Shown here: positions 1-64,000 of the stretch, piece after piece
Numbering within the stretch: the stretch's first letter is position 1
Layout: every line of letters begins with the position of its first letter
Source of the DNA: Actinomyces sp.
GTDB lineage: Bacteria > Actinomycetota > Actinomycetes > Actinomycetales > Actinomycetaceae
DNA length: 64,000 nt
Direction of reading: 5' to 3'
Assembly: GCA_022649165.1 (NCBI GenBank)
Contig: JALCNR010000011.1
Location: forward strand, 37,822-101,821
The notes under the pieces: generated by a model
The model's input: the letters and a program-made list of their open reading frames with translations, nothing else
What the model was told of the DNA's origin: nothing
Databases searched by the model: none
Position numbers and translations under genes: made by a program

Positions 1-2030
1 CCGACCCGGAGGCCGCCGCGCGCGCCGCCTCCGCCGGAGCCCCGGTGGAGGACGGCGTGGACGTGTGCATCGAGACGACGCGCCCGGAGCTTCTGCCCGC
101 CTGCGTGGCCCTGGTCGCCCATCCCGATGATCCGCGCTACCAGCCCCTCTTCGGCACGACCGTGACGTCCCCGGTGTTCGGCGTCGAGGTCCCCGTCCTC
201 CCCCACCCGGAGGCGGAGATGGACAAGGGCGCCGGCATCGCGATGTGCTGCACCTTCGGAGACACCACCGACATCGACTGGTGGCGGGACCTCCACCTGC
301 CGTTGCGCGCGGTCCTGCGCAAGGACGGGCGCCTCCAGACCGAGACCCCCGAGTGGATCACCGACCCAGCGGGACGCGAGGCTTTCGCCGAGCTGGCCGG
401 GAGGACCACGTTCTCCGCACGCGAGGCCCTGGTGGCGCGCCTTCGGGCCTCCGGCGAGATGCGCGGCGAGCCCACGAAGACGCTGCGCCAGACGAACTTC
501 TTCGAGAAGGGCGACAAGCCCCTGGAGATCGTCACCTCCCGCCAGTGGTACATCCGCAACGGCGGGCGCGTCTGGGCCAATCCGGCCACCGGCGCGGACC
601 TCAACGGGGAGCTGGTCGCGCGCGGGAAGGAGCTGGCGTTCCACCCCGACTTCATGCGCGTGCGCTACGAGAACTGGGTGACGGGCCTGAACAACGACTG
701 GTTGGTCTCCCGCCAGCGCTTCTTCGGCGTGCCTTTCCCCCTGTGGTACCGGGTCGGCGCCGACGGCCAGGTGGACCACGACCAGGTGCTCACCCCCTCC
801 GAGGACCGCCTGCCCGTCGACCCGGCGACCGACGTCCCCGACGGGTACGCCGAGGACCAGCGCGGCAAGCCGGGCGGTTTCGCCGCGGAGCTGGACATCA
901 TGGACACGTGGGCGACCTCGTCCCTGTCCCCGGAGATCGTCTCCGGATGGCTGGAGGACGACGACCTCTTCTCCCGCGTCTATCCGATGGACCTGCGTCC
1001 CCAGGGCCAGGACATCATCCGCACCTGGCTGTTCTCCACCGTCGTGCGCGCCCACCTCGAGTTCGGCGCCCTACCCTGGGGGCACGCCGCGATCTCCGGC
1101 TGGATCCTGGACTCCGATCACAAGAAGATGTCGAAGTCCAAGGGCAATGTGGTCACGCCCATGGGCCTGCTGGAGAAGTACGGCTCGGACGCCGTGCGCT
1201 ACTGGGCGGCCTCGGCCAGGCTCGGCCTGGACCCGGCCTTCGACGAGTCCCAGATGAAGATCGGGCGCCGCTTGGCCATCAAGGTCCTCAACGCCTCGAA
1301 GTTCGCGCTCACCATGGGCGCCGAGGGCGCCCCCCTCGACCTGGATCCGGCCCACGTCACCGAGGCCTTGGACCGGTCGGTCCTCGCCGAGCTCGCCCGG
1401 GTCGTCGAGGTGGCCACGGCCGCCCTGGAGGACTACGACCATGCGAAGGCCCTGGAGGCCACGGAGTCCTTCTTCTGGACCTTCTGCGACGACTACCTCG
1501 AACTGGTCAAGGACCGAGCCTACAACCGCGACGGCGCCTGGCCGGAGGTGGCGGCTCAGTCGGCCCGCGCCGCGCTGGCCCTCGTCATCGACACGGTCGT
1601 GCGCCTGTTGGCCCCGTTCCTGCCCTTCGTCACGGAGGAGGTGTGGTCCTGGTACCGCCCGGGCTCCGTGCACCGCGCCGCGTGGCCGGCCCCGGCGGAG
1701 CTCGGCGAGGCCGCTGCCTCGGGCGATCCCGCGGTCCTGCGCGTCGCCTCGGCCGCCCTCATCGTCCTGCGCCGCGTGAAGTCCGAGGCGAAGGTCTCCC
1801 CGCGGACCCCCTTCCTCGCTGTCACGGTCGCCGCCGCCGAGGCCGCGCTGCCCGTCCTCGAGGAGGTCTCCCAGGATCTGCGCGCCGCCACCAAGGTCTC
1901 CGGCGGGCTCGGGCTCGCCGCTCTCACCGGGGACGAGGCCGGCCCCGCGGACCCCTGGGACGGGATGCGCGTCCAGGACGTCAAGCTGGGCGAGGCCCCG
2001 GCGAAGGTCAGGAGGCCGAAGGAGGGCTGA
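1..2030 (+). CDS. valS: Valine--tRNA ligase, 3' part (5' end outside window)
   Basis: Class I aminoacyl-tRNA synthetase that charges tRNA-Val in the cytoplasm. The frame is open from base 3, so the gene starts before the window and the HIGH motif is missing here. Visible are the end of the editing (CP1) domain, the segment MDTWATSSLSPEI typical of the shorter actinobacterial ValS type, and the KMSKS loop (HKKMSKSKGNVV, near base 1125). The anticodon-binding helical domain follows, with the family's WPEVAAQ- and PFVTEEVWSWY-like segments. The GTG at 45 is internal, not the start. Identification as ValS rather than IleS or LeuS rests on the TWATSS context and the short C-terminal domain, and is confident. 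Confidence 0.95.
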   Translation, partial: DPEAAARAASAGAPVEDGVDVCIETTRPELLPACVALVAHPDDPRYQPLFGTTVTSPVFGVEVPVLPHPEAEMDKGAGIAMCCTFGDTTDIDWWRDLHLPLRAVLRKDGRLQTETPEWITDPAGREAFAELAGRTTFSAREALVARLRASGEMRGEPTKTLRQTNFFEKGDKPLEIVTSRQWYIRNGGRVWANPATGADLNGELVARGKELAFHPDFMRVRYENWVTGLNNDWLVSRQRFFGVPFPLWYRVGADGQVDHDQVLTPSEDRLPVDPATDVPDGYAEDQRGKPGGFAAELDIMDTWATSSLSPEIVSGWLEDDDLFSRVYPMDLRPQGQDIIRTWLFSTVVRAHLEFGALPWGHAAISGWILDSDHKKMSKSKGNVVTPMGLLEKYGSDAVRYWAASARLGLDPAFDESQMKIGRRLAIKVLNASKFALTMGAEGAPLDLDPAHVTEALDRSVLAELARVVEVATAALEDYDHAKALEATESFFWTFCDDYLELVKDRAYNRDGAWPEVAAQSARAALALVIDTVVRLLAPFLPFVTEEVWSWYRPGSVHRAAWPAPAELGEAAASGDPAVLRVASAALIVLRRVKSEAKVSPRTPFLAVTVAAAEAALPVLEEVSQDLRAATKVSGGLGLAALTGDEAGPADPWDGMRVQDVKLGEAPAKVRRPKEG

Positions 2031-2122
2031 GGCCCGGGCGGCGGGCCGGACGAGCACCATCCGGACGGCCCCGGACCCCGTCGGGGGCTGGGGGCGTGCG
2101 CACACCAGTGAGGAGTGAAGCG

Positions 2123-4135
2123 ATGACGGCACCATCACCACAGCAGAAGAAGGGACCCGGCCGGACGCCCGGCCGAGGCCCGGGTCGCGGCCAGGCGGAG
2201 CCCGCCACGGCCATGCCGGCGCCCCTCGGCGTCGAGGAGGCCACGGCGGGAGCCCCCGTGCCCCTGGGTTCCCCGTCCTTCCTGCGGGACACGGTCGCCG
2301 GCCGGCGCGAAGGCTCGCCCGTGTGGCTGGGCCCCGACCTCGTCACCGTCGAGGAGACGACGACGATCCCCTACCTGCTGCAGCGCCGCATCCAGCGTTC
2401 CGCCCGCCGCGCGCTCATCGAGGTCAAGTCCGGAATGGGCGACACGTGGACGGCCCTGAGCGCCAGCCAGTTCTACGACCAGGTGCAGGACGTCGCCGCC
2501 GGCCTGATCGGCATGGGCCTGGAGTTCGGGGACGCCGTCGCCATCATGTCGCGCACCCGCTACGAGTGGACGCTCCTGGACTACGCCTGCTGGTACGCGG
2601 GCCTCGTCCCCGTGCCGATCTACGAGACCTCCTCACTGGAGCAGGCGCGCTTCATCCTCAGCGACGCCGACGTCAAGCTGGCGGTCGCGGAGACCGTGAC
2701 CATGTCGGAGCTGGTCCGCGCGGCGGGCTCGGACCGCCCGGGTCTGCGGGTGCTGTCGCTGGACCAGGAGGCCATCCACACGATCAAGGATGCCGCGGTG
2801 GGCATCACGCGCGCCCAGGTCGCCGCCCGGACGGATCGGCTGAGGGCCTCCGACGTCGCGACGATCGTCTACACCTCGGGCACCACGGGACGCCCCAAGG
2901 GCACCGTCATCAGCCATGGCAACTTCGCCGAGGGCATCGTCAACGCCCTGCGATGGATGCCGGAGGTCAATGCGAGCCCGAACTCCCGGTTCCTGCTGTT
3001 CCTCCCCCTCGCGCACGTCTTCGCGCGCTTCATCGAGGTCTTCCAGCTGTCGGGCGAAGGCGTCCTGGGCCACGTCTCGGACACGAAGAACCTGCTCCCC
3101 GACCTCCATGCCTTCCGGCCGACCTTCGTCTTCGTCGTCCCGCGCGTCTTGGAGAAGGTCTACAACTCCGCGGACGCGCAGCAGGGGGCCGGCGTCAAGC
3201 AGAAGATGTTCCGCTGGGCGGCGAACGTCGCCGTCCAGTACTCCAAGGCCCAGGACACCGCGGAGGGCCCCTCGGCTGCGCTGCGCGCCCAGCACGCCGT
3301 CGCCGACAGGCTGGTCTTCTCGAAGATCCGCGCGCTCGTGGGCGGCAACCTCGAGTTCTTCATCTGCGGCGGCGCCCCCCTGTCGGAGCGCCTCGCGCGT
3401 TTCTACACGGGCCTGGGGCTCACGGTCCTGGAGGGCTACGGCCTGACCGAGACGGTCGGCCCCATCTCCGTGAGTACGCCGAGCCTCAACAAGATCGGCA
3501 CCGTCGGTTCCCTGCTGCCGAAGGCCTCGGTGGTGGTCTCCGACGACGGCGAGATCCTGGTCAAGGGGCCGATGGTCTTCCAGCGGTACCACAACGACCC
3601 CGATGCCACGTCCGCGGCCTTCACTGAGGACGGCTGGTTCCGCACCGGCGACCTCGGCTCCGTGGACGAGGACGGCTACATCCACGTGACGGGACGGCTC
3701 AAGGAGCTCATCGTGACGGCCGGGGGCAAGAACGTCTCCCCCGCAGCCGTCGAGGACGACCTCACCAGCCATCCGCTGATCAGCCAGATCGTGGTCGTGG
3801 GCGACAAGAGGCCCTTCATCGCCGCGCTCGTCACGCTGGACGCGGAGATGCTGCCCGTGTGGCTGAGGAACCACGGCCTGCCGCAGATGTCGGTGGCGGA
3901 GGCCGCCAGCAACATCGAGGTCCTCAACTCGCTCCAGCGCGCGATCGACCGGGCGAACAAGCACGTGTCCCGGGCGGAGTCGATCCGCAAGTTCACGGTC
4001 CTCACGACGGACTTCACCGAGGCGAACGGCCTGCTCACGCCCTCGCTCAAGGTCAAGCGCGGCGCGGTGCTCGCCCGTTACAAGGACGTCATCGACGACA
4101 TCTACGGCGGCCCGGTGCCCGAGGCCGGCCACTGA
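2123..4135 (+). CDS. Long-chain fatty-acid--CoA ligase (FadD15-like AMP-forming)
   Basis: ANL-superfamily enzyme that activates long-chain fatty acids to acyl-CoA through an acyl-adenylate. The ATG at 2123 has AGGAGTGAAG about 8 bases upstream. The frame stays open much further upstream over valS, but that is high-GC shadow. The 670-residue protein has a Gln/Pro/Gly-rich N-terminal tail of about 90 residues, then the AMP-binding domain with the phosphate loop YTSGTTGRPKGT near residue 250, the motif GYGLTETVGP, and WFRTGDLG followed by the hinge GRLKELIVTAGGKNVSP. The overall length and the LPLAHVFARF segment match the FACL/FadD15 subgroup. It begins 92 bases after valS and abuts the NUDIX gene, so these may be cotranscribed. 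The natural chain length of the substrate cannot be read from the sequence. Confidence 0.88.
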   Translation: MTAPSPQQKKGPGRTPGRGPGRGQAEPATAMPAPLGVEEATAGAPVPLGSPSFLRDTVAGRREGSPVWLGPDLVTVEETTTIPYLLQRRIQRSARRALIEVKSGMGDTWTALSASQFYDQVQDVAAGLIGMGLEFGDAVAIMSRTRYEWTLLDYACWYAGLVPVPIYETSSLEQARFILSDADVKLAVAETVTMSELVRAAGSDRPGLRVLSLDQEAIHTIKDAAVGITRAQVAARTDRLRASDVATIVYTSGTTGRPKGTVISHGNFAEGIVNALRWMPEVNASPNSRFLLFLPLAHVFARFIEVFQLSGEGVLGHVSDTKNLLPDLHAFRPTFVFVVPRVLEKVYNSADAQQGAGVKQKMFRWAANVAVQYSKAQDTAEGPSAALRAQHAVADRLVFSKIRALVGGNLEFFICGGAPLSERLARFYTGLGLTVLEGYGLTETVGPISVSTPSLNKIGTVGSLLPKASVVVSDDGEILVKGPMVFQRYHNDPDATSAAFTEDGWFRTGDLGSVDEDGYIHVTGRLKELIVTAGGKNVSPAAVEDDLTSHPLISQIVVVGDKRPFIAALVTLDAEMLPVWLRNHGLPQMSVAEAASNIEVLNSLQRAIDRANKHVSRAESIRKFTVLTTDFTEANGLLTPSLKVKRGAVLARYKDVIDDIYGGPVPEAGH

Positions 4136-4136
4136 G

Positions 4137-4595
4137 GTGCCCGCCCCCACCCGCCCCCGGCGGCTCGTCCCCGCGGCGAGTGCGGTGATCGTGAACGACC
4201 TGGGTCAGGTGCTGCTCGTTCGCCGCGGCCGCGAACCGCAGCGCGGGCTGTGGTCCGTGCCGGGCGGGCATGTCGAGAGGGGCGAGACCTTCCAGGACGC
4301 CGCGCGGCGCGAGGCCCTTGAGGAGACGGGCCTGCGGGTCAGGATCGGGCGTGAGCTGTGGAGGCTGACGTCCCCGACCGGCGACGGAGGGCTGTTCGAC
4401 ATCAGGGACTTCGCCGCGACCGTGGTGGGCGGGGAGCTCCGGACGGGTGACGACGCCGACGCCCTGTGCTGGGCGGGACCGGAGGAGCTGGCGTCGCTGC
4501 CCCTGACGGACGATCTGGACGTCTACCTCCGCAGGGCGGGAATCGCCGTCACCGGACCGGCGGGAGGGTCCCCTGCCGGTACTCCTCCTGGATGA
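4137..4595 (+). CDS. NUDIX hydrolase
   Basis: A 152-residue protein that would hydrolyse a nucleoside diphosphate linked to another group; the substrate is unknown. The Nudix box is complete: GHVERGETFQDAARREALEE, then TGL, matches GX5EX7REUXEEXGU with the metal-binding REAxEE core. The GTG start lies one base after the acyl-CoA synthetase stop, so translation is probably coupled and no separate ribosome site is seen. Its 3' end runs 47 bases into the convergent chorismate mutase gene. It could act on ADP-ribose, mutagenic dNTPs or CoA derivatives; the neighbouring CoA ligase is only weak support for the last. Confidence 0.85.
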   Translation: MPAPTRPRRLVPAASAVIVNDLGQVLLVRRGREPQRGLWSVPGGHVERGETFQDAARREALEETGLRVRIGRELWRLTSPTGDGGLFDIRDFAATVVGGELRTGDDADALCWAGPEELASLPLTDDLDVYLRRAGIAVTGPAGGSPAGTPPG

Positions 4596-4892
4596 CCTCG
4601 TGGTGGCGGATGACCTCCGTGACCATGAAGGACAGGAACTTCTCCGCGAAGTCTGGGTCCAGCCCGGACTCCTCGGCCAGGCGCCGGAGGCGCTCGACCT
4701 GCCTGGCCTCCCGGCCCGGATCGGCGGGGGGAAGGCCGTGACGGGCCTTGATGTGCCCGACGCGCTGGGTGCAGCGGAACCGCTCGGCGAGGATGTGGAT
4801 GAGGGCCGCGTCGATGTTGTCGATCGTGGCGCGCGCCTCGATGAGGTCCGTGGGGATCCCGCTCTCCGGGATCGGGCCCTCCCCGGACGCCA

Positions 4893-4893
<1 letters not shown>
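4549..4893 (-). CDS. Chorismate mutase (AroQ class)
   Basis: Small 114-residue all-helical protein expected to convert chorismate to prephenate for Phe/Tyr synthesis. The N-terminal helix (TIDNIDAALIHILAERFRCT), the central GHIKARHGLPPADPGREAR and the C-terminal helix FAEKFLSFMVTEVIRHHEVI match the AroQ pattern, with Arg and Lys residues positioned for chorismate binding. The ATG shares one base with the clpX stop (TGATG), so it is translated by coupling to clpX. This places an amino-acid synthesis gene at the end of the Clp protease block. There is no signal peptide, so it acts in the cytoplasm. Small AroQ proteins in actinobacteria often need DAHP synthase to be fully active; that partner is not in the window. 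Confidence 0.85.
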
Positions 4894-6152
<1,259 letters not shown>

Positions 6153-6245
6153 GGGACCCTCCTCCCCGAGTACCTGGTGTCCCTTGTCATCAGCCTATTG
6201 CAGCGCTCCGGCCGATGCGACCCGATTCCGCCCGTGTCCCCGCCT

Positions 6246-6283
6246 GGCGGCGCCTTCCCCGGCGGGCCGGCGAAGGCGCCGCC
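6246..6283 (-). terminator. Hairpin between clpP2 and clpX
   Basis: Perfect 12-bp inverted repeat (GGCGGCGCCTTC / GAAGGCGCCGCC) with a 14-base loop, just downstream of the clpP2 stop. There is no U-tract, as is common for actinobacterial terminators. It may attenuate transcription from clpP1P2 into clpX rather than stop it. Confidence 0.55.
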
Positions 6284-6289
6284 TGCGGT

Positions 6290-6961
6290 TCACTCCGCCT
6301 TGCGGGAGACGAGCACCTGGTCGATGAGCCCGTAGTCGAGAGCCTCTTGGGCGGTGAGGATCTTGTCGCGCTCGATGTCGCGGCGCACCTGGTCGGCGGT
6401 CTTGTTCGAGTGCTTGGCCAGCGTCTCCTCGAGCCACACGCGCATGCGGTCGATCTCGTCGGCGACGATCTGGATGTCCGAGGCCTGCCCCTGCACCCCT
6501 TCCATCGCCGGCTGGTGGATGAGGACGCGCGCATTGGGCAGGGCCAGGCGCTTGCCCGGCGAACCCGCCGCCAGCAGCACGGCCGCGGCCGACGCCGCCT
6601 GGCCCAGGCACACGGTCTGGATCTGCGGCTTGACGTAGAGCATCGTGTCGTAGATCGCGGTGAGGGCCGTGAAGGATCCGCCGGGGCTGTTGATGTACAT
6701 CGTGATGAGGGAGTCCGGGTCCTGGGACTCCAGGACCAGCAGCTGCGCCATCACGTCGTCGGCGGAGGCGTCGTCCACCTGGACGCCCATGAAGACGATG
6801 CGGTCCTCGAAGAGCTTCGCATAGGGGTCCTGCCGCTTGAAGCCGTAGGCCGTGCGCTCCTCGAAGGAGGGCAGGACGTAGCGCGACTGCGGCAGCGTCC
6901 CCGCCTGGCCGGCTGCGGACATCTGGCGGGAGATCGCCTCGAAGTAGGGTCGGGAGCTCAT
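6290..6961 (-). CDS. clpP2: ATP-dependent Clp protease proteolytic subunit ClpP2
   Basis: Serine protease subunit of the mixed ClpP1P2 tetradecamer of actinobacteria. The 223-residue protein has the catalytic Ser in GQAASAAAVLLAAG, His in LIHQPAMEG and the acidic member in the IERDKILTAQEALDYGLID segment. The GQAASAAAVLL signature is the ClpP2 type known from mycobacteria, whereas its neighbour has the ClpP1 type. The start ATG (MSSRPYFEA) is separated from the clpP1 stop by a single base, so the two subunits are translated together, which suits their equal stoichiometry. The frame is open further upstream inside clpP1, which is coincidental. Confidence 0.96.
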   Translation of the reverse strand: MSSRPYFEAISRQMSAAGQAGTLPQSRYVLPSFEERTAYGFKRQDPYAKLFEDRIVFMGVQVDDASADDVMAQLLVLESQDPDSLITMYINSPGGSFTALTAIYDTMLYVKPQIQTVCLGQAASAAAVLLAAGSPGKRLALPNARVLIHQPAMEGVQGQASDIQIVADEIDRMRVWLEETLAKHSNKTADQVRRDIERDKILTAQEALDYGLIDQVLVSRKAE

Positions 6962-6962
6962 G

Positions 6963-7622
6963 TCAGTTCTCTCCGTTCTGGCCGTCGGACTGCGCGTCGC
7001 CGGAGGGGGCCGAGGCGCGGCGCCCGACCTCCTGGGGCGTGCTGATGACACGGTCGACGAAGCCGTACTCCAGGGCCTCCTGAGCGGAGAACCAGTGGTC
7101 GCGGTCCGAGTCGGCCTCGATCTGCTCGACGGACTTGCCCGTGCGCTCGGCGGTGATGCCCGCCAGTTCCTTCTTCATCTTGAGGATGAGGTCGGCGTTG
7201 ATGCGGATGTCGGTCGCGGAGCCTCCGGCGCCGCCCGAGGGCTGATGCATGAGCACGCGCGTGTGGGGTGTGACGTAGCGCTTGCCCGGCGCGCCGGCGG
7301 TGAGCAGGAACTGGCCCATGGAGGCCGCCAGACCCATCGCCACGGTGACGACATCGGGCTTGACGTACTGCATCGTGTCGTAGATCGCCATGCCGGCCGT
7401 GACCGAGCCCCCGGGGCTGTTGATGTACAGGTAGATGTCGCGCTCGGGATCCTCGGCGGCCAGCAGCAGCAGCTGCGCGCAGATCGCGTTCGCGTTCTCG
7501 TCGCGGACCTCGCCGTTGAGCCAGATGATCCGCTCCTTGAGCAGGCGCTGGTAGACCGAGTCGCCCAGCCCGGCTCCGCTGCCCGGCCCCTCGGCCGTCG
7601 CGGTGTTGTGCACGTCGCTCAC
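6963..7622 (-). CDS. clpP1: ATP-dependent Clp protease proteolytic subunit ClpP1
   Basis: Partner protease subunit of ClpP2. The 219-residue protein carries the catalytic Ser in [11 protein letters not shown], His in LMHQPSGG and the acidic residue in the [20 protein letters not shown] segment. The start is GTG with GGAGGGACGACAC upstream. The C-terminal tail ([16 protein letters not shown]) is longer and more acidic than the core needs. It follows tig across a terminator-like hairpin, so it probably has its own promoter in the 237-base gap 7623–7859, though I could not assign clear -35/-10 boxes there. Confidence 0.96.
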
Positions 7623-7768
7623 GTGTCGTCCCTCCGTCCGTGGTCCCCGTTTCGGGGGCCGGTTCCGGGCTCCAACCTATCCGTTCCTCGCGGTGCGGGG
7701 ATGCCCCCGACCGGGGTTTTCGCTCAAGGCGCAGGCTCGTGCGTTCGGACGGCTCCGGCGATGATGTC

Positions 7769-7810
7769 GACCGGCGGGGCCGGCCCCGCTGGGAGGCGGC
7801 CCCGCCGGTC
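7769..7810 (-). terminator. Terminator-like hairpin downstream of tig
   Basis: Inverted repeat of 13 bp (GACCGGCGGGGCC / GGCCCCGCCGGTC) with a 16-base loop, about 50 bases past the tig stop. It is GC-rich and has no U-run. It separates tig from clpP1. Confidence 0.6.
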
Positions 7811-7859
7811 GCGGGTCCTCGGTCGTCCTCGTCATGGGCGAGGACGCGCGCTCACGCGC

Positions 7860-9257
7860 TCACTTGACGTCGGTCTCCTCCGCGGGAGCGGCGGAGGCGT
7901 CCGCATCGGCGGCCTCGTCGGAATCCGTCTCCTCGGGCGCAGGCGCGGCGTCGCCGGAAGCGGCGGTCCCGTCGGCGGCCTCGTCCTCGTCCCCGTCGTC
8001 GCCGAAGAACGGGGTGAGGTCGACGTCGCCGCCCTCAGAGTCCTTGACGGTCACCGAACGCAGGGCCTGGATGAGGGCCTTGGTGCGGCCCAACTGGCCG
8101 ACCAGCTCGGAGACCTGGGAGGAGTCCTGGATCATCTGGTTGATGTCCATGCCGAAGGTCTGGGACATCTGGATCATGTAGTCGATGAGCTCCTGCTGGG
8201 AGACCTTGACCTCGTAGCGTTCGGCCAGGGACTCGGAGAGGATCTCCTCGCGCAGTTCGCGCTCGACGTCCGCGCGCGCCGTCGACCTCTCCTCCTCCGA
8301 GGCGTCCTCGGAGACGCGGTGGCCGACCTCGTGGTTGACGACGTCGGCGGGCAGCAGGATCTCGGTGCGCTCCAGGAGGACATCGATCAGCTTGGTTCGG
8401 GCCTCGACGGCCTGCTCGGAGCGCTTGGAGTTCGCGGCCTGCTCGCGCAGGTCATCGGTGAGCTCGGCGATCGTGTCGAACTCGGAGACCATCTGGGCGA
8501 ACTCGTCGTCGGCCTCCGGCAGCTCGCGGGTCTTCACGGAGTGGACGTGGAGGGAGACCTCCGCCTCCTCGCCCTCGTGGTCGCCGCCTTTGAGGACGGA
8601 CGTGAACGTGACGTCATCGCCGGCGTGCGTGCCGCGCAACGCCTTGTCCTGGCCGTCGAGCATCGTGCCCGAGCCGATCTCGTAGGAGACCTCGGAGACG
8701 GAGTCGACCTCCTCGCCGTCGACCGTCGCTGTGAGGTCGATGGTGACGAAGTCGCCGGTCTTGGCCTGGCGCTTGACCGGCTTGAGGGAGGCGAAGCGGC
8801 CGCGCAGCTCGTCAAGCTCCTTGTGCACGTCCTCGTCGGTGACGGCCGTGGCCTGGACCTCGATGACCGTGTCCTCGCCGATCTCGGGCAGCTCGAAGGC
8901 GGGGACCACGTCGACCTCGGCGGTGAAGACCATCTGGCCTCCCTGGGCGCCCTTCGTGTTCGGGATCTCCGTGACCTCGACATCGGGCTGGGCCATCGGA
9001 CGCAGCTTGTTCTCCGCGACCGCGCGGGAGTACGTCCCCGGCAGCACCTCGTTGACGGCCTGCTCGATGACGGCCGCGCGGCCGAAACGCTGGTCGATGA
9101 TGCGAGGGGGCACGTGACCCTTGCGGAACCCGGGGATCGCGACCTGGGACGAGATGTCCTTGTAGGCCTTGTCCATCTCCGGCTTCAGTTCCTCATACGG
9201 AACCTCGACCGTCAGACGCACCTTGGTGGGCTCGAGGGTCTCAACAGTGCTCTTCAC
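7860..9257 (-). CDS. tig: Trigger factor (ribosome-associated chaperone/PPIase)
   Basis: Chaperone that binds nascent chains at the ribosomal exit tunnel. The 465-residue protein contains the ribosome-binding signature IPGFRKGHVP near residue 45, a central FKBP-type domain (residues about 150–240, with VTIDLTATVDGEEVD and GTMLDGQDKALRGTHAGDDV) and a helical C-terminal domain. A highly acidic Glu/Asp/Ala tail ends the protein. The GTG start at 9257 (VKSTVETLEPTKV) has TTGGAG about 9 bases upstream; the frame runs 18 codons further, but that extension is not family sequence. The position upstream of clpP1P2X is the usual bacterial arrangement. Confidence 0.95.
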   Translation of the reverse strand: MKSTVETLEPTKVRLTVEVPYEELKPEMDKAYKDISSQVAIPGFRKGHVPPRIIDQRFGRAAVIEQAVNEVLPGTYSRAVAENKLRPMAQPDVEVTEIPNTKGAQGGQMVFTAEVDVVPAFELPEIGEDTVIEVQATAVTDEDVHKELDELRGRFASLKPVKRQAKTGDFVTIDLTATVDGEEVDSVSEVSYEIGSGTMLDGQDKALRGTHAGDDVTFTSVLKGGDHEGEEAEVSLHVHSVKTRELPEADDEFAQMVSEFDTIAELTDDLREQAANSKRSEQAVEARTKLIDVLLERTEILLPADVVNHEVGHRVSEDASEEERSTARADVERELREEILSESLAERYEVKVSQQELIDYMIQMSQTFGMDINQMIQDSSQVSELVGQLGRTKALIQALRSVTVKDSEGGDVDLTPFFGDDGDEDEAADGTAASGDAAPAPEETDSDEAADADASAAPAEETDVK

Positions 9258-9318
9258 GTGTGTGCACTCCAACAATTCTTCTGGGACGCCCCGATTCCGG
9301 GCGCATGACAACCCGTCA

Positions 9319-9348
9319 ATCCTACGACAGCCATGCGCGCGCTGTCTC
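9319..9348 (-). promoter_or_regulatory. Candidate promoter for tig
   Basis: On the minus strand, GAGACA (-35) and TAGGAT (-10) are separated by 18 bases, about 60 bases upstream of the tig GTG. TAGGAT is a common actinobacterial -10. The -35 box is a four-of-six match, so the call is tentative. Confidence 0.35.
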
Positions 9349-9526
9349 CCACGCCCTGGGCCCGGTCCCGCGGCCGGGCCGGTATCCTCGGCGGCGACTC
9401 GGGCGGGCTGCCGCGCGATGCGGCGCTGAGACCCCTTCCGCCGCCCATGGGGCGCCTCGATGACCGGCGTCGACCAGATCGCGCGGGATCTGTGCGCAAC
9501 GCCACATCGTGGGGCACGATGGAGCC

Positions 9527-10981
9527 ATGGGATCGACGACGCTTTCCTTTCTGGGGGCCGCCGGCACGGTCACCGGATCCCAGCACCTGCTCACGATCGA
9601 CACGGAGGCACCCGGATCCGCCGATCCCCTCCGCCGGCGTCGGATCCTCGTCGACGCCGGGATGTTCCAGGGCGAGAAACGCCTGCGCCTGATGAATTGG
9701 TCGGACTTCCCGGTTCCCCCCGCCGCGATCGGCGACGTCCTGCTCACCCACGCCCATCTGGACCACTGCGGCCTTCTCCCCCGCCTGGCGGCGGCCGGGT
9801 TCCGCGGTCGGATCTGGGCGACGCCCGCGACGTGCGAGCTCACGCGCATCGTCCTGCTCGACGCCGCCCACCTGCAGGAACGCGACGCTGCGCATGCCGC
9901 GGACCGTGGCTATTCCAGGCATCGCGATCCCCGGCCGCTGTACACCGTCGCCGATGTGGAGGCCACGCTCCCACTGCTGCGCGAGGTCGGCTTCGACGCT
10001 CCGCTGGACCTGGGCGAAGGAGTCACCGCGCAGTGGACGCCCGCCGGCCACATCCTCGGCTCGGCCTCGATCCGCGTCGCCACCCCGCACGGCAGCGTCG
10101 TGTTCTCCGGCGACCTCGGGCGCCCTGAGCACCCCGTGCTGCGTCCGCGCAGGGTTCCCGAGGGCGCCGACATCGCGGTCGTCGAGTCGACCTACGGCGA
10201 TCGCGAGCATCCCGACCCCGCCGAGCTCGCGCGGTCCGGCGCCGCGCCTCCCGAGGCCCACGGGCCCCTCGCCGACGCGATCCGCCGGACCGCCGACCGG
10301 GGCGGGTCGGTCCTCATCCCGGCCTTCGCGGTCGATCGCACGGAGGTGGTGCTCAAGGTCCTGTCGGACATGACGGAGGACGGCCGCATTCCGCAGGTGC
10401 CGGTGTACGTCGACTCGCCGATGGCCCTGGCCAGCCTGCGGGTCTACCGCGCCCGCGAACACGCCGGGGAGCTGCGCGCCGAGGCGGACGGGCTTCGCCT
10501 GCCCGCCCTGGACCTCCGCGAGGTCCGCGACGTCCAGGACTCCCAGAGGTTGAACGCGCCGGACCGCCCCTGCCTTATCATCTCCGCCTCCGGCATGGCG
10601 ACGGGCGGACGGGTCCTCCACCACCTCGAGCACATGCTCCCCGATCCGCGTCATTGCGTGGTCCTCACCGGCTACCAGGCCGCCGGCACGCGCGGGAGGG
10701 CGCTGGCCGAGGGCGCGCGGGCCCTGAAGATGCACGGCGTCTACGTGGCCGTGCGCGCCGAGGTCCTCCAGGACAGCGAGTTCTCCGTCCACGCTGACGC
10801 CTCCGAACTCGTGGAATGGGTCCGCGGGCTGTCTCCCGCACCGCGCGAGGTCTTCTGCGTCCACGGCGAGCCCGGCCCGGCCGGCGCTCTGGCCGGCCGG
10901 CTGGGCGAGGAGCTGGGAGTGGTCGCCGTGGTCCCGGCCCAGGGTGAGACCGTGCGCGTGGGCGGGCCCGGCTTCCGCTGA
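9527..10981 (+). CDS. MBL-fold beta-CASP nuclease (YSH1/CPSF-like RNA exonuclease)
   Basis: Predicted metal-dependent RNA nuclease. The 484-residue protein has the metallo-beta-lactamase motif HAHLDHCGLLP, SGDLGRPEHPVL and ESTYGDREHP, then a beta-CASP domain (residues about 255–375) and the RMMBL C-terminal region with FSVHADASELVEWVRGL and FCVHGEPGPA. It lacks the extended C-terminal domain of RNase J, so it is closer to the CPSF73-like exonuclease group than to RNase J. The ATG at 9527 has GATGGAGCC just upstream; an earlier in-frame GTG at 9509 is less likely. It is divergent from tig and precedes the two tRNA genes. Confidence 0.88.
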   Translation: MGSTTLSFLGAAGTVTGSQHLLTIDTEAPGSADPLRRRRILVDAGMFQGEKRLRLMNWSDFPVPPAAIGDVLLTHAHLDHCGLLPRLAAAGFRGRIWATPATCELTRIVLLDAAHLQERDAAHAADRGYSRHRDPRPLYTVADVEATLPLLREVGFDAPLDLGEGVTAQWTPAGHILGSASIRVATPHGSVVFSGDLGRPEHPVLRPRRVPEGADIAVVESTYGDREHPDPAELARSGAAPPEAHGPLADAIRRTADRGGSVLIPAFAVDRTEVVLKVLSDMTEDGRIPQVPVYVDSPMALASLRVYRAREHAGELRAEADGLRLPALDLREVRDVQDSQRLNAPDRPCLIISASGMATGGRVLHHLEHMLPDPRHCVVLTGYQAAGTRGRALAEGARALKMHGVYVAVRAEVLQDSEFSVHADASELVEWVRGLSPAPREVFCVHGEPGPAGALAGRLGEELGVVAVVPAQGETVRVGGPGFR

Positions 10982-11062
10982 GGGCGTCGGCCCACGGGCT
11001 CCGCTCGGGATTGACGAGGGCGCGGCGCACCGCGTCGGCGAATGCGCGGACCTGAGCCGTGG

Positions 11063-11136
11063 TGGAGCGGGCGACGGGAATCGAACCCGCGTGATCTGCT
11101 TGGAAGGCAGAGGCTCTACCATTGAGCTACGCCCGC
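11063..11136 (-). tRNA. tRNA-Gly(TCC)
   Basis: On the minus strand, GCGGGCG pairs perfectly with CGCCCGC (7-bp acceptor). The anticodon loop CTTCCAA gives anticodon TCC. The T-loop GGTTCGATTCC is normal, and the CCA end is encoded (bases 11065–11063). Confidence 0.95.
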
Positions 11137-11253
11137 GTCGCCCCGTTGCCGGGGCCCCTGAATCGTAGCGTGACACCGGGCGGATTGCGAAACCGATGCC
11201 TCGGACACGTATCATCAAGGCGCAGGCCGCGTCCCTTTGGCGGCGGCCCGCAT

Positions 11254-11327
11254 CGGGGCGTGGCGCAGCTTGGTAGCGCGCCTGCTTTGGGAGCAGGATG
11301 TCGCCGGTTCAAATCCGGCCGCCCCGA
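11254..11327 (+). tRNA. tRNA-Pro(TGG)
   Basis: The acceptor arms CGGGGCG and CGCCCCG pair perfectly. The D-arm is GCGCAGCTTGGTAGCGC, the anticodon loop TTTGGGA gives TGG, and the T-arm is CCGGTTCAAATCCGG. CCA is not encoded. Its 3' end recurs in degenerate form at 16338–16363, so it appears to have been an integration site. Confidence 0.95.
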
Positions 11328-11328
11328 C
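11303..11328. repeat. Left copy of tRNA-Pro 3'-end repeat (candidate att site)
   Basis: The last 26 bases of the tRNA-Pro region match 16338–16363 at 23 of 26 positions (three transitions). In this orientation the intact tRNA is the att site that stayed functional after insertion. Confidence 0.5.
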
Positions 11329-11968
11329 GAAGGAGATCCCCCCTGACCTGCAGCGATGGGCCAGGAGAACTTGTGTCTGCGGCGCGCTGTGAGCGCCGGC
11401 CGAGTGAATCGCCGAGCGAATGCGCTCACGCTCCCCTCGGTGAGGAAGCGAGCCTCGAGGATCGACACGGAGTCTGCCGGCCCTCCGGTGATTCGGGCGT
11501 CGTGCTGGCGCGTCACCGATTCAGAGTCACCGAACTGACGCGCCGAGTCGATGACGGACCCGCTCTCAGCAGTTGCCGTGCCGACTGCACGCCGTTCCGC
11601 GTGCGGGGTCGCATGCGCTGGGTCCGTTTCGGCGCTCGGTGGAGTTCCACGCGCGGCGGACGTCAGTCGAGCGGATACGACCCAGCGCACCTCGCGCGGC
11701 CAGGACGAGATCCTCGGGGGCCGGCGTCGCGGGGACGGAGCGATCAAGCGTTCTGAACCGCCCCAGGTTCTGGGCCGCTTTATGGGCACTGGTGGTGTCG
11801 GTGATGAGGCGCATCGCCCCCTACTCGCTTTCCAGCACCACCACATATCCCACCCACGACCTCGCGCAATCCAGACGCTCCCTGGACGCACCGTCGCCGG
11901 CCTGTGAGGGAACCGCAGGCACGTCCGCGACACGGCCGAGCACCAGCCATAGTTTCGTAGCTCAACTA
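11328..11968. other. Gene-poor stretch after tRNA-Pro
   Basis: About 640 bases in which I recognise no protein family. Open frames exist on both strands, but they are Arg/Ser/Pro-rich shadows without ribosome sites. If the 11.3–16.4 kb segment entered at the tRNA, an integrase would be expected here. I see no integrase motif, so any such gene has been lost or lies elsewhere. Confidence 0.5.
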
Positions 11969-11997
11969 TTGACGGGAGGCTCGTGTCTTCTTAGACT
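11969..11997 (+). promoter_or_regulatory. Sigma-70-type promoter of the GH3 operon
   Basis: TTGACG and TAGACT are spaced by exactly 17 bases, about 60 bases upstream of the GH3 start codon. Both boxes match the consensus at four or more positions. The expected start site, near 12004, falls inside the inverted repeat that follows. Confidence 0.6.
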
Positions 11998-12002
11998 CAT
12001 CG

Positions 12003-12028
12003 CTACCTACCGACTAGGTGGTTGGTAG
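12003..12028. promoter_or_regulatory. Candidate operator over the GH3 start site
   Basis: Inverted repeat CTACCTACC / GGTTGGTAG (8 of 9 pairs) with an 8-base centre, placed directly after the -10 box. This is a classic repressor position. The likely binder is the TetR protein encoded at the end of this operon (15589–16182). Confidence 0.45.
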
Positions 12029-12056
12029 TCCGTTCGTTGAGGAATGAGGATGAGAG

Positions 12057-14237
12057 ATGAGCAATGGAGCCACCGCATTTGAACAGGCCGTGGCCGCCGT
12101 CCGCGGGGGAACACCCTCGGTCAAAGAGGCCAGGAAGCTGTACGACCAGCTGACCGACGACGAGAGACTCGCCCTGCTTGACGGCGACGCGCCGTTCTGG
12201 GAGGGCATGGCCGAGATGACGGGCGAGGGCTACAACGTCCGACCGATCTCGCACGGACACATCGAGCGCATGGGCATCCCCGGCACGCAGTTCGTCGACG
12301 GGCCCCGGGGCTGCGTGTCCGGACGGGGCACGGCGTTCCCCGTGTCCATGGCACGCGGTGCCACGTGGGACCTCTCGCTGGAGGAACGGGTCGGCGATGC
12401 GATCGGTCAGGAAGTACGGGCTCAGGGCGGCAACTTCTTCGGCGGCGTGTGCATCAACCTGCCTCGGCACCCGGCCTGGGGGCGGGCGCAGGAGACCTAC
12501 TCCGATGAGCCCTACCAGCTGGGCGAGTTTGGCGCGGCTCTGGTCCGGGGAACCCAGAACTGGGTGATGGCCTGCGCGAAGCACTACGCGTTGAACTCCA
12601 TGGAGAACGCCCGGTTCACCGTCGATGTGGAGATCGACGAGGCCGACCTGCACGAGATCTATCTACCACACTTCAAGCGGGTCGTTGACGAGGGCGTGAT
12701 GGCGATCATGTCCGCCTACAACTCCGTCAACGGCGAATGGGCCGGTCAGAACGAGTATCTCCTGACCACGGTCCTGCGCGACTACTGGGGCTGGGACGGC
12801 ATTACCTGCTCGGACTTCATCTTCGGTCTGCGCGACGCCGCCACGTCCCTGAACGCCGGACTGGATCTGGAGGAGCCCTTCGCCCAGCAGCGCGCCGCTC
12901 ACCTGCGCAGTCAGATGGAGGAGGGCCAGACCGATTGGGCTGCTGTCGAGCGGGCCGGGCTGCACCTGCTCGACACCCAGTTGCGGTCCTACGCCACACG
13001 CCGCACCGAGGATCCGGCACCAGATGTCATGGCCTCTCCCGAGCATCGTGAACTCGCGCGCACCGTGGCTGCGCGTTCGATGGTGTTGCTGAAGAACGAT
13101 CCGGTCGATGTCACCCCCGTGCTGCCGCTACCGCGCGACACATCCCGCATCGCCGTGATCGGCAGGCTCGCCACCGCACCGAACATGGGAGACCTCGGTT
13201 CCTCGGCCGTGCGCCCGCCCAGCAACGTCACGCCCCTTGAGGGCATCACCGCGGCCTTCCCCGATGCCGAGATCCTCCTCGTGGAGGACGACGATCCCGA
13301 CGCGGCGGCGCAGGCTGCCGCCCAAGCCGATGTGGCGATCGTCGTCGCCGGCTTCGACATGCGCGACGAAGGCGAGTTCGTCGGCTCGGACATGATGTCC
13401 GCCCCCGAGATCCTCGCCTTGTTCCCACCCGCTCCCGAGAACGCCAACACGCTGATCGAAGCGACGACCTCCGGGGAAGGCGAAGTCGCGCTGATGACGG
13501 CCGGAGACGAGTACGGCGGCGACCGCGCCAGCCTCGCCCTGCGCCCCGTCGACGAGCAGATCATCCTCGCCGTGCAAGCCGCGAACCCCCGCACCGTCGT
13601 GTCAATCGTCGCCTCGGGGGCGGTCCTCACCGAGAACTGGCGCGACAACGTGCCCGCCATCCTCATGATGTGGTACGCAGGCATGGAGGGTGGACACGCC
13701 CTGGCTGACGTTCTGACGGGCGCGCAGAACCCCTCCGGGCACCTGCCGTTCTCGATCCCCACCAGCGCCGAGCACCTGCCCAACTTCGACCGCGCGGCGA
13801 AGCACATTCGTTACGACCACGACCACGGTCAGCGGCTTCTCGACAAGCTAGGCGTCCCCGCGGCCTACCCCCACGGTTTCGGACTGTCCTACACACAGTT
13901 CAGCATCCGCGAGGCGCAGCTCGCCGACCAGCGGGGCGACGCACTCACGCTTGAGGTCGAGGTCGAGAACACCGGATCCGTTGATGGCATCCACGTGGTG
14001 CAGGTGTATGGGCAGGCCAGTCCCGAGGCCGGCACCTTCGTCGTCGGATTCGCTCCGGTCGAGATCCCGGCCGGGCAGAGTCGCAGCGTGCGGGTGCCCG
14101 TGTCACTGACGCCTCTAGGACGGTGGGACGCCACACGGAAGGCGATCATCGTCCCAGACGGAACCATCGATCTCAAGGTCGCCTCCCACGCGCACGACCC
14201 GAAGGCCATCGCGCTGCGCCTCACGATGGAGCACTGA
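12057..14237 (+). CDS. Glycoside hydrolase family 3 (beta-glucosidase-like)
   Basis: A 726-residue retaining glycosidase that would release terminal sugars from beta-glycosides or xylosides. The N-terminal barrel contains FVDGPRG, the AKHYALNS segment (conserved KH) and the nucleophile region ITCSDFIFG, with the catalytic Asp in SDF. A second alpha/beta domain follows (VAARSMVLLKNDP, IAVIGRLA), then a fibronectin-III-like C-terminal domain (HGFGLSYTQF onward). No signal peptide is present, so it acts inside the cell on imported oligosaccharide or glycoside, which fits the adjacent MFS carrier one base downstream. The central segment MRDEGEFVGSD is typical of the bacterial beta-glucosidase subgroup that lacks secretion. 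The exact sugar is unknown. Confidence 0.9.
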   Translation: MSNGATAFEQAVAAVRGGTPSVKEARKLYDQLTDDERLALLDGDAPFWEGMAEMTGEGYNVRPISHGHIERMGIPGTQFVDGPRGCVSGRGTAFPVSMARGATWDLSLEERVGDAIGQEVRAQGGNFFGGVCINLPRHPAWGRAQETYSDEPYQLGEFGAALVRGTQNWVMACAKHYALNSMENARFTVDVEIDEADLHEIYLPHFKRVVDEGVMAIMSAYNSVNGEWAGQNEYLLTTVLRDYWGWDGITCSDFIFGLRDAATSLNAGLDLEEPFAQQRAAHLRSQMEEGQTDWAAVERAGLHLLDTQLRSYATRRTEDPAPDVMASPEHRELARTVAARSMVLLKNDPVDVTPVLPLPRDTSRIAVIGRLATAPNMGDLGSSAVRPPSNVTPLEGITAAFPDAEILLVEDDDPDAAAQAAAQADVAIVVAGFDMRDEGEFVGSDMMSAPEILALFPPAPENANTLIEATTSGEGEVALMTAGDEYGGDRASLALRPVDEQIILAVQAANPRTVVSIVASGAVLTENWRDNVPAILMMWYAGMEGGHALADVLTGAQNPSGHLPFSIPTSAEHLPNFDRAAKHIRYDHDHGQRLLDKLGVPAAYPHGFGLSYTQFSIREAQLADQRGDALTLEVEVENTGSVDGIHVVQVYGQASPEAGTFVVGFAPVEIPAGQSRSVRVPVSLTPLGRWDATRKAIIVPDGTIDLKVASHAHDPKAIALRLTMEH

Positions 14238-14238
14238 T

Positions 14239-15522
14239 ATGGCCACCAACACACCCCTGGAGGCGACGGCCGACACCGCGGCGACCGTTCCCGACAACGA
14301 GAAGACTGTGACCCATCCCGTTCGCTTCGGCGTGGCCGTCTTCCTCGGAACGGTCATGTGGGTCGCTCCGTTCCTGGGGCTCAACACGGTTCTATTGCCC
14401 GCGCGGCTCGCCGAGATCGCACCGGACCAGAAGGTGGCGCTGGTGTCGACGCTGGCCGTGGTCGGCTCCATCGTCGCTCTCGTGGCGAACATCTTGTTCG
14501 GCGCCTTCTCCGATCTGACCCGGAGCCGGTTCGGCCGGCGCAATCCCTGGCTCGTCATGGGCTCGGTCGGAACGTTCCTGGCCGTCATGCTCCTCATGCA
14601 AGCCTCAAGCGTCGCGACAATCGTCGCGGCATGGTGCCTGTTCCAAATGTTCCTCAATGCACTGGTGGCGCCCCTGGTGACGGTCATCCCCGACCGAGTC
14701 CCCGTCACTCAACGGGGTTCATACTCAGCGGTTTATGGCGTGGCGATGATGGTGGGGGCCTCCAGCGGCCAGCTCCTCGCCTCCCGCTTCGTCACGGACA
14801 CCACGACGGGCATGTGGGTCATGGCGATCATCCTGCTGCTCGACGCCCCCGTGTTCTGGCTGCTGGCTCCGGAGCAATCGAACAAGGACCACCCACGGGC
14901 GCCGTTCTCCGCCAGCATGCTCGTGGAGAACTTCGTCTTCCCGGTGAGGAACTGCCGCGACTTCTATCTCGCACTGTCCGGGAAACTGCTATGTGTGCTG
15001 GGAATGTTCGCCATCACGGGGTACCAGCTCTATATCCTCACCGACTACATGAAGCAGTCCACCGAGCAGGCTGGAGACCTCATCGCTGTGATCTCGATGA
15101 TCACCCTGGCGACGGGACTTGTCTTCGGGACGATCTCCGGTCCGCTCTCCGATCGGCTAGGCCGTCGGAGGAAGGTCTTCGTCATCGGCGCCACGTGGCT
15201 GATCGCCGTGGCGGCGCTGTTCCCCTTCGTCGTGGCCCGGCCCTGGGCGATGCTGGTGTACGCGGCCCTCGCCGGCATCGGCCAGGGTGTGTACAACTCG
15301 GTCGACCAGGCCCTGAACTATGAGGTTCTGCCCAATCCCGGCACGGCCGCCAAAGACCTCGGCATTCTCAACATGGCCAACACCGGGGGTCAAATCCTCG
15401 CTCCGGCCGTGACGGGCGGCATCGTGGCAGCCTTCGCCGGATACGGACCAGTGTTTCTGGCCAGCGCGGCGATCATGGTCGCGTCCTCGCTGCTGATCGC
15501 GCCGATCAAGAAGGCACGATAA
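14239..15522 (+). CDS. MFS transporter, glycoside-type carrier
   Basis: A 427-residue membrane protein with about 12 hydrophobic segments. The first cytoplasmic loop contains FGAFSDLTRSRFGRRNPW, a variant of the MFS/GPH motif, and the second half repeats it as FGTISGPLSDRLGRRRK. It starts one base after the GH3 stop, so the two are a translationally coupled pair. The likely job is import of the glycoside cleaved by GH3. The N-terminus has a short polar tail of about 30 residues before the first membrane segment. Confidence 0.82.
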   Translation: MATNTPLEATADTAATVPDNEKTVTHPVRFGVAVFLGTVMWVAPFLGLNTVLLPARLAEIAPDQKVALVSTLAVVGSIVALVANILFGAFSDLTRSRFGRRNPWLVMGSVGTFLAVMLLMQASSVATIVAAWCLFQMFLNALVAPLVTVIPDRVPVTQRGSYSAVYGVAMMVGASSGQLLASRFVTDTTTGMWVMAIILLLDAPVFWLLAPEQSNKDHPRAPFSASMLVENFVFPVRNCRDFYLALSGKLLCVLGMFAITGYQLYILTDYMKQSTEQAGDLIAVISMITLATGLVFGTISGPLSDRLGRRRKVFVIGATWLIAVAALFPFVVARPWAMLVYAALAGIGQGVYNSVDQALNYEVLPNPGTAAKDLGILNMANTGGQILAPAVTGGIVAAFAGYGPVFLASAAIMVASSLLIAPIKKAR

Positions 15523-15534
15523 CCCGACGCATAG

Positions 15535-15570
15535 GATGTCTCCCGGCGGCACGTGCCGCCGGGAGACATC
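15535..15570. repeat. Perfect 36-base palindrome
   Basis: Two 18-bp arms with no loop: GATGTCTCCCGGCGGCAC and its exact reverse complement. It sits between the carrier stop and the tetR start. As RNA it would form a strong terminator-like hairpin; as DNA it is a fully symmetric potential operator for the tetR gene that starts 18 bases later. Confidence 0.7.
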
Positions 15571-15588
15571 TGGGTGTGAAAAGGAAAC

Positions 15589-16182
15589 GTGCTCGTGCGA
15601 CAGCGATGGGACAAGCAGAAGCGACTCGCCCAAATCGTCGACCACGCCACGACACTCATCGGCCGGAGCGGATACCACGGGTTCTCCGTCCAGGAGGTGG
15701 CCGAGAGCTGCGGACTATCGATGGCCGGGCTGCTGCACCACATCGGCTCGAAGGAGAACCTCCTCATCATGGTGCTCCAAGAGAGGGATCGCCGCGACGG
15801 CGAAAACGTTTCTCTGCGCCAACCTCTCCAAGACACGCCTCTCACAGTCGACGACTACGTGGACATGCTCCATGCCGTCGTGGAGCGCAACGCCCTCCAG
15901 CCAGAGATCATCCGCCTCTACACGATCCTCCGTGCGGAGTCGATCGATGAGAACCACCCCGCACATGCCTACTTCGATGAACGCGACCAGATGGCGCTGA
16001 CCATGTTCGAGCAGGCCGCCGCTGGAATCACCCCGGACGCGCGATCCCTGGCCCGCCAGCTCTTGGCCCTCATGGGGGGCTTAGAGGAACAATGGCTGCG
16101 CGAGCAAGACTCCATGGACCTCGTGGCCGAGTGGGACAAAGGGATCCGCGCGCTCCTGCAAGGCCACGGCGTCAGCATCTGA
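15589..16182 (+). CDS. TetR-family regulator of the GH3 operon
   Basis: A 197-residue protein with an N-terminal TetR HTH (IVDHATTLIGRSGYHGFSVQ… SCGLSMAGLLHHIGSKENLL). The helical ligand-binding domain that follows has no strong family signature. GTG start at 15589 with AAGGAAAC just upstream. It is the last gene of the insertion and follows the carrier past the palindrome, so it probably represses the GH3–carrier operon and itself. A glycoside or its aglycone is a plausible inducer. Confidence 0.85.
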   Translation: MLVRQRWDKQKRLAQIVDHATTLIGRSGYHGFSVQEVAESCGLSMAGLLHHIGSKENLLIMVLQERDRRDGENVSLRQPLQDTPLTVDDYVDMLHAVVERNALQPEIIRLYTILRAESIDENHPAHAYFDERDQMALTMFEQAAAGITPDARSLARQLLALMGGLEEQWLREQDSMDLVAEWDKGIRALLQGHGVSI

Positions 16183-16337
16183 ACCCGACCCCGGTCAGCG
16201 CCTCCGAGGACCGAGGGCACCTGACCGCAGGCGACACGCCGACGGCCGCGACTGCCTCCTCCGAGGTCGCATTCTGCCTTTCAAGAACTGCTGCTCCACG
16301 CTGCGTCTCGCCTCGGGTGCGCCGAGAGAAGGACGCC

Positions 16338-16363
16338 GCCGGTTCGAGTCCGACCGCCCCGAC
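16338..16363. repeat. Right, degenerate copy of tRNA-Pro 3' end
   Basis: 23 of 26 bases match 11303–11328. One T-stem pair is broken and no matching 5' half of a tRNA lies upstream, so this is a remnant and not a functional gene. It marks the probable right edge of the GH3 insertion. Confidence 0.5.
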
Positions 16364-16382
16364 CGGCAGGTGAGGCGTCCTG

Positions 16383-16408
16383 GGGGCCGGCCCCGAGCAG
16401 CCGGCCCC
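16383..16408 (-). terminator. Terminator-like hairpin after fixX
   Basis: 9-bp inverted repeat GGGGCCGGC / GCCGGCCCC with an 8-base loop, 24 bases downstream of the fixX stop on the minus strand. Confidence 0.55.
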
Positions 16409-16432
16409 TAGAACGCCCGTTCCCGCTGCGGG

Positions 16433-16729
16433 TCAGCCCTCGCGGAAGACGATGCCCATCGCCGAGGCCGGATAATGCCACGTGAGGGCGCCGGGGGCGG
16501 CGACCGCAAGGCATGTCCCGCATTCGAGGCACGCGGCGTATTCGACGGAGATCGTCCCGTCCGGCTCCTCGCTGTAGACGTGCGCTGGGCACACCTTGAC
16601 CAGCAGCCTGCCGGTGCCGGTGGCGCGGGCGATGTCCTGGTGTACTTCGATGTGGGGGTTGCCCTCGTCGACCTCGTACATGTTGTGCGCGAGGCGGTCG
16701 GGCACGGACCCCGGGGTGTATCGGCTCAT
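16433..16729 (-). CDS. fixX: Ferredoxin-like protein FixX
   Basis: A 98-residue iron–sulfur protein that passes electrons together with FixC. It has the FixX-type cysteine pattern (VCPAHVY, then CLECGTC) and the family ending ALTWHYPASAMGIVFREG. The usual final cysteine cluster is compact, so a 4Fe-4S centre is expected by homology. It begins 14 bases after the fixC stop. The start is the ATG of MSRYTPG. It is the last gene of the fixABCX operon. Confidence 0.88.
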   Translation of the reverse strand: MSRYTPGSVPDRLAHNMYEVDEGNPHIEVHQDIARATGTGRLLVKVCPAHVYSEEPDGTISVEYAACLECGTCLAVAAPGALTWHYPASAMGIVFREG

Positions 16730-16743
16730 CGCATGCTCCTCTC

Positions 16744-18042
16744 TCACAGTGCCCGGATGGCCTGGACGCCGATCCTCACCAAGCGCCGGAGCTTCAGCCC
16801 GGACGCCTTGAGGGCTTCCCTGGCCGTGGCCAGCAGATGCTTGCGCGGGGTGAGGTCCAGGTTGTAGACGCCGTACAGGACGTCGGAGACCAGCGAGCCG
16901 AGCCGTCCGTACATCTCCTCGTTCTCGAGGAAGGCCGGGGCCTTGGCGTAGGTGGCCATATCGGCCCCGACGAAGGAGGCCTCGTAGTTGGTCACGTACC
17001 GCTGCAGACCGGCCCGGGAGACGTCCCCGGCGTCGAGGGCGTCCCCGATCGCCTGGGCGGCGGCCCGGGCGGATCCTGCGGCCAGATCCATCCCGCGTAC
17101 GGTGAAACCCGTGTTGAGAGTGAAGCCCGCGGCGTCGCCGACGACGACCAGCCCGTCGCGCACGAGGTCGTGCTGCATCTCGGCGCCGCCCTCGGCGACC
17201 AGGTGGCATCCGTACTCGAGCAACTCCCCGTCCGCCAGATAGGGCTCGATCGCCGGATGGGTGAGGAAGTGGTCGTGCAGGTCGGAGGCGGCGAGTCCCT
17301 TCGCGGCGAGGTCGTCCAGGCGGGCGACGATCCCGATCGACACGGAATCCCTGTTCGTGTACATGAATCCACCGCCGGCGACCCCCTGGGTGCAGTCGCC
17401 GACCACAGCCCATGCTGCGCCTTGATCGCCCGCCAGGTTGAAGCGCTCCGACACCGTGCCCTCGCCGAGGCGGATGACGGACTTGACGCCGACGGCGAGG
17501 TTCTTCGCAGGTTCCTTCGCCCGGATGCCCGCGTACCGAGAGAGGAAGGAGTTCACCCCGTCCGCGGCCACCGTGACCCGAGCGCGGAGCTCGTCCTCGC
17601 CCGCGCGGATCCCGACGAAACGCCCGTCCTGCTGGAGGAGCTCGTCGACCTTGACTGCGGACATGACGGTGACGCCGGCCTCCTCGCACCGCTCGGAGAG
17701 CCACGGGTCCAGCTTGGCGCGGAGCACCGTGACGGCGTTGACGGGATCCGCCAGCCGCGCGTCCCAGTAGTCGACGTTCACGAAGGAGCTCGGCGACAGG
17801 AAGGACAGGGCGTTGCGGGTGATGCGGCGCTCGACGGGGGCGTTCTGCGCGAATCCCGGGAAGATCTCCTCCATGACCCGGCAGTAGAAGACGCCGCCGG
17901 AGAGGTTCTTCGACCCGGGCTCGGCGCCCCGCTCGACCAGCAGGACCTCCCGGCCCTGCTGGGCGAGCAGGTACGCGCATACGGACCCCGCGACACCGCA
18001 GCCCACGACGATGACGTCGAAGTCGTACTCGATCTCGTCCAT
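16744..18042 (-). CDS. fixC: FAD-dependent oxidoreductase FixC (ETF-quinone-type)
   Basis: A 432-residue flavoprotein of the FixC/ETF-QO family. The N-terminus carries the dinucleotide fold DVIVVGCGVAGSVCAYLLAQ followed by the acidic cap VERGAEPGSKNLSGG. A second conserved segment is GLVVVGDAAGFTLNTGF, and the ETF-QO-like core is AADGVNSFLSRYAG. The protein would accept electrons from FixAB or pass them to the quinone pool together with FixX. The ATG of MDEIEYDFDV at 18042 is chosen because the fold starts right after it. It is tightly spaced with fixB (7 bases) and fixX. Confidence 0.92.
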   Translation of the reverse strand: MDEIEYDFDVIVVGCGVAGSVCAYLLAQQGREVLLVERGAEPGSKNLSGGVFYCRVMEEIFPGFAQNAPVERRITRNALSFLSPSSFVNVDYWDARLADPVNAVTVLRAKLDPWLSERCEEAGVTVMSAVKVDELLQQDGRFVGIRAGEDELRARVTVAADGVNSFLSRYAGIRAKEPAKNLAVGVKSVIRLGEGTVSERFNLAGDQGAAWAVVGDCTQGVAGGGFMYTNRDSVSIGIVARLDDLAAKGLAASDLHDHFLTHPAIEPYLADGELLEYGCHLVAEGGAEMQHDLVRDGLVVVGDAAGFTLNTGFTVRGMDLAAGSARAAAQAIGDALDAGDVSRAGLQRYVTNYEASFVGADMATYAKAPAFLENEEMYGRLGSLVSDVLYGVYNLDLTPRKHLLATAREALKASGLKLRRLVRIGVQAIRAL

Positions 18043-18049
18043 CACCGGC

Positions 18050-18916
18050 TCACTTCGCCGCCGCGACGATCGCCGGCAGCACCTGATAGAGGTCGCCGAC
18101 GATCCCGTAGTCGGCATCCCGGAAGATCGGGGCGTTGCCGTCGGAGTTGACGGCGACGACCACCGTCGACCCGTTCATGCCCATCGTGTGCTGAACCTGG
18201 CCGGAGATCCCGACGGCGACGTACAGGTCGGGGGACACCTTCTGTCCTGAGACCCCGACGTACCGGTCGCGGGGCAGCCAGTTGACGCCCTCGGCCAGCG
18301 GACGCGAGCAGGCGAGCTCGGCTCCCAGCGCGCCGCACAGGTCGCGGGCCAGGGCGAGGTCCTCCTCGGATTTGAATCCGCGTCCCGCCGCCACGATCCG
18401 CTTGGCGGCGACGAGGTCGACCTCGCCGACGTCCTGGCGCTCCGTCGACGTCACCGTCGCGTCGTGGGCCTGCGCATCGGCCGTCTCGGCAGACGGCGCC
18501 TCTCCCCCGGCCGCGGCACCGCCGTCGACGACGGCCACCACCGGACCCGCGAACGAGACGGACTCGCGCGAGACGCCCCCGAAGACGGACACCTCCGCCG
18601 CGCCCTGTGACAGGGACACGACATCGGTGAGCACCGGAGCACCGAGTCTCGCCGCGAGGGCGCCCGCGAGGACGCGCTCCGCCGGGCGGTTCGCCGCCAG
18701 GACCACGTCGCCGGGGCCGGCCGTCACGACGGCCGCGACACCGGGCGCAGCCGCCTCCACGGGCACGCCGTCGGCGACGGGCACGTTGACGACGCGATCG
18801 ACGCCGCCGACCGTGACATCACCGACCGTCACGGCGATGACCTGGCCGCCCAGGCTCCGCGCCAGCTCCACCACAGATGCGACCCGCTTGTCGGCCGCCA
18901 CAATCCATGCAGTCAT
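18050..18916 (-). CDS. fixB: Electron transfer flavoprotein alpha subunit FixB
   Basis: A 288-residue ETF-alpha-type protein. The C-terminal FAD-binding domain is complete: AAKRIVAAGRGFKSEEDLALARDL, YVGVSGQKVSPDLYVAVGISGQVQH and VNSDGNAPIFRDADYGIVGDLY. The N-terminal half is the alpha/beta ETF domain. The start is the ATG of MTAWIV, matching family N-termini; an upstream in-frame start adds six residues with no family support. With FixA it forms the heterodimer that carries electrons to or from acyl-CoA dehydrogenase (here the CaiA homologue). Confidence 0.93.
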   Translation of the reverse strand: MTAWIVAADKRVASVVELARSLGGQVIAVTVGDVTVGGVDRVVNVPVADGVPVEAAAPGVAAVVTAGPGDVVLAANRPAERVLAGALAARLGAPVLTDVVSLSQGAAEVSVFGGVSRESVSFAGPVVAVVDGGAAAGGEAPSAETADAQAHDATVTSTERQDVGEVDLVAAKRIVAAGRGFKSEEDLALARDLCGALGAELACSRPLAEGVNWLPRDRYVGVSGQKVSPDLYVAVGISGQVQHTMGMNGSTVVVAVNSDGNAPIFRDADYGIVGDLYQVLPAIVAAAK

Positions 18917-18934
18917 TGTCGTCTTCCTCTCCAC

Positions 18935-19696
18935 TCACAGAACGCCATCGCCGCGCAGCGCCGACACCAGGTCGGCCGCAGCACTCTCACCGGAGAACAC
19001 CGTGTTCTTCCGGGCGCGGGCCGCCGGCTTGGACCGGCCCGTCACCTCGACGTCGGCCTCGGCCAGGTCGAGCGTGGAGGCGTCCACGACCTCGAACGGC
19101 TTCTTGCCGGCGGCGAGGATCTCCTTCATCGACGGGACCTTCGCCGCCACCGCGTCCGAGGACGCCGCGACGACGACCGGGCCCGCCACCTGGATCGTGC
19201 GGGTGCCCCCGGCGATCACCTGGGTGACGGCCCACCCGTCGCCCGACCGCGCGACGGAGGACACCTCCTGGAAGCACGGCCACCCGAGGAAGCCGGCGAC
19301 CAAGGCGGACATCATCCGGGCGCCCCCGTCGATCGACGAATCGCCGGTGACGACCAGGTCCGCGCCCTCCACGGACCGCACGAGGCCAGCGAGCGCGGAC
19401 GCGACCCTGGTGGAGGGCCATTCCCGCGTCGCGTCGTCGGCCACCGCGAGCCCACGGTCCAGGCCCTTCGACAACGCGGTCTTCTTCGCCATCGACGAGC
19501 CGACCTCGGCCGCGCCGACGGACGCCCCGACGAGCTCGACGCCCGCGGCGCCCGCGATCTGGCGTCCGAGTGCGATCGCGACCGAGTCGTAATCGCTCAC
19601 CGAGGACTTGGCGCGCGACCAGTCGACCGCGCCATCTGGGGCGACGGTGGCATCCTGCGGGTTCGCCGCATACTTGTACAAGACGACAACAGACAT
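18935..19696 (-). CDS. fixA: Electron transfer flavoprotein beta subunit FixA
   Basis: A 253-residue ETF-beta-type protein, starting MSVVVLYKYAANPQDA. It contains the nucleotide-binding core DLVVTGDSSIDGGARMMSALVAGFLGW and the recognition segment PSMKEILAAGKKPFEV, which contacts the partner dehydrogenase. It is first in the fixABCX operon, and the 315 bases upstream are shared with a divergent tetR gene. Whether FixAB bifurcates electrons, as in nitrogen-fixing organisms, or simply supplies CaiA, as in Escherichia coli, cannot be read here. The cai genes favour the latter. Confidence 0.93.
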   Translation of the reverse strand: MSVVVLYKYAANPQDATVAPDGAVDWSRAKSSVSDYDSVAIALGRQIAGAAGVELVGASVGAAEVGSSMAKKTALSKGLDRGLAVADDATREWPSTRVASALAGLVRSVEGADLVVTGDSSIDGGARMMSALVAGFLGWPCFQEVSSVARSGDGWAVTQVIAGGTRTIQVAGPVVVAASSDAVAAKVPSMKEILAAGKKPFEVVDASTLDLAEADVEVTGRSKPAARARKNTVFSGESAAADLVSALRGDGVL

Positions 19697-20010
19697 TGAC
19701 TGCACTCTTTCACTGAGTCGATGGGCAGGGTCTGCCCGGGGGGTGGTGGGTGAGGGACGTGCCCGCGCGCTGTTCGCGAGCGCGCTCGTCCTGCGTCTGG
19801 ACGGCAGGACCGCCGCGCCGAGGCGAAGCGTGATCTCTTGGCGCCGATCCCGCGCAAGGGGGATCGTGCGACGCCGCGGGTGTTAGCATGATGCGGAGTG
19901 AGCTTCCTGTCGGACAACGTAGTTTCGGGGGAACGGCATCTACGGGTCTCTGGCGTGGAAGCGAGCGGAGCCGATCGCCTCTCGTCGCCATCCGCAAAGG
20001 AGCCCGAAGA
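19697..20010. promoter_or_regulatory. Divergent regulatory region fixA / tetR
   Basis: About 314 bases with no gene. A short inverted repeat GGGCAG-GGT-CTGCCC (19723–19737) lies 27 bases upstream of the fixA start, and GCGCGC…GCGCGC arms occur near 19770. Either could be an operator of the adjacent TetR. I could not define a convincing promoter for either direction. Confidence 0.4.
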
Positions 20011-20658
20011 ATGCTGACAACCGTGTCCCCGATTGACAGTCCCCCGGTGGGGCGCCCGCGCAGCGAGGACGCTGATGCGAGAATCCTGCTCGCCGCCATC
20101 GAGCTGTACGGAGAAGCCGGATGGTCGGGGTACAACCTCACAAAGGTCACCCAGCTCGCCGGCGTCGGGAAGTCCTCGATGTATGCCCGCTGGAGCGACA
20201 AGAGCCAACTCCTCCAGGACGCGTTCCGCGTCCACGTGCCGGTGCCGGCACCCACCGGGACGAATGTCTGGGACATCCTCTCCGAGTGGGCGGCGGCCCG
20301 CGTCAAGATGTATCTGGGACCCCACTCGCAGGCGATCCGTCGCGTCTTCGTCGAGATGTCGACGGGCGAGCCCACGATCACCACGCTCCAGGACTACCTC
20401 TACACGATGCCGATCGCCGTGCTCCGCTCCCGGATCTGGGAGTTCAAGACGAACGGCTACCTGCCGGTGACGACCTCCGTCACCCGGCTGATCGACGGGA
20501 TCGAGGGTTCTGTGCTCATGCGCAGCTTCTCGATCCCCCCGGAGAATGTGCCATGCTTCCTCTCGGAGATCCCCGAGTACGTCGAGACGCTCGTCGCCGA
20601 TCAGCTCCGCGCACCGCTGCGAGCGAGCGAGATCCGTCTGGCCCGCATCGCCTCCTGA
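20011..20658 (+). CDS. TetR-family regulator between fix and cai operons
   Basis: A 215-residue protein whose HTH (ILLAAIELYGEAGWSGYNLT… LAGVGKSSMYARWSDKSQLL) is typical of TetR. Start ATG at 20011 is preceded by AAGGAGCCCGAAGA, a strong ribosome site that decides against upstream starts. It lies between the fixABCX operon and the cai-like operon, both transcribed away on the other strand, so control of one or both is the simplest reading. The ligand may be a CoA thioester or the free substrate; this is inference. Confidence 0.85.
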   Translation: MLTTVSPIDSPPVGRPRSEDADARILLAAIELYGEAGWSGYNLTKVTQLAGVGKSSMYARWSDKSQLLQDAFRVHVPVPAPTGTNVWDILSEWAAARVKMYLGPHSQAIRRVFVEMSTGEPTITTLQDYLYTMPIAVLRSRIWEFKTNGYLPVTTSVTRLIDGIEGSVLMRSFSIPPENVPCFLSEIPEYVETLVADQLRAPLRASEIRLARIAS

Positions 20659-20659
20659 G

Positions 20660-20686
20660 CCGGCCGTCCCGCAAGAGGACGGCCGG
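20660..20686. terminator. Bidirectional hairpin between convergent tetR and MFS genes
   Basis: 9-bp arms CCGGCCGTC / GACGGCCGG with a 9-base loop, immediately after the tetR stop and before the end of the MFS gene on the other strand. It probably terminates both. Confidence 0.55.
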
Positions 20687-20733
20687 GGGCAGGAAAGGCG
20701 TCCCGGTCGGGCGAGATCGGCTGAGGTCATCGC

Positions 20734-22056
20734 TCACCGCCCCGTGAAATCCGGACGGCCGGTCTCGGACAGCGGCAGCCCCTTGGTCTCCGGCGCCCAT
20801 GCGACCGACACGACCAGGCCGAGGGCCGAGATGGCGGCGCCGACGAGCATCGTGGAGCCGATCCCGTGGCTCGCCAGGTAGTCCGGCAGCACGTAGGTGG
20901 TGATGACCGTCCCGATGCGGGACACGGCCATCGCCAGGCCCATCGCCGTGGCGCGAACGTCGGTGGGGAACAGCTCGTTCGGGTAGAGCCACTGCAAGTT
21001 CCCCGGCCCGCCCGAGGCGAGGGCGTAGATCGCGAAGCAGGCGATGACGACCCACAGGGTGGCGTCGGGGACGACCCCCAGGACGGCCAGCGCGGCCGTC
21101 ATGATGACGAACGTCCAGATCACCAGCGGGCGCCGGCCCCACGACTCGGCGAGGAACATAGCGGGGATCGTGCCGAGCATGAAGAACGTTCCGATGACGA
21201 GTTCGCCGATCAGCGCCGCCTTGCCCTCGCCCAGACCGAAGGCGCCGATGATCCGCGGGCCGTAGGTGTAGATCGCGAACATCGGGATCGCCTGGCAGAG
21301 CCAGATGACGCCCACGAAAAGGATCCGGCGGAAGTACACCCACTGGAAGATCTTGGCGATCTTCGTCTTCTCGACCGTCTCATCGTCGAGGACCACGTCG
21401 GCGCCGTAGACGTGGCGAACGATCCGGTTGGCCTCCTCCGTGCGCCCCTTGGAGTACAGCCAGCGTGGGGACTCGGGAATCGACATCCGTCCGAGGAGGA
21501 TGATCACGCAGGGGACGACGGAGCTCGCGAGCATCCACCGCCAGCCGTTCGGCGCGTCGAGCAGGAAGTACCCCACCAGATAGGCGACGTTGGCGCCGAC
21601 GTACCAGACGGCGGCGATGAAGCCCATCGAGATCGCGCGGTACCGGCGCGGCGTGAACTCCGCGATCATCGAGGTCGCGATCGGATAGTCGGCGCCGATC
21701 GTCGCCCCGATGATAAGTCGGAGGACGAACAGCTGCCAGGGCTCCTGGACGATCGAGCAGGCGATCGACAAGACGATGATCGTGATGAGATCGAGCACGA
21801 ACATCTTCCGCCGCCCGATGTGGTCCGTGAGGAGACCGCCGAACGAGGCCCCGACGAACAGCCCGATGATCGACGCCACGCCGATGAGGCCGGTCCAGTG
21901 CTCGTCGATGCCGAGTTCCGGGGTCATCTTGACCAGCGCGACGCCGATGATGCCCAGCACGTACCCCTCGAGGAATGGGCCTCCCGAGGAAAAGATCGTG
22001 ATTCTCCTGAGGAACGGCGACATCCTGACGTCGTCGAGTCTGACAGGTCCGCTCAT
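20734..22056 (-). CDS. MFS transporter (sugar-porter/aromatic-acid type), last gene of cai-like operon
   Basis: A 440-residue 12-segment carrier. It shows the MFS motif GGLLTDHIGRRKMF between segments 2 and 3 and PESPRWLYSKGR after segment 6, the hallmark of the sugar-porter and related acid-symporter families. The ATG of MSGPVRL has GGAAGGAGGG upstream. In enterobacteria the carnitine exchanger CaiT is a BCCT-family protein; this operon has MFS proteins at both ends instead. It would import the substrate acid or exchange it for the product. Substrate unknown. Confidence 0.85.
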   Translation of the reverse strand: MSGPVRLDDVRMSPFLRRITIFSSGGPFLEGYVLGIIGVALVKMTPELGIDEHWTGLIGVASIIGLFVGASFGGLLTDHIGRRKMFVLDLITIIVLSIACSIVQEPWQLFVLRLIIGATIGADYPIATSMIAEFTPRRYRAISMGFIAAVWYVGANVAYLVGYFLLDAPNGWRWMLASSVVPCVIILLGRMSIPESPRWLYSKGRTEEANRIVRHVYGADVVLDDETVEKTKIAKIFQWVYFRRILFVGVIWLCQAIPMFAIYTYGPRIIGAFGLGEGKAALIGELVIGTFFMLGTIPAMFLAESWGRRPLVIWTFVIMTAALAVLGVVPDATLWVVIACFAIYALASGGPGNLQWLYPNELFPTDVRATAMGLAMAVSRIGTVITTYVLPDYLASHGIGSTMLVGAAISALGLVVSVAWAPETKGLPLSETGRPDFTGR

Positions 22057-22186
22057 GGCGGCCCTCCTTCCGTTGCAAGCGCGCGGAGTGCGCATCCCCG
22101 CCTCCGGACGACCGGGGGTGGGGTCGGCGCCGCCGGGATGGGGCGCCGACCGGTCCGGCCGTCGGCGGTTGAGACCTCCTGCGGGA

Positions 22187-23062
22187 TCACCGGTACTCGA
22201 TGACGCCCCAGTTGAGGTGCGGCTTGGCGCCGGTCTCCTCGTAGTCCCCGTCGACGAGACGGAAGCGGAGCTCGCCCTCGTCGACCTTCCACATCTGGGT
22301 CTTCAACGTCTCTCCGGGATGGACCGGCGAGGTGATCCTCGTCTTGAACCGCGTGATCCGCTCCGGCTCGCCGGGAACGTATTGGCTGATCGCGTGGCGC
22401 ATCACCATGCCGGCGTAGGAGATCGCGTGGAGGATCGGGCGCGGTTCGCCGTTCTGAGCGGCGTACTCCCAGTCGATGTGCTGCGGATGGAAGTCCCCGG
22501 ACAGCCGGTAGATGAGCGCCTGGTTCTCCGGGATGCGCTCGATCACCTCGGCGTCGGGAACGCGGTCGGGCATGTCGACGATGTCCTTCGGGGGCTTCGG
22601 ACCGCCCCAGCCGCCGTCGTAGATCAGGCAGTCCCACGACTCGTTGGTGAACAGCAGATTGCCGTCGGAGTCGAAGGTGTCGCCGATGTGCTGGGCGAGC
22701 AGGCCCTTGCCCTCGCCGCGGTCGTAGAGGCCCTCCAGCTTCACCTTCGTCTCGAGGTGGTCCGCCATCTTCGTGATCGGCTGGTGGAACCGGATGTCGA
22801 AGCCCCAGTGCAGAGAGCCGGCGTAGTTGTAGCCGTAGTCGATGGTCCGGGTCACCTCGGAGTCGACGATGAGCATCGCGCCGAACATCGGCAGCACCTT
22901 GAGCCGGGGATCGCGCTCGTCATGCTCGTTGAGGTACTCCAGTCCTTCCCTGCCGTCGATGCCCGCGCCGCAGCCCAGAGCGAAGAGCTCGAGGTCGCGG
23001 AACGTGTAGTCGCGGGTGAACGGCCCGAAGGTCTGTCCCACCATCTCGGTCTTGATCGTCAT
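22187..23062 (-). CDS. MaoC-fold enoyl-CoA hydratase/dehydratase (double hotdog)
   Basis: A 291-residue double-hotdog protein. The C-terminal half carries the hydratase-2 motif YRLSGDFHPQHIDWEYAA with the catalytic Asp/His pair, followed by PILHAISYAG. The N-terminal half (residues 1–130) is the non-catalytic hotdog, with YNYAGSLHWGFDIRFHQPI. It would add or remove water across the 2,3-bond of an acyl-CoA. Its position after caiC suggests that it does the job that CaiD, a crotonase-fold enzyme, does in enterobacterial carnitine metabolism. The 22-base gap to caiC indicates cotranscription. Confidence 0.85.
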   Translation of the reverse strand: MTIKTEMVGQTFGPFTRDYTFRDLELFALGCGAGIDGREGLEYLNEHDERDPRLKVLPMFGAMLIVDSEVTRTIDYGYNYAGSLHWGFDIRFHQPITKMADHLETKVKLEGLYDRGEGKGLLAQHIGDTFDSDGNLLFTNESWDCLIYDGGWGGPKPPKDIVDMPDRVPDAEVIERIPENQALIYRLSGDFHPQHIDWEYAAQNGEPRPILHAISYAGMVMRHAISQYVPGEPERITRFKTRITSPVHPGETLKTQMWKVDEGELRFRLVDGDYEETGAKPHLNWGVIEYR

Positions 23063-23084
23063 GATCGTTCCTTTCAGATCTCCG

Positions 23085-24647
23085 TCAATCCTTCAAGAGG
23101 TTCTTGATTACTTTTCCGTAGGTTCCCCGGGGCAAGTCGTCCCGCACCTCGATGACACTGGGCACCTTGAAGTAGGCGAGGCGGGCCGCCGCGAACGCCC
23201 GCACCTGCGCCTGCGTCACCGGCGCATCCCGGTCGAGGACCACGACGGCTTTGACCGCCTGGTCCCGGACGGGATCCGGGATGCCGACGACAGCCGCCTC
23301 GGCGACGCCGGGACACTCCATGAGGACGTTCTCCACCTGTGTGGCGGAGACGTTCTCGCCGGCGCGCTTGATGAGGTCCTGGTGTCGGTCGACGAAGTGG
23401 ATCCAGCCCTCCGCGTCGGCGTATCCCAGGTCCCCGCTGTGGTACCAGCCGTCGGGGTCCACAGCGGCGGCCGTCGCCTCGGGGTCCTTCCAGTAGCCGA
23501 GCATGAGCGACCGGCCCGGGACGCCGTGGATGAGGATCTCACCGCATCCTCCGACCGGGGCGTCCCCCGACTCGTCGACGATCCGGACCTCGTAGCCGAG
23601 ACCAGCCTTGCCGACCGACGGCCAGTGCCGTGGCTGCAGCGGGAGGTCCGTCAGGCACCCCACCAGGGTCTCCGTCGCCCCGTAGTTGTTAAGAAGAGTA
23701 ACGGAGAATCGCTCCTCGAATGCTTCCTTCTCCCCGTCCGAGAGCGGCAAGAAGTAGTGGAGGTCGCGGACGCGGTGCCGACGCTCGTCCGGATCGACCG
23801 GCTGGCTCATCATCGTCCGCACCATCATCGCCATCGACTGGACGAGGGTGGCGCCGTGGGCGCGGATCTCGCGCCAGAACCGCGTGGCGGAGTACCGCCC
23901 CAGCATGACCAGCGTGGCCCCGGCCGTGAGGACCGGCATGAGGGCCGAGAGCTGGAAGTTCACGTGGGAGGTCACCATCGCCGTGGCCAGGCGGTCCTCT
24001 GGCGTCATCCCCATCTCCCAGTTGCAGTAGAGCCCGGAGAACACGAAGTTCGCGTGGGTGAGCATGACGCCCTTCGGGCGCGACTCCGTCCCCGAGGTGA
24101 ACATGATCTCCACCAGGTCGTCCTCGTAGACGGGGTCGCACGGTCCGAGCACGGGGGACGCCACTGCCACCAACGAGGCCCAGTCGTCGCGCCAGCAGTC
24201 GCCGGCCGACCGGACCGGCCGCCCGCCCCCGTCCGCGACGACGATGACGTCGCAACTGATGGCCTCCATCCCCTCCTGAGCGAACAGCTCACTGTCGGAC
24301 ACGAGCAGGCGGACCCCGCATTGCTCCGTCATCTCCAGGCACTCACGGGCCGTGTACGAGGAGTTCAGCGGGACCGTGACCGCGCCGATCTTCGCCAGGG
24401 CGAAGAGGCACTGGACGAACTCGCAGGAGGAATGCGTCTGGACGGCCACACGGTCGCCGTGGCCGATCCCGCGGGCGAGGAACACGTTCGCCGCCCGATT
24501 GATCGACTCGTCGAACTCACGGTAGGTGAAGCGCCGGACCGGCCCTTGGTCGGGGTCCTCGAAGACGAGGAACTCAGCGTCCGACCACTCGCGCGCCTGC
24601 TGATCCCACAGGCTGCGCAGGGTGACTCCACTCGCGATGTCCATCAT
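23085..24647 (-). CDS. caiC: CaiC-like acyl-CoA ligase (crotonobetaine/carnitine--CoA ligase family)
   Basis: A 520-residue ANL-superfamily ligase, about the length of enterobacterial CaiC. Visible are the phosphate loop MFTSGTESRPKGVMLTHANF, the segment LLNNYGATETLVG, the ATP-binding GWYHSGDLGYADAEGWIHF, and the hinge DRHQDLIKRAGENVSATQVE. The catalytic Lys is in GTYGKVIKNLL near the end. The short phosphate loop variant (TSGTES rather than TSGTTG) is the one seen in CaiC. It would activate the substrate acid with ATP and CoA to prime the CaiB cycle. Two adjacent ATGs are possible starts. Confidence 0.85.
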   Translation of the reverse strand: MMDIASGVTLRSLWDQQAREWSDAEFLVFEDPDQGPVRRFTYREFDESINRAANVFLARGIGHGDRVAVQTHSSCEFVQCLFALAKIGAVTVPLNSSYTARECLEMTEQCGVRLLVSDSELFAQEGMEAISCDVIVVADGGGRPVRSAGDCWRDDWASLVAVASPVLGPCDPVYEDDLVEIMFTSGTESRPKGVMLTHANFVFSGLYCNWEMGMTPEDRLATAMVTSHVNFQLSALMPVLTAGATLVMLGRYSATRFWREIRAHGATLVQSMAMMVRTMMSQPVDPDERRHRVRDLHYFLPLSDGEKEAFEERFSVTLLNNYGATETLVGCLTDLPLQPRHWPSVGKAGLGYEVRIVDESGDAPVGGCGEILIHGVPGRSLMLGYWKDPEATAAAVDPDGWYHSGDLGYADAEGWIHFVDRHQDLIKRAGENVSATQVENVLMECPGVAEAAVVGIPDPVRDQAVKAVVVLDRDAPVTQAQVRAFAAARLAYFKVPSVIEVRDDLPRGTYGKVIKNLLKD

Positions 24648-24695
24648 GCCGGCCCCGATCCCGGCGGCCTGGCCGCCTGAGTCGATGAGTCCGTC

Positions 24696-25916
24696 TCACT
24701 CCTCTCCAGCGAACTTCACGGACCCGGACGCGCGGAACCGGGCGATGTCCTCGGATGTGAACCCGACGCGCTCGAGGACGTCCTCGGAGTCCTCGCCGAG
24801 CGCGGGCATCGGACGCCAGAAGCCACCGGGGTTGTGGGCGAACTTCGGGAAGGAGTTGAGCCCCCTGATGGTCTTGCCCTCGGCGTTCTCCCACTCGATG
24901 TAGGTCTCGCGCTGTTTGAGGTGGTCCTCCTTGGGGAGATCCGACAGCTCGTTGACCACCTGAGCGGCGATCCGATGGGCGACGAAGTCCGCCTCGACGT
25001 CTCTCTTGTTGCGCGTGGAGAGATACTCGACGAGCTTCTCCTCGATCAGGTCGGCCTTCGGGCCGTCCATCCACAGGGCGGACGTCCCCTCCGGGTAGTC
25101 CTCGGTGCCCCAGAGGTCGCCGAGGCCGATGACGTCGAGCAGGTAGTGGTTCTGGTTGACGCCGTAGACGCACAGCCCGAGGAACCCGTCCCGGCACTTG
25201 TACTCGCCGATCGCGCACAGGTTCATCGCGCGGGCGCCGGGCCTCGGGTAGAGGATCCCCGCGTTGAGATAGTCCATCATGTAGTAGGTCCCCACCCTCA
25301 AGAGGGTCTCGTGCATCGCGAGGTCGATGCTCTCCCCTTGGCCCGTGAGCTGCACCCGGTGGAGCGCTGCGAGCGAGGCGGAGATGATCATCATCGAGTT
25401 GAGGTAGTCGCCCAGGTAAGGGTTGATGTTCATCGGCTGGTCGGGGGTGCCGTTCTGCGCGATGATGCCGGCGTAGGCCGCCACGCTGAGGTCGTAGGCC
25501 GCGGCGTTGACCATCTTCGGGTCGCCCCACTGGCCGAACCCGGAGACGTGGACGATGACGAGTCCCGGGTTGTGCTTCCACAGTTCCTCGTCGGTGACGC
25601 CCTTGCGGGCGAACGTGCCGCCCTTGGAGGCCTCGATGAAGATGTCCGCGCTCTCGACGAGGCGGTAGAGGATCTCCTTGCCCTCGTCGGAGAACGTCGC
25701 CATGGACAGGGAGCGCATGTTGCGGCGCTCCATCTCCTTCGTCCACGCGGTGTCGCGCATCGAGTCGCCAGTGCCGTTGTTCTCCAGCCAGGTGACGTCG
25801 GCGCCCCACTCGGCCATGATCGCGCAGGCCGAGGGCGCGGCGATCTCGACGGCCGAGTAGACGATGCGCACGTCATCCAGCACCCCGAAGTGGGGCTTGT
25901 TCTTCTCGATCGACAT
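24696..25916 (-). CDS. caiB: CaiB-like CoA-transferase (family III)
   Basis: A 406-residue family III CoA-transferase that would swap CoA between the product thioester and the incoming substrate. The catalytic Asp is at about residue 170 in NPYLGDYLNS, matching Asp169 of Escherichia coli CaiB. The order of conserved segments follows CaiB closely: FGVLDDVRIVYSAVEIAAP, MAEWGADVTWLEN, TDIFIEASKG-like DIFIEASKGGTFARKG, LVIVHVSGFGQWG, GQGESIDLAMHE. The C-terminus ends KGLNSFPKFAHNPGG-like and VGFTSEDI. Recognition against CaiB is from memory of that sequence. The gap to caiA is 18 bases. Confidence 0.88.
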   Translation of the reverse strand: MSIEKNKPHFGVLDDVRIVYSAVEIAAPSACAIMAEWGADVTWLENNGTGDSMRDTAWTKEMERRNMRSLSMATFSDEGKEILYRLVESADIFIEASKGGTFARKGVTDEELWKHNPGLVIVHVSGFGQWGDPKMVNAAAYDLSVAAYAGIIAQNGTPDQPMNINPYLGDYLNSMMIISASLAALHRVQLTGQGESIDLAMHETLLRVGTYYMMDYLNAGILYPRPGARAMNLCAIGEYKCRDGFLGLCVYGVNQNHYLLDVIGLGDLWGTEDYPEGTSALWMDGPKADLIEEKLVEYLSTRNKRDVEADFVAHRIAAQVVNELSDLPKEDHLKQRETYIEWENAEGKTIRGLNSFPKFAHNPGGFWRPMPALGEDSEDVLERVGFTSEDIARFRASGSVKFAGEE

Positions 25917-25934
25917 CGATCTTCCTTCTTCCTC

Positions 25935-27068
25935 TCAGCGGTAGTCCCGCAGCGCGCCGCGACCGGCCGCCAGGATCATCATTTCGTCGGTCCCCCCGGA
26001 CACGCGGTCCACTCGCAGGTCGCGATAGAAGCGCTGGACACGGTGCTCGCCGGCGATTCCCACCCCGGCGAGGACCTGGAGGGCGTTGTCGACGACCAGG
26101 TGCGCGGCGTGCGAGCAGTAGTACTTCGCCATCGAGCAGTCTCCGCGGCCGGTCGTGCCGTGGTCCATCTTCCAGGCGATCTCGTAGAGCATGTTGCGCA
26201 TGTTGGTGAGCGCCACCTTCATGTCGGCGAACTTCAGCTGGATCAGCTGGTGACGTGCGATCGCCTGACCGCCCTGGACGCGTTGGTTCGCGTACCTGGC
26301 GGCGTCCTCGAAGGCGCAGTAGGCCGTGCCGTAGTTCGTGAGCGCGACGAGGAACCGCTCGTCGTCGAAGTCCTTGACCCCGCGCTTGAAGGCGTTGCCC
26401 TCGGTGCCCCAGAGGTCCTTCTCCTGCAGCTCGACGTCGTCGAAGTAGACCTCCGCGCAGGAGTCCATGCGCAGGCCCAGTTTGTGGAGGGGCTCCTTGG
26501 CGATGCCCGGAAGACTAGTGTCTACAAACCATTCGGAGTAGACGCTCATGTCATCCGCGTTCCGGGCCATGACCACCAGGTAGGGGACCTTCATGGCGGA
26601 TGTCTGGAACGTCTTGTGCCCATTGAGGTAGACCTTGCCGTCCCGGCGGGTGTACGTCGTGCGCATGTCGTCCCATGAAGATCCGGCCGAGGGCTCGGTC
26701 ATCGAGTAGTTGAGGATCTGGTCGCCGGTGCCGACGTGGGCCAGGATCTTGTCTCGCTGCTCGTCCGTTCCCTCGCGGATGACGCTGTTGTACCCGGGCA
26801 GCTGGTAGAGGACGTACGTCGGGCCGCCGGCCCGTCCGAGCGCCTCGTAGGCGGCGGTCAGCGTGACCCAGTCGAGCCCGAGCCCGTCGTACTCCTCCGG
26901 CAGGAGGATCCGGTCGAATCCGAGTTCGCAGATCGCAGCCACCCACTCCTGCGGGTACTCCGACTTCTCATCGCACTCGTGGAAGTACGACTCCCAGTCG
27001 CGCGACTCCATGAGCTCGGTGAATCCGTTGGCGATCAGCTGCTGATCCTCGGAAAGCGAGAAATCCAT
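25935..27068 (-). CDS. caiA: CaiA-like acyl-CoA dehydrogenase (crotonobetainyl-CoA reductase family)
   Basis: A 377-residue flavin-dependent acyl-CoA dehydrogenase, nearly the length of enterobacterial CaiA (about 380). It shares unusually long stretches with that enzyme: [64 protein letters not shown] and [15 protein letters not shown]. Acyl-CoA dehydrogenases of this type run as reductases when coupled to FixAB. It would reduce the enoyl-CoA made by the hydratase. It is preceded by the esterase gene after a 33-base gap. The flavin-contacting segment [13 protein letters not shown] is intact. Confidence 0.9.
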
Positions 27069-27101
27069 GTGTACTCCTTCAGGTCAGTGATGAGAGGTGT
27101 G

Positions 27102-28121
27102 TCAGGGAAGCGGCACCTGGCCGGCCGTCGCCCGGGTCCCCGACGACGGCCGAGCCAGGGCGCGATGGAATACCGAGGCGTGGTCGAGGACCTGCACCGT
27201 CGCGTCGAGCATCCGGGAGTGGTGGAGGAACCCGTGGATGACGCCCGGGACCTCCTCGTAGTGCGTGGGCGTCCCGTGGGCGCTCAGCATCGCGGCGAGC
27301 GTCCTCGAGTCGTCGCGGAGCGGATCCAGCGCCGCCGCGACGATGAAGCACGGCGGGACGTCGCGCGTGAGGTCGGCGCCCAGGATGTTGAAGTAGGGGC
27401 TCTCGGTGTCGGAGTCCGAGCCCTTGTACATGTCCATGTAGTACGCGTAGTCGGCCTCGTCCAGGCCGTCCCACTCGCCGCCGAACAAGCGCATCGACTC
27501 CGAGTCGACCATCCCGTAGGCCCCGTAGAACAGCAGCATCGCACGGACGCCCGCGGCCTCCCCCAGCTCGTCGCGCAGCCAGAGGTAGGTGGCGAAGCTG
27601 AGGTTCGCGCCACCGGAGTCCCCTGCGAAGGAGATGTCGCCCGCGTCGACGCCCCACTGGGCGGCGTGGGCGCGTAACTCCTGCACGACGGCCACGCATT
27701 CGCGCACCGCCTGCGGGAACCGGGCCTCCGGCGAGAGGGTGTAGTCCACCGCGAGCACCGCGGCGCCCGTCTTCTCCGCCAGCGTCCGGATGATCCGATC
27801 GTGGGTGTCCAGGTTGCCTAGGACGTACCCGCCGCCGTGGATGAACACGATGACGGGCAGGACCGGATCGGCCGTGGGCCGGTGCATCCGCACCCGGACC
27901 GGTCCATAGTCCGTCGTCACGTTGTCCTCACGGGTGGAGTACGGGCGGGGGCCGCCCTCGTTCCAGAATGCGCGCTCCGTGTTGTAAGCCGCCCGCATCT
28001 CCTCGAATGTCTGGTCCGTGGAGTACGCATTGGCCGCAAGCGCGTTCTGCTGGGCGATGACGGCACCCATCTGGGCGCTCCACATCTGCGGGACGTTCAG
28101 CTTGTTCGGCACTGTCGTCAC
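27102..28121 (-). CDS. Alpha/beta hydrolase, HSL-type esterase
   Basis: A 339-residue esterase of the hormone-sensitive-lipase family. The oxyanion motif is FIHGGGYVLG, the catalytic Ser is in FAGDSGGANLS, the Asp is in ALDPLRDD and the His in VIHGFLHH. The GTG start overlaps the MFS stop by four bases (GTGA), so it is translationally coupled to that carrier. Within the cai-like operon it may cleave an ester such as an O-acyl-carnitine to give the free acid that CaiC/CaiB would then activate. That role is inference; no signal peptide is seen, so it works inside the cell. Confidence 0.85.
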   Translation of the reverse strand: MTTVPNKLNVPQMWSAQMGAVIAQQNALAANAYSTDQTFEEMRAAYNTERAFWNEGGPRPYSTREDNVTTDYGPVRVRMHRPTADPVLPVIVFIHGGGYVLGNLDTHDRIIRTLAEKTGAAVLAVDYTLSPEARFPQAVRECVAVVQELRAHAAQWGVDAGDISFAGDSGGANLSFATYLWLRDELGEAAGVRAMLLFYGAYGMVDSESMRLFGGEWDGLDEADYAYYMDMYKGSDSDTESPYFNILGADLTRDVPPCFIVAAALDPLRDDSRTLAAMLSAHGTPTHYEEVPGVIHGFLHHSRMLDATVQVLDHASVFHRALARPSSGTRATAGQVPLP

Positions 28122-29449
28122 TCGGCCCTCGCGTCCGCCGCGGCGAGTTCCGCGGCCGCAGCCGCCTCGGCCGCCTTCAGCTTCGCGGCGTTCCTGCGCA
28201 CGTAGGCGAGCAGGATGATCGCGAAGACGGCGGAGATGACGGCGGCCCCGGCCAGGATCAGGAAGATCGGGCGATACGCGTCGTTGCCCTGGCTGTCGAT
28301 CATCGATCCGAACCACGTGGAGGAGAAGGTGTCGGGCAGGAAGCCGATGACGGAGAGGATGCCGGTCGCCGTCCCGAAGATCGTGATCGGCACCCGTCCC
28401 TCCGTCAGCTGGGACGAGACGATGCCGAAGACGCCGTTGGCGATGAACCCCAGCGCGATGATGATGACGGCCGCGAGGATCGCCACCGAGGACTTGCTCG
28501 GGAGCAGCGTCATCCCGACCAGGGCGAGCGCCGCGACGACCGAGCCGATCCAGATGACCTGGGACGGCGAGCCCGCCTTGCGCGCGAGGAAGCCGAAAGC
28601 CGGCCCGGACAGCAGCGTGATGCCGTAGGTGCGGATGACGGACACGAGGGAGACGATGCCCAGCGAGGCGCCCAGGACGCCCGACAGGTACGGCGTCGTG
28701 TAGGTGACGCCCGTGTAGTAGAAGTAGACGAAGAACATGCAGGCGGCGGACAGCCAGACCACGGGGTTCTTCACGACCTGCCCGAGCTCCTTGAGGTTGA
28801 ACCCGGCCTCGCCGGTGTCGATCTCGCCCTCGAAGCGCGGGATGAAGAGGAAGGAGAGGATGCCCAGGAGCAGGATCAGGCTGCCGAGGAAGATCAGGAG
28901 GGTGCGCACGCCGCCCTCCATGTTGTCGACGAAGGCGTTGACGATCCACATGTTGATGAGGCCGACGACCAGGCCGGCGGCGCCGTAGATGCCGTAGGAG
29001 ACGCCGATGTTCTTCGAGTACTCGTCCTCGGTGGAGATCAGACGGACCAGCTTGAAGCGGATGCCCCACCAGATGAGAATCGTCGTGATGCCCATGCCGA
29101 TGAACACGAACATCAGCGTGGTGATCGAGGGAAGCAGCGCGTAGACGTAGGTGAGGACGGCCGTGGTGGTGAAGCCCACCCAGCCGAGCGTTCGGACGCG
29201 CACCTTGTCTGCCACGATGCCCGACGGCAGGTAGCAGATCGTCGCCGTGATGGCGTAGGCCGACAACAGCATGCCGAGGTCGGCGTTGGTGCAGTGGAGC
29301 GCCCCCATGAGCGGGTCGTAGAAGACGCCTTTGAGATACGCGGGCGCGTAGATGGTGGAACTTCCCATCGAGACGAGGATGAGGAGGAAGATTCGGCGGC
29401 CGCCGGTGAGATCGGTGGCCCGAACTTCCTTCCGGAGTTTCTCAAGCAT
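28118..29449 (-). CDS. MFS transporter, first gene of cai-like operon
   Basis: A 443-residue membrane carrier with about 12 segments. The N-terminal cytoplasmic loop motif is PSGIVADKVRVRTLGWVG, and the protein ends in an Ala/Glu/Lys-rich helix of about 30 residues (LKAAEAAAAAELAAADA), which could be coiled coil. The ATG of MLEKLRKEV is chosen; upstream sequence in the same frame is low-complexity and lies in the regulatory region. It heads a seven-gene operon (MFS, esterase, caiA, caiB, caiC, maoC, MFS). Two carriers of different MFS subfamilies in one operon suggest separate import and export roles. Confidence 0.83.
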   Translation of the reverse strand: MLEKLRKEVRATDLTGGRRIFLLILVSMGSSTIYAPAYLKGVFYDPLMGALHCTNADLGMLLSAYAITATICYLPSGIVADKVRVRTLGWVGFTTTAVLTYVYALLPSITTLMFVFIGMGITTILIWWGIRFKLVRLISTEDEYSKNIGVSYGIYGAAGLVVGLINMWIVNAFVDNMEGGVRTLLIFLGSLILLLGILSFLFIPRFEGEIDTGEAGFNLKELGQVVKNPVVWLSAACMFFVYFYYTGVTYTTPYLSGVLGASLGIVSLVSVIRTYGITLLSGPAFGFLARKAGSPSQVIWIGSVVAALALVGMTLLPSKSSVAILAAVIIIALGFIANGVFGIVSSQLTEGRVPITIFGTATGILSVIGFLPDTFSSTWFGSMIDSQGNDAYRPIFLILAGAAVISAVFAIILLAYVRRNAAKLKAAEAAAAAELAAADARAE

Positions 29450-29976
29450 GCGGAGTGCCTTTCGTGAGGGTGGTGCTGATGGTGAGCCTGCGAGAGGAAG
29501 GGGCAGAGAGACGACAAGAACTCTGCGGCCACGTCGGAACACGGCGCGCGGGCTGTTCGGGCGCAGTTCTCCCCTGGGAGACCTGGTGGTGGAGAGGCGG
29601 CCGAGCGCATGAAGGGGTGAAGCCGATGGGGCCGATGCCCGACGGACCGGCGTCTGCCGAGACTCGGGCTTTTGGACGGAGGCCGTCCAAAAGGAAGTTC
29701 CTTGATCGCGCCGACCCGCCCAGATGGCGGTGAACGCTCCCCGCTGCGGCATCCGACTGTGGATGGAGACATCGAGGCGCGCCAGACGCGCGGCCACGGC
29801 GTCACGCTATCAGCGAGAGTCCCCCCGCAGAGGCGGATTTCGGGGGCCCGTCCTCGCGATCACCTCGTTCTGCGTGCCCATTGGGGCACTCTCTGGGACG
29901 TCAGTCCCGGGTTTCTCCCGCTCCGCGTCCTGACACCTGACAGGTTGGACGACGGAGGTCGGCGGGCACAAAGCCC
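29450..29976. promoter_or_regulatory. Regulatory region of the cai-like operon
   Basis: About 527 bases without a supported gene. It holds the palindrome at 29669–29693 and otherwise only high-GC open frames with no ribosome sites or family resemblance. The promoter for the leftward operon must lie here; I could not pick it with confidence. Confidence 0.5.
29669..29693. promoter_or_regulatory. Perfect inverted repeat upstream of the cai-like operon
   Basis: 11-bp arms CTTTTGGACGG / CCGTCCAAAAG around a 3-base centre, about 220 bases upstream of the first carrier gene. It could be an operator for a TetR dimer. The T-run on each strand also makes it look like a bidirectional terminator stem. 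Confidence 0.5.
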
Positions 29977-30606
29977 TCAGGACGCCGTGCCTGCCTCGGC
30001 CGACGCCCGCTCGCCCACCGTCGAGTCGGCGAGCACCCGGGCGAGCGTGGCCCGCGTGCGCTCGATCAGCTCCGGCATCGTCCCGGAGCTGTCGCGCGTG
30101 GCGAAGCCGGCGAAGCGGACGACGCCCGCCAGGAGGTGAGTCACCATCATCGCCTCGTCCTCGCGGCTCTCCGGGGGGACCTCCGGATGCTCGTGCTCGA
30201 GCCGGAGTCCGATGATCTCCCGGAGTTCGCTCTCGATCGCGCCCATCCGCTCCATCTGCTTCGCCATTAGCGAGGGCGAAAGCGCCGCGATGCGGATCCG
30301 GTCGTCGACCGTGGGCGCCCCGGCACTGGCGTGCGGGAGCGAGACCAGGGACAGGGCGTCGAGCAGCAGGGGCCCGTCGGACAGGATGAACCGACGGGCG
30401 GCGCGTTCGTCCACGCGCGGCATCTCCCGGCCGAGGAGCGCATCGTCCTTCGTCGGGAAGTAGTTGAAGAACGTGCGCTGGCTGATGCCCGCCGCCTGGG
30501 CGATCATGTCCACGGTGACCTGGTCGTATCCGTGCTCCACCACGAGGTCCATCGCCGCTCTCTCGACCGCGGCCACCGTGGCCCCACGCCCCTTCGCCTG
30601 CGTCAT
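29977..30606 (-). CDS. TetR-family regulator of the DHA2 exporter
   Basis: A 209-residue TetR protein with HTH VERAAMDLVVEHGYDQVTVD… AAGISQRTFFNYFPTKDDAL. The FFNYFPTKDDAL ending of the recognition helix is typical of regulators of MFS drug exporters. Start ATG (MTQAKGRG) has GGAAGGGAACGGG upstream. It is divergent from the DHA2 exporter, and two matching palindromes lie in between. It most likely represses the exporter and itself until a toxic ligand binds. Confidence 0.88.
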   Translation of the reverse strand: MTQAKGRGATVAAVERAAMDLVVEHGYDQVTVDMIAQAAGISQRTFFNYFPTKDDALLGREMPRVDERAARRFILSDGPLLLDALSLVSLPHASAGAPTVDDRIRIAALSPSLMAKQMERMGAIESELREIIGLRLEHEHPEVPPESREDEAMMVTHLLAGVVRFAGFATRDSSGTMPELIERTRATLARVLADSTVGERASAEAGTAS

Positions 30607-30669
30607 TGCCCGTTCCCTTCCTCGGCTTCGGCTGCGACTTCTCGAGATCGTAGGCGTCGCGACCATATT

Positions 30670-32366
<1,697 letters not shown>

Positions 32367-32477
32367 CAGGCGCCCGGGGCGCCCTCGTCGCTTCCACCCG
32401 GCCCCTCGCGCGCCCAGAGATCGGCCCGTCCCGGACCGGCCGTCGCGGCCCTCGCGCCGGCCCCGCCGCGCGCCGCC

Positions 32478-33011
32478 TCAGGGCGCCGGCTCCGACAAGG
32501 CCCGTGAGATCCGCTCGATTCCGAACTCGAACGCCTTGTCGAGGTCCCCTCCCAGATGGAAGGCGCCGGCCAGTTCCATGCTGACGAAACCCGTGGCCCA
32601 GGCCGTCACGAGCCGCGCGGCCTCCAGGGCATGCTCCTGACCGCTCAGGGCGTCCGCGAGGCCGAGGACCGGTGAGCTGGCGCGTTCGATCGCCTCCTGG
32701 GACGCCGCTCCCGAGAAGAAGAGCAGCCGGAAGCCCTCGGGGCACTCGTGGGCGAAGTTCCGGAATGCGCGGATCTGCGCGGGGAACCCGGAGACGTCCT
32801 CGAAGCGGGCGGCCAGGTCGTCGGCGGTGGCGTCCGCGACGAGGCGCCGGAGCGCGGCCTTGTCCCGCACTCTTTTGTAGAGGGACGGCGCTCTGACGCC
32901 CACGCGATCGGCGACGGCCCGCATCGTGAGGCCGTCAGGCCCTCCGGCTTCTAGGAGGTCGCGGCCTGCGGCGACGATGGCGTCGAGCGATGTGTGGTCG
33001 GGCGTGGGCAT
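32478..33011 (-). CDS. TetR-family regulator (TetR_C_33-like)
   Basis: A 177-residue TetR protein. HTH: AIVAAGRDLLEAGGPDGLTM… RVGVRAPSLYKRVRDKAAL. The C-terminal domain with ARLVTAWATGFVSMELAGAFHLGGDLDKAFEFGI is the WHG/TetR_C_33-type ligand domain. The start at 33011 (MPTPDH) has GGAGG four bases upstream, but an in-frame ATG at 33035 is also possible. It is divergent from the metallo-hydrolase, with a palindrome over that gene's promoter. Confidence 0.85.
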   Translation of the reverse strand: MPTPDHTSLDAIVAAGRDLLEAGGPDGLTMRAVADRVGVRAPSLYKRVRDKAALRRLVADATADDLAARFEDVSGFPAQIRAFRNFAHECPEGFRLLFFSGAASQEAIERASSPVLGLADALSGQEHALEAARLVTAWATGFVSMELAGAFHLGGDLDKAFEFGIERISRALSEPAP

Positions 33012-33028
33012 CCCGCCTCCTATAGCTA

Positions 33029-33058
33029 TTGACATTAGCCATCATGGCTACGTAGTGT
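33029..33058 (+). promoter_or_regulatory. Promoter with embedded operator for the metallo-hydrolase
   Basis: TTGACA (33029–33034, perfect -35) and TAGTGT (33053–33058) have an 18-base spacer. The palindrome TAGCCAT-C-ATGGCTA (33036–33050) fills the spacer, and half-sites TAGCCAT and ATGGCA recur at 33058–33077. This is a strong repressor-site layout for the adjacent TetR. Confidence 0.65.
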
Positions 33059-33105
33059 AGCCATGTCTATCATGGCATATCGCTTCCACAGGCAAGGAGC
33101 CCCTC

Positions 33106-33816
33106 ATGGAACTCGGGCCGCACCTGCGTCGCATCGGCAACGACATCGTCGCCGCCTACATGATCGAGACCGCGGACGGCATCACGGTGGTAGACGCGGG
33201 CCTGCCGGGCCACTGGCGCGACCTCCGTCGCGAGCTCGACGCCATGGGACGATCGCTCGACGACATCCGCGGCCTCGTCCTGACCCATGGGGACAGCGAT
33301 CACATCGGGTTCGCGGAGCGTCTCCGACGGGAGTACGGCACACCGGTCTTCGTCCATGCCGCAGACGCCGCGCGCGCGATGGGGGCGCCGACGCCGAAGT
33401 CTGCGGTCGGCGCCTGGCGGCTCGGGGCCACGGCCGGTTTCCTGGCCTATGCCGCACGCAAGGGAGGACTGCGCACGACCCCCCTCACCGCCGTCCAGGA
33501 GGTGGAGGACGGGGACGTCCTGCCCCTCCCGGGATCGCCGACCATCATCTCGTTGCCGGGCCACTCCCCCGGCAGCATCGCCGTCCTCGTTCCCGAGGCC
33601 GACGCCGTCTTCGTCGGTGACGCTCTCACCACACGCAACGTCCTGACGGGCAGGACGGGCCCAGCCCCCGCGCCCTTCACGGACGATCCTGTCCAGGCCC
33701 TGGACTCCCTCCAGAGGATCGAGCACCTCCCGGTCGCATGGGTCCTGCCCGGTCACGGCGTGCTGTGGAAGGCGACACCCGCCTCCATCGTTGCCGACGT
33801 CCGGGCCGGCCTGTAG
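33106..33816 (+). CDS. MBL-fold metallo-hydrolase
   Basis: A 236-residue metallo-beta-lactamase-fold hydrolase. The metal motif is LTHGDSDHIG (HxDxDH variant, where the first His is followed by Gly-Asp-Ser-Asp-His), with further ligands in LPGHSPGSIA, FVGDALTT and VLPGHG. ATG at 33106 has AAGGAG nine bases upstream. It is the only gene downstream of the palindrome-controlled promoter, divergent from its tetR. Proteins of this type include lactonases and hydroxyacylglutathione hydrolases; the substrate is not clear. Confidence 0.85.
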   Translation: MELGPHLRRIGNDIVAAYMIETADGITVVDAGLPGHWRDLRRELDAMGRSLDDIRGLVLTHGDSDHIGFAERLRREYGTPVFVHAADAARAMGAPTPKSAVGAWRLGATAGFLAYAARKGGLRTTPLTAVQEVEDGDVLPLPGSPTIISLPGHSPGSIAVLVPEADAVFVGDALTTRNVLTGRTGPAPAPFTDDPVQALDSLQRIEHLPVAWVLPGHGVLWKATPASIVADVRAGL

Positions 33817-33852
33817 CCCGGACCTTTCCGCGCAGATCGTCGGCCCGCGCGG

Positions 33853-34581
33853 TCAGGCTCCCAGCATGATGCCGCCGTCGACGGCCAGCTGCTGTCCGGT
33901 GACGAAGCCGTCCGTCATGAGGAAGAGGTAGGCGGCGGCAAGCTCGTCCACCGTCGCCGTCCGCCCCAGCGGGATCACCTCGCCGAACCGCGCCTTGGTG
34001 GCCTCGCGTTCGGCGGCCGGCACATCAGCCCACAGCGGGGTGTCGGTCCACGTCGGGGCGACCGCATTGACGCGAACGCGAGGCGCGAGTTCGACGGCCA
34101 GACCTTCGACGAGCGCGTGGATGGCCAGGTTCCCCACGTAGCTGCCCGCCGCGTCCTGTGCGCGTCCTCCGGTCCCGGAGGTGAAGGTGAGCGAACCGCC
34201 GGCGCGGACACGCGGCGCCGCCAGCCTCGCGATCATGAGGTTGGCGAAGAACTTCGACTCGACCGTGCGACGGATCTCCGACAGCGGAGCGGAGAGGAAC
34301 CCGCCTCCCATCGGCGAGCCGATCATGGAGACGAGATGGTCGAAGGCCGGGGTCTCGTCGAAGAACGCATCCAGCGACGTGCCGTCGTGAGCGTCGACGC
34401 GGATCGTGGACACCGAGCCGCCCTCGCCCGACAGCCGGTTCTCCGCGGCCTCGAGCCGCCCCTCGTCTCGGCCCCCGATCACGATGGAGGCGCCGGCCTG
34501 CGCGGCCAGCTCGGCCACCCGCAACCCGATGCCCGAACTGCCGCCGATCACCACGACGACTTCGCCTCGCAACTCGCCCAT
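33853..34581 (-). CDS. SDR-family protein lacking the YxxxK pair
   Basis: A 242-residue short-chain dehydrogenase/reductase fold. The cofactor loop is VVIGGSSGIGLRVAELA, with IGGRDEGRLE after strand 2, suggesting an NADP preference. The C-terminal PG-like segment reads VRVNAVAPTWTDTPLW and FVTGQQLAVDGG. Where classical SDRs have Tyr-x-x-x-Lys, this protein reads SYVGNLAIHALVEGLA: the lysine is absent. Catalysis by the usual mechanism is therefore doubtful. The ATG of MGELRGEV is chosen because the fold starts there. It converges on the metallo-hydrolase gene and is the last recognisable gene before the mobile region. Confidence 0.82.
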   Translation of the reverse strand: MGELRGEVVVVIGGSSGIGLRVAELAAQAGASIVIGGRDEGRLEAAENRLSGEGGSVSTIRVDAHDGTSLDAFFDETPAFDHLVSMIGSPMGGGFLSAPLSEIRRTVESKFFANLMIARLAAPRVRAGGSLTFTSGTGGRAQDAAGSYVGNLAIHALVEGLAVELAPRVRVNAVAPTWTDTPLWADVPAAEREATKARFGEVIPLGRTATVDELAAAYLFLMTDGFVTGQQLAVDGGIMLGA

Positions 34582-34717
34582 CTGGATCCCTGTGCCTTTT
34601 CCGACGCCCAAGCCGACGTGCCGACGCGCCACAGGCCTCGACCATACCTGCCCCCGCATGCCCCGGCCAGCGATGTCCCGCGCAGGGAGGGACCGTGGCG
34701 GACGCCGAAAGACAGCC

Positions 34718-34836
34718 GACAGCACAGAATGCGGCAACCGAGAAATCAAGCAGTCTCTCGCGCAGCCCCGCGACCTGCGTGAACCTCCCGACGCGTGGCA
34801 CCCGCCCTCTCTGTCCGCGCGGCATTCTGTGCTGTC
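34718..34836. repeat. MITE-like element bounded by 15-bp inverted repeats
   Basis: GACAGCACAGAATGC (34718–34732) and its exact reverse complement (34822–34836) enclose 89 bases without coding capacity. This is the geometry of a miniature inverted-repeat element or of two widely spaced binding sites. I see no clear target duplication. The rest of 34582–35149 holds no recognisable gene. Confidence 0.45.
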
Positions 34837-35149
34837 TCGGACCGGAGCCTCCTGAGGACAGTGAACCGCCGACGCCAAGACGCAACAAGGAATGACCGGC
34901 GCGGCTCAAACCGGACCATGGGGACTCCTCGTGTCGAGGGTCTGGACCTCGCCTGCTTGGGGGCCCGCGTCGTGCGCTCGACAGCCTCTCCCCGAGGGCG
35001 AACACGCTGATCCAGCACCTGAATCGTGGGTCGACAGGGGCTGCCAGCGGCCCCTGGACCCTGGTTCGATGGACTATCAGAGCCCGTTGCGACGGCTTGT
35101 CTAGACGATTCGAGTCCTCATTCCCGCGCTCTCCGAGATCGACTCCCCG

Positions 35150-35290
35150 ATGGCCGACTACGAGGCCGTCCGTCTGGCACGAGAAGGCATGTCGATGCGG
35201 GCGATCGGACGACACATGGGCATAGACCGCAAGGCCGTGCGCGTAGCGCTTGTCCAGGCTGGAGCGATCGAACCCGTCCGCAGCATCTGA
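35150..35290 (+). pseudogene. HTH remnant of a recombinase-type protein
   Basis: A 46-codon frame ending in a HTH: YEAVRLAREGMSMRAIGRHM then GIDRKAVRVALVQAG. It closely resembles the C-terminal HTH of the protein at 38395–38829 (AMRLHEQGLSLRAIARSM then GVGRRHVTQAVRRAN). The rest of such a protein is missing; the upstream frame is open for only about 15 codons. It probably records an earlier recombination event at this junction. Confidence 0.45.
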
Positions 35291-35385
35291 TCCACAGAGG
35301 AAGAAGTCCCCCGAGCCAACCTCAAAGTACTGTCAGGTTTGACCGTAGTTTGTTACTATGGACCAAAGAGTGGATGTATTTGACA

Positions 35386-36189
35386 ATGTCACGCATGATC
35401 ACACGACCGGTTGCCGACATCATCGAGCAGCTAGAGCTCGATGGCGACACGATCGTGACGGTTGACCGACTCGCCTCGGTGATGGACGAGGTCAGTGCAA
35501 CGGGCTCCCCCCGGATGCTCGCGTATGAGCTTCAGCGCGACGGCTGGTTGGGCACACTCCGTTCACGGGGTGCGTGGGAGCTCCTCCCCTGTTCTCGCGC
35601 TGGCTCCTATTCCTCCGGTGACCGTTTCCTGGAGTTCCGGGCCCAACACGCGCTCCGAACGGGGTGGCCCGGCGTTCTCGCGATGGAATCGTCGGCCAGT
35701 CTGCTCGGGCTGGCACAGCGCATCCCCGACCGAGAGGTCATCGCCCTGCCCGATGATGCGGCGTTCCCAAAGGCGATGAATGGACAGTGGCGCTGCGTCC
35801 ACATTGAGATTCCCAACGAAGGCGTCACAGTGATCAACGACTTGCCAACCTGGGATCGAGAGGGTCTACTCGTCGGCATCGGCATCCGCCCGTCCGGATA
35901 CAAGGACACCCCCGGACTGGGACAGTGGCTGTCGGATCCACCCTTCGATGTCGACACCGACAAGGTCCTTCGCCTCCTGGCATCGGCGAGTGCCGCTGCC
36001 AGACAACGCACGGCCTATCTGCTCCAGGCCTCTGGCAACCATGAGGCCGCCCACAAGATTATCAACGCAAATCCACCGACCGAAACAGCTTGGATCGGGC
36101 CGCGCAGTCCGGGCGGACGATACGACCCCGTCACAAGGGTCAGCGACACCCGCCTCCACCCCTACCTCAGCGTCGGAGGCGGGTCATGA
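35386..36189 (+). CDS. AbiEi-family antitoxin (type IV toxin–antitoxin)
   Basis: A 267-residue protein of the AbiEi type: an N-terminal winged HTH (TIVTVDRLASVMDEV… SPRMLAYELQRDGWLGTLRSRGAWEL), then the AbiEi core (FRAQHALRTGWPGVLAMESSASLLGL). In characterised systems AbiEi represses its own operon and counteracts the AbiEii toxin, giving phage abortive infection and plasmid stability. It overlaps the toxin gene by four bases (ATGA). Two in-frame ATGs are close together (35374, 35386); neither has a strong ribosome site. Confidence 0.85.
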   Translation: MSRMITRPVADIIEQLELDGDTIVTVDRLASVMDEVSATGSPRMLAYELQRDGWLGTLRSRGAWELLPCSRAGSYSSGDRFLEFRAQHALRTGWPGVLAMESSASLLGLAQRIPDREVIALPDDAAFPKAMNGQWRCVHIEIPNEGVTVINDLPTWDREGLLVGIGIRPSGYKDTPGLGQWLSDPPFDVDTDKVLRLLASASAAARQRTAYLLQASGNHEAAHKIINANPPTETAWIGPRSPGGRYDPVTRVSDTRLHPYLSVGGGS

Positions 36190-37082
36190 GCCGCATCACC
36201 GAGGAGCACTTGGTCCGGCACTACCAGGGCGCCAAGGGCGGGCGAGACGTCGCTCTGCTCGACATCGCCCAGGATCACGCACTGTTCCTCCTGCACCAGG
36301 CCGGCCTGTTCAACCAGGGCTTGGTCTTCAAAGGTGGCACCGCACTTCGCAAGTTCCGTGCAGGAAACTCTGGCCGATTTTCCACCGACCTCGACTTCAC
36401 CGCTCCCGGCGACAATCTACCGCTTGCCGCACTGGAAGCACTGGACGGCGCCGGGTTGGACGGATTCTCCTTCGCCGTCGAGAACCTCGGGGATGACGGG
36501 CGGCGTGGAGACCTGAGGATCGAAACGCCCTTCGGAAGACCCAACCTCGGCGCGAAGATCGAGCTCGCCCGCCACCGACTCAGCCTCATACCTGACGTCC
36601 TGGATCCCATCCGGCTTCCCATCCACAGGCGCTACGACTCCACCGTACCGCCCACTCCCGTGATCAGAACCGAGGAAGCGATCACGGAAAAACTGGCCAG
36701 GTTCCGCAGGGTTTCGTTGGCTCGCGATCTCTATGATCTCCAGTGGTACGCGACCAATGGCATCATGAATGAGCCGCTCGTCAGACGCCTGTGGGTGCTC
36801 AAGGTCTATCGCGACGTCGTCGCCGATGGTCGGGGCACTCCTCCGATTGAACCCGACGACATCCTTGCAGCAAGGACCTCCAGCGATTTCCGACCTGAAG
36901 ACATCGGCTACCTCACCAAGCCCGTCCGAATTGACGAATGGATCGCGACCGTCCGCACACACTACGCATTCCTTGCCGACTTCGACGCCGACGAATACCG
37001 CTGGACACAGTGCAACGGCGGCGACCGCTACGAAGTCGAGACCACCCTGGCCACGATCGAACCGACGAAGAGGCATCCATGA
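36186..37082 (+). CDS. AbiEii-family nucleotidyltransferase toxin
   Basis: A 298-residue protein with the AbiEii/AbiGii nucleotidyltransferase motifs: FKGGTALRKF (the GG-T-x-L element), RFSTDLDFTAP (DxD metal ligands), the third segment NLGAKIELARHRLSL, and RVSLARDLYDLQWYA (conserved RDxYDL). The family attaches nucleotides to target RNA, in some members tRNA, and blocks growth. The ATG lies within the last codons of abiEi, so toxin and antitoxin are translated together, with the antitoxin first as usual. Confidence 0.87.
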   Translation: MSRITEEHLVRHYQGAKGGRDVALLDIAQDHALFLLHQAGLFNQGLVFKGGTALRKFRAGNSGRFSTDLDFTAPGDNLPLAALEALDGAGLDGFSFAVENLGDDGRRGDLRIETPFGRPNLGAKIELARHRLSLIPDVLDPIRLPIHRRYDSTVPPTPVIRTEEAITEKLARFRRVSLARDLYDLQWYATNGIMNEPLVRRLWVLKVYRDVVADGRGTPPIEPDDILAARTSSDFRPEDIGYLTKPVRIDEWIATVRTHYAFLADFDADEYRWTQCNGGDRYEVETTLATIEPTKRHP

Positions 37083-37199
37083 TCAAACGGCATCTGCCAC
37101 ACCTAATCTCAGATTGAGTACGAATTTCTAGGCGCGATAGGGATACACGGCCTACTTGGCTGCTTGTCCGTTCTATTCTTCTACTTAGGAGTCCTCACT

Positions 37200-38330
37200 A
37201 TGGGATACAGCAGCCTTGTCAGCAAATTCGGTGATGTGCGAAATCAGTACAACATCATGGCAATAGTAGGAAATGGATTCGATATCCAAGTTTTGTCTAA
37301 CCTCGGTTCCACTGTAGATACCCGCTATGAGTCGTTCTATTACTACCTCAAGTACCGGAAGTTCCGGTCGGACAACCGAATTCTTCAGAAGATGGAGCAG
37401 TTGCACCATTCGGGTGCAACCAACTGGAGTGACATCGAGGGCGCCATTGGCGTAATTCTCGATCACGACAATGTACCTGCAGTCGATGTGGCCAAAGACT
37501 TGAAGGAGGTCCAGCGTGAGTTCTCCAGCTTCCTCGACCAAGTGGCGACCCCAGATCTTCTTGCCAATCTAGGCGATCAATCCGTAGCAAATGACTGGAC
37601 GATAACTAGCTTCACCAATTTCCTCGGAGATGTCGTGGACCCCGGCGAGTACAGGAAGATGATCCTTCCGACTCGACTCAATATCGGGGATCTATTCAAC
37701 TTCCAGTTTGTAAATTTCAATTACACAACGCTTCTTGATGATTACCTATATCTCGATCAGATTCAGTTCGACCCTCATCCATACCAGCAATCGGATCGCA
37801 ATATCAACTTCCGCCCCAACCCCCGCGGTCATTCCACAGGAAAAGAACGCCAAGGATTCCATATGGTTTCTTACCTCGTCTCTGACGTGGTGCACCCGCA
37901 TGGGGTGCAGTACACTCCGAGGTCGCTACTTTTCGGTATCGACTCGGCAGAGGGGCCAGCGCTCAAGCTCACCAAGCCATACTGGGCGCAGAACGAGGTA
38001 AAGTATGGTGACCTTTTCGCCGACACTGATCTCTTCATCATTTTCGGGTGTTCACTAGGCGAAACTGATGGCTGGTGGTGGAGGGCGATCGCAAAGACCC
38101 TCGTCGAGCAGAACAACTCTGAGCTCATGATCTATTGGCGTCGATCGCAGGGCGAGAATGAACTGACCGACAAGGACGTCAGGCACCGATTCGCCGCTGT
38201 AGCTGGATCGCAGGCAGGACTCGAAGCCGTCTTGATCGACAAAGTGCGGGTTGTCATCTACGACGACACCGCCGAACGAGCTTGGCTCAACACAAGTCAG
38301 TCAACCGCACCGCGCTGGCTCAAGAACTGA
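37200..38330 (+). CDS. AbiH-family abortive infection protein
   Basis: A 376-residue protein that starts with the AbiH signature IMAIVGNGFDIQVL near residue 20, then TRYESFYYYLKY. Further family-type segments are FVNFNYTTLLDD, the VHPHGV element and FIIFGCSLGETDGWWW. AbiH proteins are associated with phage abortive infection; the mechanism is unknown. The ATG at 37200 has TTAGGAGTCC upstream. The gene is visibly richer in A and T than the surrounding chromosome, a sign of recent transfer. It follows abiE by about 120 bases and may be expressed separately. Confidence 0.8.
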   Translation: MGYSSLVSKFGDVRNQYNIMAIVGNGFDIQVLSNLGSTVDTRYESFYYYLKYRKFRSDNRILQKMEQLHHSGATNWSDIEGAIGVILDHDNVPAVDVAKDLKEVQREFSSFLDQVATPDLLANLGDQSVANDWTITSFTNFLGDVVDPGEYRKMILPTRLNIGDLFNFQFVNFNYTTLLDDYLYLDQIQFDPHPYQQSDRNINFRPNPRGHSTGKERQGFHMVSYLVSDVVHPHGVQYTPRSLLFGIDSAEGPALKLTKPYWAQNEVKYGDLFADTDLFIIFGCSLGETDGWWWRAIAKTLVEQNNSELMIYWRRSQGENELTDKDVRHRFAAVAGSQAGLEAVLIDKVRVVIYDDTAERAWLNTSQSTAPRWLKN

Positions 38331-38349
38331 TGCGCTTTTTTGAGAGAAG

Positions 38350-38381
38350 TCCGGCTCCAACGTTGAGACGTCGGAGCCGGA
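38350..38381 (+). terminator. Terminator-like hairpin after abiH
   Basis: 9-bp arms TCCGGCTCC / GGAGCCGGA with an inner ACGT/ACGT pairing, 20 bases after the abiH stop. Confidence 0.55.
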
Positions 38382-38394
38382 GGCCGGGTCACGC

Positions 38395-38829
38395 ATGGCC
38401 CAACTTTTGAACCTCGCCCCAAGGCTGACATCCCTTGTCCGGCGCTGGAAACGTGGTCTCTACAGTACCTCGCAGCGCACTGATATGCCCCAGATTCGCG
38501 ACATTCGAGGCCGAGTGGTTCGCAAGGTTGGCACTCCTCAAACCTTTCTCACGCCCTCAGAGGTGGCGAGGCTGGTCGAGGACTATCACCGTGGTGCCAG
38601 TGTCGCTCACCTCGCCGAGGTCTACGGGATACACCGCGCGACAGTCTCCGCCCATCTGACTCGACGCGACGTGACCAGACGCGCTCCGGGACTCGATGAC
38701 GACGAGGCTGCCGAAGCGATGCGCCTCCATGAGCAAGGGCTCTCGCTACGAGCCATCGCCCGGTCGATGGGCGTCGGCAGGCGGCACGTCACGCAAGCAG
38801 TCCGCCGCGCGAACCCAGTGCCCGCGTGA
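38395..38829 (+). CDS. Recombinase-accessory HTH protein
   Basis: A 144-residue protein with two HTH units: LTPSEVARLVEDYHRGASVA… YGIHRATVSAHLTRRDV and EAAEAMRLHEQGLSLRAIARS then MGVGRRHVTQAVRRA. Small double-HTH proteins of this build sit next to large serine recombinases in actinobacterial mobile elements. GGAGG lies 12 bases before the ATG at 38395; an internal ATG at 38485 (MPQIRDIRG) is an alternative start. It is convergent with the recombinase-like gene downstream. Its function is probably DNA binding at element ends or promoter control. Confidence 0.65.
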   Translation: MAQLLNLAPRLTSLVRRWKRGLYSTSQRTDMPQIRDIRGRVVRKVGTPQTFLTPSEVARLVEDYHRGASVAHLAEVYGIHRATVSAHLTRRDVTRRAPGLDDDEAAEAMRLHEQGLSLRAIARSMGVGRRHVTQAVRRANPVPA

Positions 38830-38864
38830 ACTACGAACCTTGCTCAGTGGTCGCGCGAACCGGC

Positions 38865-39371
38865 TCAGTCGTCTTCGGAGGGCGTCCATTCGATGTCTGG
38901 GTAGTACGTGGCGAGGGTCTGCGCGATCACCGCGTCCACTTTGCGTTCCCATTTGCGTTGCCACTGCGCCACCTGCTCGTCGTCGAGTTCGGGGTCGACA
39001 TTCTCGTCGCGGTTGCTCTGCTCGGCGAGCGTTTCGATTTCCTGCGCGATGAGTTCCTTCAGGGCCCGGCCGACTTCGGGCGGGAAGGTGATCACTGCGA
39101 CGCCCTCGGCGTCGAACCTGTCCAGAATGGCGTCGAGCGACTTCTCGTCGTCGGCCAGCCGTTCCAGCTCGGTGACCACGATCGCGTCGTAGCCTCTGCC
39201 GTGGGCTGTGTCAAGCAGGCGTTGCAGGCCTTCGCGGTTGCCGGACTGGTCATGGACCTGGGCGACGACCTCGTATCCTGCGGAGCGCGCCATGCGTGCG
39301 CACTTCGCTTTCTGCGCCTGGACCAGCGGGTACCAGGGGTCCGCGTCATACGTGTAGGCGACTGCCTTCAT
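38865..39371 (-). CDS. Serine-recombinase-like protein without catalytic serine
   Basis: A 168-residue protein with the resolvase N-terminal fold: AKCARMARSAGYEVVAQVHDQSGN, REGLQRLLDTAHGRGYDAIVV, TELERLADD and AEGVAVITF. The family's catalytic strand (YxRVS) reads AVAYTYDADPWYP here, so the nucleophilic serine is gone, and the conserved Arg of LDRLxR is altered. There is no C-terminal DNA-binding or zinc-ribbon domain. It is therefore unlikely to recombine DNA on its own and may be a regulatory or structural derivative. Its start overlaps the stop of the membrane-protein gene by four bases. Confidence 0.65.
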   Translation of the reverse strand: MKAVAYTYDADPWYPLVQAQKAKCARMARSAGYEVVAQVHDQSGNREGLQRLLDTAHGRGYDAIVVTELERLADDEKSLDAILDRFDAEGVAVITFPPEVGRALKELIAQEIETLAEQSNRDENVDPELDDEQVAQWQRKWERKVDAVIAQTLATYYPDIEWTPSEDD

Positions 39372-39754
39372 CCACGACCTTCCAGTAGGGCCATCATTTC
39401 TCTTTCATAGTGCCCTGCCTGGCTGGACGGGGCCTGGCCGCGGCGGCGCGCCGCGAACTCACGGGCGCGAGCACGCAGCAGAAGGACGATGCTGATGGGA
39501 CCCAGCCACAGCATCTTGAACCCCGACCACACGCACAGCAGCACCAGCAGATTCAGCCAGCCCGGCGCCCCATTGGCGAGCAGAGTGGTCAGCCAGTAGG
39601 CGATAGCGAAGTAGGGTGCGGCCAGCAGCATGACGGGCACGCCCCACTTCAGGCCTTGGCGGGTGCGCACAAGGTCGCGGATGACGTTGGTGGGCATCCA
39701 GCGGCGCAGGAAGTCGTGGATGGCGATGCTGGCGGCAAATAGCAGGCGGATCAT
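39368..39754 (-). CDS. Small membrane protein of the mobile element
   Basis: A 128-residue protein with two or three membrane segments (VPVMLLAAPYFAIAYWLTTL, WLNLLVLLCVWSGFKMLWLG) and an Arg-rich tail. The ATG at 39754 is chosen because AACAGGAG lies 8 bases upstream; an in-frame ATG at 39772 overlaps that site. I recall similar small proteins in actinobacterial conjugative elements, sometimes mislabelled as sulfate permease. There is no transport motif and I assign no function. It is cotranscribed with the recombinase-like gene. Confidence 0.65.
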   Translation of the reverse strand: MIRLLFAASIAIHDFLRRWMPTNVIRDLVRTRQGLKWGVPVMLLAAPYFAIAYWLTTLLANGAPGWLNLLVLLCVWSGFKMLWLGPISIVLLLRARAREFAARRRGQAPSSQAGHYEREMMALLEGRG

Positions 39755-39924
39755 GGCAATGCTCCTGTTCATAGCGCGGCGCGATGCGTCGCAGAGACAG
39801 CTATGAATTGAGTGCCCCGTGGCGGGGCGATCCCCGTAGGGACCACTGAGATTGGGTGCTCTGCCTCACCTCTAATTCTACGTGAGGCCCGCGATCTGCG
39901 GAACCCTTCGCAGGTGTCCTGCCA

Positions 39925-39941
39925 TGCACCTGTCCGGTGAC
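39925..39941. promoter_or_regulatory. Shared 17-base motif, copy 1
   Basis: TGCACCTGTCCGGTGAC, matching 44302–44318 at 14 of 17 positions. It lies in the 293-base divergent gap 39755–40047, which otherwise contains only short repeats and the ribosome site of the next gene. Confidence 0.4.
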
Positions 39942-40047
39942 TGTCAACCGGAGAGAGCCCGCCCACGTACGCCGCGACCTCACGCTGGGCAGTCCCAGAC
40001 CCACACCGCCAGCACCGTCGCTCTGAGCCAAGGGAAGGAACAGGACC

Positions 40048-40377
40048 ATGAACGACTCCAGCCCATCGCCCCGGCATGGCGTGACCGTTTATACGGCTCC
40101 CGGTTGCGTGCAGTGCGATGCGACCAGGCGGGCGCTGAGCAGTCATGGCATCGCGTTCGCCGAGGTCGACCTGGGCGCCAGCCCTGACGTGCTCGCCCGG
40201 CTCAAAGCGGACGGTTGGATGCGCGCGCCCATCGTCCAGACCGGCGACGGCCAGGCGTGGTCGGGATTCCGGCCCGACAAGATCAAGGAACTCGCCCACC
40301 CAAAAGCATCACCGGCGATCAACGGTGAGCCCGTTCGGCCGTCCGCCAGCTGTCGGCGGAGCGTGCCAGGGATGTAG
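40048..40377 (+). CDS. NrdH/glutaredoxin-like thiol protein
   Basis: A 109-residue thioredoxin-fold protein with the redox motif C20-V-Q-C23 (TAPGCVQCDATRRAL), the AEVDLGASPDVLARLKADGW segment, and PIVQTGDGQAWSGFRPDKI, which matches the NrdH pattern where PVV and GFRPD close the fold. ATG at 40048 has AAGGAA upstream. The C-terminal 25 residues are an unstructured tail. Free NrdH-like genes are common on actinobacterial mobile elements. There is no ribonucleotide reductase nearby, so the partner is unknown. Confidence 0.82.
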   Translation: MNDSSPSPRHGVTVYTAPGCVQCDATRRALSSHGIAFAEVDLGASPDVLARLKADGWMRAPIVQTGDGQAWSGFRPDKIKELAHPKASPAINGEPVRPSASCRRSVPGM

Positions 40378-40491
40378 CCGCCGGTCGGCTTTCGGATGGC
40401 GGAGACACCAGTCGACTGATTGGCGTCTCCGCTTTCGCATGTGCCCACGCTGGCATTCCTTCGAAGGTTGAATGTTGGACTGCTGCTTCCA

Positions 40492-43400
40492 TTAGAGGCC
40501 GAGCCTGTCTCGCTGCGTGGCTGCTGGGCGCTGTTCCACGCCGGCCTGCTGCTCGTCGGTGATGCGTCGGGTCTGTGCGAGTGCGGCGTGGGCTCGGGCG
40601 GTGTCGATTTTCTGGTTCACGTTCTCCGGTTCCGGGCCGAGGGGATGCTGGTGGTCGGTGATCTGGTAGCTGTCGCGGTAGGCGGCGATGGTGCGCGCCG
40701 CCGTGAGCCATGCGGCCTGCTTCCTGGGCTCAATGGGTTTGGGGCCGAGCCGTGCCGTCCATGGTTCGCGGCTGGCGATGGCGGTGTCGAGGAGGGTGGC
40801 GGCGCGCTGTTCGATGAGGGTTTGCCGTTCGGCCAGGGCTTGGCGCATGTCGGGGTCGGTGATGTTCTGGGCTTCGGGGATGAGGCCTGCGATCAGGCGC
40901 GGGGGCCTGCGGGCGCGGCCCGAGCCTGCGGGCCGGCTGGCGGCACGGGCCACACGCCAGTGCAGCACGCTGGCGATGTCCTCGGCATCCTCGAAGCCGC
41001 GGACTTGCACGAGCCGGGGCATGAGCTGGCCGAGGTCGTGGCGGTTGGCCTCGGCCCGGCGCATCTCGCCCACCAGCGCCCCGAATGCCGGCGAGCCCAG
41101 CGCGGCGTCCACCTGCTCCTCGGTGAGGCCGGATGCGGTGAGCAGGCTCGCCCACCGGTCGTGCTGCGCGGCGTCGGCGATGGTCTCGTACTCGGCGGCC
41201 AGCTGCCGGATGGACCCCCAGCGGTCCTGCTCGGCCCGGATGGTCTCGTGCGCCGACAGTTCGGCGCCGACATGCTGCAAAACGCCGTAGAGCACGCTGC
41301 GGGCGGTGGCGCCGGGGTTGTCGGAGGGGTGCGGGGCCACGTGCGCGTCATCTACAGGATCGAGGGCGACGTAGGCGTGGTTCCCGAGCCGGCCGCGCGT
41401 CATGGCGACGTAGAAGTTCTCCCGCGTCGTCGCAGAAGTGGCCACGACATGGGAGGTGTCGGTGGTGACGCCCTGGGCGCGGTGCGCGGTGATCGCGTAC
41501 CCCAGGTCCACATGCTCGGCGACGTAGGCGGCGGGCAGGACCATGCTGCCGCCGAAGCGGCGGCCTTCGGGCCGGATCGTGATCGACCCGTCCCGGCTGA
41601 CATGGGTCACGGTCCAGCGGTCGCCGTTGCGCACGTAGGTCCTCCCGTTCTTCGAGCGCAGCCGCCGGTCGTTGCGGCGGGTGATGATCCGGTCGCCTCT
41701 GGTCAGCCGGGTGCCGTCGTGCAGTTCGGCTTCCCGGCCGGGGGCGATGGCGCCGTCCAGGATCAGGTCGGCGCGGGCGCGCTGGTTGAGCTGGGTGACC
41801 GTCTCGCGGGTCTCCGCGACCAGGATCGAGGCGCGACCCTGCCGAACGTCTCGCTGCCAGGCCGTGTAGGCGGCGTCGATCATCCGCTCCTGTTCGCCGC
41901 CGTGCACGCGCCCGTGGGCGATGAGGGTGTCGATGGCGCGGGTGCGGCCGTGGCGCAGGTCCAGCGAGCTGGTCTTCTCCCATGGTTGTTTGAAGCGGTG
42001 GACGTCGGTGAGTTCGGGGGCGTCGTGCCGCTCGTGCACGAGCATGGCGAACGCGCCGCCCGCGTCGACCGACTGCAACTGCGACCAGTCGCCCACCAGC
42101 AGCACCTTCGCGCCTGCCTGCTGGGCGACGGCGGTGATCCGGTCGAGCGATCCCGTGCCGGCCAGCGAGGCCTCGTCGAGGATGACGAGCTGGCCCGGGT
42201 GGAAGGTCGCGCCCTGGTGCAAATGGAGTTGCCACCAGAGTGCAGTGTTCACGGTCTCGATGCCGAGTTCTTCCCCGAGCACCTGGGCGGCCGCCTCGGA
42301 CGGGGCCAGCCCGATGATGCTGCCCTTGCCGTGCTGCATCTCCCACATCCGGCGAAGCGCGTTCATGGCCGTGGTCTTGCCCGCGCCCGCGGGGCCGACG
42401 AGCACATCGACCGTGCGGCCGGACAGCGCGATCCGGGTGAGCGCCTCGGCCTGATCGGGGCCCAGCGTTCTGCCTTCCGTATCAGGCCTGCCGGCGGCCT
42501 GTTCCACGGTCTGCAATGCGATGGTGGGGCTTGCCAGATGGTTGGCTCGGGCGAGGAGCCGGTCTTCGGCGGCGAGCAGGTCCTCGGTCGAGTAGAGCAC
42601 CGCGGCCCGGTCGCGGAACCGGCTGGACCCATCGGGCCGCTGGAAGAGCGCCGGGCTCGATGCGAGCTCGGGCGGGGTCAGGCGAAGCGATGCCTGTTCG
42701 GCGGCGTCCGTGATCATCCCGGTGACCGCCTCCCGGTCATGGGCGGTGGCGAAGCGCAGGCCCATCAACTGCCTGCTGGCTTCGGCGTGCAGGTTCCAGC
42801 GCCGCCACGTCGCCCGCTTCTCACCCACCACCTCAACCACCGTGCGGCCCAGGTCGGCGATCGCGTCCAACGGAACGTCATCGGCGCGCAGCAAGCCGCC
42901 ACGCGCGTCGGTCGTGGTGAGTGTGCGCGCCCAGCCGGTCGCGTCCCCGCCCAGAACCGCGTCCGCTCGACCGCGCCAGTTTCGAGTGAGGTCCGCCAGG
43001 GAATGCACGTGCTTGTCGGGTCTAGTGGCGAGGGTGGCCTGCGCGCGCAGTCTGATGATCGTCCTCGTCGAGGGCTGGCGGCCGTGCCGCTCCACATGCC
43101 GGGCGATGAGCTTCTGGGTTTCGTCCTCGATGTCGCGGGACCGGGAGGAGAACTCGTCGATCAGCGCGTCGGGCACCGGGGCCAGCTCCCATGCCGGATT
43201 GCGGTCCCGGCCCCGCTCGCGCGCCTCCCATGCCAGGCCGAGCGTGCCGGTGATCCGGTCGGCCAGGGTCGCGTTGTACAGCTCGGACAAGGCGACGATC
43301 GAGGCGTGCACCGGCCGGCCGGCCAGGGTGCGCCACTTCTGGTCCTGCACGGTGAAGACCTTGTTGCTGACCACGACATGCGTGTGCAGCTGGGGGTCGC

Positions 43401-44058
43401 CCGCCCGCGAGTCGTAGTGATCGAACGCGGTCGCCACCACGCCGGCGACATCCATGTGCGCGACCGATCCCTCCGGGCCGGCCGCGCCCACGCGGGTGGA
43501 CGCAACCTCGCGCTCGAAGAACGCAACCACCTGCGCAACCGCCGTGTGGTGCGCGTCCGCGATCAACGCCTGCGTGCCCGCGTCCGCAACCCCCCACAAC
43601 ACCGACAGCGACTTCGGCACCGAAAACGTCAGATCGTAGCCAGCGACCGCGCGCCGCGCGCCCTTCCCGTGCTCCTCGGCCTCGATGGCCGCGATCCGCT
43701 CGGCACGGCCCGCCGGGCCAAGACCATCATCGAGCGCGTTCACCCGCTTGTCGATGCGCTCCTGCACGCTCGCGTATTTTCGGTACGGCGAGCCCAAAGC
43801 GTCGCCGGTGATGGGGTCGTGGCCCATGCCGATCAGCAGCTGGAGCTGGGCCTCGGACACCCTGCCGCCAGATTCGAGCTCCCCATGCCCCAGACGCGAG
43901 AGGCCGGCGCCCAGCCAGAATCCGGGCGGGGTGCCCTCCTCGGTGTAGTACCGGGTCAACGGGGTCGAGAGCGACCGATCTCCGTCACCGGCCGCGACCG
44001 TGCGCAGCAGGTACTCGTACCCGTCGCCCGCGCTCATCACCCGCATCGAAACCGTCAT
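40492..44058 (-). CDS. MobF-family conjugative relaxase-helicase (TrwC/TraI-like)
   Basis: A 1188-residue relaxase that would nick the element at its origin of transfer, become linked to the strand and unwind it for conjugation. The N-terminal domain has candidate catalytic tyrosines (YEYLLRTV near residue 15 and RYYTEEG) and the HUH metal motif GDPQLHTHVVV near residue 220, preceded by GYDLTFSVPKSLSVLWG. The helicase half has Walker A GPAGAGKTTAMNAL near residue 555, LVILDEASLA, VGDWSQLQSVD, and the late motif AITAHRAQGVT… VAMTRGR. The ATG of MTVSMRVM is chosen; a GTG 17 codons upstream is possible. The C-terminus (about 250 residues) is charged helix. The open frame on the opposite strand is coincidental. 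Confidence 0.93.
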   Translation of the reverse strand: MTVSMRVMSAGDGYEYLLRTVAAGDGDRSLSTPLTRYYTEEGTPPGFWLGAGLSRLGHGELESGGRVSEAQLQLLIGMGHDPITGDALGSPYRKYASVQERIDKRVNALDDGLGPAGRAERIAAIEAEEHGKGARRAVAGYDLTFSVPKSLSVLWGVADAGTQALIADAHHTAVAQVVAFFEREVASTRVGAAGPEGSVAHMDVAGVVATAFDHYDSRAGDPQLHTHVVVSNKVFTVQDQKWRTLAGRPVHASIVALSELYNATLADRITGTLGLAWEARERGRDRNPAWELAPVPDALIDEFSSRSRDIEDETQKLIARHVERHGRQPSTRTIIRLRAQATLATRPDKHVHSLADLTRNWRGRADAVLGGDATGWARTLTTTDARGGLLRADDVPLDAIADLGRTVVEVVGEKRATWRRWNLHAEASRQLMGLRFATAHDREAVTGMITDAAEQASLRLTPPELASSPALFQRPDGSSRFRDRAAVLYSTEDLLAAEDRLLARANHLASPTIALQTVEQAAGRPDTEGRTLGPDQAEALTRIALSGRTVDVLVGPAGAGKTTAMNALRRMWEMQHGKGSIIGLAPSEAAAQVLGEELGIETVNTALWWQLHLHQGATFHPGQLVILDEASLAGTGSLDRITAVAQQAGAKVLLVGDWSQLQSVDAGGAFAMLVHERHDAPELTDVHRFKQPWEKTSSLDLRHGRTRAIDTLIAHGRVHGGEQERMIDAAYTAWQRDVRQGRASILVAETRETVTQLNQRARADLILDGAIAPGREAELHDGTRLTRGDRIITRRNDRRLRSKNGRTYVRNGDRWTVTHVSRDGSITIRPEGRRFGGSMVLPAAYVAEHVDLGYAITAHRAQGVTTDTSHVVATSATTRENFYVAMTRGRLGNHAYVALDPVDDAHVAPHPSDNPGATARSVLYGVLQHVGAELSAHETIRAEQDRWGSIRQLAAEYETIADAAQHDRWASLLTASGLTEEQVDAALGSPAFGALVGEMRRAEANRHDLGQLMPRLVQVRGFEDAEDIASVLHWRVARAASRPAGSGRARRPPRLIAGLIPEAQNITDPDMRQALAERQTLIEQRAATLLDTAIASREPWTARLGPKPIEPRKQAAWLTAARTIAAYRDSYQITDHQHPLGPEPENVNQKIDTARAHAALAQTRRITDEQQAGVEQRPAATQRDRLGL

Positions 44059-44301
44059 GCCCGGCAGGTGAACCCACGCCGCCCCGGCCACCAGCCAGGC
44101 GCCCGCCACGGCCGTCCGCTAACACGTTGAAAGAAGTGTGGCAGCTCAAAAGACGGCGCTGAGAGACGAGCCGAGCAGCAGTCGGGTGACGGCGAGACCG
44201 GCAGTCGAGGCGGCCGCGAATCTCGGAGGCTTCGCTGGCGAGTCAGCGGGGGCTCGGCGCTCGTGCTCGGCTCCGGCAAAGAAGCAGGGCGTGAGGGGTC
44301 G

Positions 44302-44318
44302 TGCACCTGACAGGTGAC
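44302..44318. promoter_or_regulatory. Shared 17-base motif, copy 2, in relaxase/methyltransferase gap
   Basis: TGCACCTGACAGGTGAC contains the perfect palindrome CACCTG-A-CAGGTG (44304–44316). It lies in the 318-base divergent gap between the relaxase and the methyltransferase. That gap is also where an origin of transfer would often sit, but I cannot identify a nick site. Confidence 0.4.
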
Positions 44319-44377
44319 CAGCCCGGCAGCAGCTCAGGAGGAGTCGCTGTTGGGGTCGCCCGTCACGGGGAGCCCTC

Positions 44378-45478
44378 ATGCACGACACCACTCACTCGCC
44401 CCGGCTTCGGATCGGGTCGCTGTTCAGCGGCTACGGCGGCCTCGACCTCGCCGTCGAACACGCCTTCAACGCCCAGACCATCTGGTCGTCCGAAATCAAC
44501 CAGCCAGTAGCCGACCTCTTCGCCCACCACTGGCCGGACGCGCCGAACCTGGGCGACATCACCGCCATCAACTGGACGGACGTGCCGCCGGTGGACATCC
44601 TCATCGGCGGCTTCCCGTGCCAGGACGTAAGCACCGTAGGCAAGAGAGCGGGCCTGAAACCCGGCACCCGCTCGGGCCTGTGGTCGCACATGGCCCAGGC
44701 CATCGACGCGCTGCAACCGGAGTGGGTCGTCATCGAGAACGTGCGCGGACTGCTCTCCGCGACCGCAACCCGACCCCCAACGCAAGGAGACCCTGATGAG
44801 CAACGCAACCCCACAATCGCAACCCCTGCGGATGCAACCCTTCGCGACCTGGGACCCGACCCGTGGCATCTGGCGGACGGCGCAGCTCGACCTCTGCGGG
44901 CTATGGGAGCCGTACTCGGCGATCTGGCCGACCTGCGGATGGATGCGCGATGGGTCGGCATACCCGCCGCCCTCGTCGGCGCGCCCCACCATAGGTTTCG
45001 CGTCTTCATCCTCGCCCATCGTCAGATTCCGCACCCCGCTGGCATCGGACTCGCAATGGGGCGGCGAGAGCCTGGATCACGTGCGGGCGCGGCGGGGCAC
45101 TATCGCGCTCTCGCACCAGATCATCGACTTGGCACTCAACGGGCCGCATGGCTCGCCGGACAGGAGCAGCGAATCACAGACCCTGTGGCCCCTGATCGAG
45201 CAACTCTTCGACGCTGGGGACGCTACGGCCCAGCCATCGCCCGATGGCAGCACATCACCGGACGGGCCGCTCCAGCCCCAGCGCTCCTGAACCAGGCCGA
45301 CGGGCCCCGGCTTGCCCCGGCCTTCGTCGAATGGCTCATGGGACTGCCCGCCGGATGGGTCACCGACCCCGACCACAGCGAACTGACCAACAGCCAGCAG
45401 ATCACCGCACTCGGCAACGGCGTCCTCCCACTCCAAGCCGCCGCAGCCATCAAGTCGCTGCAACCGCTCTCACGCTAG
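44378..45478 (+). CDS. DNA (cytosine-5) methyltransferase, orphan
   Basis: A 366-residue C5-cytosine methyltransferase. Motif I is SLFSGYGGLDLAVE (SAM binding), motif IV GGFPCQDVSTVGKRAGL with catalytic Cys81, motif VI VIENVRGL with Glu120, and motif VIII GAPHHRFRVFILA; motif X is TALGNGVLPLQAA near the end. The variable region (target recognition) is residues about 225–320. No restriction endonuclease is adjacent, so it probably masks the element during transfer or modifies the host. GGAG lies seven bases before the ATG. A second frame is open inside it (44796–45290). Confidence 0.9.
   Translation: MHDTTHSPRLRIGSLFSGYGGLDLAVEHAFNAQTIWSSEINQPVADLFAHHWPDAPNLGDITAINWTDVPPVDILIGGFPCQDVSTVGKRAGLKPGTRSGLWSHMAQAIDALQPEWVVIENVRGLLSATATRPPTQGDPDEQRNPTIATPADATLRDLGPDPWHLADGAARPLRAMGAVLGDLADLRMDARWVGIPAALVGAPHHRFRVFILAHRQIPHPAGIGLAMGRREPGSRAGAAGHYRALAPDHRLGTQRAAWLAGQEQRITDPVAPDRATLRRWGRYGPAIARWQHITGRAAPAPALLNQADGPRLAPAFVEWLMGLPAGWVTDPDHSELTNSQQITALGNGVLPLQAAAAIKSLQPLSR
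44796..45290 (+). CDS. Nested +1-frame ORF inside the methyltransferase gene
   Basis: A 164-residue frame wholly inside the methyltransferase gene, with its own strong ribosome site AAGGAG six bases before ATG. The sequence DLCGLWEPYSAIWPTCGWM and RDGSAYPPPSSARPTIGF resembles proteins that I remember being annotated within phage-type cytosine methyltransferase genes (pattern ETYSATWPTSGMTRSGxAY). No enzymatic motif is visible. It could be real or a side effect of strong constraint on the main frame. The methyltransferase frame is also clearly conserved, so this would be a true overlapping gene if expressed. Confidence 0.4.
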   Translation: MSNATPQSQPLRMQPFATWDPTRGIWRTAQLDLCGLWEPYSAIWPTCGWMRDGSAYPPPSSARPTIGFASSSSPIVRFRTPLASDSQWGGESLDHVRARRGTIALSHQIIDLALNGPHGSPDRSSESQTLWPLIEQLFDAGDATAQPSPDGSTSPDGPLQPQRS

Positions 45479-45541
45479 TCGGCTCTCATGCTGCCTTTCG
45501 CCTTGTGGTGCTGGGTCTTGTGGGTCCCAAGTTGCGAAGGA

Positions 45542-45880
45542 TTACTTTGCGATTCGGTCGGACAGGTGGGATGCGTGGCCGATGGCCTGATTGAGCAGGT
45601 CGTTGACATGCTCATCGAAGAGACGGTAGTAGATGTTCCGTCCTTGGCGGTCGCCGGCCACGAGGTTCAGGTGGCGCAGCAGCCGCAGGTGATTCGATAC
45701 CGCGGCCTGCGCCGAACCTAGCCTCTCGCACAGCTCGCTGACTGTAGCGGGGCCTTCAAGCAGGCAGCTAAGAATCCTTAATCGCAGCGCCGAGGCCAAG
45801 GCCCGCATGACCTCGGCGAGATACTGCGCTTCCTCCGAGCTGAGAGTGGGCCTGCTAGGGGCCGCCTGGTTCCTCTTCAT
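45542..45880 (-). CDS. ArsR/SmtB-family zinc-type repressor
   Basis: A 112-residue winged-HTH metal sensor. The recognition region is SELCERLGSAQAAVSNHLRLLRHLNLV, followed by the wing GDRQGRNIYYRL. The last helix reads FDEHVNDLLNQAIGHASHL: Asp-x-His-x10-His-x2-His, the alpha5 site that binds zinc in SmtB/CzrA relatives. There is no alpha3N cysteine pair, so a zinc or cobalt sensor is more likely than a cadmium/lead one. It is divergent from the P-type ATPase. Start at 45880 is by family length; in-frame ATGs at 45910/45913 would suit a leaderless mRNA. Confidence 0.87.
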   Translation of the reverse strand: MKRNQAAPSRPTLSSEEAQYLAEVMRALASALRLRILSCLLEGPATVSELCERLGSAQAAVSNHLRLLRHLNLVAGDRQGRNIYYRLFDEHVNDLLNQAIGHASHLSDRIAK

Positions 45881-45915
45881 GAGAATCATTCTACAGGAGA
45901 CATCCAACATCATGA

Positions 45916-45947
45916 TATTTACATATCAGCATATCGTGATGTAATAT
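45916..45947. promoter_or_regulatory. Symmetric divergent promoters with ArsR operator
   Basis: Plus strand: TTACAT (45919–45924), 17 bases, TAATAT (45942–45947). Minus strand: TTACAT (complement of 45939–45944), 17 bases, TAAATA (complement of 45916–45921). The inverted repeat TTACAT…ATGTAA forms both -35 boxes. ArsR bound here would block both directions. Confidence 0.65.
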
Positions 45948-45954
45948 TGCGAAT

Positions 45955-48000
45955 ATGAGCACTACTTTAGCTGTCAAACAAGAGCACGGTACGTCCAACA
46001 TCGAACTGTGGTTCGCCATCCTCGCAGGAGCGACATACGCGGCCGGGATGGTCGCCGAGTACGTTCTGCGCCTGCCCCTACTGGGGCTGCCGTTGGTTTT
46101 CTTCCTCGCCACGTACTTCTTCGGCGGGTTCTTCACCTTCAAGGAGGCGATCGCCTCGACCCTGCGTGGCAGATTCGAGGTCGACTTCCTGATGCTGGTC
46201 GCCGCCATAGGAGCCGGCGCAATCGGCAAATGGGGCGAGGGGGCGGTGCTGCTGTTCCTGTTCTCCTTGGGACACGCGCTAGAGGCCTACGCCATGGGCC
46301 GAGCGAGCAGGTCGATCGAGTCGCTCGCCCAGCTTGCGCCGCGCACGGCGCTCGTGCGGCGGGACGGCGCGGAGGCGGTCGAGGTGCCGGTCGAGGATTT
46401 GCGCGTCGGCGATGTGGTCGTTGTGCGCCCGAACTCGCGCATTTCCGCCGATGGGTTCGTGATCTCGGGAATGTCCGCTGTCGATCAGTCAGCGGTCACG
46501 GGCGAGTCCATTCCCGTAGAGAAGGGGCCTGTGGCCGACCCGCGGCGGGCCATGCTGAACGCCGATGCCATTCCCGCCGCGAACAAGGTCTTCGCGGGCA
46601 CCGTCAACGGCAGCGGAGCGCTGGATATCCAGGTAAGCGCGACCGCAGCCGATTCGACCCTCAGCCGCGTGGTCGAACTGGTGACCAGCACCGACCAGAC
46701 CGCCTCGCCGACCCAGCTGTTCATTGGCCGGTTCCAGCGCTGGTACGTTCCCGCGGTCATTCTCGGGGTCATGGCCACGCTGCTCGTCTCGTGGCTGGTT
46801 CTCAGCAACGGCTTCGAAGACGCGTTCTATCTGGCCATGACCGTGCTCGTGGCCGCCAGCCCGTGCGCCTTGGCCATAGCCACGCCGGCGGCGGTGCTCG
46901 CCGGCATCGCCAGGGCGGCGCGCGCCGGGGTGCTGGTCAAGGGCGGCGCCCCGCTGGAGACCCTCGGACGCGTCAAGGCCATCGCCTTCGACAAGACCGG
47001 GACTCTGACCTGGGGCATGCCCAGCGTGACGGCCCTAAAACCGGTTCCCGGGCCTGCTGGCGAAGCGCTCGTCCCGGTCCTCGTCGCCGTCGAGTCCCTG
47101 AGCGACCACCCGCTGGCCACAGCCATCGTCCGCGATCTGACCAGCCGGATTCCAGTTGGTCAGATGCTCAAGGCCGCCGACCTGCACGCCGTGACGGGAC
47201 GCGGCCTGACCGCCACTGTCGACGGCAAGCCGGTGCAAGTCGGCAACCTGCGCATATTCAGCGAACAAGGGCTGGATCTGCCGACCGGGCTCCAAGAGAG
47301 CTACCGCCAAGCCCAGGACGGTGGCCAGACCACCATGATCGTACGTTACGACGGGAAGTTCCTAGGCCTGGTCGGGGTGATGGATCAGGCGCGCCGTGAG
47401 TCGATTCAGGTCATGGAGGCGCTGCGCGAGTCCGGCGTCGATCAGATGGTTATGATCTCCGGCGACAACCAGCCTGTCGTCGACGCCGTAGGACGCGAGG
47501 TCGGAGTCGATGTCGCGCTGGGAGGTCTGCTGCCCGAAGACAAGGTCACCAAGATCGGCGCGCTGCGTGAACGGCACCAGCCCATCGCCATGGTCGGCGA
47601 CGGCGTGAATGACGCTCCGGCCATGGCCAAGGCCGACGTGGCCATCGCCATGGGAGCCGCAGGCTCGGCGGTGGCACTGGAGACCTGCGACATCGCGCTG
47701 ATGAGCGATGACCTGGGCCGGGTGCCGTTCGGCGTCAGGCTCAGCCGGGCCACCAGCCGGATCATCGCGCAGAACCTGGCCGCCAGCATGCTGGTCGTCG
47801 TCTTCCTGATAATCATGACCTTCAGCGGGCTCAACATCGGCCTGGTCGTCCTGATACACGAAGGCTCCACCCTGCTCGTCGTGGTCAACGCGCTGCGCCT
47901 GCTGAACTTCCAGCCCGGCAAGGAACACGATGGGATCGACCACGAACAGAACCCTCTACAGACTCAATCCGGAGGCGAAGCCGAGATCGGACCTCTTTGA
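45955..48000 (+). CDS. Heavy-metal P1B-type ATPase (zinc/cadmium exporter type)
   Basis: A 681-residue metal-exporting ATPase. Eight membrane segments are expected. Seen are the actuator motif VTGESIPVEKG, the metal-site membrane motif AASPCALAIATP, the phosphorylation site FDKTGTLTWG, SDHPLA in the nucleotide domain and VGDGVNDAPAMAKADVAIAMG. The final membrane pair (SGLNIGLVVLIHEGSTLLVVVNALRLL) carries the His-Glu and Asn pattern of the zinc/cadmium/cobalt group. There is no N-terminal HMA metal-binding domain; the protein starts with only about 15 residues before the first membrane segment. No ribosome site precedes the ATG, and the promoter predicts a start at or next to it. Confidence 0.92.
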   Translation: MSTTLAVKQEHGTSNIELWFAILAGATYAAGMVAEYVLRLPLLGLPLVFFLATYFFGGFFTFKEAIASTLRGRFEVDFLMLVAAIGAGAIGKWGEGAVLLFLFSLGHALEAYAMGRASRSIESLAQLAPRTALVRRDGAEAVEVPVEDLRVGDVVVVRPNSRISADGFVISGMSAVDQSAVTGESIPVEKGPVADPRRAMLNADAIPAANKVFAGTVNGSGALDIQVSATAADSTLSRVVELVTSTDQTASPTQLFIGRFQRWYVPAVILGVMATLLVSWLVLSNGFEDAFYLAMTVLVAASPCALAIATPAAVLAGIARAARAGVLVKGGAPLETLGRVKAIAFDKTGTLTWGMPSVTALKPVPGPAGEALVPVLVAVESLSDHPLATAIVRDLTSRIPVGQMLKAADLHAVTGRGLTATVDGKPVQVGNLRIFSEQGLDLPTGLQESYRQAQDGGQTTMIVRYDGKFLGLVGVMDQARRESIQVMEALRESGVDQMVMISGDNQPVVDAVGREVGVDVALGGLLPEDKVTKIGALRERHQPIAMVGDGVNDAPAMAKADVAIAMGAAGSAVALETCDIALMSDDLGRVPFGVRLSRATSRIIAQNLAASMLVVVFLIIMTFSGLNIGLVVLIHEGSTLLVVVNALRLLNFQPGKEHDGIDHEQNPLQTQSGGEAEIGPL

Positions 48001-48074
48001 ACCTTGCCTTACGCCTCATGACTGAATGTGCAATCTGTGACGAGTTGGTCTCGGATGCCCCCTCGATGCGGGGT

Positions 48075-48872
48075 TCACCCGAGTGTTGCCTCGTACGTCC
48101 GTAGGTCGTCGTCTGTGAAGACGTTGAAGATGACTGCTGGGGCCGCTGGCCGGTGGCGGCGATACTCTGCCACTGTGCGTACGGCGATTTTGGCTGCCTG
48201 TTCTTTAGGGAAGCGGAACTCCCCGGTCGAGATGCAGCAGAATGCCATTGTCTTCAAATTCTGCTGGTTGGCCAATTGTAGGCATGATTGGTAACAGGAA
48301 GCGAGTTGCTCGCAGTCTCGCTCGGTCACTGTGCCCCCAATGATGGGACCGACCGTGTGTATGACATGTTTCGCCGGGAGGTTGTATCCCATGGTGATTT
48401 TCGCTTGTCCGGTAGGTTCTGGGTGTCCTTGCCGTCTCATCAGCGTTGCGCATTCTTCACGCAATTGAATTCCGGCGTAGGTGTGAATGGCGTTGTCGAT
48501 GCAACGGTGCAATGGGTGGAAGCAGCCGAGTAGCGCACTGTTGGCAGCATTCACTATTGCATCCACGCGAAGCGTGGTGATGTCTCCTTTCCACAGGTAC
48601 ATGCCTGCGTGGGTGGGTTCGAGCTCCCCGATCTCGGTGATTCCCTTGGTGTTAGTTTCGCGCTGGAGCACTTGGTCCTGAACTGAAACCCATTCGGGAT
48701 CGACAGGCCCCGGCACCCGAATATTCATCAGGGCACGCAGAAGGAGCCATCTCTGCTCTGTGCTATCGGGAAGGAGAATATCCGAATGCAGACCACGGAT
48801 GAGGTAGGCGAGTTGCCTGCGATGCTCGTCTGTCTGCAAGTTGGTCAGGTGTTGTGTCTGATGGTCAGCCAT
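48075..48872 (-). CDS. Zinc-containing macrodomain protein (ADP-ribosyl hydrolase, SirTM-linked type)
   Basis: A 265-residue protein: about 85 N-terminal residues (helical, with LAYLIRGLHSDILLP), then a macrodomain. The core reads LWKGDITTLRVDAIVNAANS and LLGCFHPLHRCIDNAIHTYAG; the Cys and His residues of the latter are the zinc ligands of the subgroup found next to class M sirtuins. The distal loop VIHTVGPIIGGTV binds ADP-ribose. In that group the enzyme removes the ADP-ribose placed by the sirtuin. It overlaps the sirtuin gene by 8 bases and ends the operon. Confidence 0.9.
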   Translation of the reverse strand: MADHQTQHLTNLQTDEHRRQLAYLIRGLHSDILLPDSTEQRWLLLRALMNIRVPGPVDPEWVSVQDQVLQRETNTKGITEIGELEPTHAGMYLWKGDITTLRVDAIVNAANSALLGCFHPLHRCIDNAIHTYAGIQLREECATLMRRQGHPEPTGQAKITMGYNLPAKHVIHTVGPIIGGTVTERDCEQLASCYQSCLQLANQQNLKTMAFCCISTGEFRFPKEQAAKIAVRTVAEYRRHRPAAPAVIFNVFTDDDLRTYEATLG

Positions 48873-49752
48873 TGTTGACTCCGATCGACGCGGGCAGCAG
48901 CAGACTGATGGTGCTGGCTGTATCCTCGCCAAACGGAATTGTCTGCGCCGCGTTTTCTGCGAGTCCTTGCAGGTCGCTCGGGTTGATTCGGATGAGTGTC
49001 GTCCGGGGTCGCAGTTGCAGGATTCTCTCGAAGGGGTATCTGATAATCCCTGGCGTGTTGTAACCGACACCGATCTCCAGCAGGACGAGTTTGCGATTGG
49101 CCGCGTGAGACAGGTAATCGTCATAGCGCTGTTGGGCAAAATACCATGACTCGTCCTGGACGAAGTAGCGATTCTTGCGCAGGTTCACATCCATCGGGCC
49201 CCCGCACACTGGGCAGTGAGGCACCAGCTCACTGGGGATGCGGCAACGGTCGATCGCGGAGCGCATGCTTGCGACGAGTCCCTCGTCATCGTATAGCCGC
49301 TGGTGGCAGCCGACCGCGCATTGCAGGTTGCCATAATCGCCTTGCACGGCGAACACCCGAACAGGATCAAACCCGGACTTGAAGAATTGATGATCGACGT
49401 TCGTCGTGATCACGAAATGATCGAGTCCTTCCGCAAGCTCCCTGAGTTCCGCGTAGAGCGGCAGTGCTGGCGGATCGAATCGGTTGATTCCGATGTGCAA
49501 TGCCCAGTAGGCCCAGTATTCCTCTTCGGTATCGAAATCGTAGAAGGACGACGAGTACATGTCGCTCATGCCGTATCGCGAGATGAAGTCGGCGAAATTG
49601 TCCGTGAAGCGAAGGCCTTTATAGGTAAGCCCGGCGGCGGTTGAGAGTCCTGCTCCCGCGCCGATGAGCAGACAATCCGCCTCGGAGAGCACGCGCCGTG
49701 CCTTCTCGATGCGTTCGGTGTATGGCCTCGCGAGTTGAGGAGTCATTGTCAC
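48865..49752 (-). CDS. Class M sirtuin (SirTM), protein ADP-ribosyltransferase
   Basis: A 295-residue sirtuin. The NAD loop is CLLIGAGAGLSTAAGL near residue 30, with ITTNVDHQF near residue 115. The zinc ribbon is QCAVGCHQ plus HCPVCGG. Where deacetylase sirtuins have the catalytic His, this one reads FAVQGDYG: Gln, as in known SirTM enzymes, which ADP-ribosylate a lipoylated protein rather than deacetylate. The GTG start overlaps the oxidoreductase stop (GTGA) and has GCGAGGTG upstream. Genes for GcvH-L and the lipoate ligase, usually linked to SirTM in firmicutes, are absent here. Confidence 0.9.
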   Translation of the reverse strand: MTMTPQLARPYTERIEKARRVLSEADCLLIGAGAGLSTAAGLTYKGLRFTDNFADFISRYGMSDMYSSSFYDFDTEEEYWAYWALHIGINRFDPPALPLYAELRELAEGLDHFVITTNVDHQFFKSGFDPVRVFAVQGDYGNLQCAVGCHQRLYDDEGLVASMRSAIDRCRIPSELVPHCPVCGGPMDVNLRKNRYFVQDESWYFAQQRYDDYLSHAANRKLVLLEIGVGYNTPGIIRYPFERILQLRPRTTLIRINPSDLQGLAENAAQTIPFGEDTASTISLLLPASIGVNNG

Positions 49753-50762
49753 TGCTGGTTCACCTCGCTTGGCGCCGAGTCCAGGAGCACAACAATCTTG
49801 CCGCTGGCTTTTGCCTCCTCCATACGGGTGTGCGCTTCTCGGACGCGGTCGAGTGGGTAGACCGTATCGATAGGGACGGTGGCCTTGCCTGAGACAACAT
49901 CATCGAGGAACCCTTGGAGAACCGCGGGGGGAAGGTCAGAGGCCTCACCGGAGTAGGCGGTGAGGCGGACTCCTCCCGGGATGTACTCAATGGGGTAGAA
50001 ATCCTTGACGACCCATTCGCCGGAGAGCAGCCCGGTGAAGCATACGACGCCATGCACGCGGACAGCGCGGAGTGTGTCATGCAATGTCGGAGTCCCGACC
50101 AGCTCCAAAGCGGCATCCACTCCGGACGGAACGATCTGCCTGACCTGTCGGGCGATGCTCCCGTCGTCAATGAGCGCGTGATCGACTCCGATGCGCGTGA
50201 GCGAATCAGTCTTGGCTGGGTTGCGTGTGGTGGACAGTACTGTCATCCCCAGCCGTTTGGCGAGGATCGCGGTCGCCATGCCCACCGAGGAGGTGCCTCC
50301 CCGGATCAGGATGTATTGGCCTGTGCTGGCGTCGAGCCCGGTGGTCAAGGAGCCATAGGCGGTTTGCAGCATCTCGGGGATCGCCCCGAGCGTAGCCCAG
50401 TCCAGACTGGAGGTGAATGCGATGACTTGGCTGAGCGGAACGCACGTGTACTCGGCGTATCCGCCGTCATAGGCCCGTCCCATGCCGCCCATCATGGTCG
50501 CCACTTGCTGCCCTCGTATGAACGTGCCGCTGGGGTCGTCGTCGATCGTACCGACGGCTTCGATTCCGAGAACCCGCGGGAAGGTCACTGCGTCACCGGA
50601 CAGGCCTTGCCGCGTGAGCAGCTCGGAGCGGTTGAGCCCGAAGGCTTTGACCCGGATGCGCACCCATCCCGGTCTCGGCTCGGGGATGGGCAGGGAGCGG
50701 ATGTGGAAGTTGGTGACAGGGCCGGGTGCGTCGAGGACGGCGGCTCGCATGGTTGGCGTCAT
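49749..50762 (-). CDS. Zinc-independent MDR oxidoreductase (quinone-reductase type)
   Basis: A 337-residue medium-chain dehydrogenase/reductase. It has the N-terminal GroES-like fold (VRIRVKAFGLNRSELLTRQG), VLGIEAVG, and the cofactor domain IRGGTSSVGMATAILAKRLGM followed by STTRNPAK, pointing to NADPH. The structural and catalytic zinc cysteines of alcohol dehydrogenases are missing, so the quinone oxidoreductase/enoyl reductase group is likely. It lies 21 bases after padR and overlaps the sirtuin gene, making it part of the same operon. SirTM operons elsewhere include flavin oxidoreductases; this may be an analogous redox partner. Confidence 0.87.
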   Translation of the reverse strand: MTPTMRAAVLDAPGPVTNFHIRSLPIPEPRPGWVRIRVKAFGLNRSELLTRQGLSGDAVTFPRVLGIEAVGTIDDDPSGTFIRGQQVATMMGGMGRAYDGGYAEYTCVPLSQVIAFTSSLDWATLGAIPEMLQTAYGSLTTGLDASTGQYILIRGGTSSVGMATAILAKRLGMTVLSTTRNPAKTDSLTRIGVDHALIDDGSIARQVRQIVPSGVDAALELVGTPTLHDTLRAVRVHGVVCFTGLLSGEWVVKDFYPIEYIPGGVRLTAYSGEASDLPPAVLQGFLDDVVSGKATVPIDTVYPLDRVREAHTRMEEAKASGKIVVLLDSAPSEVNQQ

Positions 50763-50783
50763 GAGGTTGCCAGGTCTTTCGTT

Positions 50784-51308
50784 TTACTTTGCAGGCAGGT
50801 CGAGTTGTTCGTGCAGCCAGGCGCGTTCCGCGCGGTTGGAGGCGATCGCGGAGACGAGGATGCCCTTGCGGTACGGGTCGGCGATCTCGGCCGCCTTGAG
50901 CGGGTGGGTCTCGTCGGAGAAGAAGCTGACCGGGGTTTCCAGGTACTCCAGTCGACGGGCCAGCACCGCGCGCCGATCGGCGTCGTCGGGCACGAGCGAG
51001 AGGAACGCGAGGACGATGAAGAACCGCGCCGGATCGGTGATGTCAGTGCCCTTGGCGTTCTTCAGTTTGGCGATGAGACGCTCCCGGCCCGCATCCGTGA
51101 GCTGAAGGGTTCTGCGTGGCGTTGCGCCGGTTCCGGGCTCGGAGTGCTCGGTGACGGCACCCGCCTTGATGAGGCGGTTGATGGCCGGGTAGATGGTGCC
51201 GTCGCTGATGGGGCGCGCGTATCCGTTCAGCTGTGACATTTTCCGGCGCAGCTCATACCCGTGCTGCGGCCCTTCGGCCAGGAAGCCCAGAATCATCGTC
51301 TCAATCAT
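50784..51308 (-). CDS. PadR-family regulator
   Basis: A 174-residue PadR protein. The winged helix reads MILGFLAEGPQHGYELRRKM… RPISDGTIYPAINRLIKAGAV, with TPRRTLQLTDAGRERL as the wing, then a C-terminal helical dimerisation domain of about 90 residues. Start by GGAGG close before the ATG. It heads the padR–oxidoreductase–sirtuin–macrodomain operon, and the perfect inverted repeat lies between it and the divergent ABC transporter. PadR proteins respond to small phenolic or hydrophobic ligands in several cases; the ligand here is unknown. Confidence 0.88.
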   Translation of the reverse strand: MIETMILGFLAEGPQHGYELRRKMSQLNGYARPISDGTIYPAINRLIKAGAVTEHSEPGTGATPRRTLQLTDAGRERLIAKLKNAKGTDITDPARFFIVLAFLSLVPDDADRRAVLARRLEYLETPVSFFSDETHPLKAAEIADPYRKGILVSAIASNRAERAWLHEQLDLPAK

Positions 51309-51318
51309 CAACCTCCAG

Positions 51319-51358
51319 CATACACCTCGAAACGCGGTACCTCGATTCGAGGTGTATG
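51319..51358. promoter_or_regulatory. PadR operator: perfect 13-bp inverted repeat
   Basis: CATACACCTCGAA (51319–51331) and TTCGAGGTGTATG (51346–51358), 14-base spacer, in the divergent gap between padR and the ABC transporter ATPase. It is the only large symmetric site in the gap and should control both directions. Confidence 0.7.
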
Positions 51359-51397
51359 ATTGTCCGCTGTATGGAACCAGACGAGAGGAGGAGCCGG

Positions 51398-52210
51398 ATG
51401 ATCGAGTTCGAGTCAGTGTCGAAGGCCTACTCAAGTGGCTCGTGGGCCGTCAAGGACTTCTCGCTGGAGATTCCCTCGCACCGCGCGGTGGTGCTGGTGG
51501 GCTCCTCCGGGTCGGGCAAGACGACGCTGCTGCGCATGGTCAACCGGATGGTCGACCCCACCGGCGGGCGGGTGCTGATCGACGGCGAGGACGTGCAGGA
51601 CCGCGACCCGGTGGCGCTACGCCGCTCGATCGGCTATGTCCTGCAGAGCGGTGGGCTGCTGCCGCACCGCACCGTTGCGGACAACATCGCCACCGTTCCC
51701 ATCCTGAACGGGACATCGCGCCGCCGGGCCCGCCGGGACGCTCTTGGCCTGCTGGAGCGGGTGGGTATGGACCCCGCCCTGGCGAGCCGCTATCCCGCCG
51801 AGCTGTCCGGTGGTCAGCAGCAGCGGGTCGGGGTCGCCCGGGCTCTGGCGTCGGATCCGAACATCCTGCTGATGGACGAGCCCTTCGGGGCGGTCGATCC
51901 CATCGTCCGCCGCGAGCTGCAGAACGAGCTGCGCCGGCTCCAGGCCGAACTGGGCAAGACGATCCTGTTCGTCACTCACGACATCGACGAGGCCTTTCGT
52001 CTCGGCGACGAGGTCGTGGTGCTGCGCGAGGGCGGTGCGATCGCCCAGCAGGGAACTCCGCACGAGATTCTGAGCAGCCCGGCCGACGAGTTCGTGCGCG
52101 AGTTCGTGGGCGTCGACCGTGCCGACCGGCAACTCACCACCGACCTGGTGGGCGGGCGCACCATCGTTCTCGACGGCGACGGACGCCCAGTGGGGGTCAT
52201 GGCATCATGA
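51398..52210 (+). CDS. OpuC-type ABC transporter ATP-binding protein
   Basis: A 270-residue ATPase of the glycine betaine/carnitine/choline importer family. Walker A is VGSSGSGKTTLLRMVNR, followed by the Q-loop VLQSGGLLPHRTV, the signature LSGGQQQRVGVARAL, Walker B ILLMDEPFG and the H-loop VTHDIDEAF. The MVNRMVDPTGG and FGAVDP elements are characteristic of the quaternary-amine subfamily. Unlike longer OpuA ATPases there are no CBS domains. ATG at 51398 has GAGGAGGAGCC upstream; it overlaps the first permease gene (ATGA). Confidence 0.9.
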   Translation: MIEFESVSKAYSSGSWAVKDFSLEIPSHRAVVLVGSSGSGKTTLLRMVNRMVDPTGGRVLIDGEDVQDRDPVALRRSIGYVLQSGGLLPHRTVADNIATVPILNGTSRRRARRDALGLLERVGMDPALASRYPAELSGGQQQRVGVARALASDPNILLMDEPFGAVDPIVRRELQNELRRLQAELGKTILFVTHDIDEAFRLGDEVVVLREGGAIAQQGTPHEILSSPADEFVREFVGVDRADRQLTTDLVGGRTIVLDGDGRPVGVMAS

Positions 52211-52872
52211 CCTGGCTATCCTCCAACTGGCCGCAAGTCGTGAGCTTGGCTCTCGACCATCTACTGCTGGCCCTGCCCGCCATCGTCATCACCGTCGTCG
52301 TGTCGGTGCCCATCGGGCGGCTTGCTCACCAGCGCCCCCGGATCGGCAGACCACTGCTGGGCATCGCCACCTTGCTGTATGCCGTCCCCGCGCTTCCTCT
52401 TCTGATCGTGATACCGCTGGTGTTCGGCACCCCATTGCGATCGAACGCCACGATGGTTATCGCACTGAGCATCTACGGCGTCGCCTTGCTGGTACGCAGT
52501 GCCGAGGACGCATTCGCATCCGTTGACCCCCGCGTGCACGATGCCGCCATCGCGGTCGGGAACTCTCCCAGATCGGTGTTCTGGCGGGTGGACCTGCCTC
52601 TCGCCACACCCGTGCTCATCTCGGGGATCAGGGTCGTGACCGTCTCGACCATCGCCTTGGTCACCATCGGAGCGCTCATCGGCATCTCGGGCCTGGGCAC
52701 GCTGCTGACCGACGGCTTCCAACGCGGCATCATGGCCGAAGTCGTCACCGGGGTCGTAGTCACCATTGCCGTCGCCTTCCTTCTCGATGGCCTGCTCCTC
52801 ATCATCGGGCGGGTTCTTACCCCGTGGAGGCACCCCAGCCGGGCCGCAACTGCCGGGAACCAGGAGGTCTAG
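52207..52872 (+). CDS. OpuC-type ABC permease 1
   Basis: A 221-residue membrane protein with about five or six segments. The cytoplasmic EAA-like loop reads VDPRVHDAAIAVGNSPRSVFWRVDLPLATPVLISG, typical of betaine-family permeases (OpuB/OpuC). The ATG overlaps the ATPase stop by four bases. It would form a heterodimeric channel with the second permease. The substrate is set by the binding protein. Confidence 0.88.
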   Translation: MTWLSSNWPQVVSLALDHLLLALPAIVITVVVSVPIGRLAHQRPRIGRPLLGIATLLYAVPALPLLIVIPLVFGTPLRSNATMVIALSIYGVALLVRSAEDAFASVDPRVHDAAIAVGNSPRSVFWRVDLPLATPVLISGIRVVTVSTIALVTIGALIGISGLGTLLTDGFQRGIMAEVVTGVVVTIAVAFLLDGLLLIIGRVLTPWRHPSRAATAGNQEV

Positions 52873-52874
52873 CC

Positions 52875-53558
52875 ATGCTCCTCGCCGCGTTCTCCTGGCT
52901 TACCGACCCAGCGAACTGGACAGGGCCCGAATCCATCGGCGTCCGCATCCTGCAACATCTCGCCATCACTGTGGTCGCGGTGCTCATCGCCGCATGTCTC
53001 GCCCTGCCGACCGGAGTGGCCGTCGGGCACGCCCGCCGCGGCACCGGGGCCGTTGGCGCGCTGACCGGCGCGGCGCGGGCCATCCCGACCCTCGGCTTGC
53101 TCACCATCGTGGGCATCTGCGTGGGCATCGGAGTCACCGCTCCGCTCGTCGCCCTCGTGGTGCTTGCCATTCCCTCGCTCCTGGCGGGTGCCTACTCGGG
53201 CTTGCAGGCTGTAGATCCGTCCATTTCGCAGGGGGCGAAGGCCATCGGCATGAGTCCCGCTCAAGTGATCTTCGGCGTCGAGATACCTCTAGCCTCACCC
53301 ACCATCGTAGGCGGCATTCGGGCCGCGACCCTTCAAGTAGTAGCCACCGCGACCTTGGCCGCATACACATCAGATGTCGGGCTGGGACGATTCCTCTTCG
53401 CCGGACTCAAGACCCGCGACTACCCCCAGATGCTCGGCGCCGCGATGCTTGTCGTCGCCCTCGCCCTGCTCCTCGAACTCCTTTTCGCCGCCGTTCAAAA
53501 GGCTGTGACGAAGAGATACGCAAACCCCACAAGCCAACCAGAACCATCTGGTCGCTGA
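52875..53558 (+). CDS. OpuC-type ABC permease 2
   Basis: A 227-residue membrane protein, the partner of permease 1. The loop reads VDPSISQGAKAIGMSPAQVIFGVEIPLASPTIVGG, and the region ARAIPTLGLLTIVGICVGIG is the family's typical second segment. AGGAGGT precedes the ATG by seven bases. It follows permease 1 by two bases, so the four transporter genes form one operon. Confidence 0.88.
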   Translation: MLLAAFSWLTDPANWTGPESIGVRILQHLAITVVAVLIAACLALPTGVAVGHARRGTGAVGALTGAARAIPTLGLLTIVGICVGIGVTAPLVALVVLAIPSLLAGAYSGLQAVDPSISQGAKAIGMSPAQVIFGVEIPLASPTIVGGIRAATLQVVATATLAAYTSDVGLGRFLFAGLKTRDYPQMLGAAMLVVALALLLELLFAAVQKAVTKRYANPTSQPEPSGR

Positions 53559-53575
53559 AAGAAGGAAGAAGAAGA

Positions 53576-54502
53576 ATGAGTAAACGAACGCGACTGGCCG
53601 CTGTTGCGGCCGCCCTCCTCGGAGTGCTCGCACTCACCGGATGCGGCAACAGCACCCCCCTCGACAATGGCGCCCAGAGCGCAGGTTCCAGCACAGGCGC
53701 CAGCTCCAAGACCATCGTGATCGGGTCGCAGGACTACTACTCCAACGAGATCATCGCCGAGATCTATGCCCAGGGCCTTGAGAACGCCGGATACAAAGTG
53801 GACCGTCAGTTCCGCATCGGCCAGCGAGAGGTCTACCTGCCCGAGGTCGAGGCCGGAAAGATCGACCTGTTCCCGGAGTACACCGGCAACCTCCTCCAGT
53901 ACTGGAGGCCCGACACCACCGCCCGCAAGTCCGACGCCGTGTACCAGGAACTGGTCAAGGCCACGCCCGAGGGCCTGAAGGTCCTCGACCAGGCCCCGGC
54001 CACTGACCAGGACTCCTACACAGTGACGCAGAGCTTCGCGGACAAATGGAAGCTCACCACCATCGACGACCTCGCCAAGGTCACCGATCCCATGACCTTG
54101 GGCGGCAACTCCGAACTGCAAACCCGGCCCTACGGGCCCAAAGGCCTGCAAGCAACCTATGGAGTCAAGGTCGCCTTCACACCCATCGAGGACCAAGGCG
54201 GCCCGCTGACCCTCAAGGCGCTCAACGACAACAGCATCCAACTCGCCAACATCTCCACCGCCAGCCCAGAAATCAAGGCGAATCACCTGGTCTCGCTCCA
54301 AGACCCCAAGGGCCTTTTCCTCGCGTCCAACGTCGTGCCAGTCGCCAGCAAGAAGCTGGACGGCAAAGCGGTGGCAGTAATCAACAAAATCAATGCTGCC
54401 CTGACGACAGACGACCTCATGGCAATGAACGCCCAAAGCACGAAGGACCAGAAATCCGCCGCGACCATCGCGACCGCATGGCTCAAGGACAAGAAGCTGT
54501 AA
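53576..54502 (+). CDS. Quaternary-amine-binding lipoprotein (OpuCC/ProX-like)
   Basis: A 308-residue substrate-binding protein. The signal peptide is of lipoprotein type with lipobox LTGC near residue 25, so it is anchored to the outer face of the membrane. The mature part begins TIVIGSQDYYSNEIIAEIYAQ and contains KIDLFPEYTGNLLQYW and LANISTASPEIKANHLVSL, the OsmF/ProX pattern. AAGGAAGAAGAAG precedes the ATG. The family binds glycine betaine, carnitine or choline in a cage of aromatic residues; several Tyr and Trp are present, but the ligand is not assignable by eye. Confidence 0.88.
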   Translation: MSKRTRLAAVAAALLGVLALTGCGNSTPLDNGAQSAGSSTGASSKTIVIGSQDYYSNEIIAEIYAQGLENAGYKVDRQFRIGQREVYLPEVEAGKIDLFPEYTGNLLQYWRPDTTARKSDAVYQELVKATPEGLKVLDQAPATDQDSYTVTQSFADKWKLTTIDDLAKVTDPMTLGGNSELQTRPYGPKGLQATYGVKVAFTPIEDQGGPLTLKALNDNSIQLANISTASPEIKANHLVSLQDPKGLFLASNVVPVASKKLDGKAVAVINKINAALTTDDLMAMNAQSTKDQKSAATIATAWLKDKKL

Positions 54503-54504
54503 CC

Positions 54505-55155
54505 ATGGGACGGACAGTCGTTCATGAATCACTGACGACACTTCCAGCGAGGGCAGAACTGTGTTCAGTCACGGCTCTGCCCTCACGCGTCGCTGGCCAC
54601 GAGGCGCTGCGTGTCGAACTCACCGATGACATCACCGCCAACGGCGTGGCCGGCACAGACTTCGTGGACCAGCCGACCTTCGTGGCTCTTCCCATGCACT
54701 TCTCCACCGGCTCCATCGAGATCGACATACTTTCGCGCCTCAACCACAAGACCGACTTTGACGCTCGCGGATTCGCCGGAATCGCCTTCGGAATAGCTGA
54801 CGATCGCAACCGATTTGAATCGGTTTACTTGCGTCCGCTCAACGGTCTGAAAACCAAGATCGGACCGCCAAGGAACCAGCGCGCCGTCCAGTACATCGCA
54901 TACCCCGACTGGCCTTTCGACCGGCTACGAGACAAGTATCCAGACGGACGTTATGAAACCGAAGCCAATATCGGCCCAGACGAATGGAACACGCTTGGTG
55001 TGCACATCACCGACAAAATCATCGCCGCCACGATAAACCACCAGCCCGTCCTGACCGTTGATAGGAGAGCCCCGGCGTGCGAAGGAAACCTCGGACTGTT
55101 CGTCGATATTGGAAGCGAAGCCTTCTTCAAGAACCTTCAAATTTCCCAGGACTGA
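54505..55155 (+). CDS. Beta-sandwich protein downstream of the OpuC importer
   Basis: A 216-residue protein without signal peptide or membrane segment. GFAGIAFGIADDRNRFESVYLRPLNG and ANIGPDEWNTLGVHITDKIIAATINHQPV, then GNLGLFVDIGSEAFFKNLQI, fit the concanavalin-A-like fold of 3-keto-disaccharide hydrolase or DUF1080/DUF1349 proteins. Catalytic residues are not obvious. It begins two bases after the binding-protein stop and so probably belongs to the transporter operon. A role in handling an imported ligand is possible but unsupported; I do not recognise the family with confidence. Confidence 0.6.
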   Translation: MGRTVVHESLTTLPARAELCSVTALPSRVAGHEALRVELTDDITANGVAGTDFVDQPTFVALPMHFSTGSIEIDILSRLNHKTDFDARGFAGIAFGIADDRNRFESVYLRPLNGLKTKIGPPRNQRAVQYIAYPDWPFDRLRDKYPDGRYETEANIGPDEWNTLGVHITDKIIAATINHQPVLTVDRRAPACEGNLGLFVDIGSEAFFKNLQISQD

Positions 55156-55219
55156 TCCACGAAGCCATGAACCCCACCCGCACACACAGCCCGCCGCCCC
55201 TGATGATTCGAGGTGAACG

Positions 55220-56116
55220 ATGCACACGTTCCAACCGATAGTCGCTCACGCGCGGACCTTCCGAGTGCCGCTCGAACCAGTGGCTTTCGACTGTGTCAAG
55301 CTTGCGGTAGTCCGCGAAGGCTCGGCGATTCTGTACTCACAACTTGGCCAGCAGCCAATCACCATTGGGGACGCGGTGCTGTTGTGCTCGAACACGCTGT
55401 GCTCCGCCGAACCTGAGGGCCGTTGCACAGCCTCGATCATCTGCATCGACGCCGACTACCTGGTCGATCAGGTGTTCTGGAAGCATGCTGGGCTCCTGTC
55501 AGATCGGCTCGACGCGCGGGAGCTGGTCGGTAGGCTGTACCTCGAACCCATTCAGCTGCTCCGCATTGGAGCCCAGCAGCTTGACCGGATTGCACCCTGG
55601 CTGGACGAACTGATCTGCCTGACAGCACAATGCTCCTATTTCAAGAGGTTCAACCGCATCCAAGCCCTGTGGTTTCTCATCATCGACGTCATCTCGCCAT
55701 TCATCAAGGTATCCCCGATGCGATTGACTCCATCGCAACGTGAGCGCTTGCGACCCACGACGCCTCGGCACCGCGAGTTCACTCCACTGCGCTCCGAGGC
55801 CATGCAGGCCGCCGCGCTGGAGCGAGCCGATCTTTCTCACCACTGGACCGTCAGAGAATTAGCGCTCCAGGTTCACTTGTCTGTGCCTCAATTCTCGCGA
55901 GTATTCGCCGAAGCCTACGGCAAGACACCGATGGCATATCTGACAATGCTGCGAATCGAGGAGCTGGCCCGACTATTGCGGGAGACCGATCTGCGAGTCG
56001 AAGACGCGATTGCGTATGTCGGGTGGCGTAGCAGGAGCCATGCAATCCGCGCATTTCGCACCTACATCGGCATGACGCCCGGCGCGTACCGACGAACCCA
56101 CAACACAAGGACATGA
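55220..56116 (+). CDS. AraC-family regulator
   Basis: A 298-residue protein. The N-terminal 170 residues are a cupin-like ligand domain (VREGSAILYSQLGQQPITIGDAVLLCSNTL); the C-terminal 100 residues carry the two AraC HTH units (TVRELALQVHLSVPQFSRVFAEAYGKTPMAYL and VEDAIAYVGWRSRSHAIRAF). The ending FRTYIGMTPGAYRR is standard. I recall such regulators in actinobacterial conjugative elements near ArdC-like genes. An 11-base match to the PadR operator half lies just before its start (55205–55215). Confidence 0.85.
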   Translation: MHTFQPIVAHARTFRVPLEPVAFDCVKLAVVREGSAILYSQLGQQPITIGDAVLLCSNTLCSAEPEGRCTASIICIDADYLVDQVFWKHAGLLSDRLDARELVGRLYLEPIQLLRIGAQQLDRIAPWLDELICLTAQCSYFKRFNRIQALWFLIIDVISPFIKVSPMRLTPSQRERLRPTTPRHREFTPLRSEAMQAAALERADLSHHWTVRELALQVHLSVPQFSRVFAEAYGKTPMAYLTMLRIEELARLLRETDLRVEDAIAYVGWRSRSHAIRAFRTYIGMTPGAYRRTHNTRT

Positions 56117-56313
56117 ACGTGCGCAGCACGATCATGAACGTCCACGAAACGATCAAGTTCAATCTCATCTTCTACCGCCTCGGCGTGCTCCGAGGTATGC
56201 CTGTAGTTCTCGCCGGGTTGTTCGGGTTGCCGTGGCGGGCGCGGCCGCTTGTTTCTGGCCTGCTCCTTCTCTTCGTGTTCTCGGATTGCCTGGCGTACCT
56301 CACAGTCGCATGA
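56113..56313 (+). CDS. Possible small membrane protein
   Basis: A 66-residue frame overlapping the AraC gene stop by four bases (ATGA). It has two short hydrophobic stretches (MPVVLAGLFGLPW, LVSGLLLLFVFSDCLAYL). There is no ribosome site apart from coupling and no family that I recognise. It could be a genuine small protein or chance. Confidence 0.3.
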   Translation: MNVRSTIMNVHETIKFNLIFYRLGVLRGMPVVLAGLFGLPWRARPLVSGLLLLFVFSDCLAYLTVA

Positions 56314-56359
56314 CCGCCCTCTTGTCCGGGGCGGTCCCCGACCGGAGGGAGGCCCCCAC

Positions 56360-57451
56360 ATGGCGACGAAAGAGGAGACACGGGCCGCGCACGAGGCGCG
56401 GCTGGAGGAACTGCACGGGCAGCTGACCGGCGCGGTCGAAACACTGGTGACCGGCGACGACTGGGCGCGGGCGCTCTCGTTCGCGGCCCGGTTCCGGTCG
56501 CGCAGCTTCAACAACACGCTGCTGATCTGGGCCCAGCACCAGCAGGCGTTCGAGCAGGGCCGCGTGCCCGAGCCCACCCCGACCTTGGTGGCGGGCTACC
56601 GGCAATGGCAGGCCCTGGACCGGCAGGTCGCGAAAGGCCAGGCCGGCTACATGATCTATGCGCCGGTCACCGCCCGCTTCGCCAGCGCGAACCCGTCCGA
56701 CTCCACGTCGTGGCGCAGGCTCGCGCCGCGCGAGAAGCGCAAGACGAACGAGGTGGAGCGTTCGCGCATGGTGGGCGTCAAGCCCGCCTACGTATGGGAC
56801 GTCAGCCAGACCGACGGCGAGCCGATCCCCGAACCGCCCGCCCCCAGGCTGCTGGAAGGCCAGGCGCCCGCTGGCTTGTGGGAGGGGCTGGCCGCGCAGG
56901 TCACGGCGGCCGAATTCGACCTCGTGAGCGTGCCCGGTGCTGCGGCGATTGGCGGGGCGAATGGGCTGACCGACTATATGGCGAAGACCGTCTCAGTGCG
57001 AGAAGACATGCCTCAGGCGGCGCGGGTGAAGACGCTGGCGCATGAGCTGGCGCACGTGCTCCTGCACGGCCCGGACAATCCCGACGCGCAAGGTCATCGC
57101 GGCATCGCGGAGGTGGAGGCCGAGTCGGTGGCCTTGATGGTGGGCGCGGCGCATGGCATGGATACCAGCGGCTACACCGTGCCCTACGTGTCCGGCTGGG
57201 CCGCCTCCGTGACGGACACGAGCCCGGTGGAAGTGGTCAAGGCGACGGGCGAGCGCGTGCGCAAGACCGCGATCGGCATCCTGGACCGGCTCGACACCCT
57301 CAAGGTGGGCGACGGCACCCCACCCGGCCTCAGCAAAGCAGTCCAGAAGGACGGCGCGCACCGCACGGCCACAACGGCACGTACGCCGCCAGCCCCATCC
57401 GTCGAGCACATTGGAGCCGGTGAGCCGGCTACTGCCGGACGGAGGCTGTGA
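56360..57451 (+). CDS. ArdC-like antirestriction/metallopeptidase protein
   Basis: A 363-residue protein. The N-terminal 110 residues are the ArdC ssDNA-binding domain (RSFNNTLLIWAQHQQAFEQG, VAKGQAGYMIYAPV). The C-terminal half is a zinc peptidase-like domain with LAHELAHVLLHG (HExxH) and the downstream Glu in EVEAESVALMVG. ArdC proteins protect incoming single-stranded DNA during conjugation, so the role fits the surrounding transfer genes. GGAGGGAGGCC precedes the ATG at 56360; earlier in-frame starts lack a ribosome site. It overlaps the primase gene by one base. Confidence 0.88.
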   Translation: MATKEETRAAHEARLEELHGQLTGAVETLVTGDDWARALSFAARFRSRSFNNTLLIWAQHQQAFEQGRVPEPTPTLVAGYRQWQALDRQVAKGQAGYMIYAPVTARFASANPSDSTSWRRLAPREKRKTNEVERSRMVGVKPAYVWDVSQTDGEPIPEPPAPRLLEGQAPAGLWEGLAAQVTAAEFDLVSVPGAAAIGGANGLTDYMAKTVSVREDMPQAARVKTLAHELAHVLLHGPDNPDAQGHRGIAEVEAESVALMVGAAHGMDTSGYTVPYVSGWAASVTDTSPVEVVKATGERVRKTAIGILDRLDTLKVGDGTPPGLSKAVQKDGAHRTATTARTPPAPSVEHIGAGEPATAGRRL

Positions 57452-58365
57452 TGGCCACGCACCCTCTCATCCCCGTGTTCAGGGCTCTCTCGTCCGATCC
57501 GACTGTTGCGGCCCGGCAGCTCGCCGACGCTGGTGTGCCGGTGTTCGCGTGCGTGCCCGGCGGCAAGCGGCCGCTTCCGGGCAGCCGCGGCTTCCTCGAC
57601 GCCACCACCAACCCCAACCACATCGGCACCTGGTGGCGGCGGACTCCAACGGCGAATCTCGCCATCCCCACCGGCCGGGCGTCCGGGCTTGTCGTGGTGG
57701 ATGTCGACGTGCACGCCGTCAACGGGTTCCATGCGCTGCGTCGCGCTGGTGATGCCGGGCTGCTGCCGAGGCCGTTGGCGGTGGTGCGCACCCCGTCGGG
57801 CGGCATGCACCTCTACTACCCAGCAAACCCGGGCATCGAGCAGCGGTCGTGGCAGGCGGCCCGGGCCGGGATTGATTTCCGGGGCGACGGCGGCTACATC
57901 ATCACGCCACCCTCCCGAGTTCAGGTCGATGGCGTGCGGCGGGCGTATGCGGTGGCGGAGCTGCACGCCGACAGCCAGCCCGTGGACGCCGCCGCATTGC
58001 GGAGCTTCCTCGACCCTAAACCAGCCGAGCCGCCGCGTACGTATCGGCCTGTGGTGTCTTCGGCGGATGCGGTGGGGCGGATCGTGGCGTGGGTGGGCAC
58101 GCTGGTGGAGGGTGAGCGGAACCGGGGCCTGTTCTGGGCCGCCTGCCGCCTCGCCGAACACGGGCTGACCCCAGCCGACGCCTACGACTCTCTGCACGAC
58201 CCCGCGCAGAACGTGGGACTGTCGGAGCGGGAGGTCGCGGTGACGGTGCGCTCCGCCTACCGCACCACCCAGCCCGCGCCCGCCACCGCAGCATCGGCTT
58301 CGTCGTCCGTCCCTTTCGTGCGCCGTGACCCGCAGCCCGCCTCACCGGTAAGGAGGCTGCCATGA
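57451..58365 (+). CDS. Bifunctional primase-polymerase (PrimPol) domain protein
   Basis: A 304-residue archaeo-eukaryotic-type primase. The N-terminal 210 residues carry the Prim-Pol core: PGGKRPLPGSRGFLDAT, NLAIPTGRASGLVVVDVD (DxD metal ligands) and VVRTPSGGMHLYY (catalytic His), then IDFRGDGGYIITPPS. A small helical domain follows (GERNRGLFWAACRLAEHG). It probably primes replication of the element after transfer. No helicase domain is present in this protein. GGAGG lies five bases before the ATG; the next gene overlaps by four bases. Confidence 0.88.
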   Translation: MATHPLIPVFRALSSDPTVAARQLADAGVPVFACVPGGKRPLPGSRGFLDATTNPNHIGTWWRRTPTANLAIPTGRASGLVVVDVDVHAVNGFHALRRAGDAGLLPRPLAVVRTPSGGMHLYYPANPGIEQRSWQAARAGIDFRGDGGYIITPPSRVQVDGVRRAYAVAELHADSQPVDAAALRSFLDPKPAEPPRTYRPVVSSADAVGRIVAWVGTLVEGERNRGLFWAACRLAEHGLTPADAYDSLHDPAQNVGLSEREVAVTVRSAYRTTQPAPATAASASSSVPFVRRDPQPASPVRRLP

Positions 58366-59150
58366 CCGGGATGAGAAGCCACCGGTGGGCGGCGCGCACC
58401 GCGATCGCGGGAACGTGCCTGATCGCGTTGGGCGCGTTCTGGCTGTCCTTCACCGCCCTGGCAGACCTCGCCGCCCGCTCCGGGATCGCCGAGCGCCAGG
58501 CGTGGGCGTGGCCGCTGATCGTGGACGGCATCATCGTGGTCGCCACCGTCTCCGTGGTCGCCTTGGCCGGCCAGAAGAGAGCGTGGTATCCGTGGATGCT
58601 CCTGGCCGGCGGGGCCCTGATCTCGGTGACCGCCAACGCCGTGCACGCCATCGTCTCCGCCGACACGGATGTGCCCGGCCTGCTGGCCGCGGCGGTCGCC
58701 GCCGTCCCGCCCATCGTGCTCCTGGCCATCACCCATCTGACGGTCATCCTCACCCGCACACCCGACGAGCCCGCCGAGAAGCCGCAGGTCGCCGTCCAAC
58801 AAGTGTTGGCATCGGACGACGTGCCAAGCCCCACACCACAGATCGTTCCCGGCGGGCACATGCCGGAACTCGGACAGGCATCAAGCGAGAACGATGCGCT
58901 TCCGGAGTACGTCGCGAGCGAGACGACCACCGACACGCCTCCAAGCGAGAAGCCCGTCGGCGGCGATTCACCAGCCGACGAGGCACATGCGGACCGGCGT
59001 GAGCGGGCGCGGGAGCTGCGGGAGGCGGGCTGGTCGAATAAGAGGATCGCGCGGCATCTGGGCGTGCATGCCTCGACGGTGGGCCGCTGGTTCGCGCTCG
59101 CGCACCCCACTGATGGAACCGAAACGGATACGGCAGGAGATGAACCATGA
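58362..59150 (+). CDS. DUF2637 membrane protein with C-terminal HTH
   Basis: A 262-residue protein with four membrane segments in the first 130 residues (LIALGAFWLSFTALADLAAR, AWPLIVDGIIVVATVSVVAL, WMLLAGGALISVTANAVHAI, AAAVAAVPPIVLLAITHLTV), matching DUF2637, a family found with plasmid spread (Spd) genes in streptomycetes. The C-terminal part, after a polar linker, has a HTH (RARELREAGWSNKRIARHLGV then HASTVGRWFA). It could tether DNA to the membrane during transfer. Overlaps with both neighbours show one operon. Confidence 0.8.
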   Translation: MTGMRSHRWAARTAIAGTCLIALGAFWLSFTALADLAARSGIAERQAWAWPLIVDGIIVVATVSVVALAGQKRAWYPWMLLAGGALISVTANAVHAIVSADTDVPGLLAAAVAAVPPIVLLAITHLTVILTRTPDEPAEKPQVAVQQVLASDDVPSPTPQIVPGGHMPELGQASSENDALPEYVASETTTDTPPSEKPVGGDSPADEAHADRRERARELREAGWSNKRIARHLGVHASTVGRWFALAHPTDGTETDTAGDEP

Positions 59151-59638
59151 ACAAGCACACACCAGCGATGAACCCCGTCGAATCGCGGGAGACGCCAGAG
59201 TCTCCCCGCGAGATCGACAATCAGAGACTGCGCATCGACGCGCCCGAGGCTGTGACAGCCATGGAGCCGACGGCTGCCCAAGAGGCCGAAACTCGCAACG
59301 TCGCAGCCGCGGCCGAAGAGACGGCGGAGAGCGTCGTCGTTCCGGACGCGGTCAAGACGGATGCCTCCCGACGCGCGGTGGAGGAGAAGCTTGCGTCGGC
59401 GCGGGCTCGTGGGGTCGAGTGGGTGCGGGCCTCCGATCTGCTCTCGCGCGGCACCGGCCGCATGGCCTGGACGGGCATCCGCTTCAATCAGGCAGCCGGC
59501 GCCCGCACCCGGCACGGTCTCGCCACCAGCGCGAAGGCGGTGTCGCGGCGGGTGCGTGAGCTGCCGCCGGTCACCGCGTTCGGACGCCGCGCCAGCGCGT
59601 CTTCGGCCGCGACCCGTTCTGGGGTGGGGATGCGGTGA
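59147..59638 (+). CDS. Hypothetical mobile-element protein
   Basis: A 163-residue protein with an acidic, disordered N-terminal half and a basic C-terminal half (WVRASDLLSRGTGRMAWTGI, TSAKAVSRRVRELPP). No family is recognised. The basic part could bind nucleic acid. It overlaps the DUF2637 gene by four bases. Confidence 0.6.
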   Translation: MNKHTPAMNPVESRETPESPREIDNQRLRIDAPEAVTAMEPTAAQEAETRNVAAAAEETAESVVVPDAVKTDASRRAVEEKLASARARGVEWVRASDLLSRGTGRMAWTGIRFNQAAGARTRHGLATSAKAVSRRVRELPPVTAFGRRASASSAATRSGVGMR

Positions 59639-59719
59639 TGACCCATGAACACGCCTCGACCGGTCTGGCCCCTCCCGTCCAGGGAGCCGGTGCGCACCAG
59701 CCTCCCAGGAGGTGCCACC

Positions 59720-60571
59720 ATGACCAGCACACCGATATCCGCCCCGCATGGGGGCGATGACTTCCGTACCGGCGAGGGCCTGCGCGCCCTCCTCACCCGC
59801 CTCCACCAGGCCGGCCCGGGCGCGTGGCGCCGCGACCCCGCAGCCGCGGAATTGATGGCGTTCACCGCCGAGAAGTACGCCGCTTTGGCGCGTAAGCATG
59901 GGTTGGATGCGTGGGAGGCGGCCGGCGCCGCGTTCGACGTGATGCGCACCCGCGCCGCCCGCACCGCCATCGACCCGTGGGCGGTGGTCACCCACGCGGT
60001 AAGGATCACCTGCATCGCCGAGCAGCGCGCCCAAGGACTCCTGTGCTCCACCCATCAGGCCCGCAGACCCCAGGTGTCCCGCTTCCATGATCCCGAACGG
60101 TTCTCGGAACGCGAGAACCTGCTGGCGGACTACCATCCCGCCTTCCACGTCCACGACCAGCACCCTGACCAGCAGGCCGAGCCCGAGGACGCCGGGCTGG
60201 TATCGGCGCTCGTGGAGGATGCGGCGGCCCTGTTCGCGCTGCTGGGCTGGCCCGAGGGCACCGCATCCGCGGCGGTGGGGCATGTGTGCGACGCGCTGGC
60301 CCGCCTCGGCTCCCGCGCCAGCACCTACGAGGCATTGCGCCGCGACCGGCACGCCAGAGCGCTCTTGGATGTGCCGGCGGTGTCGTGGACGGGCCTGCTG
60401 CGCGTCCTGCTGGGCAGCCCCGACGCCGCCTATTCGGCCACCGGGCGAGGCCAGGGCATCCTCCTGCGGCTGCTGCTGGGCGAGCGGCTGGTCGACCTGC
60501 TGGCCGACGACCAGCTCGTGGCCCTCATCGTATTGTCAGCACCCGGCCATCCGGATGCGCGGGGTGCGTGA
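59720..60571 (+). CDS. Hypothetical protein of the transfer/replication operon
   Basis: A 283-residue helical protein with no recognised domain. The segment EYAALARKHGLDAWEAAGAAFDVMRTRAAR-like (residues about 50–75) and the Leu-rich end (GILLRLLLGERLVDLLADDQL) are notable. AGGAGGTGCCACC before the ATG at 59720 decides the start; an in-frame ATG at 59645 lacks one. It overlaps parB by one base (TGATG), so it is coupled to it and probably acts in partition or replication. Confidence 0.65.
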   Translation: MTSTPISAPHGGDDFRTGEGLRALLTRLHQAGPGAWRRDPAAAELMAFTAEKYAALARKHGLDAWEAAGAAFDVMRTRAARTAIDPWAVVTHAVRITCIAEQRAQGLLCSTHQARRPQVSRFHDPERFSERENLLADYHPAFHVHDQHPDQQAEPEDAGLVSALVEDAAALFALLGWPEGTASAAVGHVCDALARLGSRASTYEALRRDRHARALLDVPAVSWTGLLRVLLGSPDAAYSATGRGQGILLRLLLGERLVDLLADDQLVALIVLSAPGHPDARGA

Positions 60572-61551
60572 TGAACAGCGCGGCGGGCGGGCATATCGAG
60601 CTGGACCGGGCGGTCGCCTCCATCCGCGTGGGCCAGCGGCACCGGAGCGACCTGGGCGACCTCAACGCTTTGGTGTCGTCGATCGAGCGCGAGGGCCTGT
60701 TGCAGCCCATCACCATCACCCCCGACGGCCTCCTCGTCTGCGGCGCGCGCAGGCTCGCCGCAGTACGCCAATTGGGCTGGAAGACGGTGAACGTGTGGGT
60801 GCGCTCCGCCATCAGCGACCGCCTCGCACATTTGCTCGCCGAGCAGGACGACAACGTCCTGCACAAGCAGCTCACCCCCTTGGAGGCCGAAGCCCTGTAC
60901 AGGGAGATCAAGCAATTGCTGGCCGAGGACGCCTCACGACGGCAGACCGCCAGCCGGTTCAGCGCGGACAATCAGCCGGGAAGTGACGGTGGTTCAAATT
61001 TTGACCCACCGTCGCCCTCTGCCGACCGCACCCGCAAACAGGCCGCCGCGATGATCCCCGGAGCGCCCTCCGAGACCACGCTGGACAAGATCGGCTATCT
61101 CAAAGACACCGCCGCTGACCTCGCACTGCCTGACGAGATCAGGCGGCAGGCTGCCGACGGCCTGGCCCAGATCGAGGCCGACGCCCCGGTGCACCCCATC
61201 TACCAGACGATCCGCGCCGCGGTGGATGCCGCCAGGCAGGACCGCGACGCCCAGCTGCACCGGCTGGCCGACGAAGCCCTGGCGCGAGTCAAAGACGACC
61301 CGAAGAAGAACCGGCCTGCGGCGCGGCGACAAGCGGCGCCGGCGCGTTATCCGGTGCGGGCGTTCAACCTGACGTGGGGCGAGCTGTACGAGTGGTGGGA
61401 GCGCTACGACTTCGACCTGCTGGCCCGCGAACTCACCGACGAGCAGGCCGAGGCGTTCTACCAGACCGCCGAAGGCACCGCCACCGCCGCCCACAAGCTC
61501 CGAGCACTGCGCGACCAACGCAACCAGCAGCCCCACCTCCACGCACTCTGA
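60571..61551 (+). CDS. ParB/Srx-domain protein
   Basis: A 326-residue protein. The N-terminal ParB/sulfiredoxin domain has IRVGQRHRSDLGDLNALVSSI, EREGLLQPITITPDG and VCGARRLAAVRQLGW (the GxRR element), followed by the helical HKQLTPLEAEALYREIKQLL part. The region after about residue 140 includes AAAMIPGAPSETTLDKIGYLKD. No ParA gene is in the window, so it may act as a DNA-binding or regulatory protein of the element rather than a classical partition factor. The last 60 residues are charged helix. Confidence 0.85.
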   Translation: MNSAAGGHIELDRAVASIRVGQRHRSDLGDLNALVSSIEREGLLQPITITPDGLLVCGARRLAAVRQLGWKTVNVWVRSAISDRLAHLLAEQDDNVLHKQLTPLEAEALYREIKQLLAEDASRRQTASRFSADNQPGSDGGSNFDPPSPSADRTRKQAAAMIPGAPSETTLDKIGYLKDTAADLALPDEIRRQAADGLAQIEADAPVHPIYQTIRAAVDAARQDRDAQLHRLADEALARVKDDPKKNRPAARRQAAPARYPVRAFNLTWGELYEWWERYDFDLLARELTDEQAEAFYQTAEGTATAAHKLRALRDQRNQQPHLHAL

Positions 61552-61584
61552 CCGGTCGCGGGGCGCGCTGCGTACCTGCCGGGC

Positions 61585-62265
61585 ATGAAGACTTCACCTG
61601 ATTCCCGCTCGCGAGTCCGCCTCTACGCGCTCATCGCCGCCGCCCTCGTCCTCATGCTGCTGGCCGGGGTCGGCATCTACGGTCTGATCGCCGGACCCAA
61701 GCAACCCGCCGCTCAGTCATCGGGCTCTGCATCACCCAGCGTCGCGCCGACAGCGCAAGCCGGCCCGTCACCGACGGTGGCGAAGCCGCCGGCCGTGAAG
61801 AGGTCGCGGGACCCGGACGTGTTCGCCCGCAACCTCGCCACCACACTGTTCACTTGGGATACGGCCAGTGGATTGTTCCCGTTGGACTATTCGGCGTCGA
61901 TCCTGGCCGTGGGCGACCCCACGGGCATGGAGCAGGCCGGACTGGCATCCGATCTCTCGGCCTATCTGCCGTCGCGTGAGCAGTGGGTCGAGCTGCGCAA
62001 GCACGCCACCCGACAATCCCTCACGATCGAACGCAGCTACGTGCCCGACGCCTGGCATGAGGCGGTGCGCCAGGCCCAGCCGGGCCAGATTCCCTCCGGG
62101 GCGACGGCCGTCACCATCCACGGCACCCGGCACCGCGCCGGGACGTGGAATGGTCGGCCGGTGGGCGAGGACTTCGCGGTGTCGTTCACCGTGTTCCTCG
62201 CCTGCCCGACAGGCGGCTCATACCATGTGCTGCGCCTGTCCCAGCTCGACAACCCCTTGAAGTAG
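61585..62265 (+). CDS. Transfer-apparatus membrane protein (VirB8/TcpC-like position)
   Basis: A 226-residue protein with a short basic N-terminus and one membrane segment (LYALIAAALVLMLLAGVGIY), then a Ser/Pro/Ala-rich linker and an outer domain of about 145 residues (DVFARNLATTLFTWDTASG onward). This build matches VirB8/TcpC-type conjugation proteins, but the resemblance is topological, not motif-based. It is followed after 12 bases by the cell-wall hydrolase, supporting a role in the secretion channel. Confidence 0.6.
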   Translation: MKTSPDSRSRVRLYALIAAALVLMLLAGVGIYGLIAGPKQPAAQSSGSASPSVAPTAQAGPSPTVAKPPAVKRSRDPDVFARNLATTLFTWDTASGLFPLDYSASILAVGDPTGMEQAGLASDLSAYLPSREQWVELRKHATRQSLTIERSYVPDAWHEAVRQAQPGQIPSGATAVTIHGTRHRAGTWNGRPVGEDFAVSFTVFLACPTGGSYHVLRLSQLDNPLK

Positions 62266-62277
62266 GCGGTGGTTGTC

Positions 62278-63894
62278 ATGGTGAAGAAGCTCGCTCTCAC
62301 GGCGTTGGCGCTCCTCCTGCTCGCTCCGGCGATCCTGCTCATGGGCGTGGGCCTGCTGGCCAACCCGGCCGCCAGCGCCGCCTGCACCGCGCCGGGCGGC
62401 CTGATCGTCGGCCCCGTGCCCGACTCCCTGACCGTCACCACGCGGGACGGCTCCACGTTCACTTTGAACAAGGCGCAGCTCACCCACGCGGCCACGATCA
62501 TCGCGGTGGGCTCGAAGATCGACGGGGCGACCCGTGACGGGGTGCAGATCGCGCTCATGGCCGCGCTGACCGAATCGACGCTGCGGATGCTGGCCAACAC
62601 CGGCACCTACCCCGAGAGCGCCGGCTACCCGAACGACGGGGACGGCGGGGACCACGACTCGCTGGGCCTGTTCCAGATGCGCCCCCAGTCCGGCTGGGGC
62701 AGCGTCAAGGACCTCATGGACCCGGCGTATCAGGTGCGGGCGTTCTTCGGCGGACCCACGGGGCCGAACTATCCCTCGCCGCGCGGGCTCCTGGACATCC
62801 CGGGCTGGCAGACGATGGACAAGGGCCAGGGCGCCCAGGCCGTCGAAGTCTCGGCCTATCCGGACCGCTACCGGAACTACGAGCCCGCCGCCAAGACTAT
62901 CCTCGACACCCTCACGAAGCCCGCCGCCAGCAGCAGCGACGACAAGCCGAACGCGGCGATTCCCGAGTCCTCGCGGGTCGCGTTCCCGCTACCCGAGGGC
63001 AGCTGGGTGCTGACCTCGCCGTTCGGCTACCGGACCCATCCGGTCACGGGCGAGCGGAGCCTGCACGAGGGCACCGACTACGCCGCCCCCGACGGCACCC
63101 CCATCTACGCGGCCGCCGACGGCATCGTCGCGGTCGCGGAATATTCCGAGGCGTGGGGCGGGCACATCGTCATCGACCACACCATCGACGGCCGGCCGGT
63201 CTCGACCGGGTACATCCACATGTGGAAGACCGGCATCCACGTCACGGTCGGGCAGAAGGTCACCGCCGGGCAGCATATCGGCGAGGTCGGCTCCTCGGGC
63301 CGCTCCACCGGACCCCATCTGCACTTCGAGGTCCGGCCCGGCGGGCGCGAGCCCATCGACCCCGACCAGTGGCTCACAGCCCACGGCGCGGCCAGCCAGA
63401 CCAGCAACGAGAACCCCGGCGGGAGCAGCAGCGGGTGCTCCTCCAGCGCTCCCGGCGGCACCGCTACCCCGGTCAGCGGGGACGGGGGCCGGCTGGTGGA
63501 CGATCCGACCAGCGAGGGGCGGATCACCGCGCGCATGGCCCATGTCATGGAGCAGGCCAAGGCGGCGTTCCCGGACACGTCGTGGGCGTGCTGGTCGCCG
63601 CGCCCCGGCCAGCAGTCCGAGCACCCCCTGGGACGGGCGTGCGACGTGACCTTCGGCAACCCCATCGGCACCCGACCCACGTCATCTCAGTTGGAGGCGG
63701 GATGGCGGACGACCAACTGGCTCAAGGACAACGCCGACACGCTCGGCGTCGAGTATCTGATCTGGCAAGGCAGAATCTGGTCCCTGAGCCGGGACTCGGA
63801 GGGGTGGCGACCCTACAACGGCGGCGGCATGCACGACCCGGCTGATGTGACCGGCGGCCACTACGACCATCTGCACATCACCGTCAAAGAATAA
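62278..63894 (+). CDS. Modular cell-wall hydrolase of the conjugation apparatus
   Basis: A 538-residue exported protein. After a membrane segment (LALTALALLLLAPAILLMGVG) come three parts: a lysozyme-like region (IALMAALTESTLRMLANTG… DSLGLFQMRPQSGWG); an M23/LytM peptidase (FGYRTHPVTGERSLHEGTDY with His and Asp zinc ligands, TGPHLHFEVRPGG with HxH); and a C-terminal domain with HPLGRACDVTFGN and GGHYDHLHITV, resembling the ARB_07466-type/M15-like fold. Such enzymes open peptidoglycan for the transfer channel. ATG at 62278 follows AGGCGGTGG. Confidence 0.88.
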   Translation: MVKKLALTALALLLLAPAILLMGVGLLANPAASAACTAPGGLIVGPVPDSLTVTTRDGSTFTLNKAQLTHAATIIAVGSKIDGATRDGVQIALMAALTESTLRMLANTGTYPESAGYPNDGDGGDHDSLGLFQMRPQSGWGSVKDLMDPAYQVRAFFGGPTGPNYPSPRGLLDIPGWQTMDKGQGAQAVEVSAYPDRYRNYEPAAKTILDTLTKPAASSSDDKPNAAIPESSRVAFPLPEGSWVLTSPFGYRTHPVTGERSLHEGTDYAAPDGTPIYAAADGIVAVAEYSEAWGGHIVIDHTIDGRPVSTGYIHMWKTGIHVTVGQKVTAGQHIGEVGSSGRSTGPHLHFEVRPGGREPIDPDQWLTAHGAASQTSNENPGGSSSGCSSSAPGGTATPVSGDGGRLVDDPTSEGRITARMAHVMEQAKAAFPDTSWACWSPRPGQQSEHPLGRACDVTFGNPIGTRPTSSQLEAGWRTTNWLKDNADTLGVEYLIWQGRIWSLSRDSEGWRPYNGGGMHDPADVTGGHYDHLHITVKE

Positions 63895-63903
63895 GGTCAG
63901 AAG

Positions 63904-63938
63904 TTACATCTAATGTACGATTCGTACCTTAGATGTAA
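63904..63938. repeat. Near-perfect 35-base palindrome after the hydrolase gene
   Basis: Two 17-base arms around one central base: TTACATCTAATGTACGA and the complement of TCGTACCTTAGATGTAA, 16 of 17 paired. It is AT-richer than the surroundings and has no U-run. It may be an operator for the next gene or a recombination/transfer site. Nothing else is recognisable in 63939–64000. Confidence 0.55.
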
Positions 63939-64000
63939 GCCGGAATCACGCCGTTCTGCGGAACCGAAGCCGTCTCCAACCTAGCACCGACACCCCGGCC

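What the first reader, a model, noticed from the sequence alone, without database searches (positions are those of the whole stretch)
16433..29449. Carnitine-type CoA reduction cluster with a MaoC hydratase in the place of CaiD
caiA, caiB and caiC homologues and a complete fixABCX set lie together in an actinobacterium. In enterobacteria the same set handles carnitine to gamma-butyrobetaine, with a crotonase-fold CaiD and a BCCT exchanger CaiT. Here a double-hotdog MaoC protein and two MFS carriers take those places, and an esterase is added. CaiA and CaiB share long stretches with the known enzymes, so the chemistry (CoA charging, alpha/beta hydration, FixAB-linked reduction) is likely kept, but the stereochemistry of hydration or the substrate may differ. 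The substrate could be carnitine, an O-acyl-carnitine or another beta-hydroxy acid.
Basis: partly seen in the sequence, partly recalled or inferred. Interest (0 to 1): 0.75.

Follow-up and report, generated by a model that had tools for sequence, protein, structure and literature searches.

The report
Carnitine cluster with swapped hydratase fold
An actinobacterium carries most of the carnitine-reducing gene set known from E. coli, but with a MaoC-type protein of a different fold in the slot of the hydratase CaiD; this protein likely does the same water-adding and water-removing step, so screens that require the E. coli genes would miss such bacteria.

Summary
Twelve genes at 16433-29449 encode clear CaiA and CaiB homologues, a CaiC-like ligase, FixABCX-like proteins, two MFS carriers, an Aes-type esterase, a TetR regulator and a MaoC double-hotdog hydratase. 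The genome held (96% complete) shows one crotonase, MenB, and no CaiD. The pairing recurs. Anchored on CaiB, 39 of 39 clusters of the window's family have MaoC. In the family of Enterobacillus tribolii, 44 of 44 other clusters have CaiD, while E. tribolii itself (found through MaoC) has MaoC in the CaiD slot of an otherwise enterobacterial operon. In Coriobacteriia 24 of 29 clusters have MaoC and 20 of 29 a crotonase nearby (15 both). MaoC is very probably the crotonobetainyl-CoA hydratase. Open question: MaoC hydratases are reported to be consistently 3R, and that arrangement is (S)-, i.e. D-, carnitinyl-CoA. Either this subfamily (motif Asn changed to His) has switched face or it serves D-carnitine. 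CaiB and CaiC follow the hydratase type; the CaiT/CaiA/Fix backbone does not. Substrate and stereochemistry are untested.

The parts
28118..29449 (-). MFS1, MFS carrier; predicted carnitine / gamma-butyrobetaine carrier in place of CaiT
   Evidence: Weak 2A0104 MFS match only, no PDB relative at E 0.001. Of 76 MaoC-type loci with CaiA and CaiB (some genomes twice, many chosen by MaoC) 70 have MFS1, 5 CaiT, none both, 1 neither; 29 of 29 Coriobacteriia clusters have it; 0 of 44 CaiD-type loci. Function inferred.
27102..28121 (-). Aes-type acetyl esterase; predicted to release carnitine from O-acylcarnitines
   Evidence: NF007547 413 bits against cut-off 389; 45% to E. coli Aes; PDB acetyl esterases 3ga7, 4krx. 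Substrate inferred from context only.
25935..27068 (-). CaiA homologue, crotonobetainyl-CoA reductase
   Evidence: NF002885 705 bits against 540; 61% to E. coli CaiA, 42.5% to YdiO. The YEG Glu of solved acyl-CoA dehydrogenases is Gly here, as in E. coli-type CaiA.
24696..25916 (-). CaiB homologue, CoA-transferase family III
   Evidence: NF002914 647 bits against 413; best PDB relatives are the CaiB structures 1xk6, 1xa3, 1xvu.
23085..24644 (-). CaiC-like AMP-forming CoA ligase
   Evidence: Best NCBIfam hit is crotonobetaine/carnitine-CoA ligase, 605 bits, below cut-off 651; 39% to E. coli CaiC.
22187..23062 (-). MaoC double-hotdog hydratase, predicted crotonobetainyl-CoA hydratase
   Evidence: PF01575 and PF22622 above cut-offs; AlphaFold model, mean pLDDT 83.1, matches hydratase 2 structures 3khp, 1s9c.
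22460..22510 (-). altered hydratase 2 motif, residues 185-201 YRLSGDFHPQHIDWEYA (catalytic Asp190 and His195 kept, Asn to His192, Leu to Gln194, Pro to Trp198)
   Evidence: consensus YRLSGDxNxLHIDPxxA from PMC3823801 (passages).
20734..22095 (-). MFS2, homologue of E. coli YaaU
   Evidence: 54% over 435 aa to YaaU, which follows fixX in E. coli.
20011..20658 (+). TetR-family regulator (open frame from 19888), likely local regulator in place of CaiF
   Evidence: Weak AcrR match; a relative lies in 29 of the 33 family loci L176-L208.
18935..19705 (-). FixA homologue, electron transfer flavoprotein subunit
18050..18916 (-). FixB homologue, electron transfer flavoprotein subunit
16744..18042 (-). 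FixC homologue, FAD-dependent oxidoreductase
   Evidence: about as close to YdiS.
16433..16729 (-). FixX homologue, ferredoxin-like protein

Best explanation
The cluster likely reduces carnitine to gamma-butyrobetaine as in E. coli, with the MaoC-type protein predicted to interconvert carnitinyl-CoA and crotonobetainyl-CoA in the place of CaiD. Shown: the gene content, the family assignments of CaiA, CaiB and MaoC, the lack of CaiD in the genome held, and the recurrence of the arrangement. Inferred: MFS1 would bring in carnitine, or carnitine would be freed from O-acylcarnitine by the esterase; CaiC and CaiB would charge and recycle CoA; MaoC would dehydrate carnitinyl-CoA using Asp190 and His195; CaiA would reduce crotonobetainyl-CoA with electrons from FixABCX. 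The substrate is more likely host L-carnitine than D-carnitine. If it is L, this MaoC subfamily must have switched the face of hydration relative to known MaoC hydratases, and the conserved Asn-to-His change in its motif is a candidate cause.
For: Family scores. The only crotonase hit in the genome is MenB. CaiB-anchored survey (cut-off 413 bits): the window's family 39 of 39 clusters MaoC, the window's own among them, no crotonase in the stretches; the family of Enterobacillus 44 of 44 other clusters CaiD and no MaoC; Coriobacteriia 29 clusters: 15 MaoC plus crotonase, 9 MaoC only, 5 crotonase only. In Enterobacillus tribolii, which the MaoC scan brought in, MaoC sits where CaiD sits in an operon whose CaiT (79-89%) and CaiA (85-88%) are enterobacterial. 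Of 41 loci of the MaoC scan, 36 show CaiA and CaiB beside it; the other 5 are contigs under 7 kb that show other cluster genes. GDxHxQHxDW in 113 of 120 listed homologues. Shared Glu-to-Gly change of CaiA.
Against: No activity was measured. CaiC falls below its curated cut-off; FixC and FixA are no closer to FixC and FixA than to YdiS and YdiQ. Known MaoC hydratases are consistently 3R (PMC11321319, passage), which for carnitine means the D form. No CaiT or CaiE in the cluster.
Confidence: 0.77

Rival explanations
1. Same pathway, mirror-image substrate: the MaoC cassette (CaiB, CaiC, MaoC) serves D-carnitine, because the hotdog hydratase keeps its family's facial selectivity. This is a sub-case of the best explanation that differs only in the enantiomer.
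For: MaoC hydratases are described as consistently R (PMC11321319, passage), and the 3R arrangement of a 3-hydroxyacyl-CoA is the S arrangement of carnitinyl-CoA, i.e. D-carnitine (that L-carnitine is R is recalled). CaiB and CaiC, which see the chiral centre, follow the hydratase type: CaiD types one clade at 97/100 for CaiB and 100/100 for CaiC. The concatenated CaiT, CaiA, FixA, FixC, FixX backbone rejects that grouping, p-AU 0.0175. Both folds near each other in 15 of 29 Coriobacteriia clusters would fit a division by enantiomer.
Against: L-carnitine is the common natural form (recalled), and 39 of 200 genomes of the window's family would then hold a pathway for a rare compound. CaiA alone does not reject the CaiD types as one clade (p-AU 0.235). 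The motif is altered at three positions, so the face may have changed. In the two Endozoicomonas loci caiB and caiC were exchanged while the main MaoC gene stayed. CaiT would also see the chiral centre, yet it stays with the backbone.
Confidence: 0.25
2. The cluster serves a different, related beta-hydroxy acid and not carnitine.
For: CaiC is below its cut-off and diverges fast; CaiT is absent; MFS carriers and an esterase are added.
Against: CaiA and CaiB are above the curated cut-offs, the same MaoC subfamily occurs with CaiT at 69-79% identity to E. coli CaiT in Endozoicomonas and Enterobacillus, and a YaaU homologue and a FixABCX set are kept.
Confidence: 0.12
3. MaoC is not the pathway hydratase but an accessory enzyme, and hydration is done by another protein or skipped (crotonobetaine is the true substrate).
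For: Co-occurrence with a crotonase in 15 of 29 Coriobacteriia clusters; 3 of the 5 genomes without MaoC in the cluster have none at all, 2 have one elsewhere.
Against: The own genome has no crotonase hit other than MenB; catalytic Asp and His are conserved; MaoC lies in the CaiD slot. The three genomes without MaoC have a crotonase beside the cluster.
Confidence: 0.07

Closest known systems
caiTABCDE plus fixABCX of Escherichia coli
   Same: CaiA (61%), CaiB (42%), CaiC (39%), FixABCX (31-44%) and YaaU (54%) homologues together
   Different: MaoC double-hotdog for crotonase-fold CaiD; MFS1 for the BCCT exchanger CaiT; TetR for CaiF; no CaiE; esterase in the operon
Hydratase 2 / MaoC family (3khp, human MFE-2 domain 1s9c)
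   Same: Fold (TM 0.82-0.86 for the four best chains), Pfam domains, catalytic Asp and His
   Different: Motif Asn, Leu and Pro replaced by His, Gln and Trp; 28-32% identity to those four chains
Gamma-butyrobetaine to trimethylamine (bbu) cluster of Emergencia timonensis (PMC8364193, two passages seen)
   Same: Related compounds, anaerobic
   Different: Acts downstream on gamma-butyrobetaine; the words MaoC and caiD do not occur in the main text held

Membership tests
cai carnitine-reduction cluster | CaiA above curated cut-off | tested here: met
   705 against 540 bits
cai carnitine-reduction cluster | CaiB above curated cut-off | tested here: met
   647 against 413 bits
cai carnitine-reduction cluster | CaiC above curated cut-off | tested here: not met
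   605 against 651 bits, though the best hit of all
cai carnitine-reduction cluster | CaiD crotonase hydratase | tested here: not met
   Only crotonase hit in the genome is MenB
cai carnitine-reduction cluster | CaiT BCCT exchanger | tested here: not met
   None in the window; the genome's one BCCT scores 199 against 541 for CaiT
cai carnitine-reduction cluster | CaiE | tested here: not met
   No tblastn hit in the window; genome not searched for it
cai carnitine-reduction cluster | FixABCX in synteny | tested here: met
   Four genes in order beside the cai genes; individual curated cut-offs not reached
cai carnitine-reduction cluster | Reduction of carnitine or crotonobetaine | not testable with these tools
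   Needs enzyme assays
MaoC / hydratase 2 | Pfam MaoC and MFE-2 hydratase N-terminal domains | tested here: met
   66.2 against 27 and 32.7 against 27 bits
MaoC / hydratase 2 | Catalytic Asp and His of the hydratase 2 motif | tested here: met
   Asp190, His195 (motif)
MaoC / hydratase 2 | Full consensus motif YRLSGDxNxLHIDP | tested here: not met
   His, Gln and Trp in place of Asn, Leu and Pro
MaoC / hydratase 2 | 3R-specific hydration | not testable with these tools
   Needs chiral product analysis

The most novel reading that the evidence does not exclude
MaoC-type cai clusters form a mirror-image carnitine pathway: a swappable CaiB-CaiC-hydratase cassette sets the enantiomer, crotonase fold for L-carnitine and hotdog fold for D-carnitine, on a constant CaiT/CaiA/Fix backbone, and clusters with both folds use both enantiomers. 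The alternative, no less striking, is the first MaoC hydratases with reversed facial selectivity.
Probability: 0.25. Interest if true: 0.85.

Novelty: new variant of a known kind. Interest (0 to 1): 0.62.

Why it matters
Carnitine to gamma-butyrobetaine is the first step of the anaerobic route to trimethylamine. One published screen accepts only genomes that hold all six caiTABCDE genes (PMC11857547, passages), so it would leave out MaoC-type clusters such as those found here in the window's family (39 of 200 genomes), in Coriobacteriia (24 of 276 genomes) and, through the MaoC scan, in Propionibacteriaceae, Bacillaceae and others. Several public records also call this protein a bile-acid-type trihydroxycholestenoyl-CoA hydratase, which the gene context contradicts. 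And one reaction done by two folds that are known for opposite facial selectivity makes a clean, testable question about stereochemistry.

Tried and rejected
Rejected: strict mutual exclusion of CaiD and MaoC, a view I held after the first two families; Coriobacteriia have both folds in 15 of 29 clusters and Ferrimonas kyonanensis probably both. Rejected: a CaiC-MaoC fusion (P0065); the letters look like a frameshifted metagenome frame. Rejected: MFS2 as a CaiT substitute; it is a YaaU homologue. Rejected: the crotonases of Coriobacteriia as CaiD orthologues; six of the 20 were tested and none lists the CaiD family at E 1e-60, while E. coli CaiD scores 563 against 500. Weak: CaiA alone as proof of an operon-internal swap in Enterobacillus; p-AU 0.235, only the concatenated backbone reaches 0.0175, and the CaiT tree has low support there. 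Not done: four of the five crotonases of Enterobacillus were not compared with CaiD; only the one on the cluster's contig was (32%). Led nowhere: sampling the order of Enterobacillus (2 of 345), the order of Schinkia (1 of 249) and Gammaproteobacteria (1 of 369), in each of which the centre itself was a hit; no Ferrimonas context could be fetched. Paper searches found no paper, 63 found three off the subject by title and abstract, 100 listed 15 of 422, none on the subject by title; most subscription papers are not held, so this is no proof that the swap is unpublished.
Full report
What is there. On the minus strand at 29449-16433 run MFS1, an esterase, CaiA, CaiB, a CaiC-like ligase, a MaoC protein, MFS2, and then FixA, FixB, FixC and FixX, with a TetR gene on the plus strand between MFS2 and fixA. 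CaiA scores 705 bits against a curated cut-off of 540, CaiB 647 against 413. CaiC has the crotonobetaine/carnitine ligase as its best family, but at 605 against 651 it does not reach the cut-off. The esterase is above the Aes cut-off, 413 against 389. Against E. coli the identities are CaiA 61%, CaiB 42%, CaiC 39%, FixA 31%, FixB 44%, FixC 41%, FixX 42%, MFS2 to YaaU 54% and esterase to Aes 45%. Against the reading: the Fix proteins stay below their cut-offs, and FixC and FixA score slightly higher with the paralogues YdiS and YdiQ (337 against 309 and 102 against 95 bits). CaiA is 42.5% identical to YdiO, and YdiO with two similar rows forms a separate branch in the tree. In the aligned solved acyl-CoA dehydrogenases the motif reads YEGT; the window has SGGT. 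SGG was found in 42 of 42 MaoC-type CaiA rows and 21 of 23 CaiD-type rows, the other two not matching the pattern. That the YEG Glu is the catalytic base is recalled.

The hydratase. The MaoC protein carries PF01575 and PF22622 above cut-off. Its AlphaFold model (mean pLDDT 83.1, pTM 0.85, 47 sequences) is closest to 3khp and to the hydratase 2 domain of human MFE-2, 1s9c (TM 0.82-0.86 for the four best chains). The published hydratase 2 motif is YRLSGDxNxLHIDPxxA, with Asp and His catalytic (PMC3823801, passages). The window reads YRLSGDFHPQHIDWEYA. His192, His195 and Trp198 are invariant and Asp190 nearly so in a 47-row alignment chosen from the 120 listed homologues; GDxHxQHxDW is in 113 of those 120 (534 were found, 120 listed); GDWHQQHID is in 24 of 24 Coriobacteriia MaoC rows. 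The genome (2.80 Mb, 33 contigs, 96% complete) has one crotonase (two pieces of one frame), and it is MenB, 522 bits against 378, next to MenE- and MenA-type genes. So the genome held shows no CaiD and no other crotonase.

Is the pairing real? A MaoC-based scan of genome contigs gave 41 loci; 36 show CaiA and CaiB beside MaoC, and the other 5 are contigs under 7 kb that show other cluster genes. That scan starts from MaoC and is biased, so I anchored on CaiB (NF002914, cut-off 413) instead. Family names here follow the named loci; the genomes themselves are unnamed. The window's own family (Actinomycetaceae): 39 of 200 genomes over the cut-off, the window's among them; all 39 clusters have MaoC and no relative of CaiD at E 1e-8 in the fetched stretch. 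Many of these are the same species as in the MaoC scan. The wider order: 7 of 248 over the cut-off, six of them in this family and the seventh, G212, also with MaoC. The family of Enterobacillus tribolii, which includes E. coli-like genomes: 45 of 295; 44 have CaiD and no MaoC; the forty-fifth is Enterobacillus, the centre of the search, which had been found through MaoC, with MaoC and no CaiD in the cluster. The crotonase on its cluster's contig is 32% identical to CaiD and lies about 28 kb away; its four other crotonases were not compared with CaiD. Coriobacteriia: 29 of 276; 15 have MaoC and a crotonase, 9 MaoC only (some stretches end early), 5 a crotonase only. Of these five genomes, three have no MaoC anywhere and two have one elsewhere, at 55-56% identity. 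The 20 Coriobacteriia crotonases are 39-41% identical to CaiD; the six tested do not list the CaiD family at E 1e-60, and the eight printed rows keep the two Glu columns of CaiD (that these are the catalytic ones is recalled). They are mostly transcribed against the cluster, not inside it. So a crotonase fold and a hotdog fold have met at this locus more than once. None of the fetched clusters over the cut-off lacked both.

History. With YdiO and its kin as outgroup, the CaiA tree roots between the actinobacterial MaoC types (with one Dormiibacterota row) and the rest, so that MaoC is the likelier ancestral state in this sample and CaiD a later arrival; this is an inference from 65 labelled rows, the outgroup branch is long and the branch of the 36 rows has support 95/59 only. 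The label needs two changes on the CaiA tree but one on the CaiB (97/100) and CaiC (100/100) trees. The difference lies in Enterobacillus: against five CaiD-type clusters its CaiT is 79-89% and CaiA 85-88% identical, its CaiB only 62-63% and CaiC 51-54%. CaiA alone does not reject the CaiD types as one clade (p-AU 0.235); CaiT, CaiA, FixA, FixC and FixX together do (p-AU 0.0175). In two Endozoicomonas loci the DNA is 92% identical before, as far as the start of caiB, and 97% after a block of caiB and caiC that is only about 70% alike. CaiB and CaiC thus seem to move apart from the CaiT/CaiA/Fix backbone, in Enterobacillus together with the MaoC gene. In Endozoicomonas the main MaoC gene did not move, and the block in E. 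elysicola carries a second MaoC copy that has lost the catalytic Asp.

How it would work. By analogy with E. coli: uptake, CoA charging by CaiC, CoA cycling by CaiB, dehydration of carnitinyl-CoA to crotonobetainyl-CoA, reduction by CaiA with electrons from FixABCX, export of gamma-butyrobetaine. The roles of CaiT, CaiA, CaiB, CaiC and CaiD in E. coli are described in PMC2131755 (passages). In this cluster the dehydration falls to MaoC. MFS1 was never found with CaiT: 70 MFS1, 5 CaiT, 0 both, 1 neither of 76 loci with CaiA and CaiB (these include the MaoC-selected loci and some genomes twice); 29 of 29 Coriobacteriia have MFS1, 0 of 44 CaiD-type loci. It is the candidate exchanger. The esterase is in 70 of the 76 and in 26 of 29 Coriobacteriia clusters, and beside 3 of 44 CaiD-type clusters; release of carnitine from O-acylcarnitine is the simplest role but is inferred.

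The stereochemical problem. A recent paper calls the stereospecificity of other MaoC hydratases consistent and places the 3-hydroxyl in R (PMC11321319, passage). A label computation shows that the arrangement called 3R in a 3-hydroxyacyl-CoA is called S in carnitinyl-CoA. L-carnitine is R (recalled). So a MaoC hydratase that keeps its family's face would make or consume D-carnitine; one that serves L-carnitine must have changed face. I judge L more likely for ecological reasons, at about two to one or better, and hold the D reading at 0.25.

Novelty. Searches for crotonobetainyl-CoA with MaoC (0 papers), cai genes with Actinomyces (0) and butyrobetaine with Actinomycetaceae (3, off the subject by title and abstract) found no report; the library lacks most subscription journals. 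The published gamma-butyrobetaine database requires all six caiTABCDE genes in one genome (passages). The pathway is known; the fold swap at the hydratase step is a new variant of it.

Noticed in passing
12057-16182: GH3-type glycoside hydrolase, an MFS carrier and a TetR regulator in a row next to the cluster (no family cut-off reached for the hydrolase).
   Followed up: no
29977-32366: TetR regulator divergent from a DHA2-type multidrug efflux carrier above the EmrB-subfamily cut-off (288 against 230 bits).
   Followed up: no
33106-34878: MBL-fold hydrolase and an SDR oxidoreductase on opposite strands.
   Followed up: no
L039 9108-9959: Endozoicomonas elysicola carries a second MaoC copy in tandem whose motif reads GIYHHLHADW, the catalytic Asp being lost.
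   Followed up: partly
L039 13001-14599: A sodium-solute-symporter-like frame lies between fixB and fixC (name from reading, no family search).
   Followed up: no
L209, L210: Two genomes of the window's family hold another cluster with two CaiB-like genes in tandem (36-38%), a CaiC-like and a crotonase gene; CaiB below the cut-off.
   Followed up: no
   Followed up: no
one search hits P0006, P0022, P0029, P0045, P0098: Public names call these members of the MaoC subfamily a trihydroxycholestenoyl-CoA hydratase, which the cai context of the subfamily contradicts.
   Followed up: partly
P0120 and P0129: Ferrimonas kyonanensis seems to hold MaoC and CaiD on one contig of 402,964 bases (lengths match); context not seen.
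   Followed up: partly
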